Shown: piece after piece, positions 1-64,000 of the stretch
Position numbering within the stretch: the first letter of the stretch is position 1
Layout: each line of letters opens with the position of its first letter
NCBI RefSeq assembly: GCF_026210795.1
Contig: NC_089438.1
Span: 3,245,501-3,309,500, forward strand
From: Rhizophagus irregularis
Lineage: Eukaryota > Glomeromycota > Glomeromycetes > Glomerales > Glomeraceae
Reading direction: 5' to 3'
Length of the DNA stretch: 64,000 bases
The notes under the pieces: generated by a model
The model's input: only the letters and a program-made list of their open reading frames with translations
Databases searched by the model: none
What the model was told of the DNA's origin: nothing
Made by a program: the position numbers and the translations under genes

Positions 1-295
1 AACAATGACAACAAAATTAGCGTTTAGAATTATATTTGCTTTATTATTTTAACTACTAGAGATTTGAAGTTAGATTCAAATAGTTTAAATTGCTAGTTTG
101 CGTGTTGAAGTTAGTTTTACTTTTATTTTTCTTTCATTATGCTTTATAAATTATTATATTTAGTTTTTTTATTTACGTAGTATATTATAGTATATATGCA
201 GTAAGTAGATTTATTGGATTTATGTTTATGAATATTCTATATTAAATGTAAAACTGTGATATATTTGCAACTGTCAATATTCCACTCAATGTATA

Positions 296-1537
296 TAATG
301 GTGTAGTTAGCCGAAAAATTCAGCCGAAGGCGCAGTAAATTTTCGGCTAACAACACCCAGCCGAAAAAAATTCATGTTGATCTTGAATATTTTTTGAATA
401 TTATATTGGTTCAACATCTACTATTTTCGGCTAGATATTTACGGCTAACTACATTATTATTTTAAAGAAGTGTAGTTAGCCGTAAATATCAAATGTAACA
501 CAATAGTTTAAGTGGTAACAAGTAATGAAAATTGATTGTTCATATTACAATATTTACCATTATTATTTAATGGTAAATATTATGTAATATTGTTTGGTGT
601 AAAATTGTTTCTTAAAATGTTTAATTTTAATATTTGCTTGTAAATAATTTTTAAATTCTTTGGTTTTCTTTTTAAAAAATTAAATACCAGTTTTTATTTT
701 TTTTGATCGATTTGAATTAGTTCTAACAATTCTAATGATCTGCATGGTTAATTATAGGTATGGGAAATTATATTATAGACGCGGAAAATTATATTATAGA
801 CGCAGTAAATTATATTATAAACATGGAAAATATTCAATAAAATGGATTTAAATATAATCAAAGATAATTTTTTTTTAATAAACTTTTTTTCTTTGTTATC
901 AAATTTGCTAAATTTACTGAAATTCTTCACTTAATTATGGATTCTATTTCCACTAAACAACTTTTAACTAAAACTAGAAAAAAATTACCAAGTTTAAGTG
1001 AGATAATGTCTTATGGACAAAAACATAAAAAAATTCAGTGATCTTTCATATGTAGATGTTTATATATCTGAGGATATAGTTATAGATGAAGGTGCATGTT
1101 TATTATTACCAGATGAATTTAATGGTTATATACAACTGCTGATGGAGATTATAAATTTTGTTTGAACATTTATTATAGCTTAATAAAGTATAAATGATTA
1201 TAAAATTTTATATATTTTATAAATTAAATAAGTTAAATATATTAAATATATATAAAATCATCACATTTTGATGTTGCCTCCTTGTCTTGCTGGTTCGCTT
1301 TGGTCTCCTGGAATATTATATATTGGTGTTTCTTGCGCTTCTGATATTTCGGCTAACTACACTATTATTTAAAAAAAGTGTAGTTAGACGAAAATATTCA
1401 GCCGAAAATAGTAGATGTTGAACCAATAAAATATTCAATAAAATATTCTAGATCAACATGGATTTTTTTCGGCTGGGTGTTGTTAGCCGAAAATTTACTG
1501 CGCCTTCGGCTGAATTTTTCGGCTAACTACACCATTA
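296..1537. mobile_element. Foldback-type element with about 195-bp inverted arms
   Basis: The left arm (about 296-490) and right arm (about 1343-1537) are near-identical reverse complements. Both outer ends begin TAATGGTGTAGTTAGCCG. Each arm is itself composite: a MITE-like unit of about 160 bp, with its own GTAGTTAGCC/GGCTAACTAC ends, followed by a short spacer and a second partial terminus. The interior of about 850 bp holds one short coding relic. A similar small element with the same ends lies at 31978-32138, so this is a dispersed family. The ends are flanked by TA-rich sequence, which would suit a TA target, but the duplication is ambiguous. No transposase was seen. Confidence 0.8.
937..1165 (+). 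pseudogene. Short frameshifted coding relic inside the foldback element
   Basis: A reading frame opens with ATG at 937 (MDSISTKQLLTKTRKK...) and stops at 1039-1041. Moving one base into the next frame continues as DLSYVDVYISEDIVIDEG... to a stop at 1163-1165. The second part is acidic and looks coding in composition, so a one-base lesion in a small captured gene is plausible. I do not recognise the family. It could also be chance. Confidence 0.25.
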
Positions 1538-1830
1538 TCTCAATATATTTATAAAAATCATATTAATTATTATGCATAATAAATGTTATGGTTAGGCTGA
1601 TAGTTTTTTAGGCTGCACCTCATTTCCAACCTACCTTATATAAATTTATTTCATATGGTTTTTAGAAGCTTATTTATTTTTCCACTCGTGTAAACTGAAT
1701 ATTCATAACTTTTTTTAAATAAATATATCTCAAATATCTTAGCATAAAATGAAAAGATATTAATGGGACATGTACGGGTTTAGATAATAAAATTTAAATA
1801 TTAAAAATGTCAAGAAAAAAAAAGTCTTAT

Positions 1831-2219
1831 TAGTATATTTACGAGTCCCATTCTCTAACAGTAGCTTCATAACGATTACGATCAGACTTGTACAATTGAG
1901 ATATTTAGGGCATTAAATCACGTTCTAATTTATTGGTAAATTATTTTTAGTTGAAATTAATCAGATCATTCAATAAAACAATGAATATGAAAAAGTGAAT
2001 TATAATACCTGGGTTTGGATTCCCGAGAGTACTTAGTAGAATAAAAGATTTGATTAACATTTTTTTATATAATAAATTCCACATATACTCATAGTAAATT
2101 ATTATTACCCCTAAATAAGGTAATTGCTGGTGACCATTAATCCCTTAAGAAATCCACGTCTATACTTCAAATATCAGCAGTGACATTCAGATGGTAGATT
2201 CTTGTTGTAAACTTCACCA
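1831..2219 (-). pseudogene. C-terminal half of a Ubc4/Ubc5-like ubiquitin-conjugating enzyme (E2), degenerate
   Basis: Read on the minus strand from 2219, the translation contains VVKFTTRIYHLNV, then DFLRD-stop-WSPAITLF, then LSTLGNPNP, DLMP, and finally QLYKSDRNRYEATVREW followed by TRKYT in a shifted frame. These match in order the second half of Ubc4/5-class E2 enzymes (KVNFTTRIYHPNI, ILRDQWSPALT, LLTDPNPDDPLVP, YKTDRARYEATAREWTRKYA). Two intron-like gaps interrupt it, at about 2045-2110 and about 1930-2010. Several in-frame stops and at least one frameshift make it a pseudogene. The active-site cysteine region is degraded. Its N-terminal half lies next door in the opposite orientation. 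Confidence 0.88.
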
Positions 2220-2224
2220 CATTT

Positions 2225-2510
2225 AAAAGAATTAATAAAGTATCTTACGTAGATGAGCTTTTTCAATTGTGACCCACCGTCATCTTTTAGTGCTTGGTCC
2301 TATTGATGATGATCTTTTCCATTGGCAAGCGTCAATTATAGATCCCGTAAGTAATATTTTACCACTTTTAAACTTCATGTGTAGAGATTATAATAACTTT
2401 CGCTTGAATATTATGGTATAGTTTGGATTAGAGTGATACTTCATACTCTGGAAGTATATTTTATCTTGATATTCATCTTCCTAGTGTCATCATTCAAACC
2501 AACAAGGGTA
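2225..2510 (+). pseudogene. N-terminal half of the same Ubc4/5-like E2, inverted relative to the C-terminal half
   Basis: The plus strand encodes KRINK, then ELFQL, DPPSSFSA and GPIDDDLFHWQASIIDP (2 shifts). An intron starts GTAAGT at 2347, and the next exon reads DTSYSGSIFYLDIHLPS then SFKPTR to about 2508. This is the E2 N-terminal half (KRINKEL, DPPSSCSAGP, GDDLFHWQATIMGP, DSPYSGGVFFLSIHFP, FKPPK). It stops exactly where the minus-strand half begins (VxFTTRIYH). A simple inversion of about 2221-2510 would explain the arrangement. A weak match to the next exon may persist to about 2740. Confidence 0.87.
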
Positions 2511-3442
2511 TACAGTATGATTCGCGCTCTAAATTTGTTATACTGTATATACAGTCATTTTGTATTAGAAATAAGTGATAAGATGTGAGAAAATTGTCTT
2601 TTTAAAGCTTTTTTAGCACGTAAATGTTTTACCATGAGCTATGATATTACGGAACTTAATTATCAACTTTCCTTTGCAGTTAACACGCAGAACTACTTCA
2701 TCGTTATATTGTTTATGAATTCATTAATTCTCCCACTACTATTTCTTATTCTTAAACTTTTTTTGAAGAACTTATAAATTGAGGCTCTTTAAATAGTTAT
2801 TTCTTATGGTCAATCTTGTTTTTGATAATCCTATTTTATTAATCTTATTGTTATTTTTAATTTTTTTTTATATTATTATTTCATTATTTCTTGTTACTTT
2901 CATTATCATTTTGTTATTTCTTATTATTTTTTTGTTATTTCTTAATTATTTTTTTGTTATTGATTTATTCTTTATTTTCTTATTTTTTTCGGTTGTTAGC
3001 TATTATATAATTTAAAACGAAAATTGAATATATATATATATATATATTTTACGGAGAGGGCTGAGTTTTTTTTTTGTAATTATCATCTATTTTCAAGATA
3101 ATAAACTTTCTTACATTAAATTTTTTGCTAATATTGATTATATTGATCATGCGATCATGCATATTTGTATTCCTAAGCAGGCCAAGGTTTGACTCTCCGC
3201 TGTATTTAAGGCAAAAAATGATGATTGTAGACTGGAAATTTACTACGTGACGCAGCAGTTTTTTGTCATTGTAGACTTATATCACGTGATAAGAAAATAA
3301 GATAAAACCTAACAAAAAAAGCCACTAACACTCTAAAAAAACCACTACACTCTCCTAACAAAAAAACTCTAAATAATGTGGTTTCCGAGTTTTAAACTCT
3401 CCTAACAAAAATAAAGATTCCATACGAACAACAAAGGCTTTT
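2511..3442. other. Intergenic, T-rich low complexity
   Basis: The stretch 2750-3010 is a run of TTATT-type sequence. Its open frame encodes only Phe/Leu/Ile and I do not regard it as a gene. A short TA repeat lies near 3030-3046. A repeated CTCTCCTAACAAAAA motif occurs at about 3349 and about 3399. Nothing else is recognised. Confidence 0.6.
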
Positions 3443-3859
3443 ATGGATAATAACGTTGCCTTCAACCTAACGAGAGAAAATAATAGAGTGGGTTTGCATA
3501 CAAATATTTTTTTGAGTGGAAGAGATGATCACCTTAGCGCTCTTGAAGAAGTTAAACTGTCTACTGGAATTTTTAAAGAGGTGGGTAAAGAGTATTCTAT
3601 CACCCACTGGCCATAATCCTTGACTGCATACCGCGAAAGCAACGTGCGAAGGTTTATGAGGGCTGACCGAACGGCTTTAAAGGGTTGCAAACAGATGACT
3701 AGGGCCCATCATACGAGAACCCACCCCAAGGTTATATCTTTGAAAGTGGAGCCTTGGTTAAGGTACCTGAATATAAGTCATCAGGTTCAAATTCACCGTC
3801 TTGAAGATATAGTAGTTGGTCTACCAAGCGCTCTGGAGCCACTCTTGCAAAGGATCTGA
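3443..3859 (+). other. GC-richer block with two short open frames, unidentified
   Basis: A 57-codon frame at 3443-3616 (MDNNVAFNLTRENNRVG...) and a 79-codon frame at 3620-3859 (MTAYRESNVRRFMRADRT...) lie in a stretch with distinctly higher GC than its surroundings. The minus strand across 3740-3860 also has an acidic, coding-looking stretch (VDQLLYLQDGEFEPDDLY). Base composition suggests a decayed transposon or captured gene. I cannot name a family or decide the coding strand. Confidence 0.3.
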
Positions 3860-4075
3860 TCGTCATAATAGAGAATATAGATGGTGGTGAAGGATACCAT
3901 AATATATATAGTCACTCCTGAAGTGTATGCTTATCCCTAAGGTAGTTGGGTTATGGTGTACAACCACTTGTCAAAATGGTTACTGTTTACAATACCATTT
4001 TGGTATTCACTATTATGGCCTGAAGTTAATGAGCTAGAACTAATATAAGCTTCCAATATTAATTTATAGGGACGA

Positions 4076-4264
4076 ATGCAACAAATAGAATTCCACTTCA
4101 AGAAATTAATCGGTTTAATGACTAATGATGATGATATAATTTCTCTTAGGGAACATTTCATCTTTCAAAAAATGTGTTCTAAAATCACAGAACAAGAATT
4201 TTTTATTGGTCAGTTATGTGTACAGTCTTTTAAATTTTATAAATTGCCAATGAATCTTCATTAG
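4076..4264 (+). CDS. Hypothetical 62-residue open frame
   Basis: The frame reads MQQIEFHFKKLIGLMTNDDDIISLREHF... and ends at 4264. Composition is balanced rather than low-complexity, which is the only argument for it. No motif, signal peptide or membrane segment is visible. It may be the last exon of a decayed gene linked to the GC-richer block just upstream. Confidence 0.2.
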   Translation: MQQIEFHFKKLIGLMTNDDDIISLREHFIFQKMCSKITEQEFFIGQLCVQSFKFYKLPMNLH

Positions 4265-4570
4265 TACCAAAAGCTTAAATTCAATTGTTATGGTAACGGT
4301 TTTTTTGTCATTAATCGGAATGAATTGACCGTCCCTTCCCAGTCTCATGTTTAGACTTAACATTGTAGAGTTGTAGTCAAAGATATGTTATGCGAAATAT
4401 TGCGACGCTGATAGGAATTATTAATTCACGTGATTACAGTTTACCTTATTTTTTAAAAAAAAAAAATTATATGTTATAGCGCAGACGAATAGCCGTCGTC
4501 ATTTCAGGGGAACGTTTCAGTGACGTTTCACAGACCGAAAATAAATAAGTTGAATTTCTTTTGCGCCATA

Positions 4571-4890
4571 GCTATGTTAAAATTTACAATTGAAGAGCAG
4601 AGCAACATGAGGAAATGTGAAATTTTGATGTTAATAATTACTTTTAGCCGCGATCATTTGTAAAATTGCGTTATTAATGAGGGCGAAGTAAAGACGTACA
4701 AGAGTATTTTTGACACATTTTCTGCATTGTGCTATGTTAAAATTTACAATTGGAGAGCAGCCACTTTAAGTTAATAATGAGAAAATTCGAGATTTTGATG
4801 TTAATATAAATTATTTTCAGCCGCAATTATCTGTAAAATTATTTTTTTTTATTAACGTATGAGAGTATTTTGCCACGTTTTTTTACATTG
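4571..4890. repeat. Two direct repeats of 160 bp
   Basis: The segment starting GCTATGTTAAAATTTACAAT at 4571 recurs at 4731, exactly 160 bp later. Shared internal landmarks are GATTTTGATGTTAATA, TTTTnAGCCGC, TTTGTAAAATT and GAGTATTTT. Divergence is moderate, with small indels and a poly-T expansion in the second copy. No coding content. Confidence 0.75.
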
Positions 4891-5510
4891 AGCCACAATC
4901 GGAACGATCAGTGCAATAGATGAGATCTATCTTTTTTTTTTATAAAAAAAAAAGAATAAATAAATAAAAATATATAGTATTAATACAGTAGTCATAGTTT
5001 ACAAATATTAGACAAGGAATTGTATACAGTACATAAATAATACATTTGCTTTATAATCGGCGTAAAAATTTAACATTTTATTATATAAAAATAATAATTA
5101 TGTATTTAATTTTAACAAACCAGGAATTGTGAACGTTACTATAAAATTTAACCCATTGTAAGATGATTTGAAATCATATGTATATAAATGTTCATTCTTA
5201 ACGAATAATATGAATTACTATAACTGAAAGTTTAAAATTAAGATTTGTTGAAAGAATTTATTCACAGTCATTAGCTTTAAAATTAAAATATCAAATATGT
5301 ACTAAAGATCAACAACGCTTTGACAAATATTATTTATGATTTGGTTTACTTTTTCTAACTTGTAAAAAAAAAAATTGGGTTATTTATATATTTTATTATT
5401 GCTAAATAATAAAAATTTTTCATAATTGTTTAAAATCAATCAAAATAGTAATAATATGGATAAATTTATTTTATTATATGTTAAAATATAAATAAACGAA
5501 TAAATTATTT
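4891..5510. other. Intergenic, nothing recognised
   Basis: AT-rich sequence with short A and T runs. No coding-like frame, terminal inverted repeat or RNA gene was seen. Confidence 0.5.
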
Positions 5511-5577
5511 AAATTACAAACTAAGAATCTTGAAAGATGTCATATCTTACTACTCTAATCTTAGTGTTTAAATAATT
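5511..5577 (-). promoter_or_regulatory. Conserved 3' stem-loop element of the kinase family (copy 1)
   Basis: Plus-strand landmarks are AAATTACAAACTAAGAATCTT and, after a variable loop, TACTCTAATCTTAGTGTTTA. ACTAAGA (5520-5526) pairs with TCTTAGT (5559-5565). It lies about 150 nt past the stop codon of kinase gene 1. Copies follow the other minus-strand kinase genes at similar distances, so it is probably a 3'-UTR or 3'-end-processing element. Confidence 0.65.
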
Positions 5578-5723
5578 TACAATAAGGAAAACTTCAATAG
5601 TAATAGTTGCTTGTAAAATACATCGTATCTAAATAACTAAATACATTAAATATATTATTTTAAAAAAAAATCTGTTAATAACTTAAAAAGTTAAATAATA
5701 ACATTTCAACATTGATATAAAGA

Positions 5724-7922
5724 TTAATCCTTATTGTCATCAAGAATTTCCAATTCATCCTGTTCTTCTGAATGAAGATTAGGATTGTTGTGCACTTCAT
5801 TCTCATCTATATTAAAATAAAATTAGAATTAAAAAAAAAGTTGTGATTACAAATAATTATTTTGCATACCAATATCAATATTCCTTCTTTGTTGTTGCAT
5901 TATTTCTTCTCTATAATAATTATTTTGAACATCTAAAGAATTTAAATAATAAATTTAATGATATTGATATGCAATTTGTGATAATTAAATTAGTTACTTT
6001 AATTAAGTTACTTACTAGATTTTGAGTTTATCTGTAATTCATTAAATACTTCGGGTAAAATTTTACTATTATCTAGACAACAATTTATTATTAATATAAT
6101 TATTCTTGTTGAAAATAAAATAAATTTGTAATTACCTTTGTTAATTAAAGTATCATTATCTCTTTGATTAACTGATTTACCAAAATCATCAACTAAAAAA
6201 ACATCAAATCAATTAGTTAAATACGCAAATTAGTATTAATTAAATAATACTTACTGTTATCAGGAATGCGGAAGTCATAAGATTTACTATAAAATGCTAA
6301 AAGTTCAAAAATAATTAAATATATATTAATTATGTATAAATAAGAAAAGTTAAAATAATTTATCACCTTCTAGTTCTTCTATTATTTTAGTTAAAAATAA
6401 TATAATTAATACACACATTAATACTCTTTAAATAATTAACTAAAAAGTAAATAACTAGTAGATTATTACCTTCTGTTGCATTTCTTGGTTCAGGAAGATT
6501 TTCAAATCGATGAAGCTTACTTGTACTACTTGTATAATTTTCTAAGCTGCTTACATTATTTATTTCTAAATTATTATCTTCTTCCAATTGTGTTAATAAT
6601 TCATATGACTTAGTTTGATAATATAGATTAAGCTTATCTATTTCATCTGAAAGTGTATAAATATCAGGTCGCTTTGATGAATCAGCATCCCAACATTGTT
6701 TCATTAAATTTTTATATTCTAAAGGAGTTCCTGATACAATTTTTGGTCTTATACCATTAACAATATTCATAGCGAGATCATAATTATGTTCATAATTAAT
6801 AAATGGTGGTTGTCCAGAAGAAATTTCCCACATAAGCATTGCAATACTATAAATATCAGATTTAAAAGTCTGTTCTTTTCCAATAATAACCTCAGGTGCT
6901 ATATAAGGAAGATTTCCATATATACTTTTTAATGGTTTATCGGCAGGTCCACAAAATCCAAGATCACTAATACAAAATATATTATTAGTCATCATAAATA
7001 ATATATTACCAGAATGCAAATCCCTATGAATTGCATTCTCATCATGAACTCTTAAAAGTGCTAGAATTATATTAGAAGCAATTCGAATTTTTTTTTTCCA
7101 TGTAAGTCGATTATGATTTTGTTGTAAATATTTTCTTAAATCTATATTCATTTTATTCATCACAAGCATATAACTTCCATTTGATGGATCTAGTGTTAAA
7201 CCAAAACACTGTACAATTTCTCCCCTTTTATTACTTATAGTTAAATGTGATTTGGCCTACAAAAAGATGCATTAAAATTTTTGATAAAAAGTTTGGTTAT
7301 TAATTTTTTAAAATATTTTTAGACTACAAACCTCTTCAAACCAATTTTGATTTGCATTTTCAACATTTTCTAATCTTTTAAGCACTACATTCTGCTCTCC
7401 AAATCTTTTTATTTGCTGTTCTTTAGAATCCCATTCATCATAACTTCCATTAATCCATTGTGCTGTATAAATCTCCGAGCAACCACCTTTTGTTAGATAT
7501 TCAATATTGTTTAAATTATTATATGGAATCCATTCTGGTATTAGACTTGGGGTTACTGCCTTCATTTGACATTCTTGTATTAAATTATCAATACTATCAT
7601 TTCCGGATGTCCAATTTGAAAATTTTGCTTTTAAACAATTCCGAACACAATGCTCACAAAACACTGTGGCTAAACATTCTTGGTTACAATTTTCACAAAT
7701 TCTTTTTGTTCCTTCATTATTGGTAAGTTTATCCATATCATAATAATTAGTTAAAATTTTTATTGCTTCAGATTTTTCATTTTCTGTAAGTGAATCATCA
7801 ACAAGAATTGTCTGTTTTTTAAATTCATATTCTTTGTGTATATTATTGTAAATACTATAATCTATTAAAGAATATGCTCTGTCAATTGCTGCATTAACGA
7901 ATTCTTCACGAATATCAGACAT
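5724..7922 (-). CDS. Tyrosine-kinase-like protein kinase, gene 1 (8 exons, 563 residues)
   Basis: Exons: 7922-7332, 7256-6470, 6378-6367, 6296-6255, 6192-6136, 6072-6016, 5932-5870, 5806-5724. All junctions are GT-AG and the frame closes at 1692 nt. Residues 76-96 hold six cysteines (CxxC...CxxC pattern, possibly metal-binding). An SGNDSIDNLIQ motif and EWIPYNNLNNIEYL lead into the kinase. Glycine loop TKGGCSEIYTA is at 144-154, the VVLK lysine at 182, IHRDLHSGN at 273-281, DLG in place of DFG at 295-297, and APE at 317-319. The kinase is probably an active cytosolic Ser/Thr or dual-specificity enzyme; its substrate is unknown. The C-terminal tail comes from small phase-1 exons, including one of 12 nt, and is acidic and Asn-rich. 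Paralogues: 21020-23268, 51239-53430, 40033-41133. Confidence 0.88.
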
Positions 7923-10670
7923 GCTTAAATTTTATTAAGTAAAACAAAGAAAAAAAAAAATCAGGACGAAGTTGGTGTCATAACGTCATAATTCGTGACT
8001 TATCAAGTTAGTTGTATAACCTAATGACCGTTACACACTGTAAATAAAAAAATGTACTACCCGAGTCTGTGATACTGAATTACATAATAGTATACGTAAC
8101 ATTCGTAACAATCGTAACATATTTCATTTTAGTGAATGAGAAAGAAAAAGGTAGAAATCTCATTGTAATAGCTATGATGAAATTCTGGTTAAATAATAAA
8201 TCAGTGTAGTACCATTTACAAATTTATACGTACGATAGTCAAATTAGTGAAATTACCGTACTAGCATGACTATCATACTATGTGACACAATAAATATCAT
8301 ACAATAAGAGCACTCACAATAAATAATAATGTATCGCGAAAAAATATTTATTGTAACGTATATCTATAAATAAATCAATTTAAAGTAAAAATGAGCAAGA
8401 TAATGAATCTTTCAAATTTGGTGGAATTTGATATGAGTGAGATCCTGTAAATAAAGTAGGTAAGACTAAGCGATTTAATTCAATAAATTAATTTCCTTTA
8501 ATGTTTCTTAAAGTGGTATATAAAAAAAGAAGTCTTTAAAATTGCTTTAAAATAATATTGTGTGTTACTACTATAAATTTATATAAAAATTACATAAATA
8601 AAATTTTTAAAGATATTACAAATTTACAAAAATAAATTTCATTAATCCTTTAATTTGTAGAAGTATCATTTTAACTGGACTATATATACATTCTCAATCG
8701 TACTACATAACTTCCAATTATCAATGTATCTAAGCATCTCAGCATCACATGCCAACATCATATCGGCAACTATAATATAATAACTCCATTAGACAATTTC
8801 AAACTCTCAAAATGTGTGTTTTTCATCTACATTAATTTCTTTATCAAAGTTTAAGAAAAAATATTGTGTTATAACTAAATTTAAAAGATTGAATCATAAA
8901 ATCGTTCAATGTGATTTCGTTATATCGCATTGTCGTTCATCAAGATTCTGATTACATAATATATTTTCTTTATTTGTGACATCAATAACATTACAATTTA
9001 TTAATGATCAACATTATTTATTTTACTATTAATAGACAATAAATATGATTCGCAAGATTAGTAAACATGGTATTTTAATATTAAAAAGAAAATTTCAATA
9101 TTCTCAATATTCTCAATAGTCCTTTTTTGGGTATCGATTGATTCTCTTATTAAAAAATGTTAAAAAAGGAAAAAGGTTTTTTTTAAAACAAAACAGTTGA
9201 AAGGTTATTCATCCTGTTTAACGTGCATAAAAAATCTAATACTGTAAAGATGAATTTTTTATGCGCAGTATATATTCAATAAATAGTGTATTGATAGTTT
9301 CATCGTATTTTATAAACTATAGACTTCATTTTTTAGAAGGTAAAGACAATAAAATAGTTTATTAAATTATCTCATTTTTCGATATACTAATGATATATTA
9401 TAAAATTCCGTCTTGATCAAAACTGTCAAGTACATAATTATATTTTAAATTTCGATTTTTAATTTTTAAATAATTTTAAAACAAGTTATAATATAATTTT
9501 CACGCAACATTTATTTCAAAAAGGATTTCAAAAAAAAAAAAATTGACTAGAAGTTTGACGTAGGTTTTGTACCTTTATATCGAAGAAAAAGGGATGATAT
9601 GAATGGATTATCCAATAACTACCAGATGATTCTAGAAAAATATAATAACCTATTTTTATCATAGAAACAGAACGTATATTTATAATTACATTCTTGAGTC
9701 AAGAAAAAATAATTAGAATATCATATATAAATGGTAGAGCTTCAGTTTCCACAGTCAATTTAAAATGTAACTTAATTATGATAACTGATAACGCTTTTTA
9801 TTATTATATGTTATTATGTGAATTTTTTTAAAAAAGAATATTTTTATCCATAGTAACTATTAAAATCAACCAGTAAATTTAATGCGAAAAAAAGGAAAGT
9901 CAATATATTATATTTTCATTTTCAATTGTTAATCTATAAATAATTAAATTTTAGTTATTATATCATTATCATATTGTGAGGCTAATTTTATTTAATGAAG
10001 GAATAATGTCTCACTTAAATATTGTATATTAATAATTGACTCAGTAGCCTTTTTCTTTTTTAAAGCGACTTAGATGATCGACTTTGTGCACAGGGGTTTG
10101 TTAATACATTTCCCATGTGAATCATGTTTCAAAAATAAATTTCAAAGAATAATGTTTAGACTCGCGTTGATTTCCTTAATAGGCGTTACCCCTTTCGGTA
10201 ATTAGTAACATCACTTTCAAATTTTAAAATTATATGAGTATGCATTATATGATTATATATTTTCTTAAATTCTTTATCGCACACAAAAGCTCTCGTTTAA
10301 TTAATTTCACCTGTGATCGTCTAAAAATTAATAAGATGTGTACTATTGTAACATTTTTCCAACGCTATCAGTAAAGTTTTTTTAAACTCTTTAACGGGTT
10401 CACTATTCATTTTTTTTTTTTACTGAGGAATTATACATTGAAAAATGGTACGGTGAAAGAGTTTTTGCGTTGCCGAATTTTCCGTGATCAACATAAAAAT
10501 AGAGGAATGATTTTCGGGGATCATGATAGAATGACGTTCCATTTTTAGAAATCAAACAATGACAGGGGAAGAGATCCCAAATTAAGTATAATTTATAGCC
10601 TTTTTCTTACAACAAAACAGAGATCACGCTAGGTAATCTAAACGTGACTGTGATACAAGTTTTTTAATTA
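7923..10670. other. Long intergenic region, no gene recognised
   Basis: AT-rich sequence with scattered stops in all frames. One clear hairpin lies at 9224-9265: GCATAAAAAAT pairs with ATTTTTTATGC around an 18-nt loop. A minus-strand stretch near 8660-8800 has a faint coding look but no usable motif. Poly-A and poly-T runs occur near 9530 and 10410. Confidence 0.5.
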
Positions 10671-10677
10671 TATAAAG
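10671..10677 (+). promoter_or_regulatory. Candidate TATA box of the vWA/alpha-kinase gene
   Basis: TATAAAG lies 92 nt upstream of the ATG at 10769, a plausible core-promoter distance. In DNA this AT-rich the match alone is weak. Confidence 0.3.
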
Positions 10678-10768
10678 TCGAATATTTCTTTTAAAAAATC
10701 AATATTTATTTAATCTTTATACTTTCGAAAACTTTATCTTATAAAATATTTTAGTTCTTTTAAACAAC

Positions 10769-12490
10769 ATGTTCAAGTGGCTTTTTAAGAAAAAAAATGA
10801 AAAAAATCCGGGCACTACAAGTCCTATTATGTCATCCACCTCTTCTCTTCCCCCTTCGCTTATAGCTGATTTAGGTGAACTAAACCTCACTGAAGAACGC
10901 TTGAAACGTTATGCCGATGAGGCGGATACTCTAGTTTCCAGTACAAGGGAAAATGAATTAAGGGATAAAGCTAAATTTGTACGAGGAAAGGCTATTTCCA
11001 AAACGCTCAATAACATCAAACTTTCAATGAAAGTTGATCTTTGCTTTGTACTAGATTGCACTGGTTCTATGGGGCATCATATTTCTGCTGCTAGAGACTG
11101 TATCTTACAAGTTATAAATTACATTAAACGTACAAATCCAAGTATTGAACTTTGGGTTGGTTTTTGTGGCTATCGAGATCATAATGATGGTTCTTCTCGT
11201 CTACAAATTTTCGATTTTACCGATCAATATGACCAATTTATACAATATATGCTTAATGTAAAACCATCCAGTTCATCTGATAATGATGATGCTCCAGAGG
11301 ATGTTCTTGGAGGTCTTAATGCAGCAATAACAAAAATGAATTGGAAAAATAATACTCGGGTTCTTTTTCATATTGGTGATTCTCCACCACATGGTAAGAA
11401 TTTTACAAATTTGGAAGATAATTATCCAAGTGGTGATCCATATGGCCTAACCGCGGAAAATGTATTAAAAAATTTACAATCAAAAAATATCCTTTATTTT
11501 TTTGGAAAAATTACAAACCATACTGAAAAAATGCTTCAAATATTTCGTAGTATAATTGGTGAATTTCCAGTATTTGATCTTGTAGGAGCAGATCCAATTC
11601 AATTAATTGAAAAATTTATTAAAGCTACCTCATCATCTATTACTATCGCCGTTTCATTAACTAGTACTATTGGAAGCAATTCCAAAGAAATATATTCTTT
11701 ACAATTAAAAAAACTTCATATGAATCCCAATGAGCCTGATTGGAATATTCTACCATTGCAAAAAGGTGTTGTTATGTGGTATCTTATTCCTAAAACTCTG
11801 AATGAACTTAAAGATCCAAAATACTTCAACAAATCAAATCTTTCTACTAAAAGTTTCTCCTTCAAGATTGCTTCACAACCATTTTCTGCAGGTGCTGAAA
11901 AATGTGCATATTATGTTATTGATACCAAGAGTAATCCAACAAAAAAAATGGTAATAAAAAAATATCTTAATGTTGGAAAATGTAATCCTCTTGAAAAGTA
12001 TCTTGAGTCAGTAGAAGTTTCCTCAGTTGCAATTTTTCTCTCTACAGAATTTAATCGGATTACTGAACGAAAGAAGATCCCTAAAATTAATTTTCTCGAT
12101 GTGAAACTTTTGCGTAATGGTACTATTATTAACGATCATCAATATTATTCTATTGAATCAAAACTTGAAAATGCAGAGTATAAACGATTTAATACAAATA
12201 GTGGTGTAATTACAGAATTTCGACTTACTCTTGAAGCATTTGTTCATTTTACATATGAATATACTGAAGGATATTTAGTGGTTTGTGATCTTCAAGGAAT
12301 TGAACTTGATGATAAATTCTTATTAACTGATCCAGCTATTCATTGTATTGATTCTTTAAGATTTGGAGGAACAAATTTTGGTGAAGATGGAATTAATAAA
12401 TTATTCTTGGCAAATCATAGATGTAACGATATTTGTAAACAACTAAAATTACGTCATATTAATAATGACAAAGTAGCTAATCAAACGTAA
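10769..12490 (+). CDS. von Willebrand factor A domain / alpha-kinase protein (VwkA-like), 573 residues
   Basis: A single uninterrupted frame. Residues about 88-280 form a vWA domain: strand KVDLCFVLDCTGSM carries a MIDAS-type motif with Asp96, Thr98 and Ser100, followed by WVGFCGYRDHNDG and a DDAPEDVLGGL segment. Residues about 370-560 resemble the atypical alpha-kinase (MHCK/eEF2K) fold: FSAGAEKCAYYV, VIKKYL (nucleotide-contacting lysine), VVCDLQGI, LLTDPAIHC, then a glycine-rich FGGTNFGEDGINKLF and a HRCNDICKQL tail resembling the zinc-binding end of that fold. The order matches Dictyostelium VwkA, a kinase linked to contractile vacuole and myosin II control; the role here is inferred. The N-terminus is basic (FKKKNEK). 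No lesions, and GC content is higher than its surroundings. Confidence 0.92.
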   Translation: MFKWLFKKKNEKNPGTTSPIMSSTSSLPPSLIADLGELNLTEERLKRYADEADTLVSSTRENELRDKAKFVRGKAISKTLNNIKLSMKVDLCFVLDCTGSMGHHISAARDCILQVINYIKRTNPSIELWVGFCGYRDHNDGSSRLQIFDFTDQYDQFIQYMLNVKPSSSSDNDDAPEDVLGGLNAAITKMNWKNNTRVLFHIGDSPPHGKNFTNLEDNYPSGDPYGLTAENVLKNLQSKNILYFFGKITNHTEKMLQIFRSIIGEFPVFDLVGADPIQLIEKFIKATSSSITIAVSLTSTIGSNSKEIYSLQLKKLHMNPNEPDWNILPLQKGVVMWYLIPKTLNELKDPKYFNKSNLSTKSFSFKIASQPFSAGAEKCAYYVIDTKSNPTKKMVIKKYLNVGKCNPLEKYLESVEVSSVAIFLSTEFNRITERKKIPKINFLDVKLLRNGTIINDHQYYSIESKLENAEYKRFNTNSGVITEFRLTLEAFVHFTYEYTEGYLVVCDLQGIELDDKFLLTDPAIHCIDSLRFGGTNFGEDGINKLFLANHRCNDICKQLKLRHINNDKVANQT

Positions 12491-12504
12491 ATTATAAGAC
12501 TGGT

Positions 12505-13193
12505 TGGGGTGGTCAATGGACTAATATAATGTATAGTCATTTTTTTTTTTGTAAATTTGATACCAATCAATATTTAACACATTAATTTCGGAAAATATCA
12601 GTACTTTATTTATATATTTATATATATATTTATAATTATGTAATAAATTTATTATATCATTTTTATCATCTTACTTTTCTTTTAATTTTGACCATGTATT
12701 TCACGTGCTTTTTTAATTGTTGGGAACGTTGAAATAGTAGGCACTTTCTCATTAAAAAATCCGAAATCATAAAAACTTGATAAACTGTGCCTTATTTGTG
12801 TTTATGTAATAATAAAAAGTTAAAAAACATACACAATAACTTTAAAAACAATGCAACACCTCGCTTTTTGAAAAACCACAAAAAAAATTTTTTTATTTAT
12901 CATAGAGAAGCAGCTAAAAGGTTCTTTCAGAGCGGGAATATCTTTGGAGAGAAAAAGAAAGGTGTATGTGAAAGAGATGATTGTTTGGAATGTTTCTGCA
13001 GAAATATACAATGTAAATAATGGGAAGAGTTTTGATTTATGGAAGTTTAAAAATACATCAATTTTAATAGGAAACTTCATATAAAAGTCAATTGTTAGTA
13101 TATCGAAATACGATGATCACAAAAAATTGATCAATAGTAAATCCTACGGAGACTATATATACGTTTGATTTTATTTGTCCATTGACCACCCCA
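12505..13193. mobile_element. Non-autonomous element with perfect 17-bp terminal inverted repeats
   Basis: TGGGGTGGTCAATGGAC at 12505-12521 is mirrored exactly by its reverse complement at 13177-13193. The 689-bp interior is AT-rich and holds only weak open frames, for example 12787-13020. It begins 15 bp after the stop codon of the vWA/alpha-kinase gene, so it may supply that gene's 3' end. No clear target duplication was found. Confidence 0.8.
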
Positions 13194-13425
13194 ATGGCTG
13201 GTTCAATTTAATTCTGGTCATATAAAATTTAATTTAAATAACAAATATTGTATACATAATAAACTTTTGAAATTTTGATTTTTTTTTTTAAAAAAAAAAT
13301 TTTATTTATCAAGTCAGACTTTTATATTTCAATGTTGTTTAAAAGTTTTTGTTAAGTAAAACTTTGTTTTACACATAAATTTACTTATGTTAATAATATT
13401 TTTTTTTTATATATTATGAAAGTTT

Positions 13426-13992
13426 AATTCGTAATTCGTGTACCAATCGGAACAATTAGTGAAATATTTTTTTTCTACTTAATAATTTTGAAAATAAATG
13501 TTTTGAGTATATTCAGAATAAATTAAGGAGGTGGGGTTATATGTTCTTATGAAATCATTTAATTTTTAAAAATGAAATTTTACGAAATTTTACTTAATTT
13601 TTAACGATTTTGTAGGGTTGAAGCTGTTAGCCCTAAAATGAGAAAGATTTTGTGTTTTTTAGTATTACCTTTTTTTTTGATAATCTATTAATATATGTTC
13701 AAAAGTATGTATGTATAAAATTTGAGACTTTTAGCTAATATTTTTATTAAGCAAAAAATTGTGGGACGATTTTGCTAATATTTAAGCTAATTTACAACTT
13801 TTAAAGATTATTACGAAATATTAAGTTTTGTAAAGGTTATTTTAAATATTTGAATATAATAGAGTAAATTCCAAGGTTTTTCCAGTAAAAATTTCAATCG
13901 ATTTGGTCAAAAATTGATGCATTTACCTATATAAGAAACGCAAATTTGGAATATTCGAGGAGATGCTCCAATTGTTACACGAATTACGAATT
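13426..13992. mobile_element. MITE with about 25-bp terminal inverted repeats
   Basis: AATTCGTAATTCGTGTA at 13426 and its reverse complement ending at 13992 bound a 567-bp AT-rich segment. The match extends imperfectly to about 25 bp (nCAATyGGA). The terminus resembles the TTAATTCGTGATTCG end of the element at 33053-33306. No coding content. Confidence 0.75.
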
Positions 13993-14454
13993 TTTGACAA
14001 CATTTGTTTTTTTGTATAATTGTAGGTTTTTTGATTTTGTTGATCATTTATTCATTATTTCATTCACACTTTAAAAAAAAACTAAAAATTTTTTATTTTT
14101 TAAGAATGTTGTGTTAACATGTAATAAGTGATTAATAAAAAAAAACATTTCTGCAATTATGGTTCAGTTGTTTTCACTTTACGTTTTGTTTTTTACTTAT
14201 TTTTTTATTTTTTTTTATTTTGTATGTTTCTGTTTCATATTTCGCTTTCACTAATTTTATTCATTTTTTTTATATCTTTTAGTTTTTTTGATAAGGGTAT
14301 ATTTTTTTATTGTTTATTTATTTTTTATTTCATTTCTATCTTATATACTAACTTTATTTTTTATTTTTACTTCATGGTTTTATTTTTACTTGGTTTCCTA
14401 TCATTACTATCTTTTGCTACCCAACCTCCTATCATAATCATTTTTTTTATTTTT

Positions 14455-15105
14455 TGTCTCTCATCATTTTTCACCTATTACTTTTCATTATTCTATACTT
14501 TTCATCTCCCATTATTTTCTATTACATCTTTTCATTTTCCATTATCTCTTTTATCTCCTGTTTAATTCCCATCATTTCTTTTTGTCTCTCATCGCTTCTT
14601 TTCGTCTCCCATCACTCCCCCATCACTTCTTTTCGTCTCCCATCATGCCTCTTTATCTTCTCATCACTCCTTTTCGTATCCCATCACTCCTCTTCACCTC
14701 CCATCACTCTTTTTTGTCTCCCATCACTCCTTTTCGTCTCCTATCACCCCTTTTCGTATCCCATCATTCCTTTTCGTCCCCATCACTCCTTTTCATCCCC
14801 AACACTCCTCTTCATCTTCTCGTCACTCCTTTTCGTCTCCCATCACTCCTTTTCATCTCCTATCACGCCTCTTTATCTTCCATCACACCTCTTTATCTTC
14901 TCGTCACTCCTTTTCGTCTCCCATCACTCCATTTTGTCTCCTATCGCTCCTTTTCGTCTCCCATCACTTCTTTTCGTTTCCTATCATTCCTCTTCATCTT
15001 CTTTTTGTCTCCCATAACTCCTTTTTATTTCTCATCACTCCTCTTCATCTTCTCATCACTCCTTTTCGTCTCCCATCACTCCTCTTCATCTACCATCATG
15101 CCATA
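14455..15105 (+). repeat. Homopyrimidine minisatellite, unit near CATCACTCCTTTTCGTCTCC
   Basis: About 30 imperfect tandem copies of a roughly 20-bp C/T-rich unit, with variants CTCTTCATCTT, CTTTTCGTATCC and GCCTCTTTATCTTC. Almost all purines are on the minus strand. Open frames across it (for example 14454-15017 and 14582-15157) encode Ser/Pro/Leu/Phe repeats and are by-products of the repeat, not genes. The preceding 14128-14455 is T-rich and grades into the array. Confidence 0.88.
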
Positions 15106-15263
15106 TTTCTCCTTTTTGTTAAAGGAGAGATCAACAATTTGTATATTTATAAATTGAAGTCATTTTTTTTTTACAATAACTTTCACTTAAAAGATCTTTT
15201 AAAGTATGTCAAACTCCCCCATGAAAATGACCTCTTGTTTATGTGACACATTATTATTATAAA

Positions 15264-16372
15264 TATTTTAATCGTATCAATCCTTTACCTAGTCCTTTTC
15301 CATTCCCATTCTGGAAATTTACCTCAATTATATAAATATTGCATGGTAAAAATCTCATAAAATTTTTCGAATCTAATCATAAAATATCATGGTGATTTAT
15401 TTGAGTTCTATTTAGATACACGCTTTATAGCTCTAAATCGAATAGAATATATTGAAAAACTTTATTAGCCTCATCAAAAAATCTATATATTTAGGAAATT
15501 TTCTGATAAAAATGGTAGAGGGTTTCATGAATTAGGGATAATGTGAAAGGGAATATTGTTAAATCTTGAAGATATAATCGACATCAATTTACACAATTTA
15601 CACAAGCTATTTAATCACAAAAATTTGTCAATGAAGCTTCCTCATTTGGTAAATAAACTTTTTAATGTAATTTGTGGATATTTCTACATGTAATCAATTT
15701 ACAAATGATAAAATGATATGATTATCCGCATCATTAAATTCGTAAATATTTTTTGGATTTATTGATGTTTCAATTATTTTAAAGATATTATTTTAAATTT
15801 TATTTTTTTCTTCAATAGACTGCGAATACTATTTCATTCATTATCTATTATCTTGTAAATTATCCAGATGTTAAAAAGAAAATGTTGAACGAAATTGATA
15901 GAATCTTCAAGATGACAAGACACGTCCAGTTACCGAAAATGATTTTCATAATTTAACGTATCGTTAAGCGATTGTAAAAGAAGTATCTCGCATTTTCTCA
16001 GTCGTAAATTAAGATGTCTTGAAAACATGATGAAATAGGAGGCTATCAATGGTAAAACAATTATTAGAATTAATATTGACGGTATTCATAACAATGAAAA
16101 ATATTGGGAAGAACCAAATAAATTTTATCCTGATAAATGGATGATTGAAGGTTAAGAAAAATTCATTTATTTCGTTTGGTGGGGGACTAAGAGTTTGTCT
16201 AGGAAGAAAGTTGGTAATGATTGAATTAATTTGTTTAATGACTTTATTACTTAAAAATATGAAATTGATTTAATAGATAAGAAACTCCTTTAAAAACTGA
16301 ATCAGGTATTATAGTTTCCTGTACTGAATTATTAATTAAAATTAAATTAAGAAATTTAAAACATTTTGTGAG
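15264..16372 (+). pseudogene. Cytochrome P450 pseudogene
   Basis: Fragments in correct P450 order across shifting frames: the proline hinge YFNRINPLPSPFPFPF at 15264; FSDKNGRGFHELGIM near 15500; QFTQAI-stop-SQKFVNEAS near 15600; a helix-K-like EVSRIFS near 15980; NNEKYWEEPNKFYPDKW near 16090; the heme-thiolate loop SFGGGLRVCLGRKL near 16170-16215 with the ligand Cys; and ESGIIVSCTELLIKIKL near 16310-16350. Stops and frameshifts are numerous. The span is shorter than a full P450 of about 500 residues, so internal segments are lost. An intron-like gap lies near 15660-15820. The intact gene would have been an ER-bound monooxygenase. Confidence 0.88.
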
Positions 16373-17230
16373 TATTTAAAAGGATGCGCAATATTTAATA
16401 ATAATGTAAATTGAATTTTTCAATTCATATTAAGTAAAATAAAGAAAAAATCTTTTATTACATATGGACATTTGTTAATTTTTTTTTTTGATATTGTAAA
16501 ACCTGATTAGTTTGAACTCTGGATACCAAATTCTTATGAAGTTTTAACAAACATATTTTTCATTAATAGTTATTACAAGAGTAATAAGAGATTTCAAACA
16601 ATAAAAAAAAACTCTTCCTTTCGATCGAGACTTAACCAAAAATTTTATGGTCAAAAAAAAATGATAATAAGTTATATGTGAAGAGACTTAAGAGTTACAA
16701 ATTTTATTAATTTTTGAGTTCCTCCTTATTAAAATAAACTTTTATTATTCTTTTTTTATAGATTATGTATATTTTTTGAATTTTTTTTTTATTTTTGGAA
16801 AATAAAGAAGTATCGACCAATCGTCCAAACGATCAATGGTGTTTTAACAAAAAGATGAAATATTTTGGAAAATGATAAAGAAGTCCAAGCTTTTTTTTTT
16901 TTGATAAAAAGTTCAACAAGAGTGTTTTTATTCAACTTTTATGGAGTAAAGAAGATGTTATATGACAAAGTTTTTGATGAAAAATTTTCAACCTGCTGCG
17001 GGTGACAAAGTAAAAATGATAGTCACATGATAACCATAATGCACTTTAATAGGTTCGATATGTCTTGCAACATCTTCAATATATGGGTTATATGAGTTGA
17101 AGATTTTTTTAGTATTTTGTATGACAAACAAGAAACTTGCGAAACTGAAATTTTTAGAAAGAAAGAAGAGAGTAAGTATAGCAAAAAACGCAAATAAATT
17201 TCGCGTTACGCGTAAATACAAATCATAAAT
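16373..17230. other. Intergenic, no convincing gene
   Basis: A minus-strand frame at 16988-17248 (MRNTHMIYDLYLRVTRN...) overlaps the adjacent tandem repeat and has no recognisable motif. T-runs followed by GATA occur at about 16481 and about 16891. Confidence 0.45.
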
Positions 17231-17235
17231 CATAT

Positions 17236-17361
17236 GCGTGTTTCGCACACGGCTACATATATATTAAAAAATTTATCCATAGTCAATTCACGTGATGCGT
17301 GTTTCGCACACTAATAAAAATTTATTCATAGTCAATTCACGTGATGCGTGTTTCGCACACT
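17236..17361. repeat. Short tandem repeat, 2.5 copies of a 49-61 bp unit
   Basis: GCGTGTTTCGCACAC recurs at 17236, 17297 and 17346. The spacers share ATTTATnCATAGTCAATTCACGTGA. TGCG-TGTTT-CGCA could form a small hairpin in each copy. The unit includes the palindrome CACGTG. Confidence 0.75.
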
Positions 17362-18290
17362 AGTGTATATTAAGAAATAATCTATATTTTTTTAATTATT
17401 TTTTTTTAAAAAAAACGAATATAGTAGCAGATATTCAAAAGTATATATTCAAGACTTCTAGCTGATACGTAAACTTATGAAGAAATCATATTACCAAAAT
17501 TTAGCTAATTGGCAATGTTTAATAAATTTCAAAGATTTTATAATATTGATATCTAATACTTAGAATACTACATATGCAACATCTCATCAAATTAGCGTTC
17601 AACGTTCTTTAATCTTTTGAGTATTATTTTAAATTTCATTCATCATTAACTTCTACAGTATATATATCCAATCTGTGGAATAAATTTCTTTAGTGAATAT
17701 TTAATAAATTCTTATAAAACCTATTCAGTTATCTTATAGGGAATAAGTGATTTCATTTGATTTTTGTATAGAAAATATCAACATCATTATTCCAAATAAT
17801 AATTACGAATAAATTATTCGTCATTTTGATTATAGCCTATATTAATAAAATTTTAATCTATATTAAATTACTATGCCTGATATTTACCTTAGAGGACAAT
17901 ATACGGTTAGTTTGATGCCCAAAATATTGGTTTAGACTTTTCCAGCATTTTTATAGTATTACATACGCTTAAGCTTAAAGTTGATGCTTATTTCTAAATT
18001 TAGAATATGCTTTAAGCTTCCTCTTTGCACGTGGTAGGTTAATACAGTCTAATACAGTCAGTATATATTGAAAAAAGTAATGAAAACATATAATACGTAA
18101 TAAAATATAATCATAATCACTGAAATTACTATGAAAATAATGATTAACTTAGTAAAGTGTGTAATAATTACCTTTACCTTTTTTTTGAAAAAAAATTCAC
18201 TATTATTCCTAAATAGAATAATGAAATTATGTAGAAAGAAGCGCATCTTTCATTTTTTTTTTTCCGAAACCTTTTCTTTTTAAGGCTTAT
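17362..18290. other. Intergenic, nothing recognised
   Basis: AT-rich. The open frame at 18058-18246 on the minus strand is Ile/Phe/Val-rich low complexity and is not supported as a gene. Confidence 0.5.
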
Positions 18291-18623
18291 CTAAATTAAA
18301 ACAATAATTTCAAAAATAATTATAATCTTTTTATCGCCATTTTCAAAAATGATGTACGCTAAAATATTCACCAAAAAAAAAAATATTTTTTTAAATATTG
18401 CAAAAACCCGAGATTTCCCAGTGTTTTTAGAAAAAAAAAATATAACAATGTTGAGTATTTCAAGTTGAGAAATCAAAAAAGCTCCAGTTTTTAAGTTTTT
18501 ATTTTTCCCAAAATTAAATTTTCTGGGTTTCAACTCCGTAATCATTTTTTTTTTTGATACACCCCTTGAATAATACATCATCATCATTTTGAAACGGTTA
18601 TAGACTATGATATTAGAAAACAT
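18291..18623 (-). CDS. Unidentified 110-residue open frame, probably part of a repeat
   Basis: The frame reads through homopolymer runs: GVSKKKM spans an A-run and ELKPRKFNFGKNKNLK follows. The centre has a mixed, protein-like composition but both ends are low-complexity. The TATCA-A-run at the start of the protein-like part resembles retroelement tails seen elsewhere in the window. I do not recognise it. Confidence 0.2.
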   Translation of the reverse strand: MFSNIIVYNRFKMMMMYYSRGVSKKKMITELKPRKFNFGKNKNLKTGAFLISQLEILNIVIFFFSKNTGKSRVFAIFKKIFFFLVNILAYIIFENGDKKIIIIFEIIVLI

Positions 18624-20472
18624 TTACTACCAATAAAAATAAATCTTTTACTTGAAACCCACAATTATATCAATATTATTATCATTAGGTAAAACAAAAA
18701 AAAAAAATTTCTTTTTAGTAAAAAAGTTTGATGTAATTTTCTTTCTAATAACAATAATAAAAAATAGTAATAATCAAAAGTAATTTAATATAAATTTTTC
18801 ATGGAAATAAATAATTTTATTTGGTACTTGCCTAATTATTTTGTAATAAAATCTCATTAATAGAGACAAACCTAATTTATATGAGATTTATAATAATAAT
18901 TACTAGATTTTTTTATTAATCAGTGTAATGTTAATTGTTTTTTTATTTGTCTAATAGTGTACTCAATCTGCAATATTATAAAGCTTAAAACTGTCAAATT
19001 TTAATCATGTGATATTATGAACATGTGACACTGGTGATGATCACCAGTAGCGATAAATAGAAAATTTGTAAATTTATTCTTATATGTGAAGGAGGTTGGA
19101 ACCAATTAACATAATAAAATTTTTAAGATACCTTTTAAACTGGTTAACCATTTTAATTGGTTAATTAATCAATTAAATTATTTAGTCAATATTTATGTTC
19201 ACGAATTTCAATTTATAGCATTATTCATTTCAACTCCGCTTAAAGAATTAGTAAGCTTATCATTCCAAATTTGCGTAGTCCTCATTTAAATTTATAGAAT
19301 AAATAACCTAGCATCATCATTTGCCTTATCATTAAAAGGGATGAGATATCACTAAAATTAAGAATCAAAGTTTGCCACAAAACATCAAAATTAAATTACT
19401 GGATGCTGAGAAAATCGCATAACTCTAATTTCAACTTTTTAAAAATAGGCTAGATTCCAGATATCTATTATACAGGAGGTCATAGTGGACTTTTGGCCAA
19501 AATCACCCTTTTTTATAAATCATTTTTGGTATTATTTTGACATAGAAAAGTTTAAATATTTTAAATTACTTTGGAAAATACACGCTTATTCCAGTATATG
19601 AGCGATATATAATAAATAAATATATACTATAGTCAAACACGCTAGACCAAAAGCGAATATCAAAATCCTAACATGATATATATGGGAAGTCGAATTTTTG
19701 AAAAAAAGGAATTATTTTATCAATTTTCGAAAAAAAATCATGAACGACTCCATATTGTAAAAAGAATTGTTACAAAGATAATTAATTCAAATGAAACATT
19801 TTTTTTTTCACCAAAACAATAAAATCTCTATATAACCTTTTTTTTGTATATCGCTGGATTTTTTTCTCCTTCCCATCTGATTCTCTGATTTGACTAGTAA
19901 AAGCCTTTTCTAAAACCAATTATAATCTTTTGGTGTAAAATAGTTCAAAATGTAACACAGTTTATATTCAAGATTGTTAATTAAAAGCACTCAACTTTTC
20001 TTTAGAATATGAAGATAATGAGTGTATTAAAATTAATTTTTTTTTTTTTTGATATATTAATACAGTACATTATAATGTGACGACTGTGACGTGTGATAAA
20101 TGGTAATTTTTAATTATTTTCGAACTTTCCTAACAAATTATCACCACTTATCTCTGAAAAGGTATCAAAAAAAAAAAAATGTTTGAAGTTGCAGACCACT
20201 TTTAACAGAAAATAGAAATCGTAAAATCTTATTTTTCTTTGCTGTTATTGATATTTGAACAAATATTTAATGAGAATAGAAAGAAAAGACAATTAATAAT
20301 CCTTAAAGCAACAGTTAATCATCAATTGTCATCTTAAAACAAGTTGGTTGTGAAAAAGAAAATATCATTACAAAGAGAGAGAAAATAGATGAATTTATAG
20401 ATTCTAAATATAATGTATTACGAATCTATGAAACTAAACTTTCATTAATTATTAAATTTTAGAATAAACGAG
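18624..20472. other. Intergenic, no gene recognised
   Basis: AT-rich sequence. GGTTAACCATTTTAATTGG near 19140 is a local inverted repeat. T-run/GATA and TATC/A-run junctions occur at about 20040 and about 20163. Confidence 0.45.
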
Positions 20473-20931
20473 AAATATCATTTCAACTCAAAATGTACAA
20501 GAACCTTTGTTCGTGTTATAGATTTAAAAAAGGAAGGTATCTACTAAGATTGGTGCATATATTAAAATTAACAAAAAAATTTTTTTTTTTAGATGTAATT
20601 ATATCAATTTTATAATAAACTCTTCAATTATTGGTAGTAAATTTATCTACTCAAGAATTCACTGATTGTTAAATTTACAAAAATAAATAAAATAAAAATA
20701 CAAGCAATTAAAATAATTGCTAAAGTTCGTTCATCGCTTGTAAATAATAATGTAAGGCGCAAACTATAAATGAAATTACAAACTTAAAATTTTATTGCGG
20801 CAATTATAAAAAAATAAATATTTCATTGGTTTTCGTAAAATATAAATCAATGAATAGTATATGATTTGAATAATTTTATAAAGTAATTTATTGATACAGT
20901 AAGTTATAATATGAAAGAGAAAAAATTATAT

Positions 20932-20987
20932 AAATTACAAACTAAGAATCTTTAATCTTACTACTCTAGTCTTAGTGTTTAAATAAT
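20932..20987 (-). promoter_or_regulatory. Conserved 3' stem-loop element of the kinase family (copy 2)
   Basis: AAATTACAAACTAAGAATCTT then TACTCTAGTCTTAGTGTTTA on the plus strand. ACTAAGA/TCTTAGT can pair. It starts about 33 nt past the stop codon of kinase gene 2. Confidence 0.65.
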
Positions 20988-21019
20988 TCATAAATGAAAT
21001 AATGTAATACTAACGTCAA

Positions 21020-23268
21020 TTAGTTTTCATCCATATCTAAATACATTAAAAGAAATATTATTTTAAATAAAAAATGGAATTTAGTAATTAAAAAATTTTT
21101 TGACTAAACAAACTTAATCTTTTAAAATACTTACTTTCGGGAAGTTCAAATTCATCTTGCTCTTCAGAATGAAAATTTGGATTATTATATATTTCATCAT
21201 CATCTATAAAAATTGGTAATATAAATTATTAAGCTAAATATCATTACTATAAAAGGTTAAACAATTATTTGCATAGTATACCATCAATATTAATACGATT
21301 TCTCTTCATTTGTTGCATTATTTCTTGAAAATCTAATAATTAAAGCAAAATAACATTTAATATTAGAAAATTAGACAAATATCCAATTATTTACTTGCCA
21401 TTTTCTAATCTTCTTTTGAATGATTTGTTACTGTTAGCTAAAAATTTTTAAAAATAATTAATGCAAATTCAAAATAAAAATAAATATTTTAAAAAATAAA
21501 TTACCCACTTATTTTTGAAGAATTATTACTTTGATTACTCAATTTACCAATATCATCAACTTAAAAAGCAAAATCAATTAATAAATATATTGTAACATAT
21601 TAATTATTAATATAAACTTATAAATACTTACTATGATTAGGAATATGAAAGTCATATGATTTGTTACTGTGAAATGCTAATAAAAGGAGATAATCTATCA
21701 TTAATTATTAATAAATAAAAATTATAAAAAAATTGCTTAATTTATACCCGGTTGCTCTTCTATATGTTAAAAAAGGAAAATATTATATTAGTTATTGAAC
21801 TTTTTTTATACTATTTAATACTATAATAATTACCTTCAGTCGCATTTCTTGGTTCAGGAAGATTTTCAAATTGATGAACTTTACTCGTAAATAATTTGCT
21901 ACTGCTAGTATAATTTTCTAAGTTATTCATTTTCAAATTATTGTTTTCTTCTGATAAATTTGAATTTTTTTGGTAATATAAATTAAGTTCACTTATTTTT
22001 TTCTCAAGTGTAACAATATCAGGTCGCTTTAACGGATTAGCATCCCAGCATTGTATCATTAAATTTTTATATTCTATAGGAGTTCCTGGTACAACTTTTG
22101 GTCTTATACCTTTAATTATATTCATTGCAAGATAATAATCATGTTCATAATTAATAAATGGTGGTTGACCAGATGAAATCTCCCACATAAGCATTGCAAT
22201 ACTATAAATATCAGATTTAAAAGTAGTTTCTTTTCCTGCAATAACTTCTGGTGCAATATAAGGAAGATTTCCATATATACTTTTTGATGGTCTATCTGCA
22301 GGTCCACAAAATCCAAGATCACTAATATTACACCCTTCACCAATAATAAGTAATATATTTCCAGAATGCAAATCCCTATGAATTGCATTTTCATCATGAA
22401 TTCGTAAAAGTGCATCAATTATATCAACAGCAATTTGAATTCTTTCTTTCCATGTAAGTTGAGTATGACTTTGTTGTAAATATTTTCTTAAATCTATATC
22501 CAATTCATTCATTACAAGCATATAATCTCCATTTAATGGATCTTGTGTCAAACCATAACATGGAACAATCGCATCTGGCCATTTATTACTTATATTTAAA
22601 TGTGAAATAGCCTATAAAAAAAAGAAAATATTATAAAAGCTTTTAAATAATAATTGTAACATTATTAGATTACAAACCTCTTCAAACCAACGTTTATTTG
22701 CACTTTCAACATTTTCTAATCGTTTAAGTACCACGTTTTGTTTCCTAAATCTTTTTAATTGTTGTTCTTTAGAATCCCACTCATTATAACTTCCATTAAT
22801 CCACTCTGCTGTATAGATTTCAGAGCATCCACCTTTTGTTAAATAATTAATATTTTTTAAATTACTATATGGAATCCATTCAACTATACTATCTGGTTCA
22901 ATTGTTTTCATTTGACATTCTTGTATTAAATTATCAATGTCATCATTTCCAGATGTCCAATTTGAAAATTTTGCTTTTAAATAATTTCGAACACAAAATT
23001 CACAATATAATGTAGCTAAACATTTTTGGTTACAATTTTCACAAACTCTTCTTATTCCTTTATTAAAAACAATTTTACTACTGTCATAAACTTTAGTTAA
23101 TTTTCTTACTGCTTCAGATTTTTCATCTTTTGTAAGTGATTCATCAGCAAGAATTATTTGTTTTTGAAATTCCACTTGTTTGTGTCTTTTATTGTAAATA
23201 TTATAATCTGTTAGTGCAAATGCTCTATTAATTGCAGCATAAATTAAACTTTTTCTAATAGCAGACAT
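21020..23268 (-). CDS. Tyrosine-kinase-like protein kinase, gene 2 (9 exons, 549 residues)
   Basis: Exons: 23268-22678, 22611-21834, 21759-21748, 21676-21632, 21559-21505, 21430-21399, 21332-21282, 21203-21135, 21036-21020; total 1650 nt. The intron after 21399 has a GC donor (GGCAAGT). The acceptor before 21430 is one of two close choices, picked because it keeps the frame. The N-terminal Cys-rich segment (VCENCNQKCLATLYCEFC), FSNWTSGNDDIDNLIQ and EWIPYSNLKNINYL precede the kinase. Loop TKGGCSEIYTA is followed by VVLK at 182, IHRDLHSGN at 273-281, DLG for DFG, and LPYIAPE. The tail is Asn/Glu-rich (FHSEEQDEFELPE) and ends NMDEN. It is intact, and is the functional counterpart of the broken copy at 51.2-53.4 kb, whose promoter region is also shared. 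Confidence 0.87.
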
Positions 23269-24138
23269 AATAAAATAAATATACTGTAAAATTTTTTTTA
23301 AAATAAGTTTGAAGCGGAAAAAAAAATATTTCTGGAGCGGTCTCCGAAATTCTACTTATAAAGTTACATTCATAAACATTGTGTAACCAAATGATTCACT
23401 AAGTAATCTCTAGTACAAACTAATTTAGTAAATTGTAAATCCTTTTACCAAATAAGGGTTCATTTCCGTTATCGGTCACATGATTTTTGATTATTTTTGC
23501 TTTTTTTTGAACATTTTACTAATCTATAAAGTCACAAATATTTTAAAATATTTATTATAATAATCCCAGCTAATTTGCTAATAAAAGTTAGTCATTTTAA
23601 GTATGTAATACTTCAGTCTCGGTCTCCAAAACAATGACGTAACAATAAAAAGCTATATCATAATGTAATTTAATAATTTTAAGATGGATTCCATTATAAA
23701 ATATCGTTGTGATATCATGTTTGACAAATCTTCGAAGAAAAAAGATGTTAACTGACCTGCGGAATTTAACGGAAATGTTTTGGTGAACAATGCTATCACG
23801 TGTGTGAAAAGTATGAACGTACTAATCAAGAAATAATAATTAACTAAAAGCTCTTTGAGTAAAATCTAATGATAGTATATAAAATGGGTTTGATACCAGC
23901 TAAATAATTTATTAATATTTATTTTCCCAAAAAAAAAAATAATTTTGTAATATGATAAAATAAATTTTAACTAAGGTGATTCTAATGATATTAGAATAAA
24001 AATAATAAAGATTATTATCAATACTTTCGGTCTTTCGCAGATTTGAATACGGTAATAAATTTTGTCTAACTAAAATCAACGATGATTACATTTTTAATAT
24101 TTATTGAATTATTTTTAAAAATATGGTATAAACAAAAT

Positions 24139-24508
24139 GTCCTAAACCCTTAAAAGTTTTATGACTTTATTACACGTTAAAAACTTTAGAAAACAAAAAA
24201 AAAAAAATATTCCCGGTATTAACTTTATTTAATATACAATTGGCACGAAATTATAATCTATCCCGTAAACCTTATTTGTTTTTATTTAATGAATGTATAT
24301 TTTTTTATTTTGAAATAAAAGTTTCTTATCTTTTTATCGGTCAATATAAGAGGAACAAATGTCAACCTTTTATAAATCCATATGCAACGGTTTTCTTATT
24401 TTTAGTTTGAAAAGTTTATTACCTAAATATTACTAAACAATACAATAATCCACCAGTTTTACTGCAATTAGTTAATAAATTATTACAAAAGAAATGTTTT
24501 CTAAAGTG
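24139..24508. other. Intergenic, nothing recognised
   Basis: AT-rich with an A-run near 24197. No coding or repeat structure seen. Confidence 0.45.
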
Positions 24509-24516
24509 AATATACC

Positions 24517-24750
24517 AGGACCCCGAACAATATATAAATAGGTCATAGGAAATTGGCAAAATTTTACTATTAGCTCTACGCATTTTTTCAGGGCCGGAAT
24601 TATGATAATGTCAGTCAGTTACTAAATAAAGTAATATATTTCTTACCAACGTTATCAAAATTTATCTAAAAAAGGAAAGATTTTCATGATTATTTTAGCC
24701 TATTCTACGCGTTATTTCTTGTTACCTATTTCAGTATTGCTCGGGGTCCT
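24517..24750. mobile_element. hAT-like MITE, 234 bp, with 8-bp target duplication
   Basis: Ends are AGGACCCCGAACAATA... and its reverse complement. The inverted repeat extends about 36 bp with few mismatches (AAATAGGT, AGAAAT shared). AATATACC flanks both sides (24509-24516 and 24751-24758), an 8-bp duplication typical of hAT insertion. No coding content. Confidence 0.88.
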
Positions 24751-24758
24751 AATATACC

Positions 24759-25349
24759 AATGCGTTTTATATCATTGTCTCTTATAATATAATTCCATGT
24801 TGAAACATCTAACATGATGTTGAATTTAGCGCTCTTTTATTAGACATAATTGTAAATTAGTTCGTTAGAATTTATGAGGTTATTGGTGAGTAAAACAAAG
24901 TTTACACTATAACTTGCAAAACCGCCTTTGAAGAATGAAAAAGTATAATACCTATTTAATTATTTAGATTATTCAAATAATTAACCAACAACGGAAGGGT
25001 ATTAACAGTTAATAATGGTCTTTATGGAACTATAAAGGAGAAAAATATAATCAGCCTAAATGATCTAATTTAGTTTCAGTAAGGAATTAATACTTTAAAG
25101 ATTGTAAAGTGAACGAATTTTATAATAAAATAATTAATTTTTTTACAGTTAAATGTCTAATAAAAGCATAAACTTGTAGATATTTTAACCAAGCTAAAAA
25201 AAAAATAAAATTTTATAATAAATGTTTTATTACATTTTATAGTAAATTTTATTAAATTTAAAGGATGTCATAAAAAGATGTTAGCTTTTATTATAAAGAA
25301 TTAGTATTATCACTATTATCACGTGGCGGCCGTGGCGTAGTTATTTAAA
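24759..25349. other. Intergenic, nothing recognised
   Basis: AT-rich. A GC-richer CGTGGCGGCCGTGGCG stretch sits just before the next element. No gene seen. Confidence 0.45.
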
Positions 25350-25351
25350 TA

Positions 25352-26093
25352 CACAGTGAAATTCGATATAAAGGAACCATCCGTTCCAGTAAAAATATCC
25401 GGTATATCGAGGCTTCCAATATATCAATAAATTTCGATATACCGGATTTTATATATAAATCGTTTTTATTTGTGCGACATGTGCGACGAACATTGAAAAT
25501 TTAGATTATTTTTTATTTAAAACGTTATTTGAGAAATTTTATACACTGAAATTAACTAAAACTTAAAAAAAATCATCTGTCCTACCTGTTTTTGCTTTTC
25601 TTACTTCACTATTAGACATATTTTCAATAAAAAAGTTCGTGATTAAAGTGTAAAAAAAAAAATTTCGTGTATGATCGATTTATTTTTAGGGCTTTCATAC
25701 TTTCACATATATTAATATTTCCAAATAAACAATCTTATTTAGGAAATTCTATTTATATTACATCCTTATAAAGTGATAAAGATTCTTCAATATTTTCAAC
25801 ATTCCTAGTCAATATATTCATCTGAGTCTTCAAAGCTTGCGTATTCCACTAAAATTTCTAAAAGGTCATCACGCTGCTAATTTTATTGGTTTAAAACCGT
25901 GAATCGTCACGTGTTCCGGTAAATCGAATCATTTTTAATATTGTTCCATTATTCCGTTATAGCCATTATCGAGAATTTACTAATAAATTCCGTTATATCA
26001 AATTTATTTTAATGTGATTTGGTTCCGGAAAAAAGTTCCGGTATAAGGCCAGTTCCGGTTTATTGAGGTTCCATTATTTCGAATTTCACTGTG
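25352..26093. mobile_element. Pogo/Tigger-like deletion derivative, 742 bp, TA target duplication
   Basis: Ends are CACAGTGAAATTCGA... with the reverse complement at the right. The repeat continues imperfectly through ATAAnGGAACC. TA is duplicated at 25350-25351 and 26094-26095, as for Tc1/mariner-superfamily insertion. The interior keeps a minus-strand acidic C-terminus (DDLLEILVEYASFEDSDEYID, stop at 25805-25807), a tail of the kind found on CENP-B/Tigger-type transposases. The rest of the transposase is gone, so the element is non-autonomous. Confidence 0.82.
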
Positions 26094-26095
26094 TA

Positions 26096-26639
26096 GTTTC
26101 TGAGTTTATATTCTTTTTTTTGCGATTATTATATCTAGTACATGAAGCTATCACATTATGACAAAGTTGGGCTATTTTGTAATTCATTTATATTAGTGAT
26201 GTAAAGTTTTGAAAAATAATTTTTCTAATTACTGTATTACCTACCTGTAATACCAAAGAAAAATAGCACTACGTGCTTTTGAAAAGGCTTCACATACTTA
26301 CATCATATAACGACCTATTATACAAGAGTGAATGTCTGATTCAACGATAAGGTTATATTTCATTATTATTATCAATTCAGTTTTACAAATTTATAATGCT
26401 GTGCGTCTTTAATATATTAATATGTAATAATTATTGCTTTTTTTTGTTACTATTACATTTGATATATTTTGATCAATTTTATTTATTAAACATAATATGA
26501 GTTATAAAAACAGGTAAAAATGTTAACAAGTTTGAACAAATAAATAAAATTTATTTAAAATATAAACTAAAAAAAATAAAAGTAAATAACAAAGTAAAAA
26601 TTTAATTTAATAAAAAATATAATATCCGAAATATAATAA
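26096..26639. other. Intergenic, nothing recognised
   Basis: AT-rich sequence without a coding-like frame or recognisable repeat. Confidence 0.45.
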
Positions 26640-26750
26640 TTAACTAGTATTAGTGCCTAAAGCACAACTCAACATAGTTTTATTATCATCCGTAACTGCA
26701 ATCAAAATAGAGTATGTTGCAGGTAAACCAGCATCTATTAAAATCGTTCT
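26640..26750 (-). CDS. Isolated terminal-exon-like fragment, unknown protein
   Basis: Minus-strand translation gives RTILIDAGLPATYSILIAV then TDDNKTMLSCALGTNTS and a stop at 26640-26642. It is preceded by an acceptor-like TTAACAAG. The amino-acid mix is protein-like and unlike the surrounding AT-rich noise. No upstream exons could be joined with confidence, so it may be a relic. Family not recognised. Confidence 0.35.
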   Translation of the reverse strand, partial: RTILIDAGLPATYSILIAVTDDNKTMLSCALGTNTS

Positions 26751-27459
26751 TGTTAATGTTTTAATAAAAATTTATTTAACCATTTTTGAAATGAGCAACT
26801 TACGAGGCTACACATTAAAACTATAAATTACAATTATAAAAATTATAAAAGATATTAGATATTTTTAAAGTTTTTTTTTTCTGAAGTTAAAGTAATAGTT
26901 TTAAAGTATCATGATATATTTTTTTGGCGTAGGATGTTTTCAAACCATGAGCTTATGATCAATTTTTAAATTAATTTTATAGTATGTATAATCTGGTATC
27001 CGTTTACTGATAGATTATTTTTCTTATTAAGTATTATGTAAGTGATTTATAAAAGAAGATAAATCAAATTTTGGCAAAAGTAGAGTATAAACTAGATTAC
27101 AAAAGTAATATTATTTTTAATTTAAGATTATTTGGCATAATGATCAAATAAAAAAGAATATAATCCGATTACACTATTATTTTTTCATTTTGATTTTTTT
27201 TGAATCCCGTTAGACTGAACTAGTTTTCGATACTAGGTAATTTAGGCCACATTTATAGCGCTGGCCAGAATTATATAAAAATTAGTTATACTATGAAATT
27301 GGCTAAATTAATATAGTCACATGACCGTTAGAAAATATAAAATGTTCCGGCTATAACAAGTTTTCGGTATATATACTGTAGGTTCGGCATAACCATTGGA
27401 CGACTGTATTCAATTGATTTTTTCAGGAGATATAAATAAATTAATCGTCGAAGGTATAT
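26751..27459. other. Intergenic, nothing recognised
   Basis: AT-rich. No gene, terminal inverted repeat or RNA gene seen. Confidence 0.45.
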
Positions 27460-27657
27460 TTGGTGATATTAATGATAAACAAATCTTTATTATCATTTTT
27501 AACTCTAAAGACTTATATTATAATTTGCCTTGAGGATATAATTCTTGAATTATCAAAAATCTTTCATATTGAATTTTGTGTGGAAAATATAGAATCTGAA
27601 AATTCAAAAGCCTTTCATTGGTGTCAAAAAGCAGCAGAAATTCAGTTTCAAAGATAA
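27460..27657 (+). pseudogene. Sel1-repeat fragment
   Basis: The last third of this 65-codon frame, ENSKAFHWCQKAAEIQFQR, is the second helix of a Sel1-like repeat (compare KAFEWYLKSAEGGN in the window's intact proteins). Upstream residues are hydrophobic and unconvincing. It is probably a remnant of a kinase-Sel1 gene like the one at 28961-31142. Confidence 0.5.
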
Positions 27658-28507
27658 ATTACAATGTTAATATACTGTAAGTGCTATTTATTTCTCTCAC
27701 AAAAAATTTGAAAGAAAATAAATTTAAACACGATAATTCTTATTATTCTAATTCTTAGAGAATTCTTGAACTTTGTAATTGCGCTTTAATTATTCAAACA
27801 ATTTCGATTCTTATTAATCTAGTGGAATTAAAAATTTGTTTTCATAGTTGTTTAAAATGAAAATAGTGTTGATGTTAATAATTTAAAAGAAATTTATTTA
27901 CTAAAACTCGAAATTCTTTCTTTACTGAATTTTATTACTTTATCACTACCGTTAATCGAATTATATTTTCATATAATTAAAATAACTTGTTCAAATATTG
28001 AAGTTTTACCAGTGTGATAGCAACAAAATTTGATAATATATTTTACCAAAAAAATTGGCTGTAAATCATCATTCTCCTTATTCATTTAATTGATGAGTGG
28101 AAAATTTCTAATTTGGAAATTGAAACTTTCTCAATATGAAAGAAATAAAAAAAAAACCTCTAAATTTTTTTTTTAAAAAAGGCAACATTTATTATATTTA
28201 TATTATTCTAAACAACAATATAAATGTAAACTTTGTAATGATACTTTTTGATAAATAAGAATACTCTTTCTTTCATCTTATAATAAAACATTTTAAAAAA
28301 AATTCCAAATATGTTGTTGGAATGATTGTGATAGGAATCATTTATTCAATTTTATTCAAATAACGTAAAATAAATTTTTATTTATCATGATTTTCTTTCT
28401 ATGAAAAAAGTTGTATATATTTTAATAATAGAACCGAAAATAATTATGTGACTTATAATACTTTTAATTGAAAATAATAATACAAATTATAGTATTTTTC
28501 AATATAC
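27658..28507. other. Intergenic, nothing firmly recognised
   Basis: AT-rich with homopolymer runs near 28150-28180. A short plus-strand piece near 28208-28250 (YYSKQQYKCKLCNDTF) hints at a CxxC relic but is too short to call. Confidence 0.35.
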
Positions 28508-28553
28508 CTTCAGGACTAGGGAGTTTATCTTCGAATGGAAGAGAGTCACTCAT
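28508..28553 (-). other. Possible first exon of a lost minus-strand gene
   Basis: ATG at 28553 opens MSDSLPFEDKLPSPE and runs into a GGTATATT donor at 28507. Downstream exons could not be found, so this may be a relic or chance. Confidence 0.2.
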
Positions 28554-28960
28554 CTGACCATCAAAATAATAAAAAAATTGATTTCAAGTCTAACAAACTT
28601 AACTATTTCGTATGTAAGACTAAAGTTAAAAAAAAAATCATAATTTTTTGATAATCCCTTAACAGATTTATTTTTTTATGGAAAAAAAAAATTTGCAAAA
28701 AATAATAAATTTTAACGATGACGTTTTATATGTAAATTACTGCGGTACTGCGGTACTGCGCTACCATGGCTCAGGCCTCAGGTATCGATTGATTGACTTT
28801 TTTGTTTGGTAATACTAAAAATCACGTTGTACGTTGTGCGACTATTCGGAGAAAAAAAATTATATAATAGGCATACACAATAAAACTTTAACAATTTTTA
28901 CTTTTCATTTTTTAACTTTCTGTTAGCTTATTATTATTCAATACGTTCGATAATATCAAA

Positions 28961-31142
28961 ATGCAAGATACCGAAAATACAAATAATACAAATGAATGGG
29001 TCAATTGGATTGAAGAAGCTGTTGATAAAGAATATTTAAAATTTTATGAATATGAAGATTTTAATAATATTCAACATATTAGTACTGGAGGTTTCGGAAA
29101 CGTATATCGTGCAAATTGGAAAAATTCAGGAAAACTAGTTGCATTAAAATCGTTTATTAGTCTTAATAACCTCACCATGAAAGAAATCGTTCGTGAGGTA
29201 TTTTAATGCAGTATAATACATTTTTTTTCGTCTATGAATTTTTATCTAATATGTTTATTTCAAATATTTTATTTTTTATTCAGTTAAAAATTCAACGCAA
29301 AGTTGATTTCCATGATAACATTATTAGTTGCTATGGAGTAACAAAACTTGAGTTAGGTATTATTAACATCACATTGATAAATATAATATTCTTTTAATCG
29401 CAAAATTTTACAAAAATTCATTTAGTAATTACTTCTTTTATTCATTAGAAAATCATAATAATTATCGGTTAGTATTGGAATACGCCGACGGTGGTACTCT
29501 TCGAAGTTATTTAAAGAAAAATTTTAACAAGCTTACTTGGGATGACAAATATAATATGGCATACCAGTTATCTTGTGCCGTATCATGCTTACATAATGAA
29601 AAAATAGTGCATCGTGATTTGGTAATTTATTTAACATTATTTAATCATTAATCATAATGTATTTGTATTATTAATTTAAAAAAATTGAATATATATATAT
29701 GTTTTTTTAATAGCACTCCTGTAATATACTAGTCCGTAATAACACAATCAAATTAGCAGATTTTGGATTATCTAAAAGAATTGGAGCATCGTCTAATCTT
29801 CAATCTAAATTATTTGGTGTGGTTCCTTATGTCGATCCAAAAAGCTTTAGTAGACGAAGAAATAATAATAATCAATCAACACAAATGTTCTCATTAAATG
29901 AAAAAAGTGATATTTATAGTATAGGCGTATTATTTTGGGAAATATCTAGTGGGCAGCCTCCTTTTTATGTTGAGGATGAAGAATATGATATTGGTTTAGC
30001 TGTGGAAATTTTACAAGGTCTTAGAGAAACTGTTGTTCCTGATACTCCTGAAGAATATATTAAAATTTATACCGGTGAGTAATATTTTAATTTTTAAATT
30101 TTATATTCTAAATATTATTAATTCTAAATTATGTTTGGTTTTAGAGTGTTGGGATGGGGAACCAGATAATCGTCCAACTATATATCAAGTAGTTGATTGG
30201 CTAAATGAAATAACTACAAAATCAGATGTAATAGTAGATAACCATCAAATGTCAAATGAACAAGAAAATGATTTTTTTATAAGTACTAATAATTTAGAAT
30301 TACGAGATTTATCTCAACCTTTTCAAAATTTTGATAAAATGAATACTAAAGAAATTGATTCTATGGCAATATCAAGTAAACAAGAAAATCTTTCAACTGA
30401 AAAGGATTTTAATATTATAGTTGATGAAATAAATGATTTAATTTATAAATTAGGAAATAAAGGAATCAATTGGAAATTAGAAAAGCAGCAAGTTATTGAA
30501 TATTTTAATAATCATAATTTAAATTCACAAGAATTTTATAATTGGTTATTAAATAATCAAAATAGTTCAAATTCTATTTTTATTCTTGGATATTTCAATT
30601 ATTATGGAATTATAACAAGTGAAATTAATGATAAAGCATTTGATTTGTTTATTAATGCATCAGAAAAAAATCATACATTAGCACAAAATTTTGTTGGTTT
30701 GTGTTATGATCATGGATATGGAACTATAAAAAATGAAAAATTAGCTTTTGAATATTATGAAAAAGCTGCAAATAATGGAATTATAGATGCAGTATATAAT
30801 CTTGGTATTTCATATAAAAATGGAGAGGGTATTGAAAAAGACCATAATAAAGCTTTTGAATTGTTAAAGCAATCAGCTGAAGAAGGACATATAACGGGAT
30901 TATTTATGTTGGGATATTGTTATAATAATGGTATTGGAACTAAAATTGATGACCAAAAAGCATTTGAATTAGTTCGAGAATCAGCAAATTTAGGATATGA
31001 TGTAGCACAAAATAATCTTGCTATATTGTATGAAAAAGGAGATGGAATTACAAAAGATATAGATAAAGCGATTTATTGGTATGAAAAATCTGCCAAACAA
31101 GGACTTGAGAAAGCAAAAAATAATTTAAAAAGACTTCAATAA
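28961..31142 (+). CDS. Tyrosine-kinase-like kinase fused to Sel1 repeats (5 exons, 613 residues)
   Basis: Exons: 28961-29197, 29284-29356, 29449-29621, 29714-30074, 30145-31142; all GT-AG, total 1842 nt, frame closes. Residues about 40-330 are the kinase: glycine loop STGGFGNVYRA, VALK lysine, VHRDLHSCN catalytic loop split by an intron directly after HRDL, canonical DFG in LADFGLSKRI, and PYVDP in place of APE. About residues 470-613 hold five Sel1-like (TPR-related) helical repeats, such as AFEYYEKAANNGIIDAVYNLG. The repeat domain probably docks partners and the kinase signals; substrates are unknown. It keeps DFG and HRD, unlike the minus-strand family in this window. A TATA-like TTATATAA lies about 100 nt upstream. 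Confidence 0.9.
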
Positions 31143-31977
31143 AAATAAGTTTTTTAATAAACTTTTCTCATTCAAATTTTAAAATTTTAGATCATTAGTT
31201 TACAGTATTTATTTTTATAAAAATTTACAAAATAGTAAACACATTGCCCTAAAATAATGATAGTTAAAATTTTTACCTTATTTTATTATATATACTTTCT
31301 TTTATAATTAAACATAATCGTAAGAAGACATTTTTGATCTAACATACCTATTAATAATGGAAGCACATAGAGACTTATCGCGAACCTTCAATTTTTCAAC
31401 GGATTTTCTTTTTATTAATTACAACAAACTATAGCCAATGAAAAAAATGAATAAAATTTGGCAAGTAAGAAATTTATTAATCAGAATTTTTTTATTTATA
31501 ATATAATAATTGAAATACTTTATTTATTATTATCTATAAAATTACCCTGATTTTTCTATTCTATTTATACAATGTATAGTCTTCTTTTTTTTCAATAGGA
31601 TCCATTTGATAGTTTTTTTTTTGATAACTGAAGGTCCATATGAAAAAATGAACACTACATTTCTTTAAAACCCTTATAAGTATTATTTTTACTAAGACCT
31701 TTTTAACTAAAATTTTTAATGATCGTATCTTTTTTTCAAAATTAGAATTTAAAAAATCATCATAACTATAAATTAATGCAACTGTAACTAATTATAGTGA
31801 GATATTGAGAATTTTCTTTTACAAAAAGAAGAATAAAAACATGAATATTTGAATTTATAAAAACACTTTTTAGAAAAAATAAATTAAAAATAGGAAACGA
31901 TTTCCAATTTTATTTGAATTTTTTTGAGTCAACTTTTTTTTATTATGAAGTAAATTAAAAATGGTATGTGAAATTCA
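31143..31977. other. Intergenic, nothing recognised
   Basis: AT-rich. A T-run/GATA junction lies near 31613-31626. No gene seen. Confidence 0.45.
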
Positions 31978-32138
31978 TAATGGTGTAGTTAGCCAAAAAA
32001 CGGAGCCTAATTCCTGATTGCTGATCATCCCAACCCGGTTTAATCGCAAGAAATCCCTTGGAATTCCACAACAATCTACACCTGAGCCGGGTCCAGATTA
32101 CATTGCGGCTAGTTATTTTTCAACTAACTACACTATTA
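31978..32138. mobile_element. MITE related to the foldback element at 296-1537
   Basis: Ends are TAATGGTGTAGTTAGCC at the left and the reverse complement of TAATAGTGTAGTTAG at the right. The interior (CCCGGTTTAATCGCAAG, GAGCCGGGTCCAG) differs from the foldback arms and is GC-richer than its surroundings. Confidence 0.75.
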
Positions 32139-33052
32139 TAGTGATAAACCTTTTCTAACAGAGAAAAAATTTCATCTATACTAATAACTATTAAATCTAA
32201 TCCCAATTTCTCATTTCAATGTAATTTATCAATTCCTCATAATAAATCTCCTGTTGCGTGTTTGTAAAGGTTTTAACAAAGGTAGGATTATTTAAAAGGT
32301 CATAAATTCCATTTTGTCATTTTTGACAATTTATTTGACCTGGGCTAATATCAAATCTCACCCATGGTAAGGAATAATTTTTTTTAAAAAAAAGTTAATC
32401 TAATAACAAAAAAAAAATATTTTTTTTGTCTCGAAAAAAAAATCAAAAAAACCTGTTTTTTTAAAAAAAAAAATATTTTTTTTGGTTACCATCTATAGTT
32501 GTGAAATAATAAGAAAGAAGGAGAAAAAGGAAAAAAAATAAAAGAAAAAGAAAGAAAAAATAATAAAAAAGAAAATAAAAGTACACTTATATCTACAAAT
32601 AAATTTTTACAATATGAACAAAGAAATTAAATGTAAGTGAGAAAGTTTCTAAATTATTAAATATCCTGAGAGATTTATTAGCCGCTAATAATTAGTCTGA
32701 AAAAGATATTAAATTTTGAGAGAATTAAAAATCTAATATTACTATATTAGTAATTCTAAGATTAATAAATTATGCTTATACTTTTAGTTCAGACGCCTCC
32801 TTTTTAATGCTGCTAAAGTATCTTCCACACCACTAGGATATCCACTGGAGACACTGGAGATACTGGTAACACTGGCGACACTACATCAAATGTGTTTGTA
32901 AACAATCGAAAACATTATCTCCTGTCAGTGTTTCTGAGCTTGTATGTGTATGATGTGACATTTAATGCGAGTATACAGTAAAGTATTATGGTAATAATAT
33001 ACAGGTATGAATGGACATGATGCTAATCATACTATTAATTAATTATTAATTT
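32139..33052. other. Intergenic, homopolymer-rich, with one short tandem repeat
   Basis: 32380-32600 is dominated by A and T runs. At 32843-32882 a 9-12 bp tandem motif of the form (A/G)CACTGG(A/C)GA occurs about four times. A minus-strand reading across it (GVEDTLAALKRRRLN then stop near 32790) is tempting, but a rival frame is equally open. Confidence 0.4.
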
Positions 33053-33306
33053 AATATTTTAATTCGTGATTCGTCCAAGAAACAGTGAAAATTTTCTATA
33101 ATTTGGAATCCATAAAGACTCTAGTGATAGACAGTGTTGTTATTATATTCATTTTTATAGGCGGGAAAGATATTAGAAAATGCGCTTGGAATCCGAATAT
33201 TCTTTATACTCTCATGGAATAACGATTGAACAGGTAAGCCGGCTACATTCACATGAAATATATATGAATTTCTCCGCTTCTTAAATGAATCACGAATTAA
33301 AATATT
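33053..33306. mobile_element. MITE, 254 bp, inverted repeats of about 28 bp
   Basis: AATATTTTAATTCGTGATTC at 33053 is matched by its reverse complement ending at 33306, with the match continuing to AAGAA. The terminus is similar to that at 13426. The open frame 33121-33318 (minus) lies mostly inside the element and is not supported as a gene. Confidence 0.75.
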
Positions 33307-33660
33307 GACGTTATACAACTATGATAGATAAATCACAATTATCGCTGATTATAATATGATGTTTTTGTTGATTAAAATTCTCTTTCTCATGATATTTCTC
33401 TTTAATATTTTCTTTTCTATTACCTTTTCTATTACATAATTCAAATTTAGACAGTAGTCTTTTGCATGTTCAATAACAATTACAAATGCGTAATATCAAT
33501 AAAATTTATATATAGCAAATAAAGTAAATTTGGCAATTTTATTATATAGTTCATAAATTACAATAAAGATCTCAATTAACTGCTTAAAAATATCAATAGT
33601 TCAAACTATTTAAAAGTAATAAATTATAATCATTTTCATTTTATTAACTGTTTATCTCAG

Positions 33661-33905
33661 TTAAGGTTACCTGCCTAAACCTCTCCAAAATTCTATGATT
33701 AGTTTCTCCAAGATTTTACTATAGTTTTATTATAGTTTTGGCAAGGTTTCAGCAATTTCGGCATTTATAATAAGTTTTGTCAAGTTTCGCTTTCTCCAGA
33801 GTTTCGCCAACTTTTTAATAAGACTTTTATATAGTTTCAGCAAAGTTTCGCTATTTCGGCATTTCACCAACTTGCCAAAACCCCCTAGTTTCTCCAGCAA
33901 CCTTA
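33661..33905. mobile_element. MITE (TTAAGGTT ends) nested inside a hAT-like MITE
   Basis: Ends are TTAAGGTTAC and GCAACCTTA. ATCTCAG is duplicated on both sides (33654-33660 and 33906-33912). The interior has repeated GTTTCGCC/GTTTCGCT and TTTCGGCATTT motifs. It splits the left terminus of the element at 33910-34206 after the third base. Confidence 0.83.
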
Positions 33906-33909
33906 ATCT

Positions 33910-34206
33910 CAGTGTTTGGAAATAACCTGGTCATTTGACCATTTAAATGATTTATGGCATTATTCATAATCATTTGTCATTTGGTCATTTCAATCATTTG
34001 ATTTTGATTGGCTAATATTTATCACATAAATAATCATGTGACTATAATTAAAAAATAATGAATGTAGTGTAGGCAAAAATTATAATGTTGACCAAAATTA
34101 CATTCAAATGACCAAGGTCATTTGTCATTTGAGCATTGAAATGACATGTCATTTGTCATTTGTCATTTGAATTATTTGGTCATTTCAAGTCATATGCCGA
34201 ACACTG
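33910..34206. mobile_element. hAT-like MITE (CAGTGTTYGG ends) with 8-bp target duplication
   Basis: Left end CAGTGTTTGG, right end CCGAACACTG. GTTTATCT flanks the composite at 33650-33657 and 34207-34214. The first CAG and the left duplication now lie on the far side of the nested MITE. The interior carries many GTCATTTG/CAAATGAC repeats. Confidence 0.87.
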
Positions 34207-34627
34207 GTTTATCTTTGCTTTTAGTTTGGTGACTTTAGCTTCGTCTTTAATTATCAGTTGGACGCTTGTGTGAATTTTATGATATTATATGATCCTTTGT
34301 ACATGTAATACCTATAACTTTAGTAGTAGTAATATATATTACAAACAGAACAGGTACGATACGATTAGTAAATGAATTATCATACCGGCAACTATTTAAA
34401 TAATACCGCATTAATGCATGTTTTTCACATTCACTAGTTGTACTTTTACGCTTGCTGCATCATCGCTATCAGGTTAACTACGTCCATATGAACTTTATCG
34501 CATATGATATGCTGCTGTTATATCTTTGGAACCTCGTCGTGCCATACTGCTTTGTGATCTGCTAAAATATCTGCTATCACATGGACAATCGCCAAATTCT
34601 AAGTGGAAACCCATGCTTGTTGAACTA

Positions 34628-35655
34628 CTATGTATGAACACCAGCTCTGGTACATTCTAAATGTTGATCACTGGATCTAGTACATTCCAAAGGTTGACCA
34701 ATGGACCTTGTGCGTTCTAAAGGTTGACTATTAAGTGATCTTGTACATTCTGAAGGAGAAATATTCTCAGCTTTTGGTGTTGACAGTGTAGATAGTGTAG
34801 ATGGTGTAGATGGACCATCAGATGGTCTCTTTAATCTTTGACCATTTAAACTCCTCTCTACATTATTATTGTTATCACCACTAAATTCACTATTACCAGA
34901 ATCTTTTCTTCTTGGATTTCAGTTGTTGGAATGTCTGGCGCCGTTTCATTAGTTTGTTCAAGTACTTTTTCACGTGGTTGAACATTTAACCAACCGGGAG
35001 GTATTGGTAGTCTTGAGAAATTTGCTCTATTATTACCAGTATTCGCTGAACTTGCAGATAATGGTGAAGAAAAGTAAGCTGCATTATCATCAAAGAAGTA
35101 TGAATTACATCTTAATAATGATCCCATATGACCAGAAGTTCCTGATATTTCAGCTTCGACTTCTGCATAAGCTTGATCTAATTTATGATCAAATAAAGAA
35201 ATGGGCATTGGAAGTACTATTTTAATATCATCCATCTGTAATTCTCTCTTTTCCAGCTTGATGATCTTCCACTGAAACGTAAAGTTCTCTGTTTTTCTTT
35301 TCATATTCACTTGTTGTAAGAACTGCAGCTCTTCGCATGGCCAATAAAGTTTTTCTTAATTCCATAATTATCTTTTCTTGTTGTTCTAAGGTCATTCATC
35401 GAGACCAATCTCCAGTTTGAAGATCAATAATATCCTTAAAGAAGGATTCCAATATTGTATACCTTTCAAATTCATCCAAATTTTGTAGAATGTGAACAGC
35501 AACGTCATATGATGCTTTAGGTGTGGCATTTTCTGGTAAGATGAAAGAAAAGAAAGTTATTTTCAATTTTACTAGACCTGATACTATTCTTTCATGATTT
35601 ATCTTCAGATTCTTTGCTATTTTCAGCAGATTTTTCTTGTTTAAATAATTCTATC
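34628..35655 (-). pseudogene. Frameshifted gene of unknown family with a Ser/Thr-rich repeated tail
   Basis: Pieces in order on the minus strand: KIELFKQEKSAENSKESEDK (to about 35655); after an acceptor near 35530, ATPKASYDVAVHILQNLDEF and ERYTILESFFKDIIDLQTGDWSR; then, past a TGA, TLEQQEKIIMELRKTLLAM, a likely coiled-coil helix; then, after a shift, MDDIKIVLPMPISLFDHKLD (near 35235); and, after another shift near 34905, a low-complexity tail with three to four copies of an SxxQPLExTR repeat, stop at 34628. At least two frameshifts and one stop break it. The fold is not recognised; it was probably a cytoplasmic protein with a disordered phosphorylatable tail. Confidence 0.65.
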
Positions 35656-36057
35656 TTAAGCTTAAAAATAAATATCGTTGAATCACCTTTTTTACATATA
35701 TTTTTGTTGGTTTTTTTTATTTATCATAAATTTCATTGCTGAAAATATTCTGCCAAAATTTTGAATATATTTATATGGAAATTATGTATCTTATGATTTT
35801 TTTTTTAAAAAAAATTATTCACTACAAAAAAAATTTTTAAAGTACATTCGTAATTGTTTATACAAATAGAAAATTCGGTCTATTATTAATAAGGTGTGAA
35901 ATCACACCAATTAAGTTAAGCGGACAAATTTAGAAATATAAAAAATATGTTACATAATAATTATCAGAAATGGTTTGTAAAAAATTTTACATTACCATAA
36001 AACCTAATTATAAATAATTATCAAACAAAATTCTATTTCCGTTTATTAAATAGAACT
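35656..36057. other. Intergenic, nothing recognised
   Basis: AT-rich spacer containing the 3' end of the Sel1 gene. No conserved kinase-type 3' element was seen here. Confidence 0.45.
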
Positions 36058-39000
36058 TCAAGTAGATATTCTAATTTCATTCTTGTAACCTCCTTTAGGC
36101 AATTTAATATAATACAATTCAAATGCTTTTCTCAAATTTTTATCCGTTCCGATACCATTTTTATAACAAAATGCCAAATTATATTGTGCATCAAAACTCC
36201 CTCCTTCAACAGACTTCAAATACCATTTAAATGCTTTCTTATTATCTATATCTATTCCAATTCCATGTTGGTAACAATAACCTAAATTATTTTGTCCTTT
36301 AATGTTTCCTCCTTCAGCAGATTTTAGATACGATTCAAATGCTTTCTTTTTATCAATATTTATTCCTACTCCATGTTGATAACAATAACCTACCTTATTT
36401 TGTGCATCATGATTTTTTTCAGCAGATATTAAATACCATTCAAATGCTTTCTCTTTGTCCATTTTTACTCCAATTCCATGTTGGTAACAATAACCAACCT
36501 TATTTTGTGCATCATTATTCCCTGCTAAAGCTGATTTATAATACCAATCAAATGCTAACTCGTAATTTTTATCAATTCCTTTGCCAAAATAATAAAAATC
36601 GCCTATTTTATTTTGTGCATCATGATTCTCTCCTAAAGCTGATTCAAAATACCAAAAATATGCTTCCTCATAATCTATCTCGATTCCTTTACCATAATAA
36701 TAGCAATCACCTATTTTACTTTTTGCATTATGATTTCCTCTTTCAGCAGATTCTAAATACCATTGGAATGCTTCCTCATCATCAATATTTACTCCAATCC
36801 CATGTTGATAGCAATAACCTAAATTACTTTGCCCTATCAAATTTCCACCAAAGGCCGATTTATAATACCAATCAAATGCTAAGCTGTAATCTTTATCAAC
36901 TCCTTTACCAAAATAATACCTATTACCGATTTCATTTTGTGCATTATGATTTCCTCCTTTGGCAGATTTTAAATACCACTCAAATGCTTTTTCTTGATCA
37001 ATATTTACTCCAATTCCATAATGATAACAATAACCTAAATTATTTTGTGCACTATGATTTCCTCTTTCAGCAGATTTAAGATACCAAGAAAAGGCTATAT
37101 TATAATTTTTATCAACCCATTTACCAGAATAATAACATTTACCCATTATATTTTGTGCATCAATATTTCCTCCTTTAGCAGATTTAGAATACCATTCAAA
37201 TGCTTTCTTTTCATTAATACATACTCCAATTCCATGTTGATAGCAGTAACCTAAATTATTTTGCGCATAATGATTTCCTCCTCTGGCAGATTTAGTATAC
37301 CATTTAAATGCTTCCTTTTCATTAACATATGTACCGAATCCATGTTGATAACAGTAGCCTAAATTATTTTGTCCTTTCAAATTTCCTCCCTCAGCCGATT
37401 TCAAATACCATCTACATGCTTCAATGTAACTTTTTATAACTATATCACCCGAAAAATAATAATCACCCACTTTATTTTGTAAAATATGATCTCCTCCTCT
37501 AGCAGATTTCAAATACCATTTAAATGCTTTCATTTCATCTATATCTGTTCCAATTCCATATTGGTAGCAACAACCTAAATTACCTTGTCCTGCAGAATTT
37601 CCTCTTCTAGCCGATTTTAGATACCATTCAAATGCTTTTTTGTTATCTGTTTTTATTCCAATTCCATGCTGATAACAGTAACCTAATGCATTTTGTGCAT
37701 TATGATTTTTGCCTTCAGCTGATATTGAGTACCACTTAAATGCGATACTATAATTTTTATTTGTTCCTAAACCATCCTTAAAACAAAATGCTAAATTATA
37801 TTGTGCATTGTGATTCCCTCCTTTAGCTGATTTTAAATACCATTCAAATGCTTTATTGTAATTTTTATTTGTTCCTAATCCATTTCTATAACAATTACCC
37901 AAATTATTTTGTGCATCATAATTTTCACCTTCAGCTGACTTTAAATACCATTCGAATGCTTTATTATAATTTATATTCGTTTCTAATCCATTTCTATAAC
38001 AATCACCTAAATTATTTTGTGCATTATAATTTCCACCTTCAGCTGATTTTAAATACCACTTAAATGCTAAATTATAATTTTTAATTGTTCCAAATTCATT
38101 CTTATAACAGAATGCTAAATTATTTTGTGCATTATGATTCCCTCTTTTAGCTGATTTTAAATACCATTCATATGCTTTTTTTTCATTCATGTTTACTCCA
38201 ATCCCATATTGATAACAATTACCTAAATTATTTTGTGCATTGTGATTTCCTTTCATAGCAGATTTTAAATAAAATTTAAAACCTTGCCTTTTATCTATAA
38301 ATGTTCCAATTCCATGCTGATAACAATAACCTAAATTATTTTGTCCTTCTAAATTATTTTCAGCGGATTTTAGATAACATTCAAATGCTTTTCTTTTATC
38401 TACATTTATTCCATAACCATATTGATAACAAATTCCTAAATGATTGCAAGCATTATAATTTCCTTTTTTAGCGGACTCTAAATATAAATCAAATGCTTTC
38501 TTTTTATCAATATCTATACCAATCCCATATTGATAACAATAACCTAAATTATCTTGTCCTTCCGAATTTCCTTTTTTAGATGATTTTAAATACCATTCAA
38601 ATGCTTTCTTTCCATCCTTACATATTCCAATTCCATATTGATAACAATAACCAATCTTATTTTGTGCAATGGAATTTTCTTTTTTGGCAGATTTTAAATA
38701 CCATTCAAATGCTTGTTTAATATCAACATTAACTCCTTTACCATTATAATAACAATTTCCTATTTGATATTGAGCAAAAGAACTTTCATTATTTTTAATA
38801 GCCCATTTAAAAGAATTTCTTTTAAATAAAATAATACCTTTATAATAATATAATGATAATAAATATTTTCCAATAATGATATTATAATTTTTTAGATGAT
38901 CATTATTATTTAATATTTTTATATCAATAGATAATAAATATAATTTTAATGCTTTTTCTATATTCTTATTAATATTTACGATACCATGTTGATAAAAAAA

Positions 39001-39363
39001 TCCAATTAAACTTGAAAACCATGATTCACTTTGTTGATGAACTTCCATTGATTCAATAACTTTTTTAAATTTTATATCTTTAAATTCTTCTATATTATTT
39101 ATCCATTCAATTACATTACTTTCAAAATTTTCAACGTCATCAATATCATTTGTATACGTAATCATATGATGAAAATCGGTGACCAACTCTTTAAAGAAAT
39201 TTTCATCATTTTCGTAATCAATTTTTTCTTTTTGTTGTATATCGTCTTCTGTAGTATTGGGCGTATTATATAAAATGTCAAAGAAATTTTCATCATGTTC
39301 ATAATCTGTATTATTTTCTTGTATACCGTCTGTGTTGGATGTATTGTATAAAATGCTAGACAT
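36058..39363 (-). CDS. Large Sel1-repeat protein, 1101 residues, about 26 repeats
   Basis: A single exon. The start is set at 39363 (MSSILYNTSNTDGIQ); an upstream in-frame ATG would add 50 Leu/Phe/Lys-rich residues that look like 5' leader. Residues 1-55 carry two imperfect copies of an ILYNTxNT...YExDENFF motif. The rest, from about residue 120, is about 26 Sel1-like repeats of 36 residues, consensus AQNNLGYCYQHGIGVxxDxxKAFEWYLKSAxxGNx. No kinase, membrane segment or signal peptide is present, so it is probably a cytosolic scaffold. Two unit types, YCYQHGIGV and YYFGKGVDKDY, alternate in the C-terminal half. No lesion seen. Expression cannot be judged from the sequence. Confidence 0.88.
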   Translation of the reverse strand: MSSILYNTSNTDGIQENNTDYEHDENFFDILYNTPNTTEDDIQQKEKIDYENDENFFKELVTDFHHMITYTNDIDDVENFESNVIEWINNIEEFKDIKFKKVIESMEVHQQSESWFSSLIGFFYQHGIVNINKNIEKALKLYLLSIDIKILNNNDHLKNYNIIIGKYLLSLYYYKGIILFKRNSFKWAIKNNESSFAQYQIGNCYYNGKGVNVDIKQAFEWYLKSAKKENSIAQNKIGYCYQYGIGICKDGKKAFEWYLKSSKKGNSEGQDNLGYCYQYGIGIDIDKKKAFDLYLESAKKGNYNACNHLGICYQYGYGINVDKRKAFECYLKSAENNLEGQNNLGYCYQHGIGTFIDKRQGFKFYLKSAMKGNHNAQNNLGNCYQYGIGVNMNEKKAYEWYLKSAKRGNHNAQNNLAFCYKNEFGTIKNYNLAFKWYLKSAEGGNYNAQNNLGDCYRNGLETNINYNKAFEWYLKSAEGENYDAQNNLGNCYRNGLGTNKNYNKAFEWYLKSAKGGNHNAQYNLAFCFKDGLGTNKNYSIAFKWYSISAEGKNHNAQNALGYCYQHGIGIKTDNKKAFEWYLKSARRGNSAGQGNLGCCYQYGIGTDIDEMKAFKWYLKSARGGDHILQNKVGDYYFSGDIVIKSYIEACRWYLKSAEGGNLKGQNNLGYCYQHGFGTYVNEKEAFKWYTKSARGGNHYAQNNLGYCYQHGIGVCINEKKAFEWYSKSAKGGNIDAQNIMGKCYYSGKWVDKNYNIAFSWYLKSAERGNHSAQNNLGYCYHYGIGVNIDQEKAFEWYLKSAKGGNHNAQNEIGNRYYFGKGVDKDYSLAFDWYYKSAFGGNLIGQSNLGYCYQHGIGVNIDDEEAFQWYLESAERGNHNAKSKIGDCYYYGKGIEIDYEEAYFWYFESALGENHDAQNKIGDFYYFGKGIDKNYELAFDWYYKSALAGNNDAQNKVGYCYQHGIGVKMDKEKAFEWYLISAEKNHDAQNKVGYCYQHGVGINIDKKKAFESYLKSAEGGNIKGQNNLGYCYQHGIGIDIDNKKAFKWYLKSVEGGSFDAQYNLAFCYKNGIGTDKNLRKAFELYYIKLPKGGYKNEIRIST

Positions 39364-39950
39364 TATTTTTTTCTTTAAAAAAAAAAATAAATAAATAAAA
39401 AGTTTTAGTAGAAATTTGTCAAGATAAATAAATATAAAAAAAAGATCTACGACAGTAGAAGGCTGTGCGACAGTGAATGGGCCGAGATATGAAAGACTTG
39501 AAAGTATGCACATTTTTGTTTAACGTGACATAAAAAAAATTCGAGGGGATGGTGTAACAAACTATGCTTTTGATGATCCTATTATCCGTAAAAAAAAAGA
39601 AATATTTTTTTTTTGTGACGTAATATTTAATCGGTAATATTTTTTTTAGGAAAAAAATACCCGAATGTGGGAAAGTTTTAATTTCTAAGATTTATAATTA
39701 TAATAAAAGCTTCGTTTTACTTTAACTATATTTATTTTATCATATGTTATTTTTACATTATCAAAATTTTTTTATCGCTTCTTTGAAATTCACAATTGCC
39801 ATAATAGACACTGTCAAAGTTACTGTTAATGATGCTGACTAAAAGTTATAAGAATTCTGTTCCAGAATTATATTTAATATCTAATATTAACATCGTTAAA
39901 AAAAACCGGACTTTTAATTTTTTAATGTTACAGCGATAAGAATAACCCAT
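39364..39950. other. Intergenic, nothing recognised
   Basis: AT-rich 5' region of the Sel1 gene with poly-A and poly-T runs. Confidence 0.45.
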
Positions 39951-39974
39951 TTTTAGTCTTAGTGTTTAAATAAT
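39951..39974 (-). promoter_or_regulatory. Truncated copy of the kinase 3' element (copy 3)
   Basis: Only the TTTTAGTCTTAGTGTTTAAA half remains; the partner AAATTACAAACTAAGA arm is missing. It lies about 60-80 nt past the end of kinase relic 4. Confidence 0.55.
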
Positions 39975-40032
39975 TTATAATAAAAAATAAACTTCAAATT
40001 AATTAAATGTAATAATGTAATATTAATGTTAC

Positions 40033-41133
40033 TTAGTTTTGCATAATTCGTCCGTATCTAAATACGTTAGAAGAAATATTTTATGAAATTTAGTGATCAA
40101 GAACTTTTTTAAGATTAAATAAACTTTGACTTTAAAAAATATTTACTCTCAGGAAGTTTAAATTCATCTTGTTCTTTAGAATGAAAAATTGGATTATTAT
40201 ATATTTCTTCGTCATCTATAAATAAGAAATTCGGGAGTATAAAATTAATAAATTATTATTACTACAAAGTTAATTATTTATGTACCATCAATATTAACGC
40301 GATATTTGTTCTTGCATTATTTCTTGAACATCAAAAATTAAACAAAATTACATTTAATATTAAGTGATTAAATTAATACGTTAATTATTATAAAAATATA
40401 GCCATATATTAATATTGATTTATTGATTATTTCCAATAAAAAATAAGTATATGAAAATAAAATTACCCTTGAAAATGCTATTTATTTTTGATGAACTGTT
40501 CTGAATATTTAATTTATCAACATTATCAACTAAAAAAAATTAGATTTACAATACTAACGTTACAAAAAAATCAAATAATTACTAAAAAATTTCAAACAAA
40601 ATTTCAAAAATCAAACAAGTAAATAGTAATATTAAATACTTCACCAAATTTGAATAATAATATATTTCCGGATTGCAAATCTCTATGAATTGCATTCTCG
40701 CCATGAACCCGTAAAAGTGCTTTAATTATACAAGCAGCAATTTGAATTCTTTTTTTCCATGTAAGTTGATTGTGGTTTCGTTGTAAATATTTCCTTATAT
40801 TCAAATGTGAAGTAGCCTATAAAATAAAGATATATTATTAGTACGTATTTTTAATTGTTGTTCTATAGAATCCCATTCCTTAAAATGTCCAATCTATTTT
40901 GCTATATAAATTTCGGAACATCCACCTTTTGTTAAATATTTAATTACTATATGGAATCCATTCAATTATCCCATTTGGTTTAGGCGTTTTAATTTGACAT
41001 TTTCGTATTAAATTATCAATATCATCATTTCTATTATTGGTTTTTGAAATTCATATTGTTTGTGTATACGTGAATCTTATAATCTGTTAGTATTAATTGC
41101 AGCATTAATTAAATTTTCTCTAATAACAGATAT
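40033..41133 (-). pseudogene. Kinase relic 4 (same family as genes 1-3)
   Basis: The start codon position reads ATA (41133) before SVIRENLINAAIN. The Cys-rich segment is deleted, leaving DDIDNLIRKCQIKTPKP and IIEWIPYSN. The glycine loop survives in a shifted frame, with a stop soon after. The next exon (from 40804) keeps RKYLQRNHNQLTWKKRIQ and IHRDLQSGN, where the usual HSGN His has become Gln, then is lost before DLG. Tail exons remain near 40145-40220 (FHSKEQDEFKLPE). It is clearly non-functional. Confidence 0.83.
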
Positions 41134-42011
41134 TATGAAATAAATATACTGCAATAAGCCTGAAACAGAAAAAAAAATATTTTTGGAATTAGTTGAAGAT
41201 CGAACAAGTCACATGATGTAGTGCGCAGAAATCCCATGATTATATTACAATATTACAATATGAAACATTTCTTATAATATATTTTAGTTTTATTAGTTAT
41301 TTACATTAATTAGCCATTTTTAGTAATATTATTTCTTTTGACTCATAAATATTCAATTATAAGTATCAGTTTAATTATTATAACATTAGTAAAATTGCTT
41401 TATTAGTTAGCTAGAGAAGCTTCTTGAGATTTACATAGTTGATGAATTATATAGACATGTGGAACTTATACAAAATGGTAATAGAAAGGTTTTTGCAGAT
41501 AATTGCAATGAAAAAAGGACAATTGATTGATTAATCATATTAGTATAATAGGATAATATTGATAAGTTCAAACTGTCATGTGTGAAAATGTAAACATATA
41601 TCTGATATAGGGCAATATTTTCTTTTGAATAAAAGTTGTTAACACCTGGGAAGATCTAACAGAGAGTTTAGATTGTGTTATCCGAAGTATTGTTTTTTTT
41701 TGTATGATTTAATTATTAGTTTTTTTTTACAATAAACTTTTCGCGTGTTTTACTTGTTTTACCTTGTGTTTTGTCATCATTTGTTTGATAGGTTTTTATT
41801 CTCAAGAAACCCTTATATTATTTACCAGAATTATACTTTCATTATTAATTTTCTATTACAAATTATTGAAACACCTATAATCTTATTATTTGACCTTTTT
41901 GCCACAACTGATCAGTTTGACATCTGACGTTAGTTATCACTCCAGACCAAAACAGTGATAACACATGTAATAATTGTGTAACTTTGAATCTCATTACGAT
42001 TTTTAAAGAAA
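41134..42011. other. Intergenic, nothing recognised
   Basis: AT-rich. A TTATCAC/GTGATAA inverted pair lies near 41935-41960. The open frame 41745-41927 is Phe/Leu-rich and not supported. Confidence 0.4.
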
Positions 42012-42146
42012 ACGAGTATGGCATGTGAACAGACTTTTTCTGTAGCAGGTAACACTAATACTAAAACAAGAAATCGTCTTAATCCAGAAACAGCAAGAGC
42101 AACTTTGTGTCAAAATCATGGATTGAAAACGGAGTGGGTATATTAG
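42012..42146 (+). pseudogene. hAT transposase C-terminal dimerization fragment
   Basis: The frame TSMACEQTFSVAGNTNTKTR then NRLNPETARATLCQNHG to a stop at 42144-42146 matches the hATC signature (S.psERvFS.aG......R.rL.pe.a..ll.l..w). Only this terminal piece is present. Upstream catalytic segments were not found. It shows that hAT transposase genes occur alongside the hAT-like MITEs in the window. Confidence 0.82.
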
Positions 42147-42489
42147 AAAAAAATGTAGTAAATCAGTCTAATTTGGGTTTTATTTTTTTACTACAATAAA
42201 TTCATTAATCAAATAAGAAAAGTTTCAAACCAGTTCAGAAACTGAGTTCAACCAATATAAAAATAATATAATTTCTTAAAAAAAATAGAGAGCAGAATTT
42301 AAAATTTAAATAATATTAAAAATAAAAACATATAAATTAAATACAATCAGCCATTGAAATGAGTACAAAAAATTTTATATTATTTATTTTTCATTTTATG
42401 CATTGGAAATGGTTTTATATATTTATATTATTACTATCTTGATAATTTATATTTAATAATTGGAAAAGTTAAAAAAAGACGATTTATTT

Positions 42490-42550
42490 AAATTACAAGC
42501 TAAGAAATTTGTAAAATATATACACTACTCTAACCTTAGTGTTTAAATAA
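42490..42550 (-). promoter_or_regulatory. Conserved 3' stem-loop element (copy 4, distal of a tandem pair)
   Basis: AAATTACAAGCTAAGAAATTT then CACTACTCTAACCTTAGTG on the plus strand; CTAAG/CTTAG can pair. It lies about 315-375 nt past the stop of the microexon-array kinase. Confidence 0.62.
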
Positions 42551-42602
42551 TCCTAAAAAAGAGAATACATATATGGATAAAATATAAAAAAAGGAATTAT
42601 TT

Positions 42603-42660
42603 AAATTACAAACTAAGAATCTTGTAAAATATTTTACTAGTACTCTAGCCTTAGTATTTA
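42603..42660 (-). promoter_or_regulatory. Conserved 3' stem-loop element (copy 5, proximal of the pair)
   Basis: AAATTACAAACTAAGAATCTT then TACTCTAGCCTTAGTATTTA. It lies about 205-260 nt past the stop of the microexon-array kinase. Two copies in tandem suggest local duplication of the 3' end. Confidence 0.62.
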
Positions 42661-42863
42661 TATAAATCTAAACAACAATTTCTGTTAAATGTATGACATA
42701 AAATACCACGCACTTATAAAAACTATAAATTCTTATAAAAATCACAAATAATTGGTTGGATTAATGTCTAAATAATTAAATAAATAAAATTAATTTCACA
42801 TAAATAATTTCAAAATTAATTCTTTTTATATACTTATTATACTATATTATTTACCTAATAACT

Positions 42864-45800
42864 TTAAATCATAAAATCATCTAATTCTTCACTTTCATTC
42901 ACTTTTATATTAGCTTGTGAATATCTACTTTCAAGAATTTCATTCAATTGTTTACTAGTAAAATCAAGTAAGCGACTTTTATAGTATGCCTGCGAATGAG
43001 ATCCAGTATCAATATTATTGTTATGTCCAATTGGTGCATTTATAAATTCCATAATATTGTATTTTAATTCTTCATTAATATCTTTAACATTATATGGAGA
43101 AGCCATCCATTTATTAATAATGTTTAACACTTCTTCAGAAGATGGCCTTTTTAATGGGGTTTCATCCCAACACTTTTTCATCAATTCTACATAACATTGT
43201 GGAGTATTTTCAATAATTTTAGGTCGTTCACCTTCACAAATACTTAAACTAAGTTGAAAATCATGTTCTATATTATTAAATGGTGGTTTCCCAGATGTAA
43301 ATTCCCACATAATCATAGAAAAACCATACATATCACTAGCTGGAGTATAAGGATTGCCTCTTAAAACTTCAGGTGCCATAAATGGTATTACACCATAAAT
43401 ATTATATTCTTTCAAATATGATTTTACAGGTTTACATAATCCTAAATCACTAATATAAATTCTACCCTCACTATGATTTAAAATATTACCATCATGAAAA
43501 TCGCAATGAATAAGCTCTTTTTTATGTATATTATTAAGTCCAGAAATAATTTCAAATAGCATATATAATTTTTGATTCCAATCACTTTTGCTTATTCTTG
43601 TTAAGTTTCCTCTTAAATTACCTTCATTTGCATAATCCATTACCACCATATATTTCAAAGTATCTGGATCTTTTGTAAACCCATGAAAATAAATAATGTT
43701 ATATGAAATTAAACAACTTTCATGATAATTCCACTATAAAGTAATAATAATAATATATTAATATAAATAAATTATAATTTAAATTAAAAAAAATAAATAA
43801 CATATTATCATACTTCATTTAAAAATTCATTTAAATTTTCATTTAAATTATTATGAAGTTTAAGAATTACTTCATTATCTTTATTATTGTTAAACCAAAT
43901 AGCCTTGTATATAATACCAAATCCCCCTTTATCAAGATATTCAACATTTTTAAGTTTATCATAAGGAATCCATCTTAAGTTTTTTTCAAAAATAAAATTA
44001 TCCATAATTGTATTTCCACTTTTTCCAAATCTAATAAATTTAAATAATTAGTATATTATTAAAGTTTATATTAAAAATTACATTAAAATTTAAAATTGAG
44101 ATTAACACTTACTCTGAAATTTAAATAGAAAATTTAATATAATATATATCTTAGTTTTTGTATATATATATATATAATAATAACCTATATTTCACAACTT
44201 ACCAACTAAAGTAACAAGAAATTTTATATGAAAGGATCCAATTAACAATAAATATTTATAAAGTACATAACAATAGAAATAACAAATAACTTACAAGCTT
44301 ATTTTTAAATAATTTTTAAATAAACAATTTAGTTGGTTTAAATTATATGTAAATATTATATAAATATGTAATAATAGAATTAAATAAACAACTATAACTT
44401 ACGTTCTATTTAAGTAAAGAATTTAGTTAGTTTAAATTATATATAAATATGTAACAATAGAATTAAATAAATAACTTACTCCCTATATTATTAAATAATT
44501 TTTTAAATAAAGAATTTAGTTAATGCAAATATTATAATAATAAGTAATGATAGAATTAAATAAATAACTTACAAGCTATATTATATAAATAATTTTTCAA
44601 ATAAAGAATTTAGTTAGTTTAAATTATATGCAAATATTATATAAATAAGTAATAATAGAATTAAATAAATAACTTACTCTCTATATTATAAATAATTTTT
44701 AATAAAGTATTTATTTGGTAGTTTAAATTATATGTAGATATTTTAAAATATAATAAAATTAAATAAATAACTTACTTCCTATATCATTAAATATTTTTTT
44801 AAATAAAGAATTTAATTAGTTTAAATTATGTAAATATTATATAAATAAGTAATAAATAACTTATAACTTACGATCTATTAAATAAAGAATTTAGTTAATT
44901 TAAATTATATGCAAATAAGAAATAATAGAATTAAATAAATAACTTGTGACTTACCGACTAAAAGAAATTACAAAATATTTTTAAATAAAGTATTTAGTTA
45001 GTTTAAATTATATGTAAATAAATAATAATAGAATTAAATAAATAACTCATAACTTACCAACTAAAGAAATTAGAAAATAAATAACAAATTTAGTTAGTTT
45101 AGTTTAAATATATGTAAATATTATATAAATAGAATTAAATAGATAACTTATAACTTACTAACTAATTAAAATAACAAAATCATTTTTTAAATAAAGTATT
45201 TATATAGTTAGTTTAAATTATATGTAAATATTATATAAATAAGTAATAATAGAATTAAATAAATGACTTACCATCTGTGAAATATTTTTTAAATAAAGAA
45301 TTTAGTTAGTTTAAATTATATGTAAATAATATATAAATAAGTAATAATAGAATTAAATAAATAACTTACACTCTATATTATAAATAATATTTTAAATGAA
45401 GAATCCAGTTAGTTTAAATTATATGTAAATATTAATATATAAATAAGTAACAATATAATTAAATAAATGACTCACTCCCTAATTTTTTAAATAAAGAATT
45501 TAGTTAGTCAAATTATATGTAAGGCTGTTGCAACTTAATTGTTTGTTTAACGTCCAGGCCTTTTGAAAAAATTAAGGGGGGAGGGGGGCTTAAGTTAAAC
45601 AAACTAAATAAATAAACATAGGAAAATTTGAAAATTTCAGAAGGGATTATTTATCATTATATGTTTATTAGCTTTTAAATTTTTTCAAAAATAGAGGGGG
45701 TATTTAATAATATGTGTTTATTAGATCTCAAATTTTTTAAAAAATAGAGGGGGGTGGTGGACGTTAAACAAATAATCAAGTTGGAACGGCCTAAATATTA

Positions 45801-48314
45801 TATATACAAATAAGTAATTATAGAATTAAATAAATAACTTACTCCCTATATTATTAAATAATTTTTTAAATAAGAATTTAGTTAATTTGAACTATATGCA
45901 AATATATATAAATAAGTAATAATATAATTAAATAAATAATAACTTACAATCTATTTAAAAAATTTAGTTAATTTAAATTATATGTAAATATTATATAATA
46001 AGTAATAATAGAATTAAATAAACAACTATAACTTACGTTCTATTTAAGTGAAGAATTTAGTTAGTCTAAATTATATATAAATAAGTAATAATAGAATTAA
46101 ATAAATAACTTATGATAACTTACGATCTATTTAAGTAAAGAATTAAGTTAGTTTAAATTATATGTAAAATATTATATAAATAAGTAATAATAAAATTAAA
46201 TAAATAACTTACACTCTATATTATCAAATAATTTTTCAAATTAAAGAATTTAGTTAGTTTAAATTAAAATACCATATAAATGAGTAATAATAGAATTCAA
46301 TAATTAACTTATAACTTACTATCTATTTAAATAAAGAATTTAGTTAGTTTAATTTATATTTAAATATTCTATAAATAAGTAATATTAGAATTAAATAAAT
46401 AACTATAACTTACGTTCTATTTAAATAAAGAATTTAGTTAGTTTAAATTATTTGTAAAGATTATATAAATAATTAATGATAGAATTAAATAAATAACTTA
46501 TAACTTACGATCTATTTAATAAAGAATTTAGTTAGTTTAAATTATTATATGTAAATATTAAGTAAATAAGTAATGATGGAAATAAATAAATAATAACTTA
46601 CAAACTATTTAAATAATGAATTTAGTTAGTTTAAATTATTTGTAAAGATTATATAAATAAGTAATAAATAGAATTAAATAAATAACTTACATGCTATATT
46701 ATTAAATAATTTTTAAATAAAGAATTTAGTTAGTGTAAATATTATATAAATAAGTAATAATAGAATTAAATAAATAACTTATAACTTACCAACTAAAAGA
46801 AATTAAAAAATAATTTTTTGAATAAAGAATTTAGTAATTTAAATTAATACATTTAAATATTATATAAATAAGTAATAATAGAATTAAATATACAACTATA
46901 ACTTACGTTCTATTTAAATAAAGAATTTAGTTAATTTAAATTATATGTAATATTATATAAATAAGTAATAACAGAATTAAATAAATAACTTACTTCCTAT
47001 ATTATTATATAATTTTTAAATAAAGAATTTAGTTAAACTATATGTAAATATTATATAAATAAGTAATAATAGTATTAAATAAATAACTTACTTCCTATAT
47101 TATTAAATAATTTTTTAAATAAAGAATATAGTTAGTTTAAATTATATATGTAAATAAGTAATAATAGAATTAAATAAATAACTTGTAACTTACCAACTAA
47201 AAGAAATTACAAAATAATTTTTTAGATAAAGAATTTAGTTAGTTTAAATATATTTAGATATTATATAAATAAGTAACAATAGGATCAAATAAACAACTAT
47301 AACTTACGATCTATTTAAATAAAGAATTTAGTTAGTTTAAATTATATTATGTAAATTAGTAATAACAGAATTAAATAAATAACTTACTGTCTATATTATT
47401 AAATATTTTTTTAAATAAAGAATTTAGTTAGTTTAAATTATATAAAAATATTATATAAATAGGTAATAATAGAATTTAAATAAATAACTTACCCTCTATA
47501 TTATTAAATAATTTTTTAAATAAAGAATTTAGTTAGCTTTAAATTATATAAATAATAGAAATATAACTTACTCCCTAATATTATTTATAATTAATTATTA
47601 TTAGTTAAATATAAATATAATACAAAAGTATTTACTGTAAATTAAATATATCACTTACAATCTAGTCATTTAAATAAGAATACAATTAGTTGAATTATAT
47701 AGAATATTAAACAAATAAATATGTTATTGTAACTTACCATCTGTAATACAATTAATTATTAAATAGTTAATTAAATAAAGAATTTAGTTATTTGAATATT
47801 AGTATGTAAAAATAAATAAAATAAAGTAAAGAATTAAAGATTTAAATAACTAATAACTTACTGACTATAGTATTATATTAATCATTAAATAAATTATTTA
47901 ATTACATGAAATGTAAAAAAAATGATAAGTAATTCCATTATTATTCAATTGTAAGATAACTTATTAACTTACGAGCTAAATTATCTAACATTATTTTTGT
48001 ATAATATAGTTAGATTGAATTATATTTGAATATTAGGTAATTATAGATAGTATTTAAATGTATTTACAAATAAAAATTTAATATTTTAGCATGTTTAACA
48101 TACCTTTAGATTCCTTGATACTACTTTCTTCAAATTCTTCAGAGTCGCTTCCTTTGATTTTTTCAGAGTTACTTCCTTCAAATTCTTCAGTGCTGCTTCC
48201 TTTCAAATTCAATATTACCAGAATATAGAATTAAACAAATTTATAATATTTCTAATTGTATTAAATGTTTATACTATACATATAATCATTACCTTTATGA
48301 TTACTGAGAGCCAT
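42864..48314 (-). CDS. Microexon-array protein kinase (predicted 42 exons, 438 residues)
   Basis: Predicted exons: 48314-48293 (MALSNHK), 48199-48104, 37 exons of 3 nt, one of 1 nt at 44113, then 44030-43814 and 43733-42864. Total is 1317 nt and the frame closes. Exon 2 encodes four 8-residue Ser/Glu-rich units (GSSTEEFE type). The array adds 38 residues. The 44030 exon then gives FGKSGNTIMDNFIFEKNLRW, the family's SGN...WIPY lead-in, so an in-frame upstream N-terminus is expected. Kinase: DKGGFGIIYKA loop, VILK lysine near residue 134, HCD in place of HRD at about 225-227 (non-RD type), DLG for DFG at about 245-247, APE at about 269-271. The kinase exons are confident. Microexon inclusion is inferred from splice signals and frame. 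A conservative alternative starts at ATG 44005. Confidence 0.75.
44031..48103 (-). repeat. Tandem intron-like array with 37 3-nt candidate microexons and one of 1 nt
   Basis: Minus-strand pattern: AG, NNN, GTAAGT. Triplets (first + coordinate): CTC 47973, TCA 47862, ATG 47738, ATT 47659, GGA 47572, AGG 47493, ACA 47388, ATC 47308, TTG 47194, GAA 47092, GAA 46994, AAC 46907, TTG 46790, CAT 46691, TTT 46602, ATC 46509, AAC 46414, ATA 46320, AGT 46213, ATC 46124, AAC 46037, ATT 45948, GGA 45843, GGA 45476, AGT 45370, ATG 45272, TTA 45159, TTG 45058, TCG 44955, ATC 44872, GAA 44776, AGA 44678, CTT 44573, GGA 44480, AAC 44403, CTT 44295, TTG 44203; then A at 44113. Introns are 74-128 nt, except 364 nt where a MITE sits. 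Typical intron: GTAAGTTATTTATTTAATTC near the 5' end, AAACTAACTAAATTC about 20-40 nt before the acceptor, and TATAG or AATAG at the end. One donor is GTGAGT (after 45476). Confidence 0.85.
45523..45791. mobile_element. Harbinger/Tourist-like MITE inserted in an array intron
   Basis: Ends are GGCTGTTGCAACTTAATT... and the reverse complement of GGCCGTTCCAACTTGATT..., about 33 bp long through TTTGTTTAACGTCC. TAA flanks both sides (45520-45522 and 45792-45794). Removing the element and one TAA restores the array's usual TATATGTAAATATTATA exactly. Internal G-runs (GGGGGGAGGGGGG) stand out in the AT-rich array. It lengthens the host intron to 364 nt without touching splice sites or branch motif. 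Confidence 0.9.
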
Positions 48315-48696
48315 TACTATATAATTATATAAAATGCTCTATAACTGGAAAAGGTAATATAATTTTATTATTATTATTATTATTAAACGCTTTGTTTGGT
48401 ATATATGGTATGCAAAATGCAAGGATCACATGTATGACAAGTGTCAATCATCAAGCCTCATTGTTGTACAGCAAAAATCATAAAATGAAAAATTTATTAA
48501 TATATAATATATACTTAGAGTGGTAAAGATTTTGAATATCACTTTTTTGATTTTTTTGTTAAAACTAACTTGGAAATGATCATTTACATCCAAAATGGTA
48601 ATTATGCAGAGTAAACATTTACATTATCACCATAATTTTTTAAATTAAATAATGTAATTTGTTCATAATCTGCATATTTAAATATTAACTACAGTA
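48315..48696. other. 5' region of the microexon-array kinase
   Basis: AT-rich. A short ATT trinucleotide run lies near 48363-48384. No clear promoter element or other gene. Confidence 0.4.
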
Positions 48697-48704
48697 TCAC
48701 CAAT

Positions 48705-49020
48705 TAGAGGCCTGCATTGACCTCTATTTTACAATCCAGCCCAGTCCGCACTTGGAAATTAACCTAAAATGCCCAGCCTGGCCCAGCCTGGTCTTAATAT
48801 ATTAAAATCTGGCCAAGACTGGACCTGGACTATTATTATATCATTTTGTTGTAAAACGGCCAATTTAATTTCAGACAGTTTAATTTCAGCCAGAATAAAG
48901 ACGGGTTTGGCCAGAATTACGAAAATTTGGGTTTAACAAAAAATCATGCCAGCCCAAACTCAGATCTAGGTCTGGGCCAGATTAGGGTTCTGGGTTCTGG
49001 GTTCCATTTGCAGACCTCTA
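48705..49020. mobile_element. hAT-like MITE, 316 bp, perfect 8-bp target duplication
   Basis: Ends are TAGAGGCCTGCA and TGCAGACCTCTA. TCACCAAT occurs immediately on both sides (48697-48704 and 49021-49028). The GC-richer interior has repeated CCAGCCTGG/GGTCTGGGCC-type motifs. Confidence 0.9.
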
Positions 49021-49207
49021 TCACCAATCACTCATAATAATCTGAATAAATAAAAATAATAAAAATTAAATAATATTAAATATAAAAAAAAATTAAGATG
49101 GAGCTCTAGTAGAGTTGAATCAGTCCCAGCAAAGACTAGTCCTGGTCTGAGATTTGAGGCCAGTCTGAACTTGGACCATTTATATAAATTTATCATCTAA
49201 TATAAAA

Positions 49208-49806
49208 ATTAGAGTTCTGAACAGATTGACCAAATTCAGGTAACCTGACAGGTTGACCTGAATTTATCAGGTCAGGTTTAACAATTGCAATTCAGCATCA
49301 GTTCAGGTTGTAACATCAATATAACCTGAATGACCTGCTGTTGACCTGAAACTATGATTTTATATAATATAAGTAATGGTATTATTATTCACTTTTTATA
49401 TTGATTTTATATAATAAAAGTGAGTTGCGATATTGGGATTCATTTTTTTTATATTAATTTTATATAATAAAAGTGAGTTGCGATATCAGAATTCACTTTT
49501 TTATATTGATTTTATATATAAAAAGTGAATTGCGGTATCAGAATTCACTTTTTTATATAAAAAAATTAGTTGCAGTATCACGATTCACCTTTTTATACGA
49601 TTTTAATATAAAAAGTGAATCAAAAAAAATGTTTTGCACCATTTTTTTTTGATATTTTAATAAAAATCCTGAAAATTTTCAGGTTTCAGTTCAGGTCAGG
49701 TCAAACAGATAATCTGATATAACCTGACCTGACCTGACCTGAAAAAAAATTTCAGGTCAGGTTTATCAATTAACCTGACCTGACTTGACCCATTCGGAAC
49801 TCTAAT
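49208..49806. mobile_element. MITE of about 600 bp with internal palindromic tandem repeats
   Basis: Ends are ATTAGAGTTC and GAACTCTAAT. Subterminal blocks are arrays of CAGGTCAGGT/ACCTGACCTG. The core (49370-49620) is about four copies of a roughly 60-bp unit containing AGTGAGTTGCGATATC and GAATTCACTTTTTTATA, which are partly self-complementary. Confidence 0.77.
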
Positions 49807-50450
49807 AAAAATGTTAAATCATATATTATTAATAAGTTTTCATTTCAAAATACCAAAATTTTCATATGTTGGTATTTTGTAATATCAATACTCCACAAAT
49901 CATAACTAAAATTATATATAATAAAAAACCATTTAATAAAACAAATATAATATAATATTAATAAAACAACTGAAACTAATATAATGTAATATTATAATAT
50001 TATACAATTAAAAAAAAAACTTTAACTAAATTTGTACAAAATTAGCGAAACCCGAATCACTGGTTATTAATAATCAATTAGGGCGAATTATCAACAAGTC
50101 ACTGCGACTTCGCAACACTACTAGTTAATGTCATAATTTTTAGTGCGACCTGCATTTCATTATCTCGTTGATCCAACCCACTGTTATAAATAAGAAAATT
50201 TAAAAAATTTTAAGGACCGGCCAAAAGATCAGTCCAGCCCACCAGTTTTTGCGGTTTTCAAAATGATTCAAATATGAACTATTCTGTAACACTAAGGAAA
50301 GCTTGGAACTTTTAATTATGTAATATTAACATAGAATTTTTATGATGTTTTTTGTTTTCAATTTTTTTCAGTAAAACAGAGTTTATATAAAACTTAATTA
50401 ATAATATTTTTATAATTTAAAAATCTTATAGAAAATTTACACTTCTACAA
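49807..50450. other. Intergenic, nothing recognised
   Basis: AT-rich. No gene or repeat structure seen. Confidence 0.45.
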
Positions 50451-50635
50451 GGACCCAGAAATATATATAAAAGGGTCAGGTTTGAGTTTTCGTATTTTGA
50501 ATTAATTTTTGATAATTCATATCAGAATTTTATTTCATATTATAGTAACCGACTGACATTATCACCCTGAAAAATTCGTATAGCTCATAGTAAAAAATTT
50601 TTTCATCACCTGACCCTATATATATTTCTGGGTCC
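50451..50635. mobile_element. MITE, 185 bp, GGACCCAGAAATATATATA ends
   Basis: GGACCCAGAAATATATATA with GGGTCAGGT just inside is matched by the reverse complement at the right end. The GGACCC start resembles the element at 24517-24750, but no target duplication was found here. Confidence 0.77.
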
Positions 50636-51138
50636 ATTTTATTTGAAATAAAATTTCTTATAAAAATTAAAAATAAAATAAAGGAAATATAAAGAAAACC
50701 TTCAGTGAAATATCATTTCAACTCATAAAATGTGCAAGAACCTTTGTTCGTGTTGTAGAATTAAAAAAGGAAATTGTCTAATTATCTTCAAAGTGAAGTT
50801 GGTATAAAATTAACAAAAAAAGTTTTTTTTAGATGTAATTATATCACTAGTAGTAAATATATCTTATTCAAGAATTCACTGATTATTAGATCTAACAGAA
50901 ATAAATAAAAAAATGCAACCAATTAAAAAAGTTGCCAAAATTCACCAATATTTTGTCATCACTCGTAAATAATGTGAGGTGTAAACTATAAAAAAAACTA
51001 TAAACTTAAAATTTTATTGTAACGATTATCAAAAAATAAATATTTCATTAATTTTCGTAATTTGATAATTTACTACAAATCATACTAGATAAAGTAATTT
51101 ATTAATATGTTATAATATGAAAGAAAATAAATTATTTA

Positions 51139-51200
51139 AATTACAAACTAAAAAACTTTAAAGATGTCTAATCTTGCTACTCTAGTCTTAGTGTTTAGTA
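51139..51200 (-). promoter_or_regulatory. Conserved 3' stem-loop element of the kinase family (copy 6)
   Basis: AAATTACAAACTAAAAAACTT then TACTCTAGTCTTAGTGTTTA. The left arm has changed (ACTAAAA), so the stem is weakened in this pseudogene copy. It starts about 39 nt past the stop. Confidence 0.6.
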
Positions 51201-51238
51201 CATTATTTATTACAAACTTTAAATGTAATAAATTAATA

Positions 51239-53430
51239 TTAGTTTTCTATATCTAAATATGTTAGAAGTAATATTATTTTAAATAAAAAATGGAATTTAG
51301 TAATTAAAAACTTTTTTTATGATTAAATAAATTTAAACTTTTAAAATACTTACTCTCGGGAAGTTCATATTCATCTTGTTCTTCAAAATGAAAATTTAGA
51401 TTATTATATATTTCTTCATCATCTATAAATAAAAAATTTGGGAATAATATAAAATTAAGCTAAATATCGTCATTATTATAAAGGGTCAAATAATTATTTA
51501 TATATACCGTCATTATTAATACGATATCTCTTCATTTGTTGCACTATTTCTTGAAAATCTAAAATTAAAATAGCGTTTAATATTAGACAATTAGACAAAT
51601 ATACCAATATTTACTTGCCATTATCTAATCTTCTTTTGAATGATTTGTTACTGCTAGCTTAAAATTTTTATAAATAATTAATATAAACTCAAATAAAAAT
51701 AAATATTTAAAAAATAAAATTACCCACTTATTTCTGAAGAATTGTTATTCTGATTACTCAATTTACCAATATCATCGACTAAAAAAAAAATTAATAAATA
51801 TCTTGTGTCGTTTTAATGATTAATATAAACTGAACCTAATAAATACTTACTATTCTCAGGGATATGGAAATCATATGATTTGTTACCATGAAATGCTAAT
51901 AAAGGGAGATAATTTATCATTAATTATTTTTAAAAAATTATAAAAAATTGCTTAATTTATACCCTGTTGTTCTTCTATATAATAAAATGGAAAATCTTAT
52001 ATTAAACTTTTGTTATTTTTTTTTTTAATGTATTTATATATTATAATAAATACCTTCTGTTGAATTTCTTGGTTCAGGAAGATTTTCAAATTGATGAACT
52101 TTACTTGTAAATAGCCTGCTACTGCTAGTATAAATTTTCTAAGCTATTCATTTCCGATCTAGTATCATTTTCTTCTAATTTAGTTGATTCATTTGAATTA
52201 TTTTGGTAATATAAATTAATTTCTCTTATTTTATCCTAAAGTATTTTAGCATCTGGTCTGTTTAATGGATTAGCATCCCAACATTGTATAATTAAATTTT
52301 TATATTCTAAAGGAGTCCCTGGCACAATTTTTGGTCTTATACCATTAACAATATTCATCATCGCTAGATAATAATCATGCTCATAATTATTAAAAGGTGG
52401 TTGTCCAGAAGAAATTTCCCACATAAGCATTGCAATACTATAAACATCAGATTTAAAAGTAGTTTCTTTTCCTGCAATAACTTCTGGTGCAATATAAGGA
52501 AGATTTCCATATATACTTTTTAATGGTTTATCTGCAGGCCCACAAAATCCAAGATCACTAATACAAAATTTAGTTTTAAATAATATATTTCCAGAATGCA
52601 AATCTCTATGAATTGCATTTTCACTATGATGAATTTTATGAAGTGCATCAATTATATCAACAACAATTCGAATTCTTTCGTTCCATGAAAGTTGATTATG
52701 ATTTTTTTGTAAATATTGTCTTAAATTTGCATCCAATTTATTCATTACAAGCATATAATCTCCATTTAATGGATCTTTTGTTAAACCATAACATTGAACA
52801 ATCGCATCTGACCATATATTACTTATATATAAATGTGAACTAGCCTATAAAATAAAGAAAATATTAGAAAAACTTTAAAATAAATAATTATAACATTTTT
52901 AGATTACAAACCTCTTTAAACCAACGTTTATTTGCACTTTCAACATTTTCTAATCTTTTAAGTACCACATTTTGTTTCCTAAATCTTTTTAATTGTTGTC
53001 CTTTAGAATCCCATAAATAATATGATCCATCAATCCAAACTGCTGTATAGATTTCGGAGTATCCACCTTTTGTTAAATATTTAATATTTTCTAAATTATC
53101 ATATGGCAATATTATCATTTCCAGATGTCCAATTTGAAAATTTTGCTTTTAAATAATTTCGAACACAATATTCGCAATATAGTATAGCTAAACAATTTTG
53201 GCCACAATTTTCACAGACTCTTCTTGTTCCTTCATTATAAATAATTTTACTACTGTCATTAATTGCAGTCAAAATTCTTATAGCTTCAGATTTTTCATCT
53301 TTTGTAAGTGATTCATCAGCAAGAATTGTTTGTCATATCGTTTTTGTAGATTATCATAAAGATTATAGTCTGTTAGTGCATATGCTCTATCAATTGCAGC
53401 ATCAATTAATTGTTCTCTATTAACAGACAT
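51239..53430 (-). pseudogene. Tyrosine-kinase-like kinase, copy 3, broken by four lesions
   Basis: The start MSVNREQLIDAAIDRAYAL is at 53430. Lesions in order: (1) a frameshift after QKRYDKQ, near 53335; (2) an internal deletion joining SGNDNI to LPYDNLENIKYL near 53110, removing the QECQ...EWIPY stretch and shifting frame; (3) a nonsense TAG at 52236-52238 where relatives have Glu; (4) a one-T insertion near 52135 before the YTSSSRLFTSKVHQ segment. Kinase motifs between lesions are intact (VVLK, IHRDLHSGN, ISDLGFCG, YIAPEV). The 12-nt exon (51963-51974) and the small tail exons to NIEN at 51239 are preserved. It is a recent pseudogene of gene 2. Confidence 0.87.
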
Positions 53431-53880
53431 AATGAAATAAATATACTGTAAATTTTTTTTAGAATAAAGTTTGAAGCAGCAAAAAATATTTTCGGAACGC
53501 ATATAAATAAAGTTACATTCATAAACATTGTGTAACCAAATGATTCGTTAAATTGCAAATCTTTTTACCAATAAGGGAAATGATTTGGTGAACAATGCTA
53601 TCACGTGGTCAAAAGTATAAACGTACGAAAATTTATGAATCAAGAGAAATTATAATGATAGTATATAAAAATGGGTTTAATACCAATTAAATAACTAATT
53701 TATTAATGTTTATTTTCCAAAAAAAGTAAATAATAATTTTGTTAATATGATTAAAATAAACTATAACTATTGACATTAGATAATACTCTCGCGGATTTTG
53801 AATACGGTATAAATTTTGCCTAACTAAAATCAACGATGATTATATTTTAAATTATTTAAAATACGGTATAGACAAATAAA

Positions 53881-54463
53881 GAAGTAAAATCTACCAAGTA
53901 TAAATAATAAATTCATTATATCGAACTTCAAGCATTTCAAGATTATATAATAATTACTTATAATTTAAATTTTTGTTAAATCATTAATAAATATCATTAT
54001 ATTATAAAATGTACATAATATATGACAATTAATTATAATGCAAATATTTATTTATTTTGATATCATAAAAAAAAAAAAAAAATACTTTCACTAAATTTAG
54101 TTGTAACATTTATATCTGATTAACAGTTTGGAAAATAACATTCTTTAACAATAATCTTTAGAAAAAAATTTTTAATTGTTATTGAAGATATGTTGTATGA
54201 ATTTCTTTTGTTAAAACGCAAGATTTAATATATGACACATATCGATTATCAAATTATAACGAATAATAATAAAAAAGGAGAAATATTAATAGATATTATG
54301 AAAGTACTTAATAGAATGTAAAATTTAAATTTCATTTTATAATTTATTTTATCATGCAGTGATCCGATATTATTCGATGAATAAAATACAACTATTTATC
54401 GCAAAAAATGTTACGTTCATTTCATGCATTATAAATGGAATCACGTGAAAACCTTTCAAAACC
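53881..54463. other. Upstream region of GIY-YIG copy 1
   Basis: AT-rich. From about 54350 (TATCATGCAGTGATCCGATA...GTTACGTTCATTT) it is similar to 57170-57280 and 62097-62180, upstream of the other two copies. Confidence 0.55.
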
Positions 54464-54470
54464 TATAAAA
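54464..54470 (+). promoter_or_regulatory. TATA box of GIY-YIG copy 1
   Basis: TATAAAA within AAACCTATAAAAGTCAAGT. The same context recurs upstream of copy 2 at 57416, which supports it. Confidence 0.5.
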
Positions 54471-54529
54471 GTCAAGTAAAAAAAGAAAATAATATTGTTT
54501 CAAAACTAAACACAATATAAACATTACAG

Positions 54530-54757
54530 ATGTTACAAATATTTAGTCATACGTATCGGCTAGTCCCTAAAATCTTGGGGTATATTTTTATTGATCGATT
54601 AAATGGACCGTCATGTGGTACATATCAATTGACTTCAATAGCAGCCAATAAAATATCAAAAGAATCCGGGGTACAATGGTTTGACATGATCTACCATAGT
54701 GGAATAATAATTTTTATTTTATGGGATGCTTTATTTTATGAGGTGCTTTTTAGTTGA
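54530..54757 (+). CDS. Hypothetical 75-residue open frame in the copy-1 leader
   Basis: ATG at 54530 opens MLQIFSHTYRLVPKILG... with a hydrophobic C-terminus (IIIFILWDALFYEVLF). It lies in a segment present only upstream of copy 1. No family recognised. It could be an insertion relic. Confidence 0.25.
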   Translation: MLQIFSHTYRLVPKILGYIFIDRLNGPSCGTYQLTSIAANKISKESGVQWFDMIYHSGIIIFILWDALFYEVLFS

Positions 54758-55070
54758 TTAGGTCACATAATGTTTACAACGTTTTGGGTAATGGTTGAAA
54801 GATAACTTGTAATCGATACAAAGATCTGCAACTCCAACAAATAAAGATCTTCGATCGGCAAAATCATTTCATGAATCATGATAAAAATGGAAATTTTAAC
54901 AAAGGGAAACCTGTATTGACTGCGTTCGAAACTTTAAAAACATATTCATGTGAGAATTAATGAATTATTTAATAAAGATGGATCTTCAAAAAAAAAATTC
55001 TTGGTTTGCATTTTTCTTTGTATTGATAGTCAAACGAAAGTATTTTCATCTAGTTATTATTATATCCAAA

Positions 55071-55946
55071 ATGAATACTGTTTATGTATTAGAGTGCAAT
55101 AATAACAAATATTACATCGGAAAAACTAGCAGAAGTGTTAATATTAGGTTTAAAGAACATCGCAATGGTTCTGGTTCAGAATGGACACGCCAATATCGTC
55201 CAATAAGAATTGTTGAGTCTGAAAAAACTGTTAATTTACATTTAGAACTGAATAAAACCCTTGATTATATGAACGAATATGGCATCGATAATGTAAGAGG
55301 TAGTTGTTATTCTAGTGTGAATTTATCAAAGACAGAAAAACAGAGCATTCGTCAATTACTTTCTTCTAGAAATGATTCTTGTTACAACTATGGTATGACT
55401 GGTCATTTCACTAAATATTGTGGTTATTCTTACAACAAAAATAACCACAATTCTTATGGGAGTTTTAAACGTGGCAGTCTCATTCATTTTGCTAATGAGT
55501 GTGATAATTATTTTGATGAAAATGACGTTGAAAATAATGAGACTAATAGTTATTATGGTGAAAGTGATGATAATTCTTATATATGTTTTAAATGTGGCAG
55601 TTCTAGTCATTATGCTAATAATTGTGGCGATTCTGATGAAAATGATGGTGAAAATGATGAGAATGATAGTGAAAATGATGATGATAATCCTTATAGATGT
55701 TTTAGGTGTGGCAGTCCGAGTCATTTTGATAATTATCGTAATGATTATTCTAATGAAAATGACTCTTATGATGAGAATGGTGGTGAAGGTGATGATGGTA
55801 ATTCTTATAGAAGTGAAAGTGATGATTGTAATTCTTATAGATGTTTTAAATGTGGCAATTCAAATCATTTTGCTAATGATTGTGATGATGAGTCTGATAT
55901 AGAGACGCGGTTGGAACTCGATCACATTGGGATGAGTTATAACTAG
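55071..55946 (+). CDS. GIY-YIG domain / zinc-knuckle protein, copy 1 (291 residues)
   Basis: Start chosen at 55071 (MNTVYVLECNNNKYYIGKT) because both paralogues start there; the frame is open upstream to 54960. Residues 1-100 are a GIY-YIG-like module: TVYVLEC in the GIY strand, YYIGKT for YIG, RFKEH carrying the conserved Arg, then GSEWTRQYRPI and NKTLDYM. CX2CX4HX4C knuckles follow, separated by Asp/Glu/Asn-rich linkers. Of five, two are intact (CFKCGSSSHYANNC, CFKCGNSNHFANDC). The first has Tyr for the second Cys, the second has lost both N-terminal Cys, and the fourth has Arg for the last Cys. A nuclease or nucleic-acid-binding role is likely; the target is unknown. Confidence 0.85.
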   Translation: MNTVYVLECNNNKYYIGKTSRSVNIRFKEHRNGSGSEWTRQYRPIRIVESEKTVNLHLELNKTLDYMNEYGIDNVRGSCYSSVNLSKTEKQSIRQLLSSRNDSCYNYGMTGHFTKYCGYSYNKNNHNSYGSFKRGSLIHFANECDNYFDENDVENNETNSYYGESDDNSYICFKCGSSSHYANNCGDSDENDGENDENDSENDDDNPYRCFRCGSPSHFDNYRNDYSNENDSYDENGGEGDDGNSYRSESDDCNSYRCFKCGNSNHFANDCDDESDIETRLELDHIGMSYN

Positions 55947-57415
55947 TTATAACTCTTACTTTAAGATACGGCATATTGGAACTGTTAAATACGCCGTAAC
56001 TGGTAAATACGCCATAACTGGTATATGTATCGTAAATAGGCACTTTAACTTATGTAAATCAGATATTAAATTTTAAATTTGTCTTAAAAACATATATTAT
56101 AAAGCATAAATAAAGTATGTGAATATCATATTTTTATATCATTCTAATTATTCATTCTTCTTCTCCTTCATTACTATTAAAATTATTATTCCATAAAATT
56201 TATACAAAGTAGTTATTTAAAGCCAGTATGGAAACTTTAAATTTTGATAACAAATTCGGAGAGATTAAAAAAATTTATACTGTTAAGGCGTTAAGCCATG
56301 TATATTATTAAACTATTTTCATTTATGCTATCTATTTAGACCATTTATACTCTATGGCATAATTGGGCACAGTAAAATTTACGGCATTAATAACATTAAC
56401 GTCACATTGGGTTTCACACGGTTTTGCCGTAACTGTGGCCACAATCCGCTATATGTCGGCCAATTCATAGGGACAGTTCCAACTGCATCACTAGTCTGAT
56501 AGCTCTTATGATGAGAATAATAGTTATTCTGACGGTTGTAATGTATAAGAACAAACTATTTAGCGTTAATTATATTTACAAATAAAATACATGATCTGTC
56601 TATTATAGCGAAAGTAAGTAAAATGTAGTATAATCGTCCGGATCATGTGAACAGATCATGTGTAACCTGGCAACAAATCCGACCGTTGCGTCTAAATGTC
56701 CAATCACGTGGTTTATTATAGGATGCGCCTATTTTATGCAAATTATGCAATGAAACATATAAAAAGTTTCTTAATTAAATACAATGCAAATATTTATTTA
56801 TTTATTTATTTTGATATCATAAATGATTAAATGATGTATTCGCTAAATTTTAGACGCATAACGATTTTATTGGTTAACATTTTGAATAATTACAATAATC
56901 GAAACTGAAAAGATTTTTTAAATGTTATTGAAATTATTGATGTATGAATATAATTTCTTTCTTTCAAAACTAAGATGACTCTAATATACAATACTATATA
57001 GAAATATTAATTATAAAAAGGAAAGATATTAAATATTATACAAGTATTTAGTGATATAATTAAAAATATTTGAAAGAAAAAATTTTATGTTAAATAAATA
57101 TTAATGTCATGAATAAATTTCTGGAAACTAAATATGACGAAATTTTTTTATAATTTAATTTATCATGCGGTGCTTCGTCCGATATTATTTGATGAATAAA
57201 ATAATAATAATGGAAACTATTTATCGTAAAAATGTCACGTTCATTTTATGCACTATAAACGGAAACACTTGAAAAACCGGATCTCTTCAATACAGTCATG
57301 TGCATTACTAGTAAAAGAAATTTTATGTATTTTAATTATAATTTACTTTTGATAAACTAAATAATCTTCCAAGTAACTGATAAGAATGAACATCTGCAGA
57401 GCTTCATTTCAAACC
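55947..57415. other. Spacer between GIY-YIG copies 1 and 2
   Basis: AT-rich. The right part (from about 56770) is similar to the upstream regions of copies 1 and 3, so the duplicated unit includes 1 kb or more of 5' sequence. No gene seen. Confidence 0.5.
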
Positions 57416-57422
57416 TATAAAA
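57416..57422 (+). promoter_or_regulatory. TATA box of GIY-YIG copy 2
   Basis: TATAAAA in the same AAACCTATAAAAGTCAAGT context as copy 1. Confidence 0.5.
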
Positions 57423-57793
57423 GTCAAGTCACAGTAAATAGTTATGCAAAAATATTGTTCATAAAGAAAATAATAGTATTGTTTCAAAATTAAACACAAC
57501 AATAAACAATTACAAATTGTATATTAAAATTTAAATATAATGTACTATTAAGAACGAATAATATTTCTAAGATCAGTTTATCTTAACCAAAAATCAAGTA
57601 CAATTACATTTTAGGATTTATGTTACAAAAATTTAGCCCATGCTATGTAACCGATACCTTATCTATCGTCATACAAAGATCTGCAACTCAAAACCTTGTT
57701 TTGCATTTTTCTTTGTGTTGATCGCATAATTACATTCCTTTATAAATTAAAACGAGTATTTTCATCTAGTTTTGTAAATTTATAAATTTCAAA

Positions 57794-58459
57794 ATGGATA
57801 CTGTTTATGTCTTGGAGTGCAGCAATAATAAGTATTACGTCGGAAAAACTAGAAGAAACGTTAATACTAGGTTTGAAGAACATCGTAATGGAACTGGTTC
57901 AGAATGGACACGTCTATATCGGCCAATAAGAATTGTTGAGTCTGAAAGAAGCAATAATTCTCATTTAGAGCTGAATAAAACCCTCGATTATATGAGCAGA
58001 TATGGTATTGATGATGTAAGAGGCAGTTGTTATTCTAATGTGAATTTATCAGAAACAGAAAAACAGAATATTCGTCAATTACTTTCTTCTAGGAATGATA
58101 CTTGTTACAACTGTGGTAGGACTGGTCATTTCGCTAATAACTGTAATTTTTCTAACGAGAATGCTAATAATAATAATTCTCATGGATGTTTTAAGTGTGG
58201 CAGTACCGATCATTTTGCTTATGATTGTAATAATTACTTTGATGAAAGTGATAGCTCTTGTGATGAGAATGATGATAATAAGTTTTATAGATGTTTTAGA
58301 TGTGGCAGTCCAAGTCATTTTGCTAATAATTGTTATAAAGAGTCTGATAGTTCTAATGATGAGGATAATAGCTATTATGATGATAATGAACGCCTTAGTT
58401 ATGTTGTATGTTACAGGTGTGGCCATACTGGTCATTATGCTAATAGATGTAATAACTAA
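57794..58459 (+). CDS. GIY-YIG domain / zinc-knuckle protein, copy 2 (221 residues)
   Basis: Starts MDTVYVLECSNNKYYVGKT. The GIY-YIG-like module spans about 1-100 (VYVLEC, YYVGKT, RFEEH, GSEWTRLYRPI, NKTLDYM, VRGSCY). Four CCHC knuckles follow and all are intact: CYNCGRTGHFANNC, CFKCGSTDHFAYDC, CFRCGSPSHFANNC, CYRCGHTGHYANRC. Linkers are acidic (DESDSSCDENDDN). The fusion suggests single-stranded nucleic-acid binding joined to a nuclease-like fold. The catalytic Glu was not pinned down, so activity is uncertain. It is the best preserved complete copy of the three. Confidence 0.88.
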   Translation: MDTVYVLECSNNKYYVGKTRRNVNTRFEEHRNGTGSEWTRLYRPIRIVESERSNNSHLELNKTLDYMSRYGIDDVRGSCYSNVNLSETEKQNIRQLLSSRNDTCYNCGRTGHFANNCNFSNENANNNNSHGCFKCGSTDHFAYDCNNYFDESDSSCDENDDNKFYRCFRCGSPSHFANNCYKESDSSNDEDNSYYDDNERLSYVVCYRCGHTGHYANRCNN

Positions 58460-59020
58460 AAATGTATAAAATGATTACAAGTTATAACTAGTTTCTAAAT
58501 AGTACAGTACGTTAAAAGGTCGCTTATTATATTGACATTTTATTCATATCATAGTGTTAAGTATTCTTTTTATATATATAACGAAATGAGAGGATCTTTT
58601 TTAGTAATTAACCGGGAATGAAAAGAATGGTAATGGGATATTGTATATTGTCAAAGTTGTAGTAGTAGTAAAAGAGACCTTCCTACTAATTGACCAATTT
58701 TGATTCATCAATTACGTGTATTTTAAGTATTTACAAATTTTATTATTAATCTTATTAAAGAAATAATAATTGCAATACAATATAATTAATACGTTGTATG
58801 TTCTTTTCTTTCTTATTAAAATGAATAAACGAATAATTAACAACAATTAAATAAAAATAAATATGAAAAAGAAAATTATTTTATACATTAAATATTCGAC
58901 AATACAGTATATACAATTAATATATGAAATTGATTAGCTATAACGAATTTTACATAAGTTGCATACAACTAAGACAGGTATACGCGAATTTTAAATAATG
59001 CTTTGATATATATATTATTA
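58460..59020. other. Intergenic, nothing recognised
   Basis: AT-rich spacer between GIY-YIG copy 2 and the LINE remnant. Confidence 0.45.
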
Positions 59021-60605
59021 TTTTTTTTTTTGATAAACGCATTTCTTTATTAGTAATTGTATTTAAATTTCATATTACATCGTAAATTTAGAAATACATA
59101 TAAATTAAGAAACAACTCTAAATGAGCCCAACTCAATCTCTTCATATCAAAAACCTTCGTATAACTTTATAACCGATCCAACACTATGTTTGATTTTAAC
59201 AATTCCTTTAGCTCCAGCCACAGCAAGTAATGAGCGAGCCGCAAATAACGAAGTATACTATATCTACCTAATTCCCCATTTATTTTTATCATATTCTCCT
59301 AATCTAAATACGTTATCTTTACTATTTTCTAACATCATATTTTTTGTAATTATTTTTAATTTTTTACTATTTTTTTTTCATTTTTATTCTTTCCTTCGTC
59401 GTCACTACTACCTTCATCTCCTTCACTCTCAATTACTTTTTTCCCTCTTATCCTTTTTAATTCTTTCGTTATTCCTCTAATTTTTTCGAGCTCTATCGTT
59501 TCTTTATTCCAAAATAACTTTTGTATTTTATCCATATATCTATATATTTTATAAATTATATCTTTATCTCCTTTAACCTTACACACTTTAATCCACTTTT
59601 CGTTGATAATACCTCTTGTCAATTCTCTAAGAACATTTTCTGTTACTTCGATACAAGAGCGTGACTTTGATACCTCAGTCAAAGCATCCTTCATTTCAAC
59701 CAGTCTTACATTTATCTCATCACTATCGTTCATTTTAATCTCCTGTAAAATTTCGTGAATACTATTTTCTAATGACGCATATTCTGACGTTATATCATCA
59801 TTTTTCTCACATACCCATAAGTGTTCCCAGTCTTCGTCCATAACATTACATCTAGGACACTTAGCACTATCTATTCCACACACTTTACGTTCGTTTAAAG
59901 TTCTATAAGTTGGCAACATTTTCAAAAAATTTTTAACCCTAAACGTTCTTGCCGACGCGTCTTCTTGATTAGTCACATTACATTTCGTTTTAAATTCATT
60001 ATTAATCAATTTAAAAGACAATGGCCAATCAATTGTTAAATTTGCTTCTTTTGAATCTACAAAACAATTTTTCACATAGTCCAGCAACATCAAATCAATT
60101 TTGTACTATTATAACTTATTAATTTAAACCAGTTTCTAAATGCACCCTCTACTGGTATACAATTCCATCTTATACTTATATTCATCTACTAAAATATTAT
60201 TCATATTAATATTAATTTCTTGAATTGTATTCTTACAACGTATTAATTCTTTTTTGATTGCTGGTATTTTCACTTCTTGTGTAGCCATTCACTATGTATC
60301 TCTTTTATCATCTTTAAACACTAAACATATATTTTTCAATTCTGATATCGTATTAACAAAACTCAAATACATATACAATCTATCATCTTGCTCTCTTCTT
60401 ACGCTACCTATCTCGCTATAATCACATAGCTATTTTATAATATTTTTATCAGTTCTCAATTCTGTATTGACGTTACAGTCGCTACACGGTACCATCACCA
60501 ATGCAATTTTAACAAATTTTTTCTTATCCTCTATATTAATTTTTTCACATATCCCGTTTATATCAACTATTTCTAAACCAAAAAAACCATCCTCTGATAT
60601 ATATA
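59021..60605 (-). mobile_element. 5'-truncated LINE-type retrotransposon remnant
   Basis: Minus-strand coding from about 60605 (ISEDGFFGLEIVDINGICEK) continues with stops near 60440 and 60290, then joins the open frame at 60093-59356. An A-run (59031-59021 on the minus strand) preceded by TATC ends it and would be the 3' tail. No reverse transcriptase palm motif is present in the window. The insertion lies between GIY-YIG copies 2 and 3. Confidence 0.65.
59356..60093 (-). CDS. C-terminal part of a LINE ORF2-like protein (245 residues, fragment)
   Basis: The segment ARTFRVKNFLKMLPTYRTL then KCPRCNVMDEDWEHLWVC carries the CX2C...HX4C knuckle found at the end of many non-LTR retrotransposon ORF2 proteins, after the RT/RNase H region. 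A charged, helical C-terminus follows (KIRGITKELKRIRGKK, then an acidic and Lys-rich end). The start at 60093 is only the first ATG after the nearest stop. The upstream continuation is degenerate, so this is a fragment and probably not independently expressed. Confidence 0.6.
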   Translation of the reverse strand: MMLLDYVKNCFVDSKEANLTIDWPLSFKLINNEFKTKCNVTNQEDASARTFRVKNFLKMLPTYRTLNERKVCGIDSAKCPRCNVMDEDWEHLWVCEKNDDITSEYASLENSIHEILQEIKMNDSDEINVRLVEMKDALTEVSKSRSCIEVTENVLRELTRGIINEKWIKVCKVKGDKDIIYKIYRYMDKIQKLFWNKETIELEKIRGITKELKRIRGKKVIESEGDEGSSDDEGKNKNEKKIVKN

Positions 60606-61611
60606 TTATAACAGTATTTATTTACAAATAGGGGTCGATCCTTCGTACCATAATGAAGAACTTACAGACTAAGGTCTATTCTTAACAACCCAAATATTTT
60701 ACTAGAAAGTGAAATGGAAGTTAAAGGGATAAAAAAAAATCGAAGAAAAAAATAAAACGCCATCAGCACCATCGTCAGCCTATTAGGAGTTCCGCAGAAC
60801 ATCCATAATATTTTTTTTTATTTTTCAATTTGATTTTTTTATTTATAATTTTATTTTTTTATTTCGCCATTTTTTTTATTGTTTTATTATTTTATTTTAT
60901 TTTATTTCCATTATATTGTTTTTTTTTCATTTTTCAGTTATTTTTTTTTTATTGAATTTTATTTTTTTGTTATTTTTTGCTTTTCTTGTTTTATTTATTT
61001 GTTTTATCTTTTATTTTCGTTATTTTACTTGTTTTATTTTTTTATTTTACTTTTTTTTTTATATTTTGAAAAGATTTATTTTTATTTTCGTTATTTTTTT
61101 TTATACTGTATATATATTTAATAGAGGAATTAACACCGTAATGGAGAAACTACATTCAGAGTATAATGAACGAATTGAAAAGTTGAAAAAACTAGTATAA
61201 TCAACGTAACATTTTCTAATAAGAATTATAAAGCGTAAACGTGACTGTAAAAATTATATAGCAACAATAATTTGATCTAAAAAAAATAAAATATAAGAAC
61301 GAATTTTGTATTATAAAATTTATTTATAAATGTTTCACAACAATACATGTATTCTTGAATATTCCTAAAAATATAATAAAACTTTTTAAGTAAATAAATA
61401 TTAGATTTTTATTTAGCTATTTTTTTTGATTACCGTGATTTAAATCGTCCAATCACATGGGGGAAAGGGGGTATGATTTATGAATATATAAAAAGTTTCT
61501 TAACTAAATACAATGCAATTATATATTTTTTTATATCATAAAAATATATTTCATATATTTCACTAAATTTTAGACGTATAAATTATTGGTTACCGGTTTG
61601 GGGAAGAACAT
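60606..61611. other. Intergenic with long T-rich low-complexity tract
   Basis: 60810-61120 is nearly pure T/A with short interruptions. Its open frames are Phe/Leu/Tyr-rich artefacts. A short coding-like end (MEKLHSEYNERIEKLKKLV, 61141-61200) could be a coiled-coil relic. Confidence 0.45.
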
Positions 61612-61789
61612 AAGTCCCGATTATAAGCACCCCGAATATAAGCACCCCCAGATTTTATATTACCCGAAAGTAAGCACCCTTGACCAACACTATGATAATT
61701 TTGGCCAATACTACAATATACCAAATATATAAATTTACCCAAATATAAGCACCCCTATAACAAAAAAAGGTTGCTTATATTCGGGACTT
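61612..61789. mobile_element. MITE, 178 bp, AAGTCCCGAWTATAAGCA ends
   Basis: AAGTCCCGATTATAAGCAC at the left is matched by the reverse complement at the right (TGCTTATATTCGGGACTT). TATAAGCACCCC-like motifs are repeated four to five times inside. It sits in the upstream region of GIY-YIG copy 3. Confidence 0.75.
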
Positions 61790-63193
61790 TACGGTAATAA
61801 TAATCTTTAAAAAAAGTAAAAAAAGTAAAATTTTTTAATCGTTATTAAAGATCTTATCATATGAATATAATTTCTTTCTTTCAAATTCTTATTCTTTCAA
61901 AACGATGACTCTAAGATTCAATGTATCACAAATACTAATTATCGAATAGTGATAAAAAGGAAAAATATTCGATATTTGCAAGTACTTAACGTTAATATAA
62001 TGTATATTTGGAGAGAAAATCTTATGTTAAATGTCTAGTAATGTCTGAATAAATTTCTAAGAACTATATGACAAGAATTTTTCTTATGATTTTTTTTATC
62101 ATGCGGGTGCCCTTCGATATTATTCGATGAATATAATGTCAATAATGAAAACTATTTATCGCAAGAAGTGTTACGTTCATTTTACGAAATCACAAGAAAT
62201 TTCTTTGATATAACTATGTGCGTTAGATTTATTAAAAGTCAATTATAATTAAAAATACATAAAATTTCTTAATAAGATTGTCTCTCAAGTATTAAACTGA
62301 TGAAAATGAATATTCTACGAAGTTTCGCAAGATTCATTTCCGAGTTACAGTAAATAATCATTCTAGACATACTATGTGCTATGTAACCTATTCTTTATTA
62401 TGAATTTCGTTGATTTATTGATTGATCATCAGTTAAGACAACCTAATTACTACCATATCTAAAAAAAAACTAGAAAAAGAATAATAAAAACCATCAATGA
62501 TTATATTATATACTTTTTGTTAAACTAAGACCTAACGATCCAACAAAAAGTCATAAATTATCTAAACTTTGTTATTATCATTTTCTTCTCTTTATCCGTT
62601 GGTAATTTCTGTTCATATCTTTTATTCAATACACGATTTTATTAGTTAAATTCATTTTGTTTAAAGCTTCATAACTTGATATGCGCCTTCGATACCTTCA
62701 TCTACTATCGATTTTCTATCACTTTTGTTAATTCTATTTAAACTGTTTATCGTTAAGTTTCATCAATTTATCAAATTTAACATCGTAATTTCAACAAATT
62801 CTTCAAATCATAATTAGCTTTTTCTATTTTAGTATCTCTTTATTGAGTTCTTTATCACTTGATAGTTGCCATCTATATCCGACTCGAATTTGTGACAGTT
62901 TCACGTCAACCATCTCGTTAAATACTTGACATTTTCTAAGTACTAAGAATCACTTCCCAAGTATTTTTCATAATTATGTTTTTCTGCTTTCTTATTAAAT
63001 TCATTTTCGCCCTTATTTACATATTGTAATATTTTCACGTGATCTATTGATGACAGCGAATCAGCGATACATTTTGTATTACCTTGTGATCTTCATGTAT
63101 AGCAACTTTTTCTAACTTAGTCACTTAACTAAATTAAGTTTTTGCCACGTTGATCTTGCTTCGTTCGTTTCCCTATGGGGAACGTAGCAAAAG
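61790..63193. other. Upstream region of GIY-YIG copy 3
   Basis: 62097-62180 matches the upstream blocks of copies 1 and 2. 62520-63110 has a faint minus-strand coding character (RKSIVDEGIEGAYQVMKL) with frequent stops, possibly a decayed coiled-coil gene. Confidence 0.4.
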
Positions 63194-63358
63194 AACAAAG
63201 AAAATGATGCTAGAGTTAAGAAAAAGGAAATTGACCTCAACAAAAAGGAACAAATCATTTTACAGAAACATGATAAAATGGGAGATTCTTTCGATATATT
63301 GCATACGCTATCTCTTCATACTTCTTTAATAAACTTCCGGTTCCTGCGTTTAACCTAG
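63194..63358 (+). other. Short coding-like fragment of unknown origin
   Basis: NKENDARVKKKEIDLNKKEQ... runs to a TAG at 63356-63358 without a start codon. Lys/Glu-rich at first, then mixed. It is too short to name. Confidence 0.2.
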
Positions 63359-63633
63359 TATTATATCCTTGATAAGCTTTGTAGGACTTCTCGTTTTCCT
63401 TCCAGTAGTCGTCCAATATTTTTGAAAACCCTATTAGTAAAAGAACTTGTTCTATTATAAAAGACGGTTAAATTCTTCTCACGTGTAGTACTTACATTTT
63501 TCTCGACCTTTTTTCTTAATTATACGATCAACGTAAATAAAAGAAAAACTCTTTCTCTTTGATCACTCGACAAAAAATTTTTAACATCCCTTATAAATTA
63601 AACGAAGGTGTTTTCATCTAGTTATTGATCAAA

Positions 63634-64000
63634 ATGACTACTGTTTATGTCTTGGAGTGCAGAAATAATAAATATTACGTCGGGAAAACTTCTAGAAGTG
63701 TTGATGTTAGGTTTGAAGAACATTGCAATGGATCCGGTTCAGAATGGACATGGTTACATCAGCCAATAAGAATTGTTGAGTCTGAAAAAACTGATAATTC
63801 CCACTTAGAATTAACTAAAACTCTCGATTATATGAACAAATACGGTATTGATAATGTAAGGGGCAGTTGTTATACTAATGTGAATTTATCAGAAACAGAA
63901 ATACAGAGTATTCATCAATACCTTTCTTCTGGGAATGATACTTGTTACAAATGTGGTAGGACTGGTCATTTCGCTAATAACTGTAATTATTCTAACGAGA
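63634..64000 (+). CDS. GIY-YIG domain / zinc-knuckle protein, copy 3 (cut by window end)
   Basis: Begins MTTVYVLECRNNKYYVGKT and is open to the window edge (122 codons). The GIY-YIG-like module shows VYVLEC, YYVGKT, RFEEH, GSEWT and TKTLDYM. The first knuckle, CYKCGRTGHFANNC, is intact. The usual TRLYRPI has become TWLHQPI, and the Arg of RFEEHRNG has become Cys (EHCNG), so it has diverged from copies 1 and 2. Copies share the ATTTTCATCTAGTT leader just before the ATG. The rest lies beyond the window. Confidence 0.83.
   Translation, partial: MTTVYVLECRNNKYYVGKTSRSVDVRFEEHCNGSGSEWTWLHQPIRIVESEKTDNSHLELTKTLDYMNKYGIDNVRGSCYTNVNLSETEIQSIHQYLSSGNDTCYKCGRTGHFANNCNYSNE

Follow-up and report, generated by a model that had tools for sequence, protein, structure and literature searches.

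Tandem arrays of putative one-codon exons in kinase genes of Rhizophagus irregularis

The closest described counterparts of the locus analysed here are the micro-exon genes (MEGs) of Schistosoma mansoni. According to the accessible part of the source, each MEG carries 10-20 short exons, mostly multiples of three and 6-81 bp in size (mostly 15 bp; the abstract gives 3-81), separated by introns of 0.1-5 kb; the proteins are secreted, and isoforms arise mainly through alternative splicing of central exons (PMC10526429). The single-nucleotide exon of Arabidopsis APC11 indicates that spliceosomes can join an exon of one nucleotide; in the portion of that paper available to us, the authors favour intron definition with stepwise removal of the two flanking introns, and 3 nt was the smallest exon characterised before (PMC4674806). 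As far as the available excerpts of two further papers go, Fusarium CYP621A also has a single-nucleotide exon (PMC12940212), and Trichoderma Xlr2 represents a single regulated microexon in a filamentous fungus, a group for which its abstract calls functional microexons previously undescribed (PMC11121469). Among the PubMed Central matches listed, which leave subscription journals mostly outside, we found no report of tandem 3-nt exon arrays and none that describes a microexon from an arbuscular mycorrhizal fungus.

Here, we analysed a window of 64,000 nucleotides from Rhizophagus irregularis (contig NC_089438.1) that holds a kinase gene preceded by an array of very short candidate exons. Like MEGs, the locus combines many consecutive very short exons with difficult annotation and variable proteins. 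Set against what the accessible MEG text describes (PMC10526429), the array exons are one codon long, with up to 72 strict units in one fetched gene, and kinases make up most of the genes examined. Neither the exon sizes (3 nt at 623 of 629 strict donors, plus one exon of 1 nt) nor the introns (about 100 nt, median 97 nt vs 0.1-5 kb) fit the MEG definition. Where MEGs splice alternatively, inclusion here looks constitutive, as judged from DNA without RNA; skipped junctions show no selection against stops. APC11 and CYP621A, in the parts of those papers available, each concern one isolated tiny exon per gene, whereas R. irregularis has arrays. The parts of the window gene are as follows (a slash in a motif marks a junction).

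48293..48314, minus strand: exon 1, ATGGCTCTCAGTAATCATAAAG, encoding MALSNHK plus 1 nt
48104..48199, minus strand: exon 2, acidic/serine-rich 24-nt repeats, phase-1 end at AAAG/GTATGT
44203..47975, minus strand: array of 37 putative three-nucleotide exons, AG-NNN-GTRAGT, from pattern count and phase-1 stop test
47659..47975, minus strand: conserved 5' units CTC, TCA, ATG and ATT at 47975, 47864, 47740 and 47661
45479..45842, minus strand: intron of 364 nt, flanked by two GGA units and holding an inserted repeat, adjoining units intact
44203..44297, minus strand: conserved last units CTT (44297) and TTG (44205)
44113..44113, minus strand: putative one-nucleotide exon A, CAG-A-GTAAGT, which puts the kinase exon in frame
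43814..44030, minus strand: first kinase exon, beginning FGKSGNTIMDNF
42864..43733, minus strand: second kinase exon, ending at the stop codon, from profile match and open joined coding sequence

Joined in order, these parts give a coding sequence of 22 + 96 + 37 x 3 + 1 + 217 + 870 = 1,317 nt, open over 438 codons and including ...SKALNDWKDNLG...RKTWKPFEFGKSGNTI..., as the initial annotation had read it. That annotation expected 112 nt between exon 2 and the kinase exon, a length that already implies a one-nucleotide exon; we located it at 44113, and the kinase frame of the joined sequence is lost if it is left out. Both kinase exons together match PF07714 (PK_Tyr_Ser-Thr) with 144.7 bits (curated cut-off 23.1, E 4.1e-42), and a Pfam profile search with the joined array peptide returned no match. 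The predicted product begins MALSNHKGSSTEEFEGS, with the kinase domain after it; no signal peptide was apparent by eye (no signal-peptide program was used).

We aligned the upstream exons of the window gene with those of 12 paralogues. The exon 1 pattern ATGG...AAAG/GTAA is recognisable in 13/13 copies, with variants in L014 (without 9 bases) and L015 (internally divergent). Exon 2 ends in AAAG/GT in 12/13 copies and in GAAG/GT in L015, and the L010 donor reads GTTATT. The likely exon-2 acceptor, CTAG/TTT, is present in 12/12 aligned paralogues and missing from the window copy; the window acceptor at 48200 is thus less certain.

Within the array, pattern counting recovered exactly 37 units on the minus strand from 47975 to 44203, 36 with GTAAGT and one with GTGAGT, comprising 19 different triplets, which agrees in every count with the initial annotation. 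An AG lies exactly 3 nt upstream of 37 of the 38 GTRAGT donors in this stretch, the 38th being the AG-A-GTAAGT at 44113. The 36 inter-unit introns measure 74-121 nt, save the one of 364 nt that holds the insertion, and branch-like motifs occur in most of them, as had also been claimed (CTAAC in 21/36, CTRAY in 25/36). The window units CTC, TCA, ATG and ATT encode A-L-N-D, the start of the array peptide.

Such arrays occupy the same gene position in 17/17 paralogues fetched with long flanks and share their end codons; these 17 were drawn from 40 similar places, mostly the most similar ones, and together with the window form a first sample of 18 arrays. The array-start units recur, with variants, in those paralogues whose array start lay within the fetched stretch (the arrays of L001, L007 and L009 extend beyond theirs, and the first unit of L016 was not found). 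Arrays end in CTT followed by TTG or TTA in 17/18 cases, L017 ending in CTT-CTG. A one-nucleotide exon is found by pattern in 16/18 (A in 14, T in 1, C in 1); in the remaining two (A in L007, G in L001) the donors are one base off and the exon was read by eye. Strict array length ranges from 10 to 72 units. Only 6/629 strict donors lack an AG exactly 3 nt upstream. Units with a donor one base off were searched at 3-nt spacing only and are therefore uninformative on exon length, so the spacing claim rests on strict donors. Over-long intervals (140-330 nt, n = 77) contain such a relaxed unit in 45 cases; in 9 there is nothing that could serve as a unit, and the candidates in the other 23 are weak or odd, two of them having a perfect donor one base past an AG, so that some cassettes have decayed or were missed.

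The 633 introns (60-135 nt limit) have a median of 97 nt and a 5-95% range of 77-113 nt, with CTRAY at -55 to -12 in 438. Acceptor AG, short exon, GT donor and branch-like motif are thus all present, as in spliceosomal microexons.

Whether the triplets are read as codons can be judged from stop codons at junctions, given that neighbouring triplets lie about 100 bases apart in the DNA. We counted junctions between neighbours 60-135 nt apart only (60-140 nt for L017 and L034-L036), dropping the first pattern match of L006 and L012, which lay 1.0 and 2.9 kb ahead of the array. In phase 1, the 18 arrays contain no stop in 633 junctions (23.2 +/- 3.8 expected from 2,000 shuffles) and nine further arrays none in 440 (24.8 +/- 3.6 expected), which makes 0/1,073 vs 48.1 over all 27 arrays. 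Each stop codon is absent on its own (TAA 0 vs 21.0, TAG 0 vs 18.1, TGA 0 vs 9.0), and the variable middle units alone give 0/490 vs 19.5; their junctions fall into 206 different pair types, none of which is a stop. Across the genome, T/RA or T/AG occurs at 5/1,197 pairs vs 732/2,888 for the control V/RA or V/AG (Fisher p 1e-114); the reversed control for the T/RA pattern gave 2, equal to the T/RA count itself. One of the five stop junctions lies in L033; the other four places were not opened. In L033 composition predicts no phase-2 stop, and its phase is thus undetermined. L023 has 0/63 stops in phase 2 (1.5 expected). Taken singly, L034, L035 and L036 are weak evidence, with no phase-1 stops in 18, 30 and 22 junctions vs 0.2, 2.2 and 1.2 expected. 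The printed peptides of L009 and L017 show stops where the parse misses a unit; these are not counted junctions.

The depletion is confined to this phase and to immediate neighbours. Phase-2 stops are not depleted (87 vs 78.5 in the 633 junctions; 65 vs 54.6 in the 440), and we reject a phase-2 reading of the kinase arrays. The initial annotation had cautioned that a second frame is stop-free, and the window array is indeed open in phase 0 as well (in phase 2 it has 2 stops in 35 counted junctions). Stop triplets themselves number 0/690 in the first sample and 1/470 in the nine replicates (L026). We reject a phase 0 reading: this scarcity is independent of unit order and the phase mismatches those of exon 2 and the kinase exon. 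Pairs 2, 3, 4, 5 and 6 units apart carry 24, 21, 17, 17 and 18 stops vs 21.5, 20.2, 18.6, 17.3 and 16.3 expected. Shuffling assumes exchangeable units, though these have a common ancestry; this applies equally to the controls in phase 2 and at two to six units apart, which are undepleted.

Regarding the nine replicates, the kinase exon lies within the stretch in L024 and L031 and just past it in L026, L029 and L032; no kinase was assigned to L025, L027, L028 or L030, and an initial motif scan had found none in the nine. Because some replicates were picked from a list of two-apart stops (the rest from pattern listings), their two-apart count (25 vs 23.6 expected) is biased upwards; the adjacent count gains nothing thereby.

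Ordered joining and translation of neighbouring triplets is the only explanation we found for this purging. The DNA itself exhibits the 3-nt spacing, splice sites, phase, neighbour-only stop purging, cassette linkage, duplication and conserved ends. We consider it very likely (probability roughly 0.92) that the array is a coding run of single-codon exons, spliced in order, normally with every unit included, and read by the ribosome in phase 1, as first proposed. Splicing is here inferred from selection, in the absence of RNA or protein data, and the presence of one-codon exons in mature RNA is implied by the stop-codon pattern. Introns of about 75-115 nt (GTAAGT...CTAAC...AG) would be removed successively through pairing across each intron, each step lengthening the upstream exon by three bases, so that no tiny exon would ever be bridged by two complexes simultaneously. 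In the product, a short conserved N-terminal peptide and the kinase domain would flank a hypervariable segment of about 11 to >80 residues, which most likely serves the kinase as a rapidly evolving linker for binding or sensing (inferred, with no functional data).

How the arrays change is suggested by their linkage, which amounts to 0.497 bits across a triplet (shuffled 0.021) and 0.062 bits between the two ends of one intron (shuffled 0.019). By this measure, each unit forms a cassette in which three coding bases are flanked by the 3' half of the preceding intron and the 5' half of the following one, with recombination inside introns. Each residue draws bases from two neighbouring units. Intron cores closely resemble one another, both inside a given array and from one array to another. 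Triplets diverge far more than the flanking intron bodies, a comparison dominated by shared intron cores rather than orthologous units and supporting intron similarity only. Because all exons are 3 nt and intron cores alike, unequal recombination in introns could add, delete, swap or duplicate cassettes without a frameshift, after which selection would eliminate junctions that create a stop codon. A block duplication in L017 (1,859 aligned bp at 95.6% identity by BLAST, an ungapped comparison being uninformative) kept the frame and bears out the earlier suggestion of expansion by unit duplication. In tandem exon duplication and exon shuffling, intron recombination likewise multiplies coding cassettes with the frame kept; the cassettes known to us encode domains or tens of residues, while here the cassette is one codon.

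The competitor that survives best accepts splicing and translation and holds the segment to be without function: in a constructive-neutral ratchet, intron-rich tandem duplication would add residues, and a disordered linker would put up with them. It remains a live possibility, somewhat short of an even chance. In its favour, no codon of notable expectation other than the stops is wholly missing, paralogues differ in strict array length (10 to 72 units), and the peptide has no known domain. On the other side, certain sense codons deviate from their shuffled frequencies (TTT z +6.0, TGG +4.9, GGG -4.3, GTT -3.7; all common sense codons do occur). The first and last residues are conserved and arrays with different introns lie close to other genes, both of which suggest something beyond single-gene drift, and splicing dozens of introns per transcript may be expected to carry a cost.

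Alternatively, the 3-nt exons could be cassettes variably skipped to give many kinase isoforms per gene. The kinase frame would survive the skipping of any number of them, as the initial annotation had pointed out and the joined coding sequence confirms, and donors differ among units, some being one base off GTAAGT. Common selected skipping, however, predicts stop purging between units two or more apart, where stops are at chance level (24/583 vs 21.5 in the first 18 arrays; T.x.RA 56/783 genome-wide). With no sign of selection for skipping we regard this reading as unlikely, cheap low-level skipping remaining possible.

Still less probable is insertion of an introner, a mobile intron element, at 3-nt intervals into formerly continuous coding sequence. 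High similarity of intron cores would fit, and introner insertion is associated with target-site duplication, which at 3 nt would leave equal triplets flanking each intron; just 2/36 neighbouring pairs in the window are equal (only a 3-nt duplication was considered), and the linkage, high across the triplet but low across the intron, is the reverse of what an intron moving as a unit would leave.

A neutral satellite of unspliced duplicated introns, with its 3-nt spacing passed down from a single founder unit and the kinase starting at an ATG near 44005, can hardly be upheld: the units are plainly related by duplication, with AT-rich, variable introns and overlapping tandem-repeat arrays called by software at the window array, yet it cannot account for stops purged between neighbours and at chance two to six units apart, for exon length fixed at 3 while intron lengths cover all residues modulo 3 (218/212/203), or for conserved upstream exons, last units and one-nucleotide exon, and a non-coding minisatellite without frame constraint is ruled out by the 0/1,073 phase-1 stops vs 48.1 in 27 arrays.

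The initial annotation treated the array as a feature of one kinase gene; the array stands, and the architecture is genome-wide, in kinase genes and apparently in some others, arrays with different introns lying near other genes. We found 4,085 adjacent 3-nt exon pairs in the genome (1,197 + 2,888; 54 in reversed-pattern controls), vs 7 pairs with a 4-nt second exon; these counts are complete, individual places being listed for the first 100 of each pattern. Extrapolating to the whole genome (4,085 pairs) from a ratio of 1,160 units to 665 strict pairs gives a rough estimate of ~7,000 one-codon exons. A protein search with the joined peptide and kinase exon gave at least 151 genome matches (150 of 2,933 candidates scored), mostly to the first kinase exon, and nearly all matches listed start at or beside it. 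We opened five as possible retrocopies with joined triplets: L018 and L022, whose matches extend far into the array peptide, and L019-L021, which have long open frames. Each carries its own 3-nt units and 1-nt exon, and none is therefore a spliced copy. A third match reaching the array peptide lies in L016, itself array-bearing, and a fourth, with stops, at C10:2815303 (unopened).

We tentatively put forward, without holding it probable, that the arrays constitute a general diversity generator, with ~7,000 one-codon exons in probably >100 genes of several families, in which similar introns would serve as recombination spacers and recombination would rewrite a recognition segment codon by codon with the frame intact, for example for kinase partner, host or self/non-self discrimination. 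Since reading is out of phase and each residue is set by two neighbours, few cassette types would then give nearly all amino acids.

Exons of 3 nt are known as rare single cases, and here dozens follow one another per gene. Such arrays make testable how the spliceosome handles successive exons below its own footprint, whether intron definition suffices, and how faithful splicing is over dozens of steps. The stop-codon adjacency test requires no RNA and is applicable to any genome. Because usual aligners leave 3-nt exons unplaced, the gene models available for this fungus, and perhaps for its relatives, likely miss parts of many signalling genes. The arrays would represent an unrecognised route of protein evolution, in which codon-sized cassettes recombine within introns and part of a protein may grow or shrink with the gene unbroken.

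Pattern scanning of the window (G000:C10:3245501-3309500, in an assembly of 146,748,485 bases and 32 contigs) bore out the initial annotation of a kinase gene carrying a long run of units of the form AG-NNN-GTRAGT, each a putative 3-nt exon with its flanking splice signals. All but one of the GTRAGT donors between 47975 and 44203 on the minus strand are part of such a unit. The predicted gene comprises:

48314-48293, minus strand: exon 1
48199-48104, minus strand: exon 2, which together with exon 1 finishes in phase 1
47975 to 44203, minus strand: array of 37 units AG-NNN-GTRAGT with 19 different triplets
44113, minus strand: one-nucleotide candidate exon AG-A-GTAAGT, at the remaining GTRAGT donor
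44030-43814, minus strand: kinase exon
43733-42864, minus strand: final exon

Exons 1 and 2, the 37 triplets, the single A and the two kinase exons join into a predicted coding sequence of 1,317 nt, open over 438 codons, in agreement with the earlier proposal that exon 2 enters the array in phase 1 (a codon being made of the last base of one triplet and the first two of the next) and reads without a stop into the kinase. The kinase matches PF07714 (E 4.1e-42, Pfam profile search), and the array peptide has no Pfam match at E 0.001. As had been anticipated, omission of 3-nt exons only keeps the kinase frame; omission of the single A, alone or with the whole array, shifts it, with a stop about 20 codons on. 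The window copy is without CTAG|TTT, the likely exon-2 acceptor that is present in 12 of 12 aligned paralogues (48199-48260, minus strand), and its 5' end could be weakened for this reason. Within the same interval, there is one extra A before GGAAGC, and another nearby AG leaves the frame open. The overall case stands on the gene family and not on the window copy. One array intron (45479-45842, minus strand) contains what is probably a small transposon, a repeat whose ends are inverted as judged by eye (GTTCCAACTTGATTATTTGTTTAACGTCC ... GGACGTTAAACAAACAATTAAGTTGCAAC); the units beside it are undisturbed. Elsewhere in the window, two related open frames on the plus strand (54960-55946 and 57794-58459) have what we take to be GIY-YIG-type N-termini ahead of CCHC zinc-knuckle repeats, and a 1,151-residue open frame on the minus strand (36058-39513) is made of repeats of about 36 residues, presumably akin to Sel1 repeats.

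A DNA search of the genome with the kinase start yielded at least 42 matches (best 40 of 333 candidates scored), and a protein search yielded at least 151 (best 150 of 2,933 candidates scored). Seventeen of the 40 DNA places were fetched with 6.5-9.5 kb, and all 17 paralogues carry arrays, with 10 to 72 strict units (exact donor pattern) each; five smaller pieces (L018-L022) each contain units and a one-nucleotide exon. Where the array start was found, the first units are CTC-TCA-ATG-ATT-GGT-TTG, with variants, while at the other end 17 of the 18 arrays (the window copy and its 17 paralogues) close with CTT-TTG or CTT-TTA and one with CTT-CTG. The one-nucleotide exon follows the array in all 18 copies, 16 of them recognised by pattern and two, paralogues L007 and L001 with donors one base off, by eye; its base is A in 15 arrays and G, T and C in one each. 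Upstream exons were compared in the 13 of 18 copies with array start and flank in hand, which have in common a recognisable start exon and an exon-2 end AAAG|GT (GAAG|GT in paralogue L015). The middle of the array varies in length and content between copies. Across the genome, the pattern for three successive units matches at 1,355 places (23 in a control search with the pattern reversed) and that for two successive units at 4,085 (1,197 + 2,888; reversed controls 18 and 36), and setting the second exon to 4 nt gives only 7 matches, equal to its reversed control of 7. Scaling 1,160 units per 665 strict pairs to 4,085 pairs, we estimate about 7,000 3-nt exons in the genome.

Because the bases of neighbouring triplets lie about 100 nt apart in the DNA, a link between them is not expected unless the triplets are joined. 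Phase-1 stops are absent from all 633 junctions of the 18 arrays, against 23.2 ± 3.8 in within-array shuffles (lowest 10, n = 2,000), while phase 2, with 87 stops vs 78.5 expected, is therefore unprotected. Between more distant triplets, phase-1 stops number 24/583 at two apart (vs 21.5), 21/535 at three (vs 20.2), 17/494 at four (vs 18.6), 17/458 at five (vs 17.3) and 18/424 at six (vs 16.3). In the variable middle only (arrays minus the first six and last two units), there are 0/490 phase-1 stops vs 19.5, and no stop occurs among the 206 distinct pair types. Nine further arrays, obtained once the hypothesis was already fixed, gave 0/440 in phase 1 vs 24.8 ± 3.6 (lowest 14, n = 1,000 shuffles) and 65 in phase 2 vs 54.6 expected. 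Across these 27 arrays, TAA, TAG and TGA each occur zero times in phase 1, against 21.0, 18.1 and 9.0. At the genome scale, RA or AG comes next after a T-ending triplet in 5 of 1,197 pairs (2 + 3) vs 732 of 2,888 (382 + 350) after triplets with another last base (Fisher p = 1e-114); the reversed control for T|RA is 2, equal to the T|RA count itself, and two units apart T.x.RA occurs in 56/783. One of the five stop junctions, C17:3901252, falls within L033, an array locus listed below. The other four (G000:C4:4281152, C6:381459, C12:957776 and C13:347101) may represent dead copies, or else arrays read in a different phase.

From the phase-1 stop test we infer, without RNA data, that splicing brings neighbouring triplets together in RNA, in their order along the DNA, and that they are translated in phase 1. 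That stops are purged between neighbours only, and not between farther pairs, implies that selection sees the inclusion of every unit; stop counts two to six units apart hold no trace of selected skipping, and occasional skipping is not excluded. A non-coding satellite is ruled out by the same test, which overturns the previous caveat that a neutral satellite could not be excluded. The spliceosome problem posed by such exons is most simply answered by sequential intron definition, an inference for R. irregularis, in which short introns would be removed in turn and the upstream exon would lengthen by 3 nt at each step. Guo and Liu considered a model that combines intron definition with stepwise splicing for the one-nucleotide exon of Arabidopsis APC11 (PMC4674806).

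The array architecture has spread to, or arose in, genes of more than one type. Other fetched loci with arrays are:

G000:C1:1723000-1732500, units 679-8440, plus strand: L023, 61 strict 3-nt units
G000:C17:3899500-3904000, plus strand: L033, 17 strict units with L023-like introns
G000:C7:1812500-1819500, plus strand: L034, 27 strict units, on the same strand as kinase exons and downstream of them
G000:C31:985500-991000, minus strand: L035, 34 strict units, on the same strand as kinase exons and downstream of them
G000:C3:1574500-1579500, plus strand: L036, 27 strict 3-nt units upstream of an open frame of 541 residues

L023 represents a distinct type of gene that shares the architecture. Its introns, with TTACCAG acceptors and many GTGAGT donors, are unrelated to those of the kinase arrays, and its stops are missing from phase 2 (0/63 junctions, 1.5 expected; three in phase 0 and five in phase 1). 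In phase 2 the predicted peptide is a proline-rich stretch (PPTPPPPPLPGRLP...) that runs in frame, via a 26-nt exon placed by eye, into a coiled coil with a DUF7491 match below that profile's cut-off. The kinase that follows the L033 array has a lead-in rich in cysteine (NWTSGN). L034 and L035 share a third intron type (TTTTATAG-NNN-GTAAGTTTAT); that their arrays and kinase exons form one gene is an inference, and the arrays are probably C-terminal, since they lie downstream of the kinase exons on the same strand. For the L036 open frame, Pfam gave no match at E 0.01. Phase-1 stops are absent from L034 (0/18 vs 0.2), L035 (0/30 vs 2.2) and L036 (0/22 vs 1.2), only weak evidence given how few would be expected in these three.

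Individual triplets go with particular flanking sequences: GGA, AGA, GAA, GGT and CTT are in most cases preceded by ATATAG and followed by GTAAGTTATTT, ATC and many ATT lie between AAATAG and GTAAGTTATAAG, and TTG and TTA mostly between TTTTAG and GTAAGTTATAAG. Because linkage is strong across the triplet (0.497 bits, shuffled 0.021) and weak between the two ends of one intron (0.062 bits, shuffled 0.019, maximum 0.042), the inherited cassette is half-intron, codon, half-intron, with exchanges occurring within introns, whose cores are alike. Intron lengths fall in all residues modulo 3 (218, 212 and 203), and the exon is constant at 3 nt. The suggestion that arrays expand by unit duplication gains support from a tandem block copy in paralogue L017 (1,859 aligned bp, 95.6% identity).

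No report of arrays of this sort came up in the searches of PubMed Central, and the available part of an R. irregularis long-read gene-model paper, which describes Nanopore poly(A) RNA reads from DAOM197198 spores, discusses exon-intron refinement without mentioning microexons (PMC10234402). The arrays are not isolated microexons, and they differ from Schistosoma micro-exon genes in exon size, intron size and product. We rate them as categorically new, because no known kind was found in which single-codon exons follow one another by the dozen, although a strict reader could call them an extreme microexon variant.

In the predicted product, the variable segment connects the kinase with an N-terminus that is short and acidic, and between its conserved ends it ranges from about 3 residues (paralogue L004) to about 75 (L017). 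Phase 1 carries 4.03 bits per residue and phase 0 carries 3.13; out-of-phase reading thus distributes a few cassette types across the amino-acid alphabet, a spread that is a consequence of phase and no proof of purpose. The main rival account of the segment is a tolerated neutral load. The conserved ends and free middle suggest instead a changing linker or binding segment.
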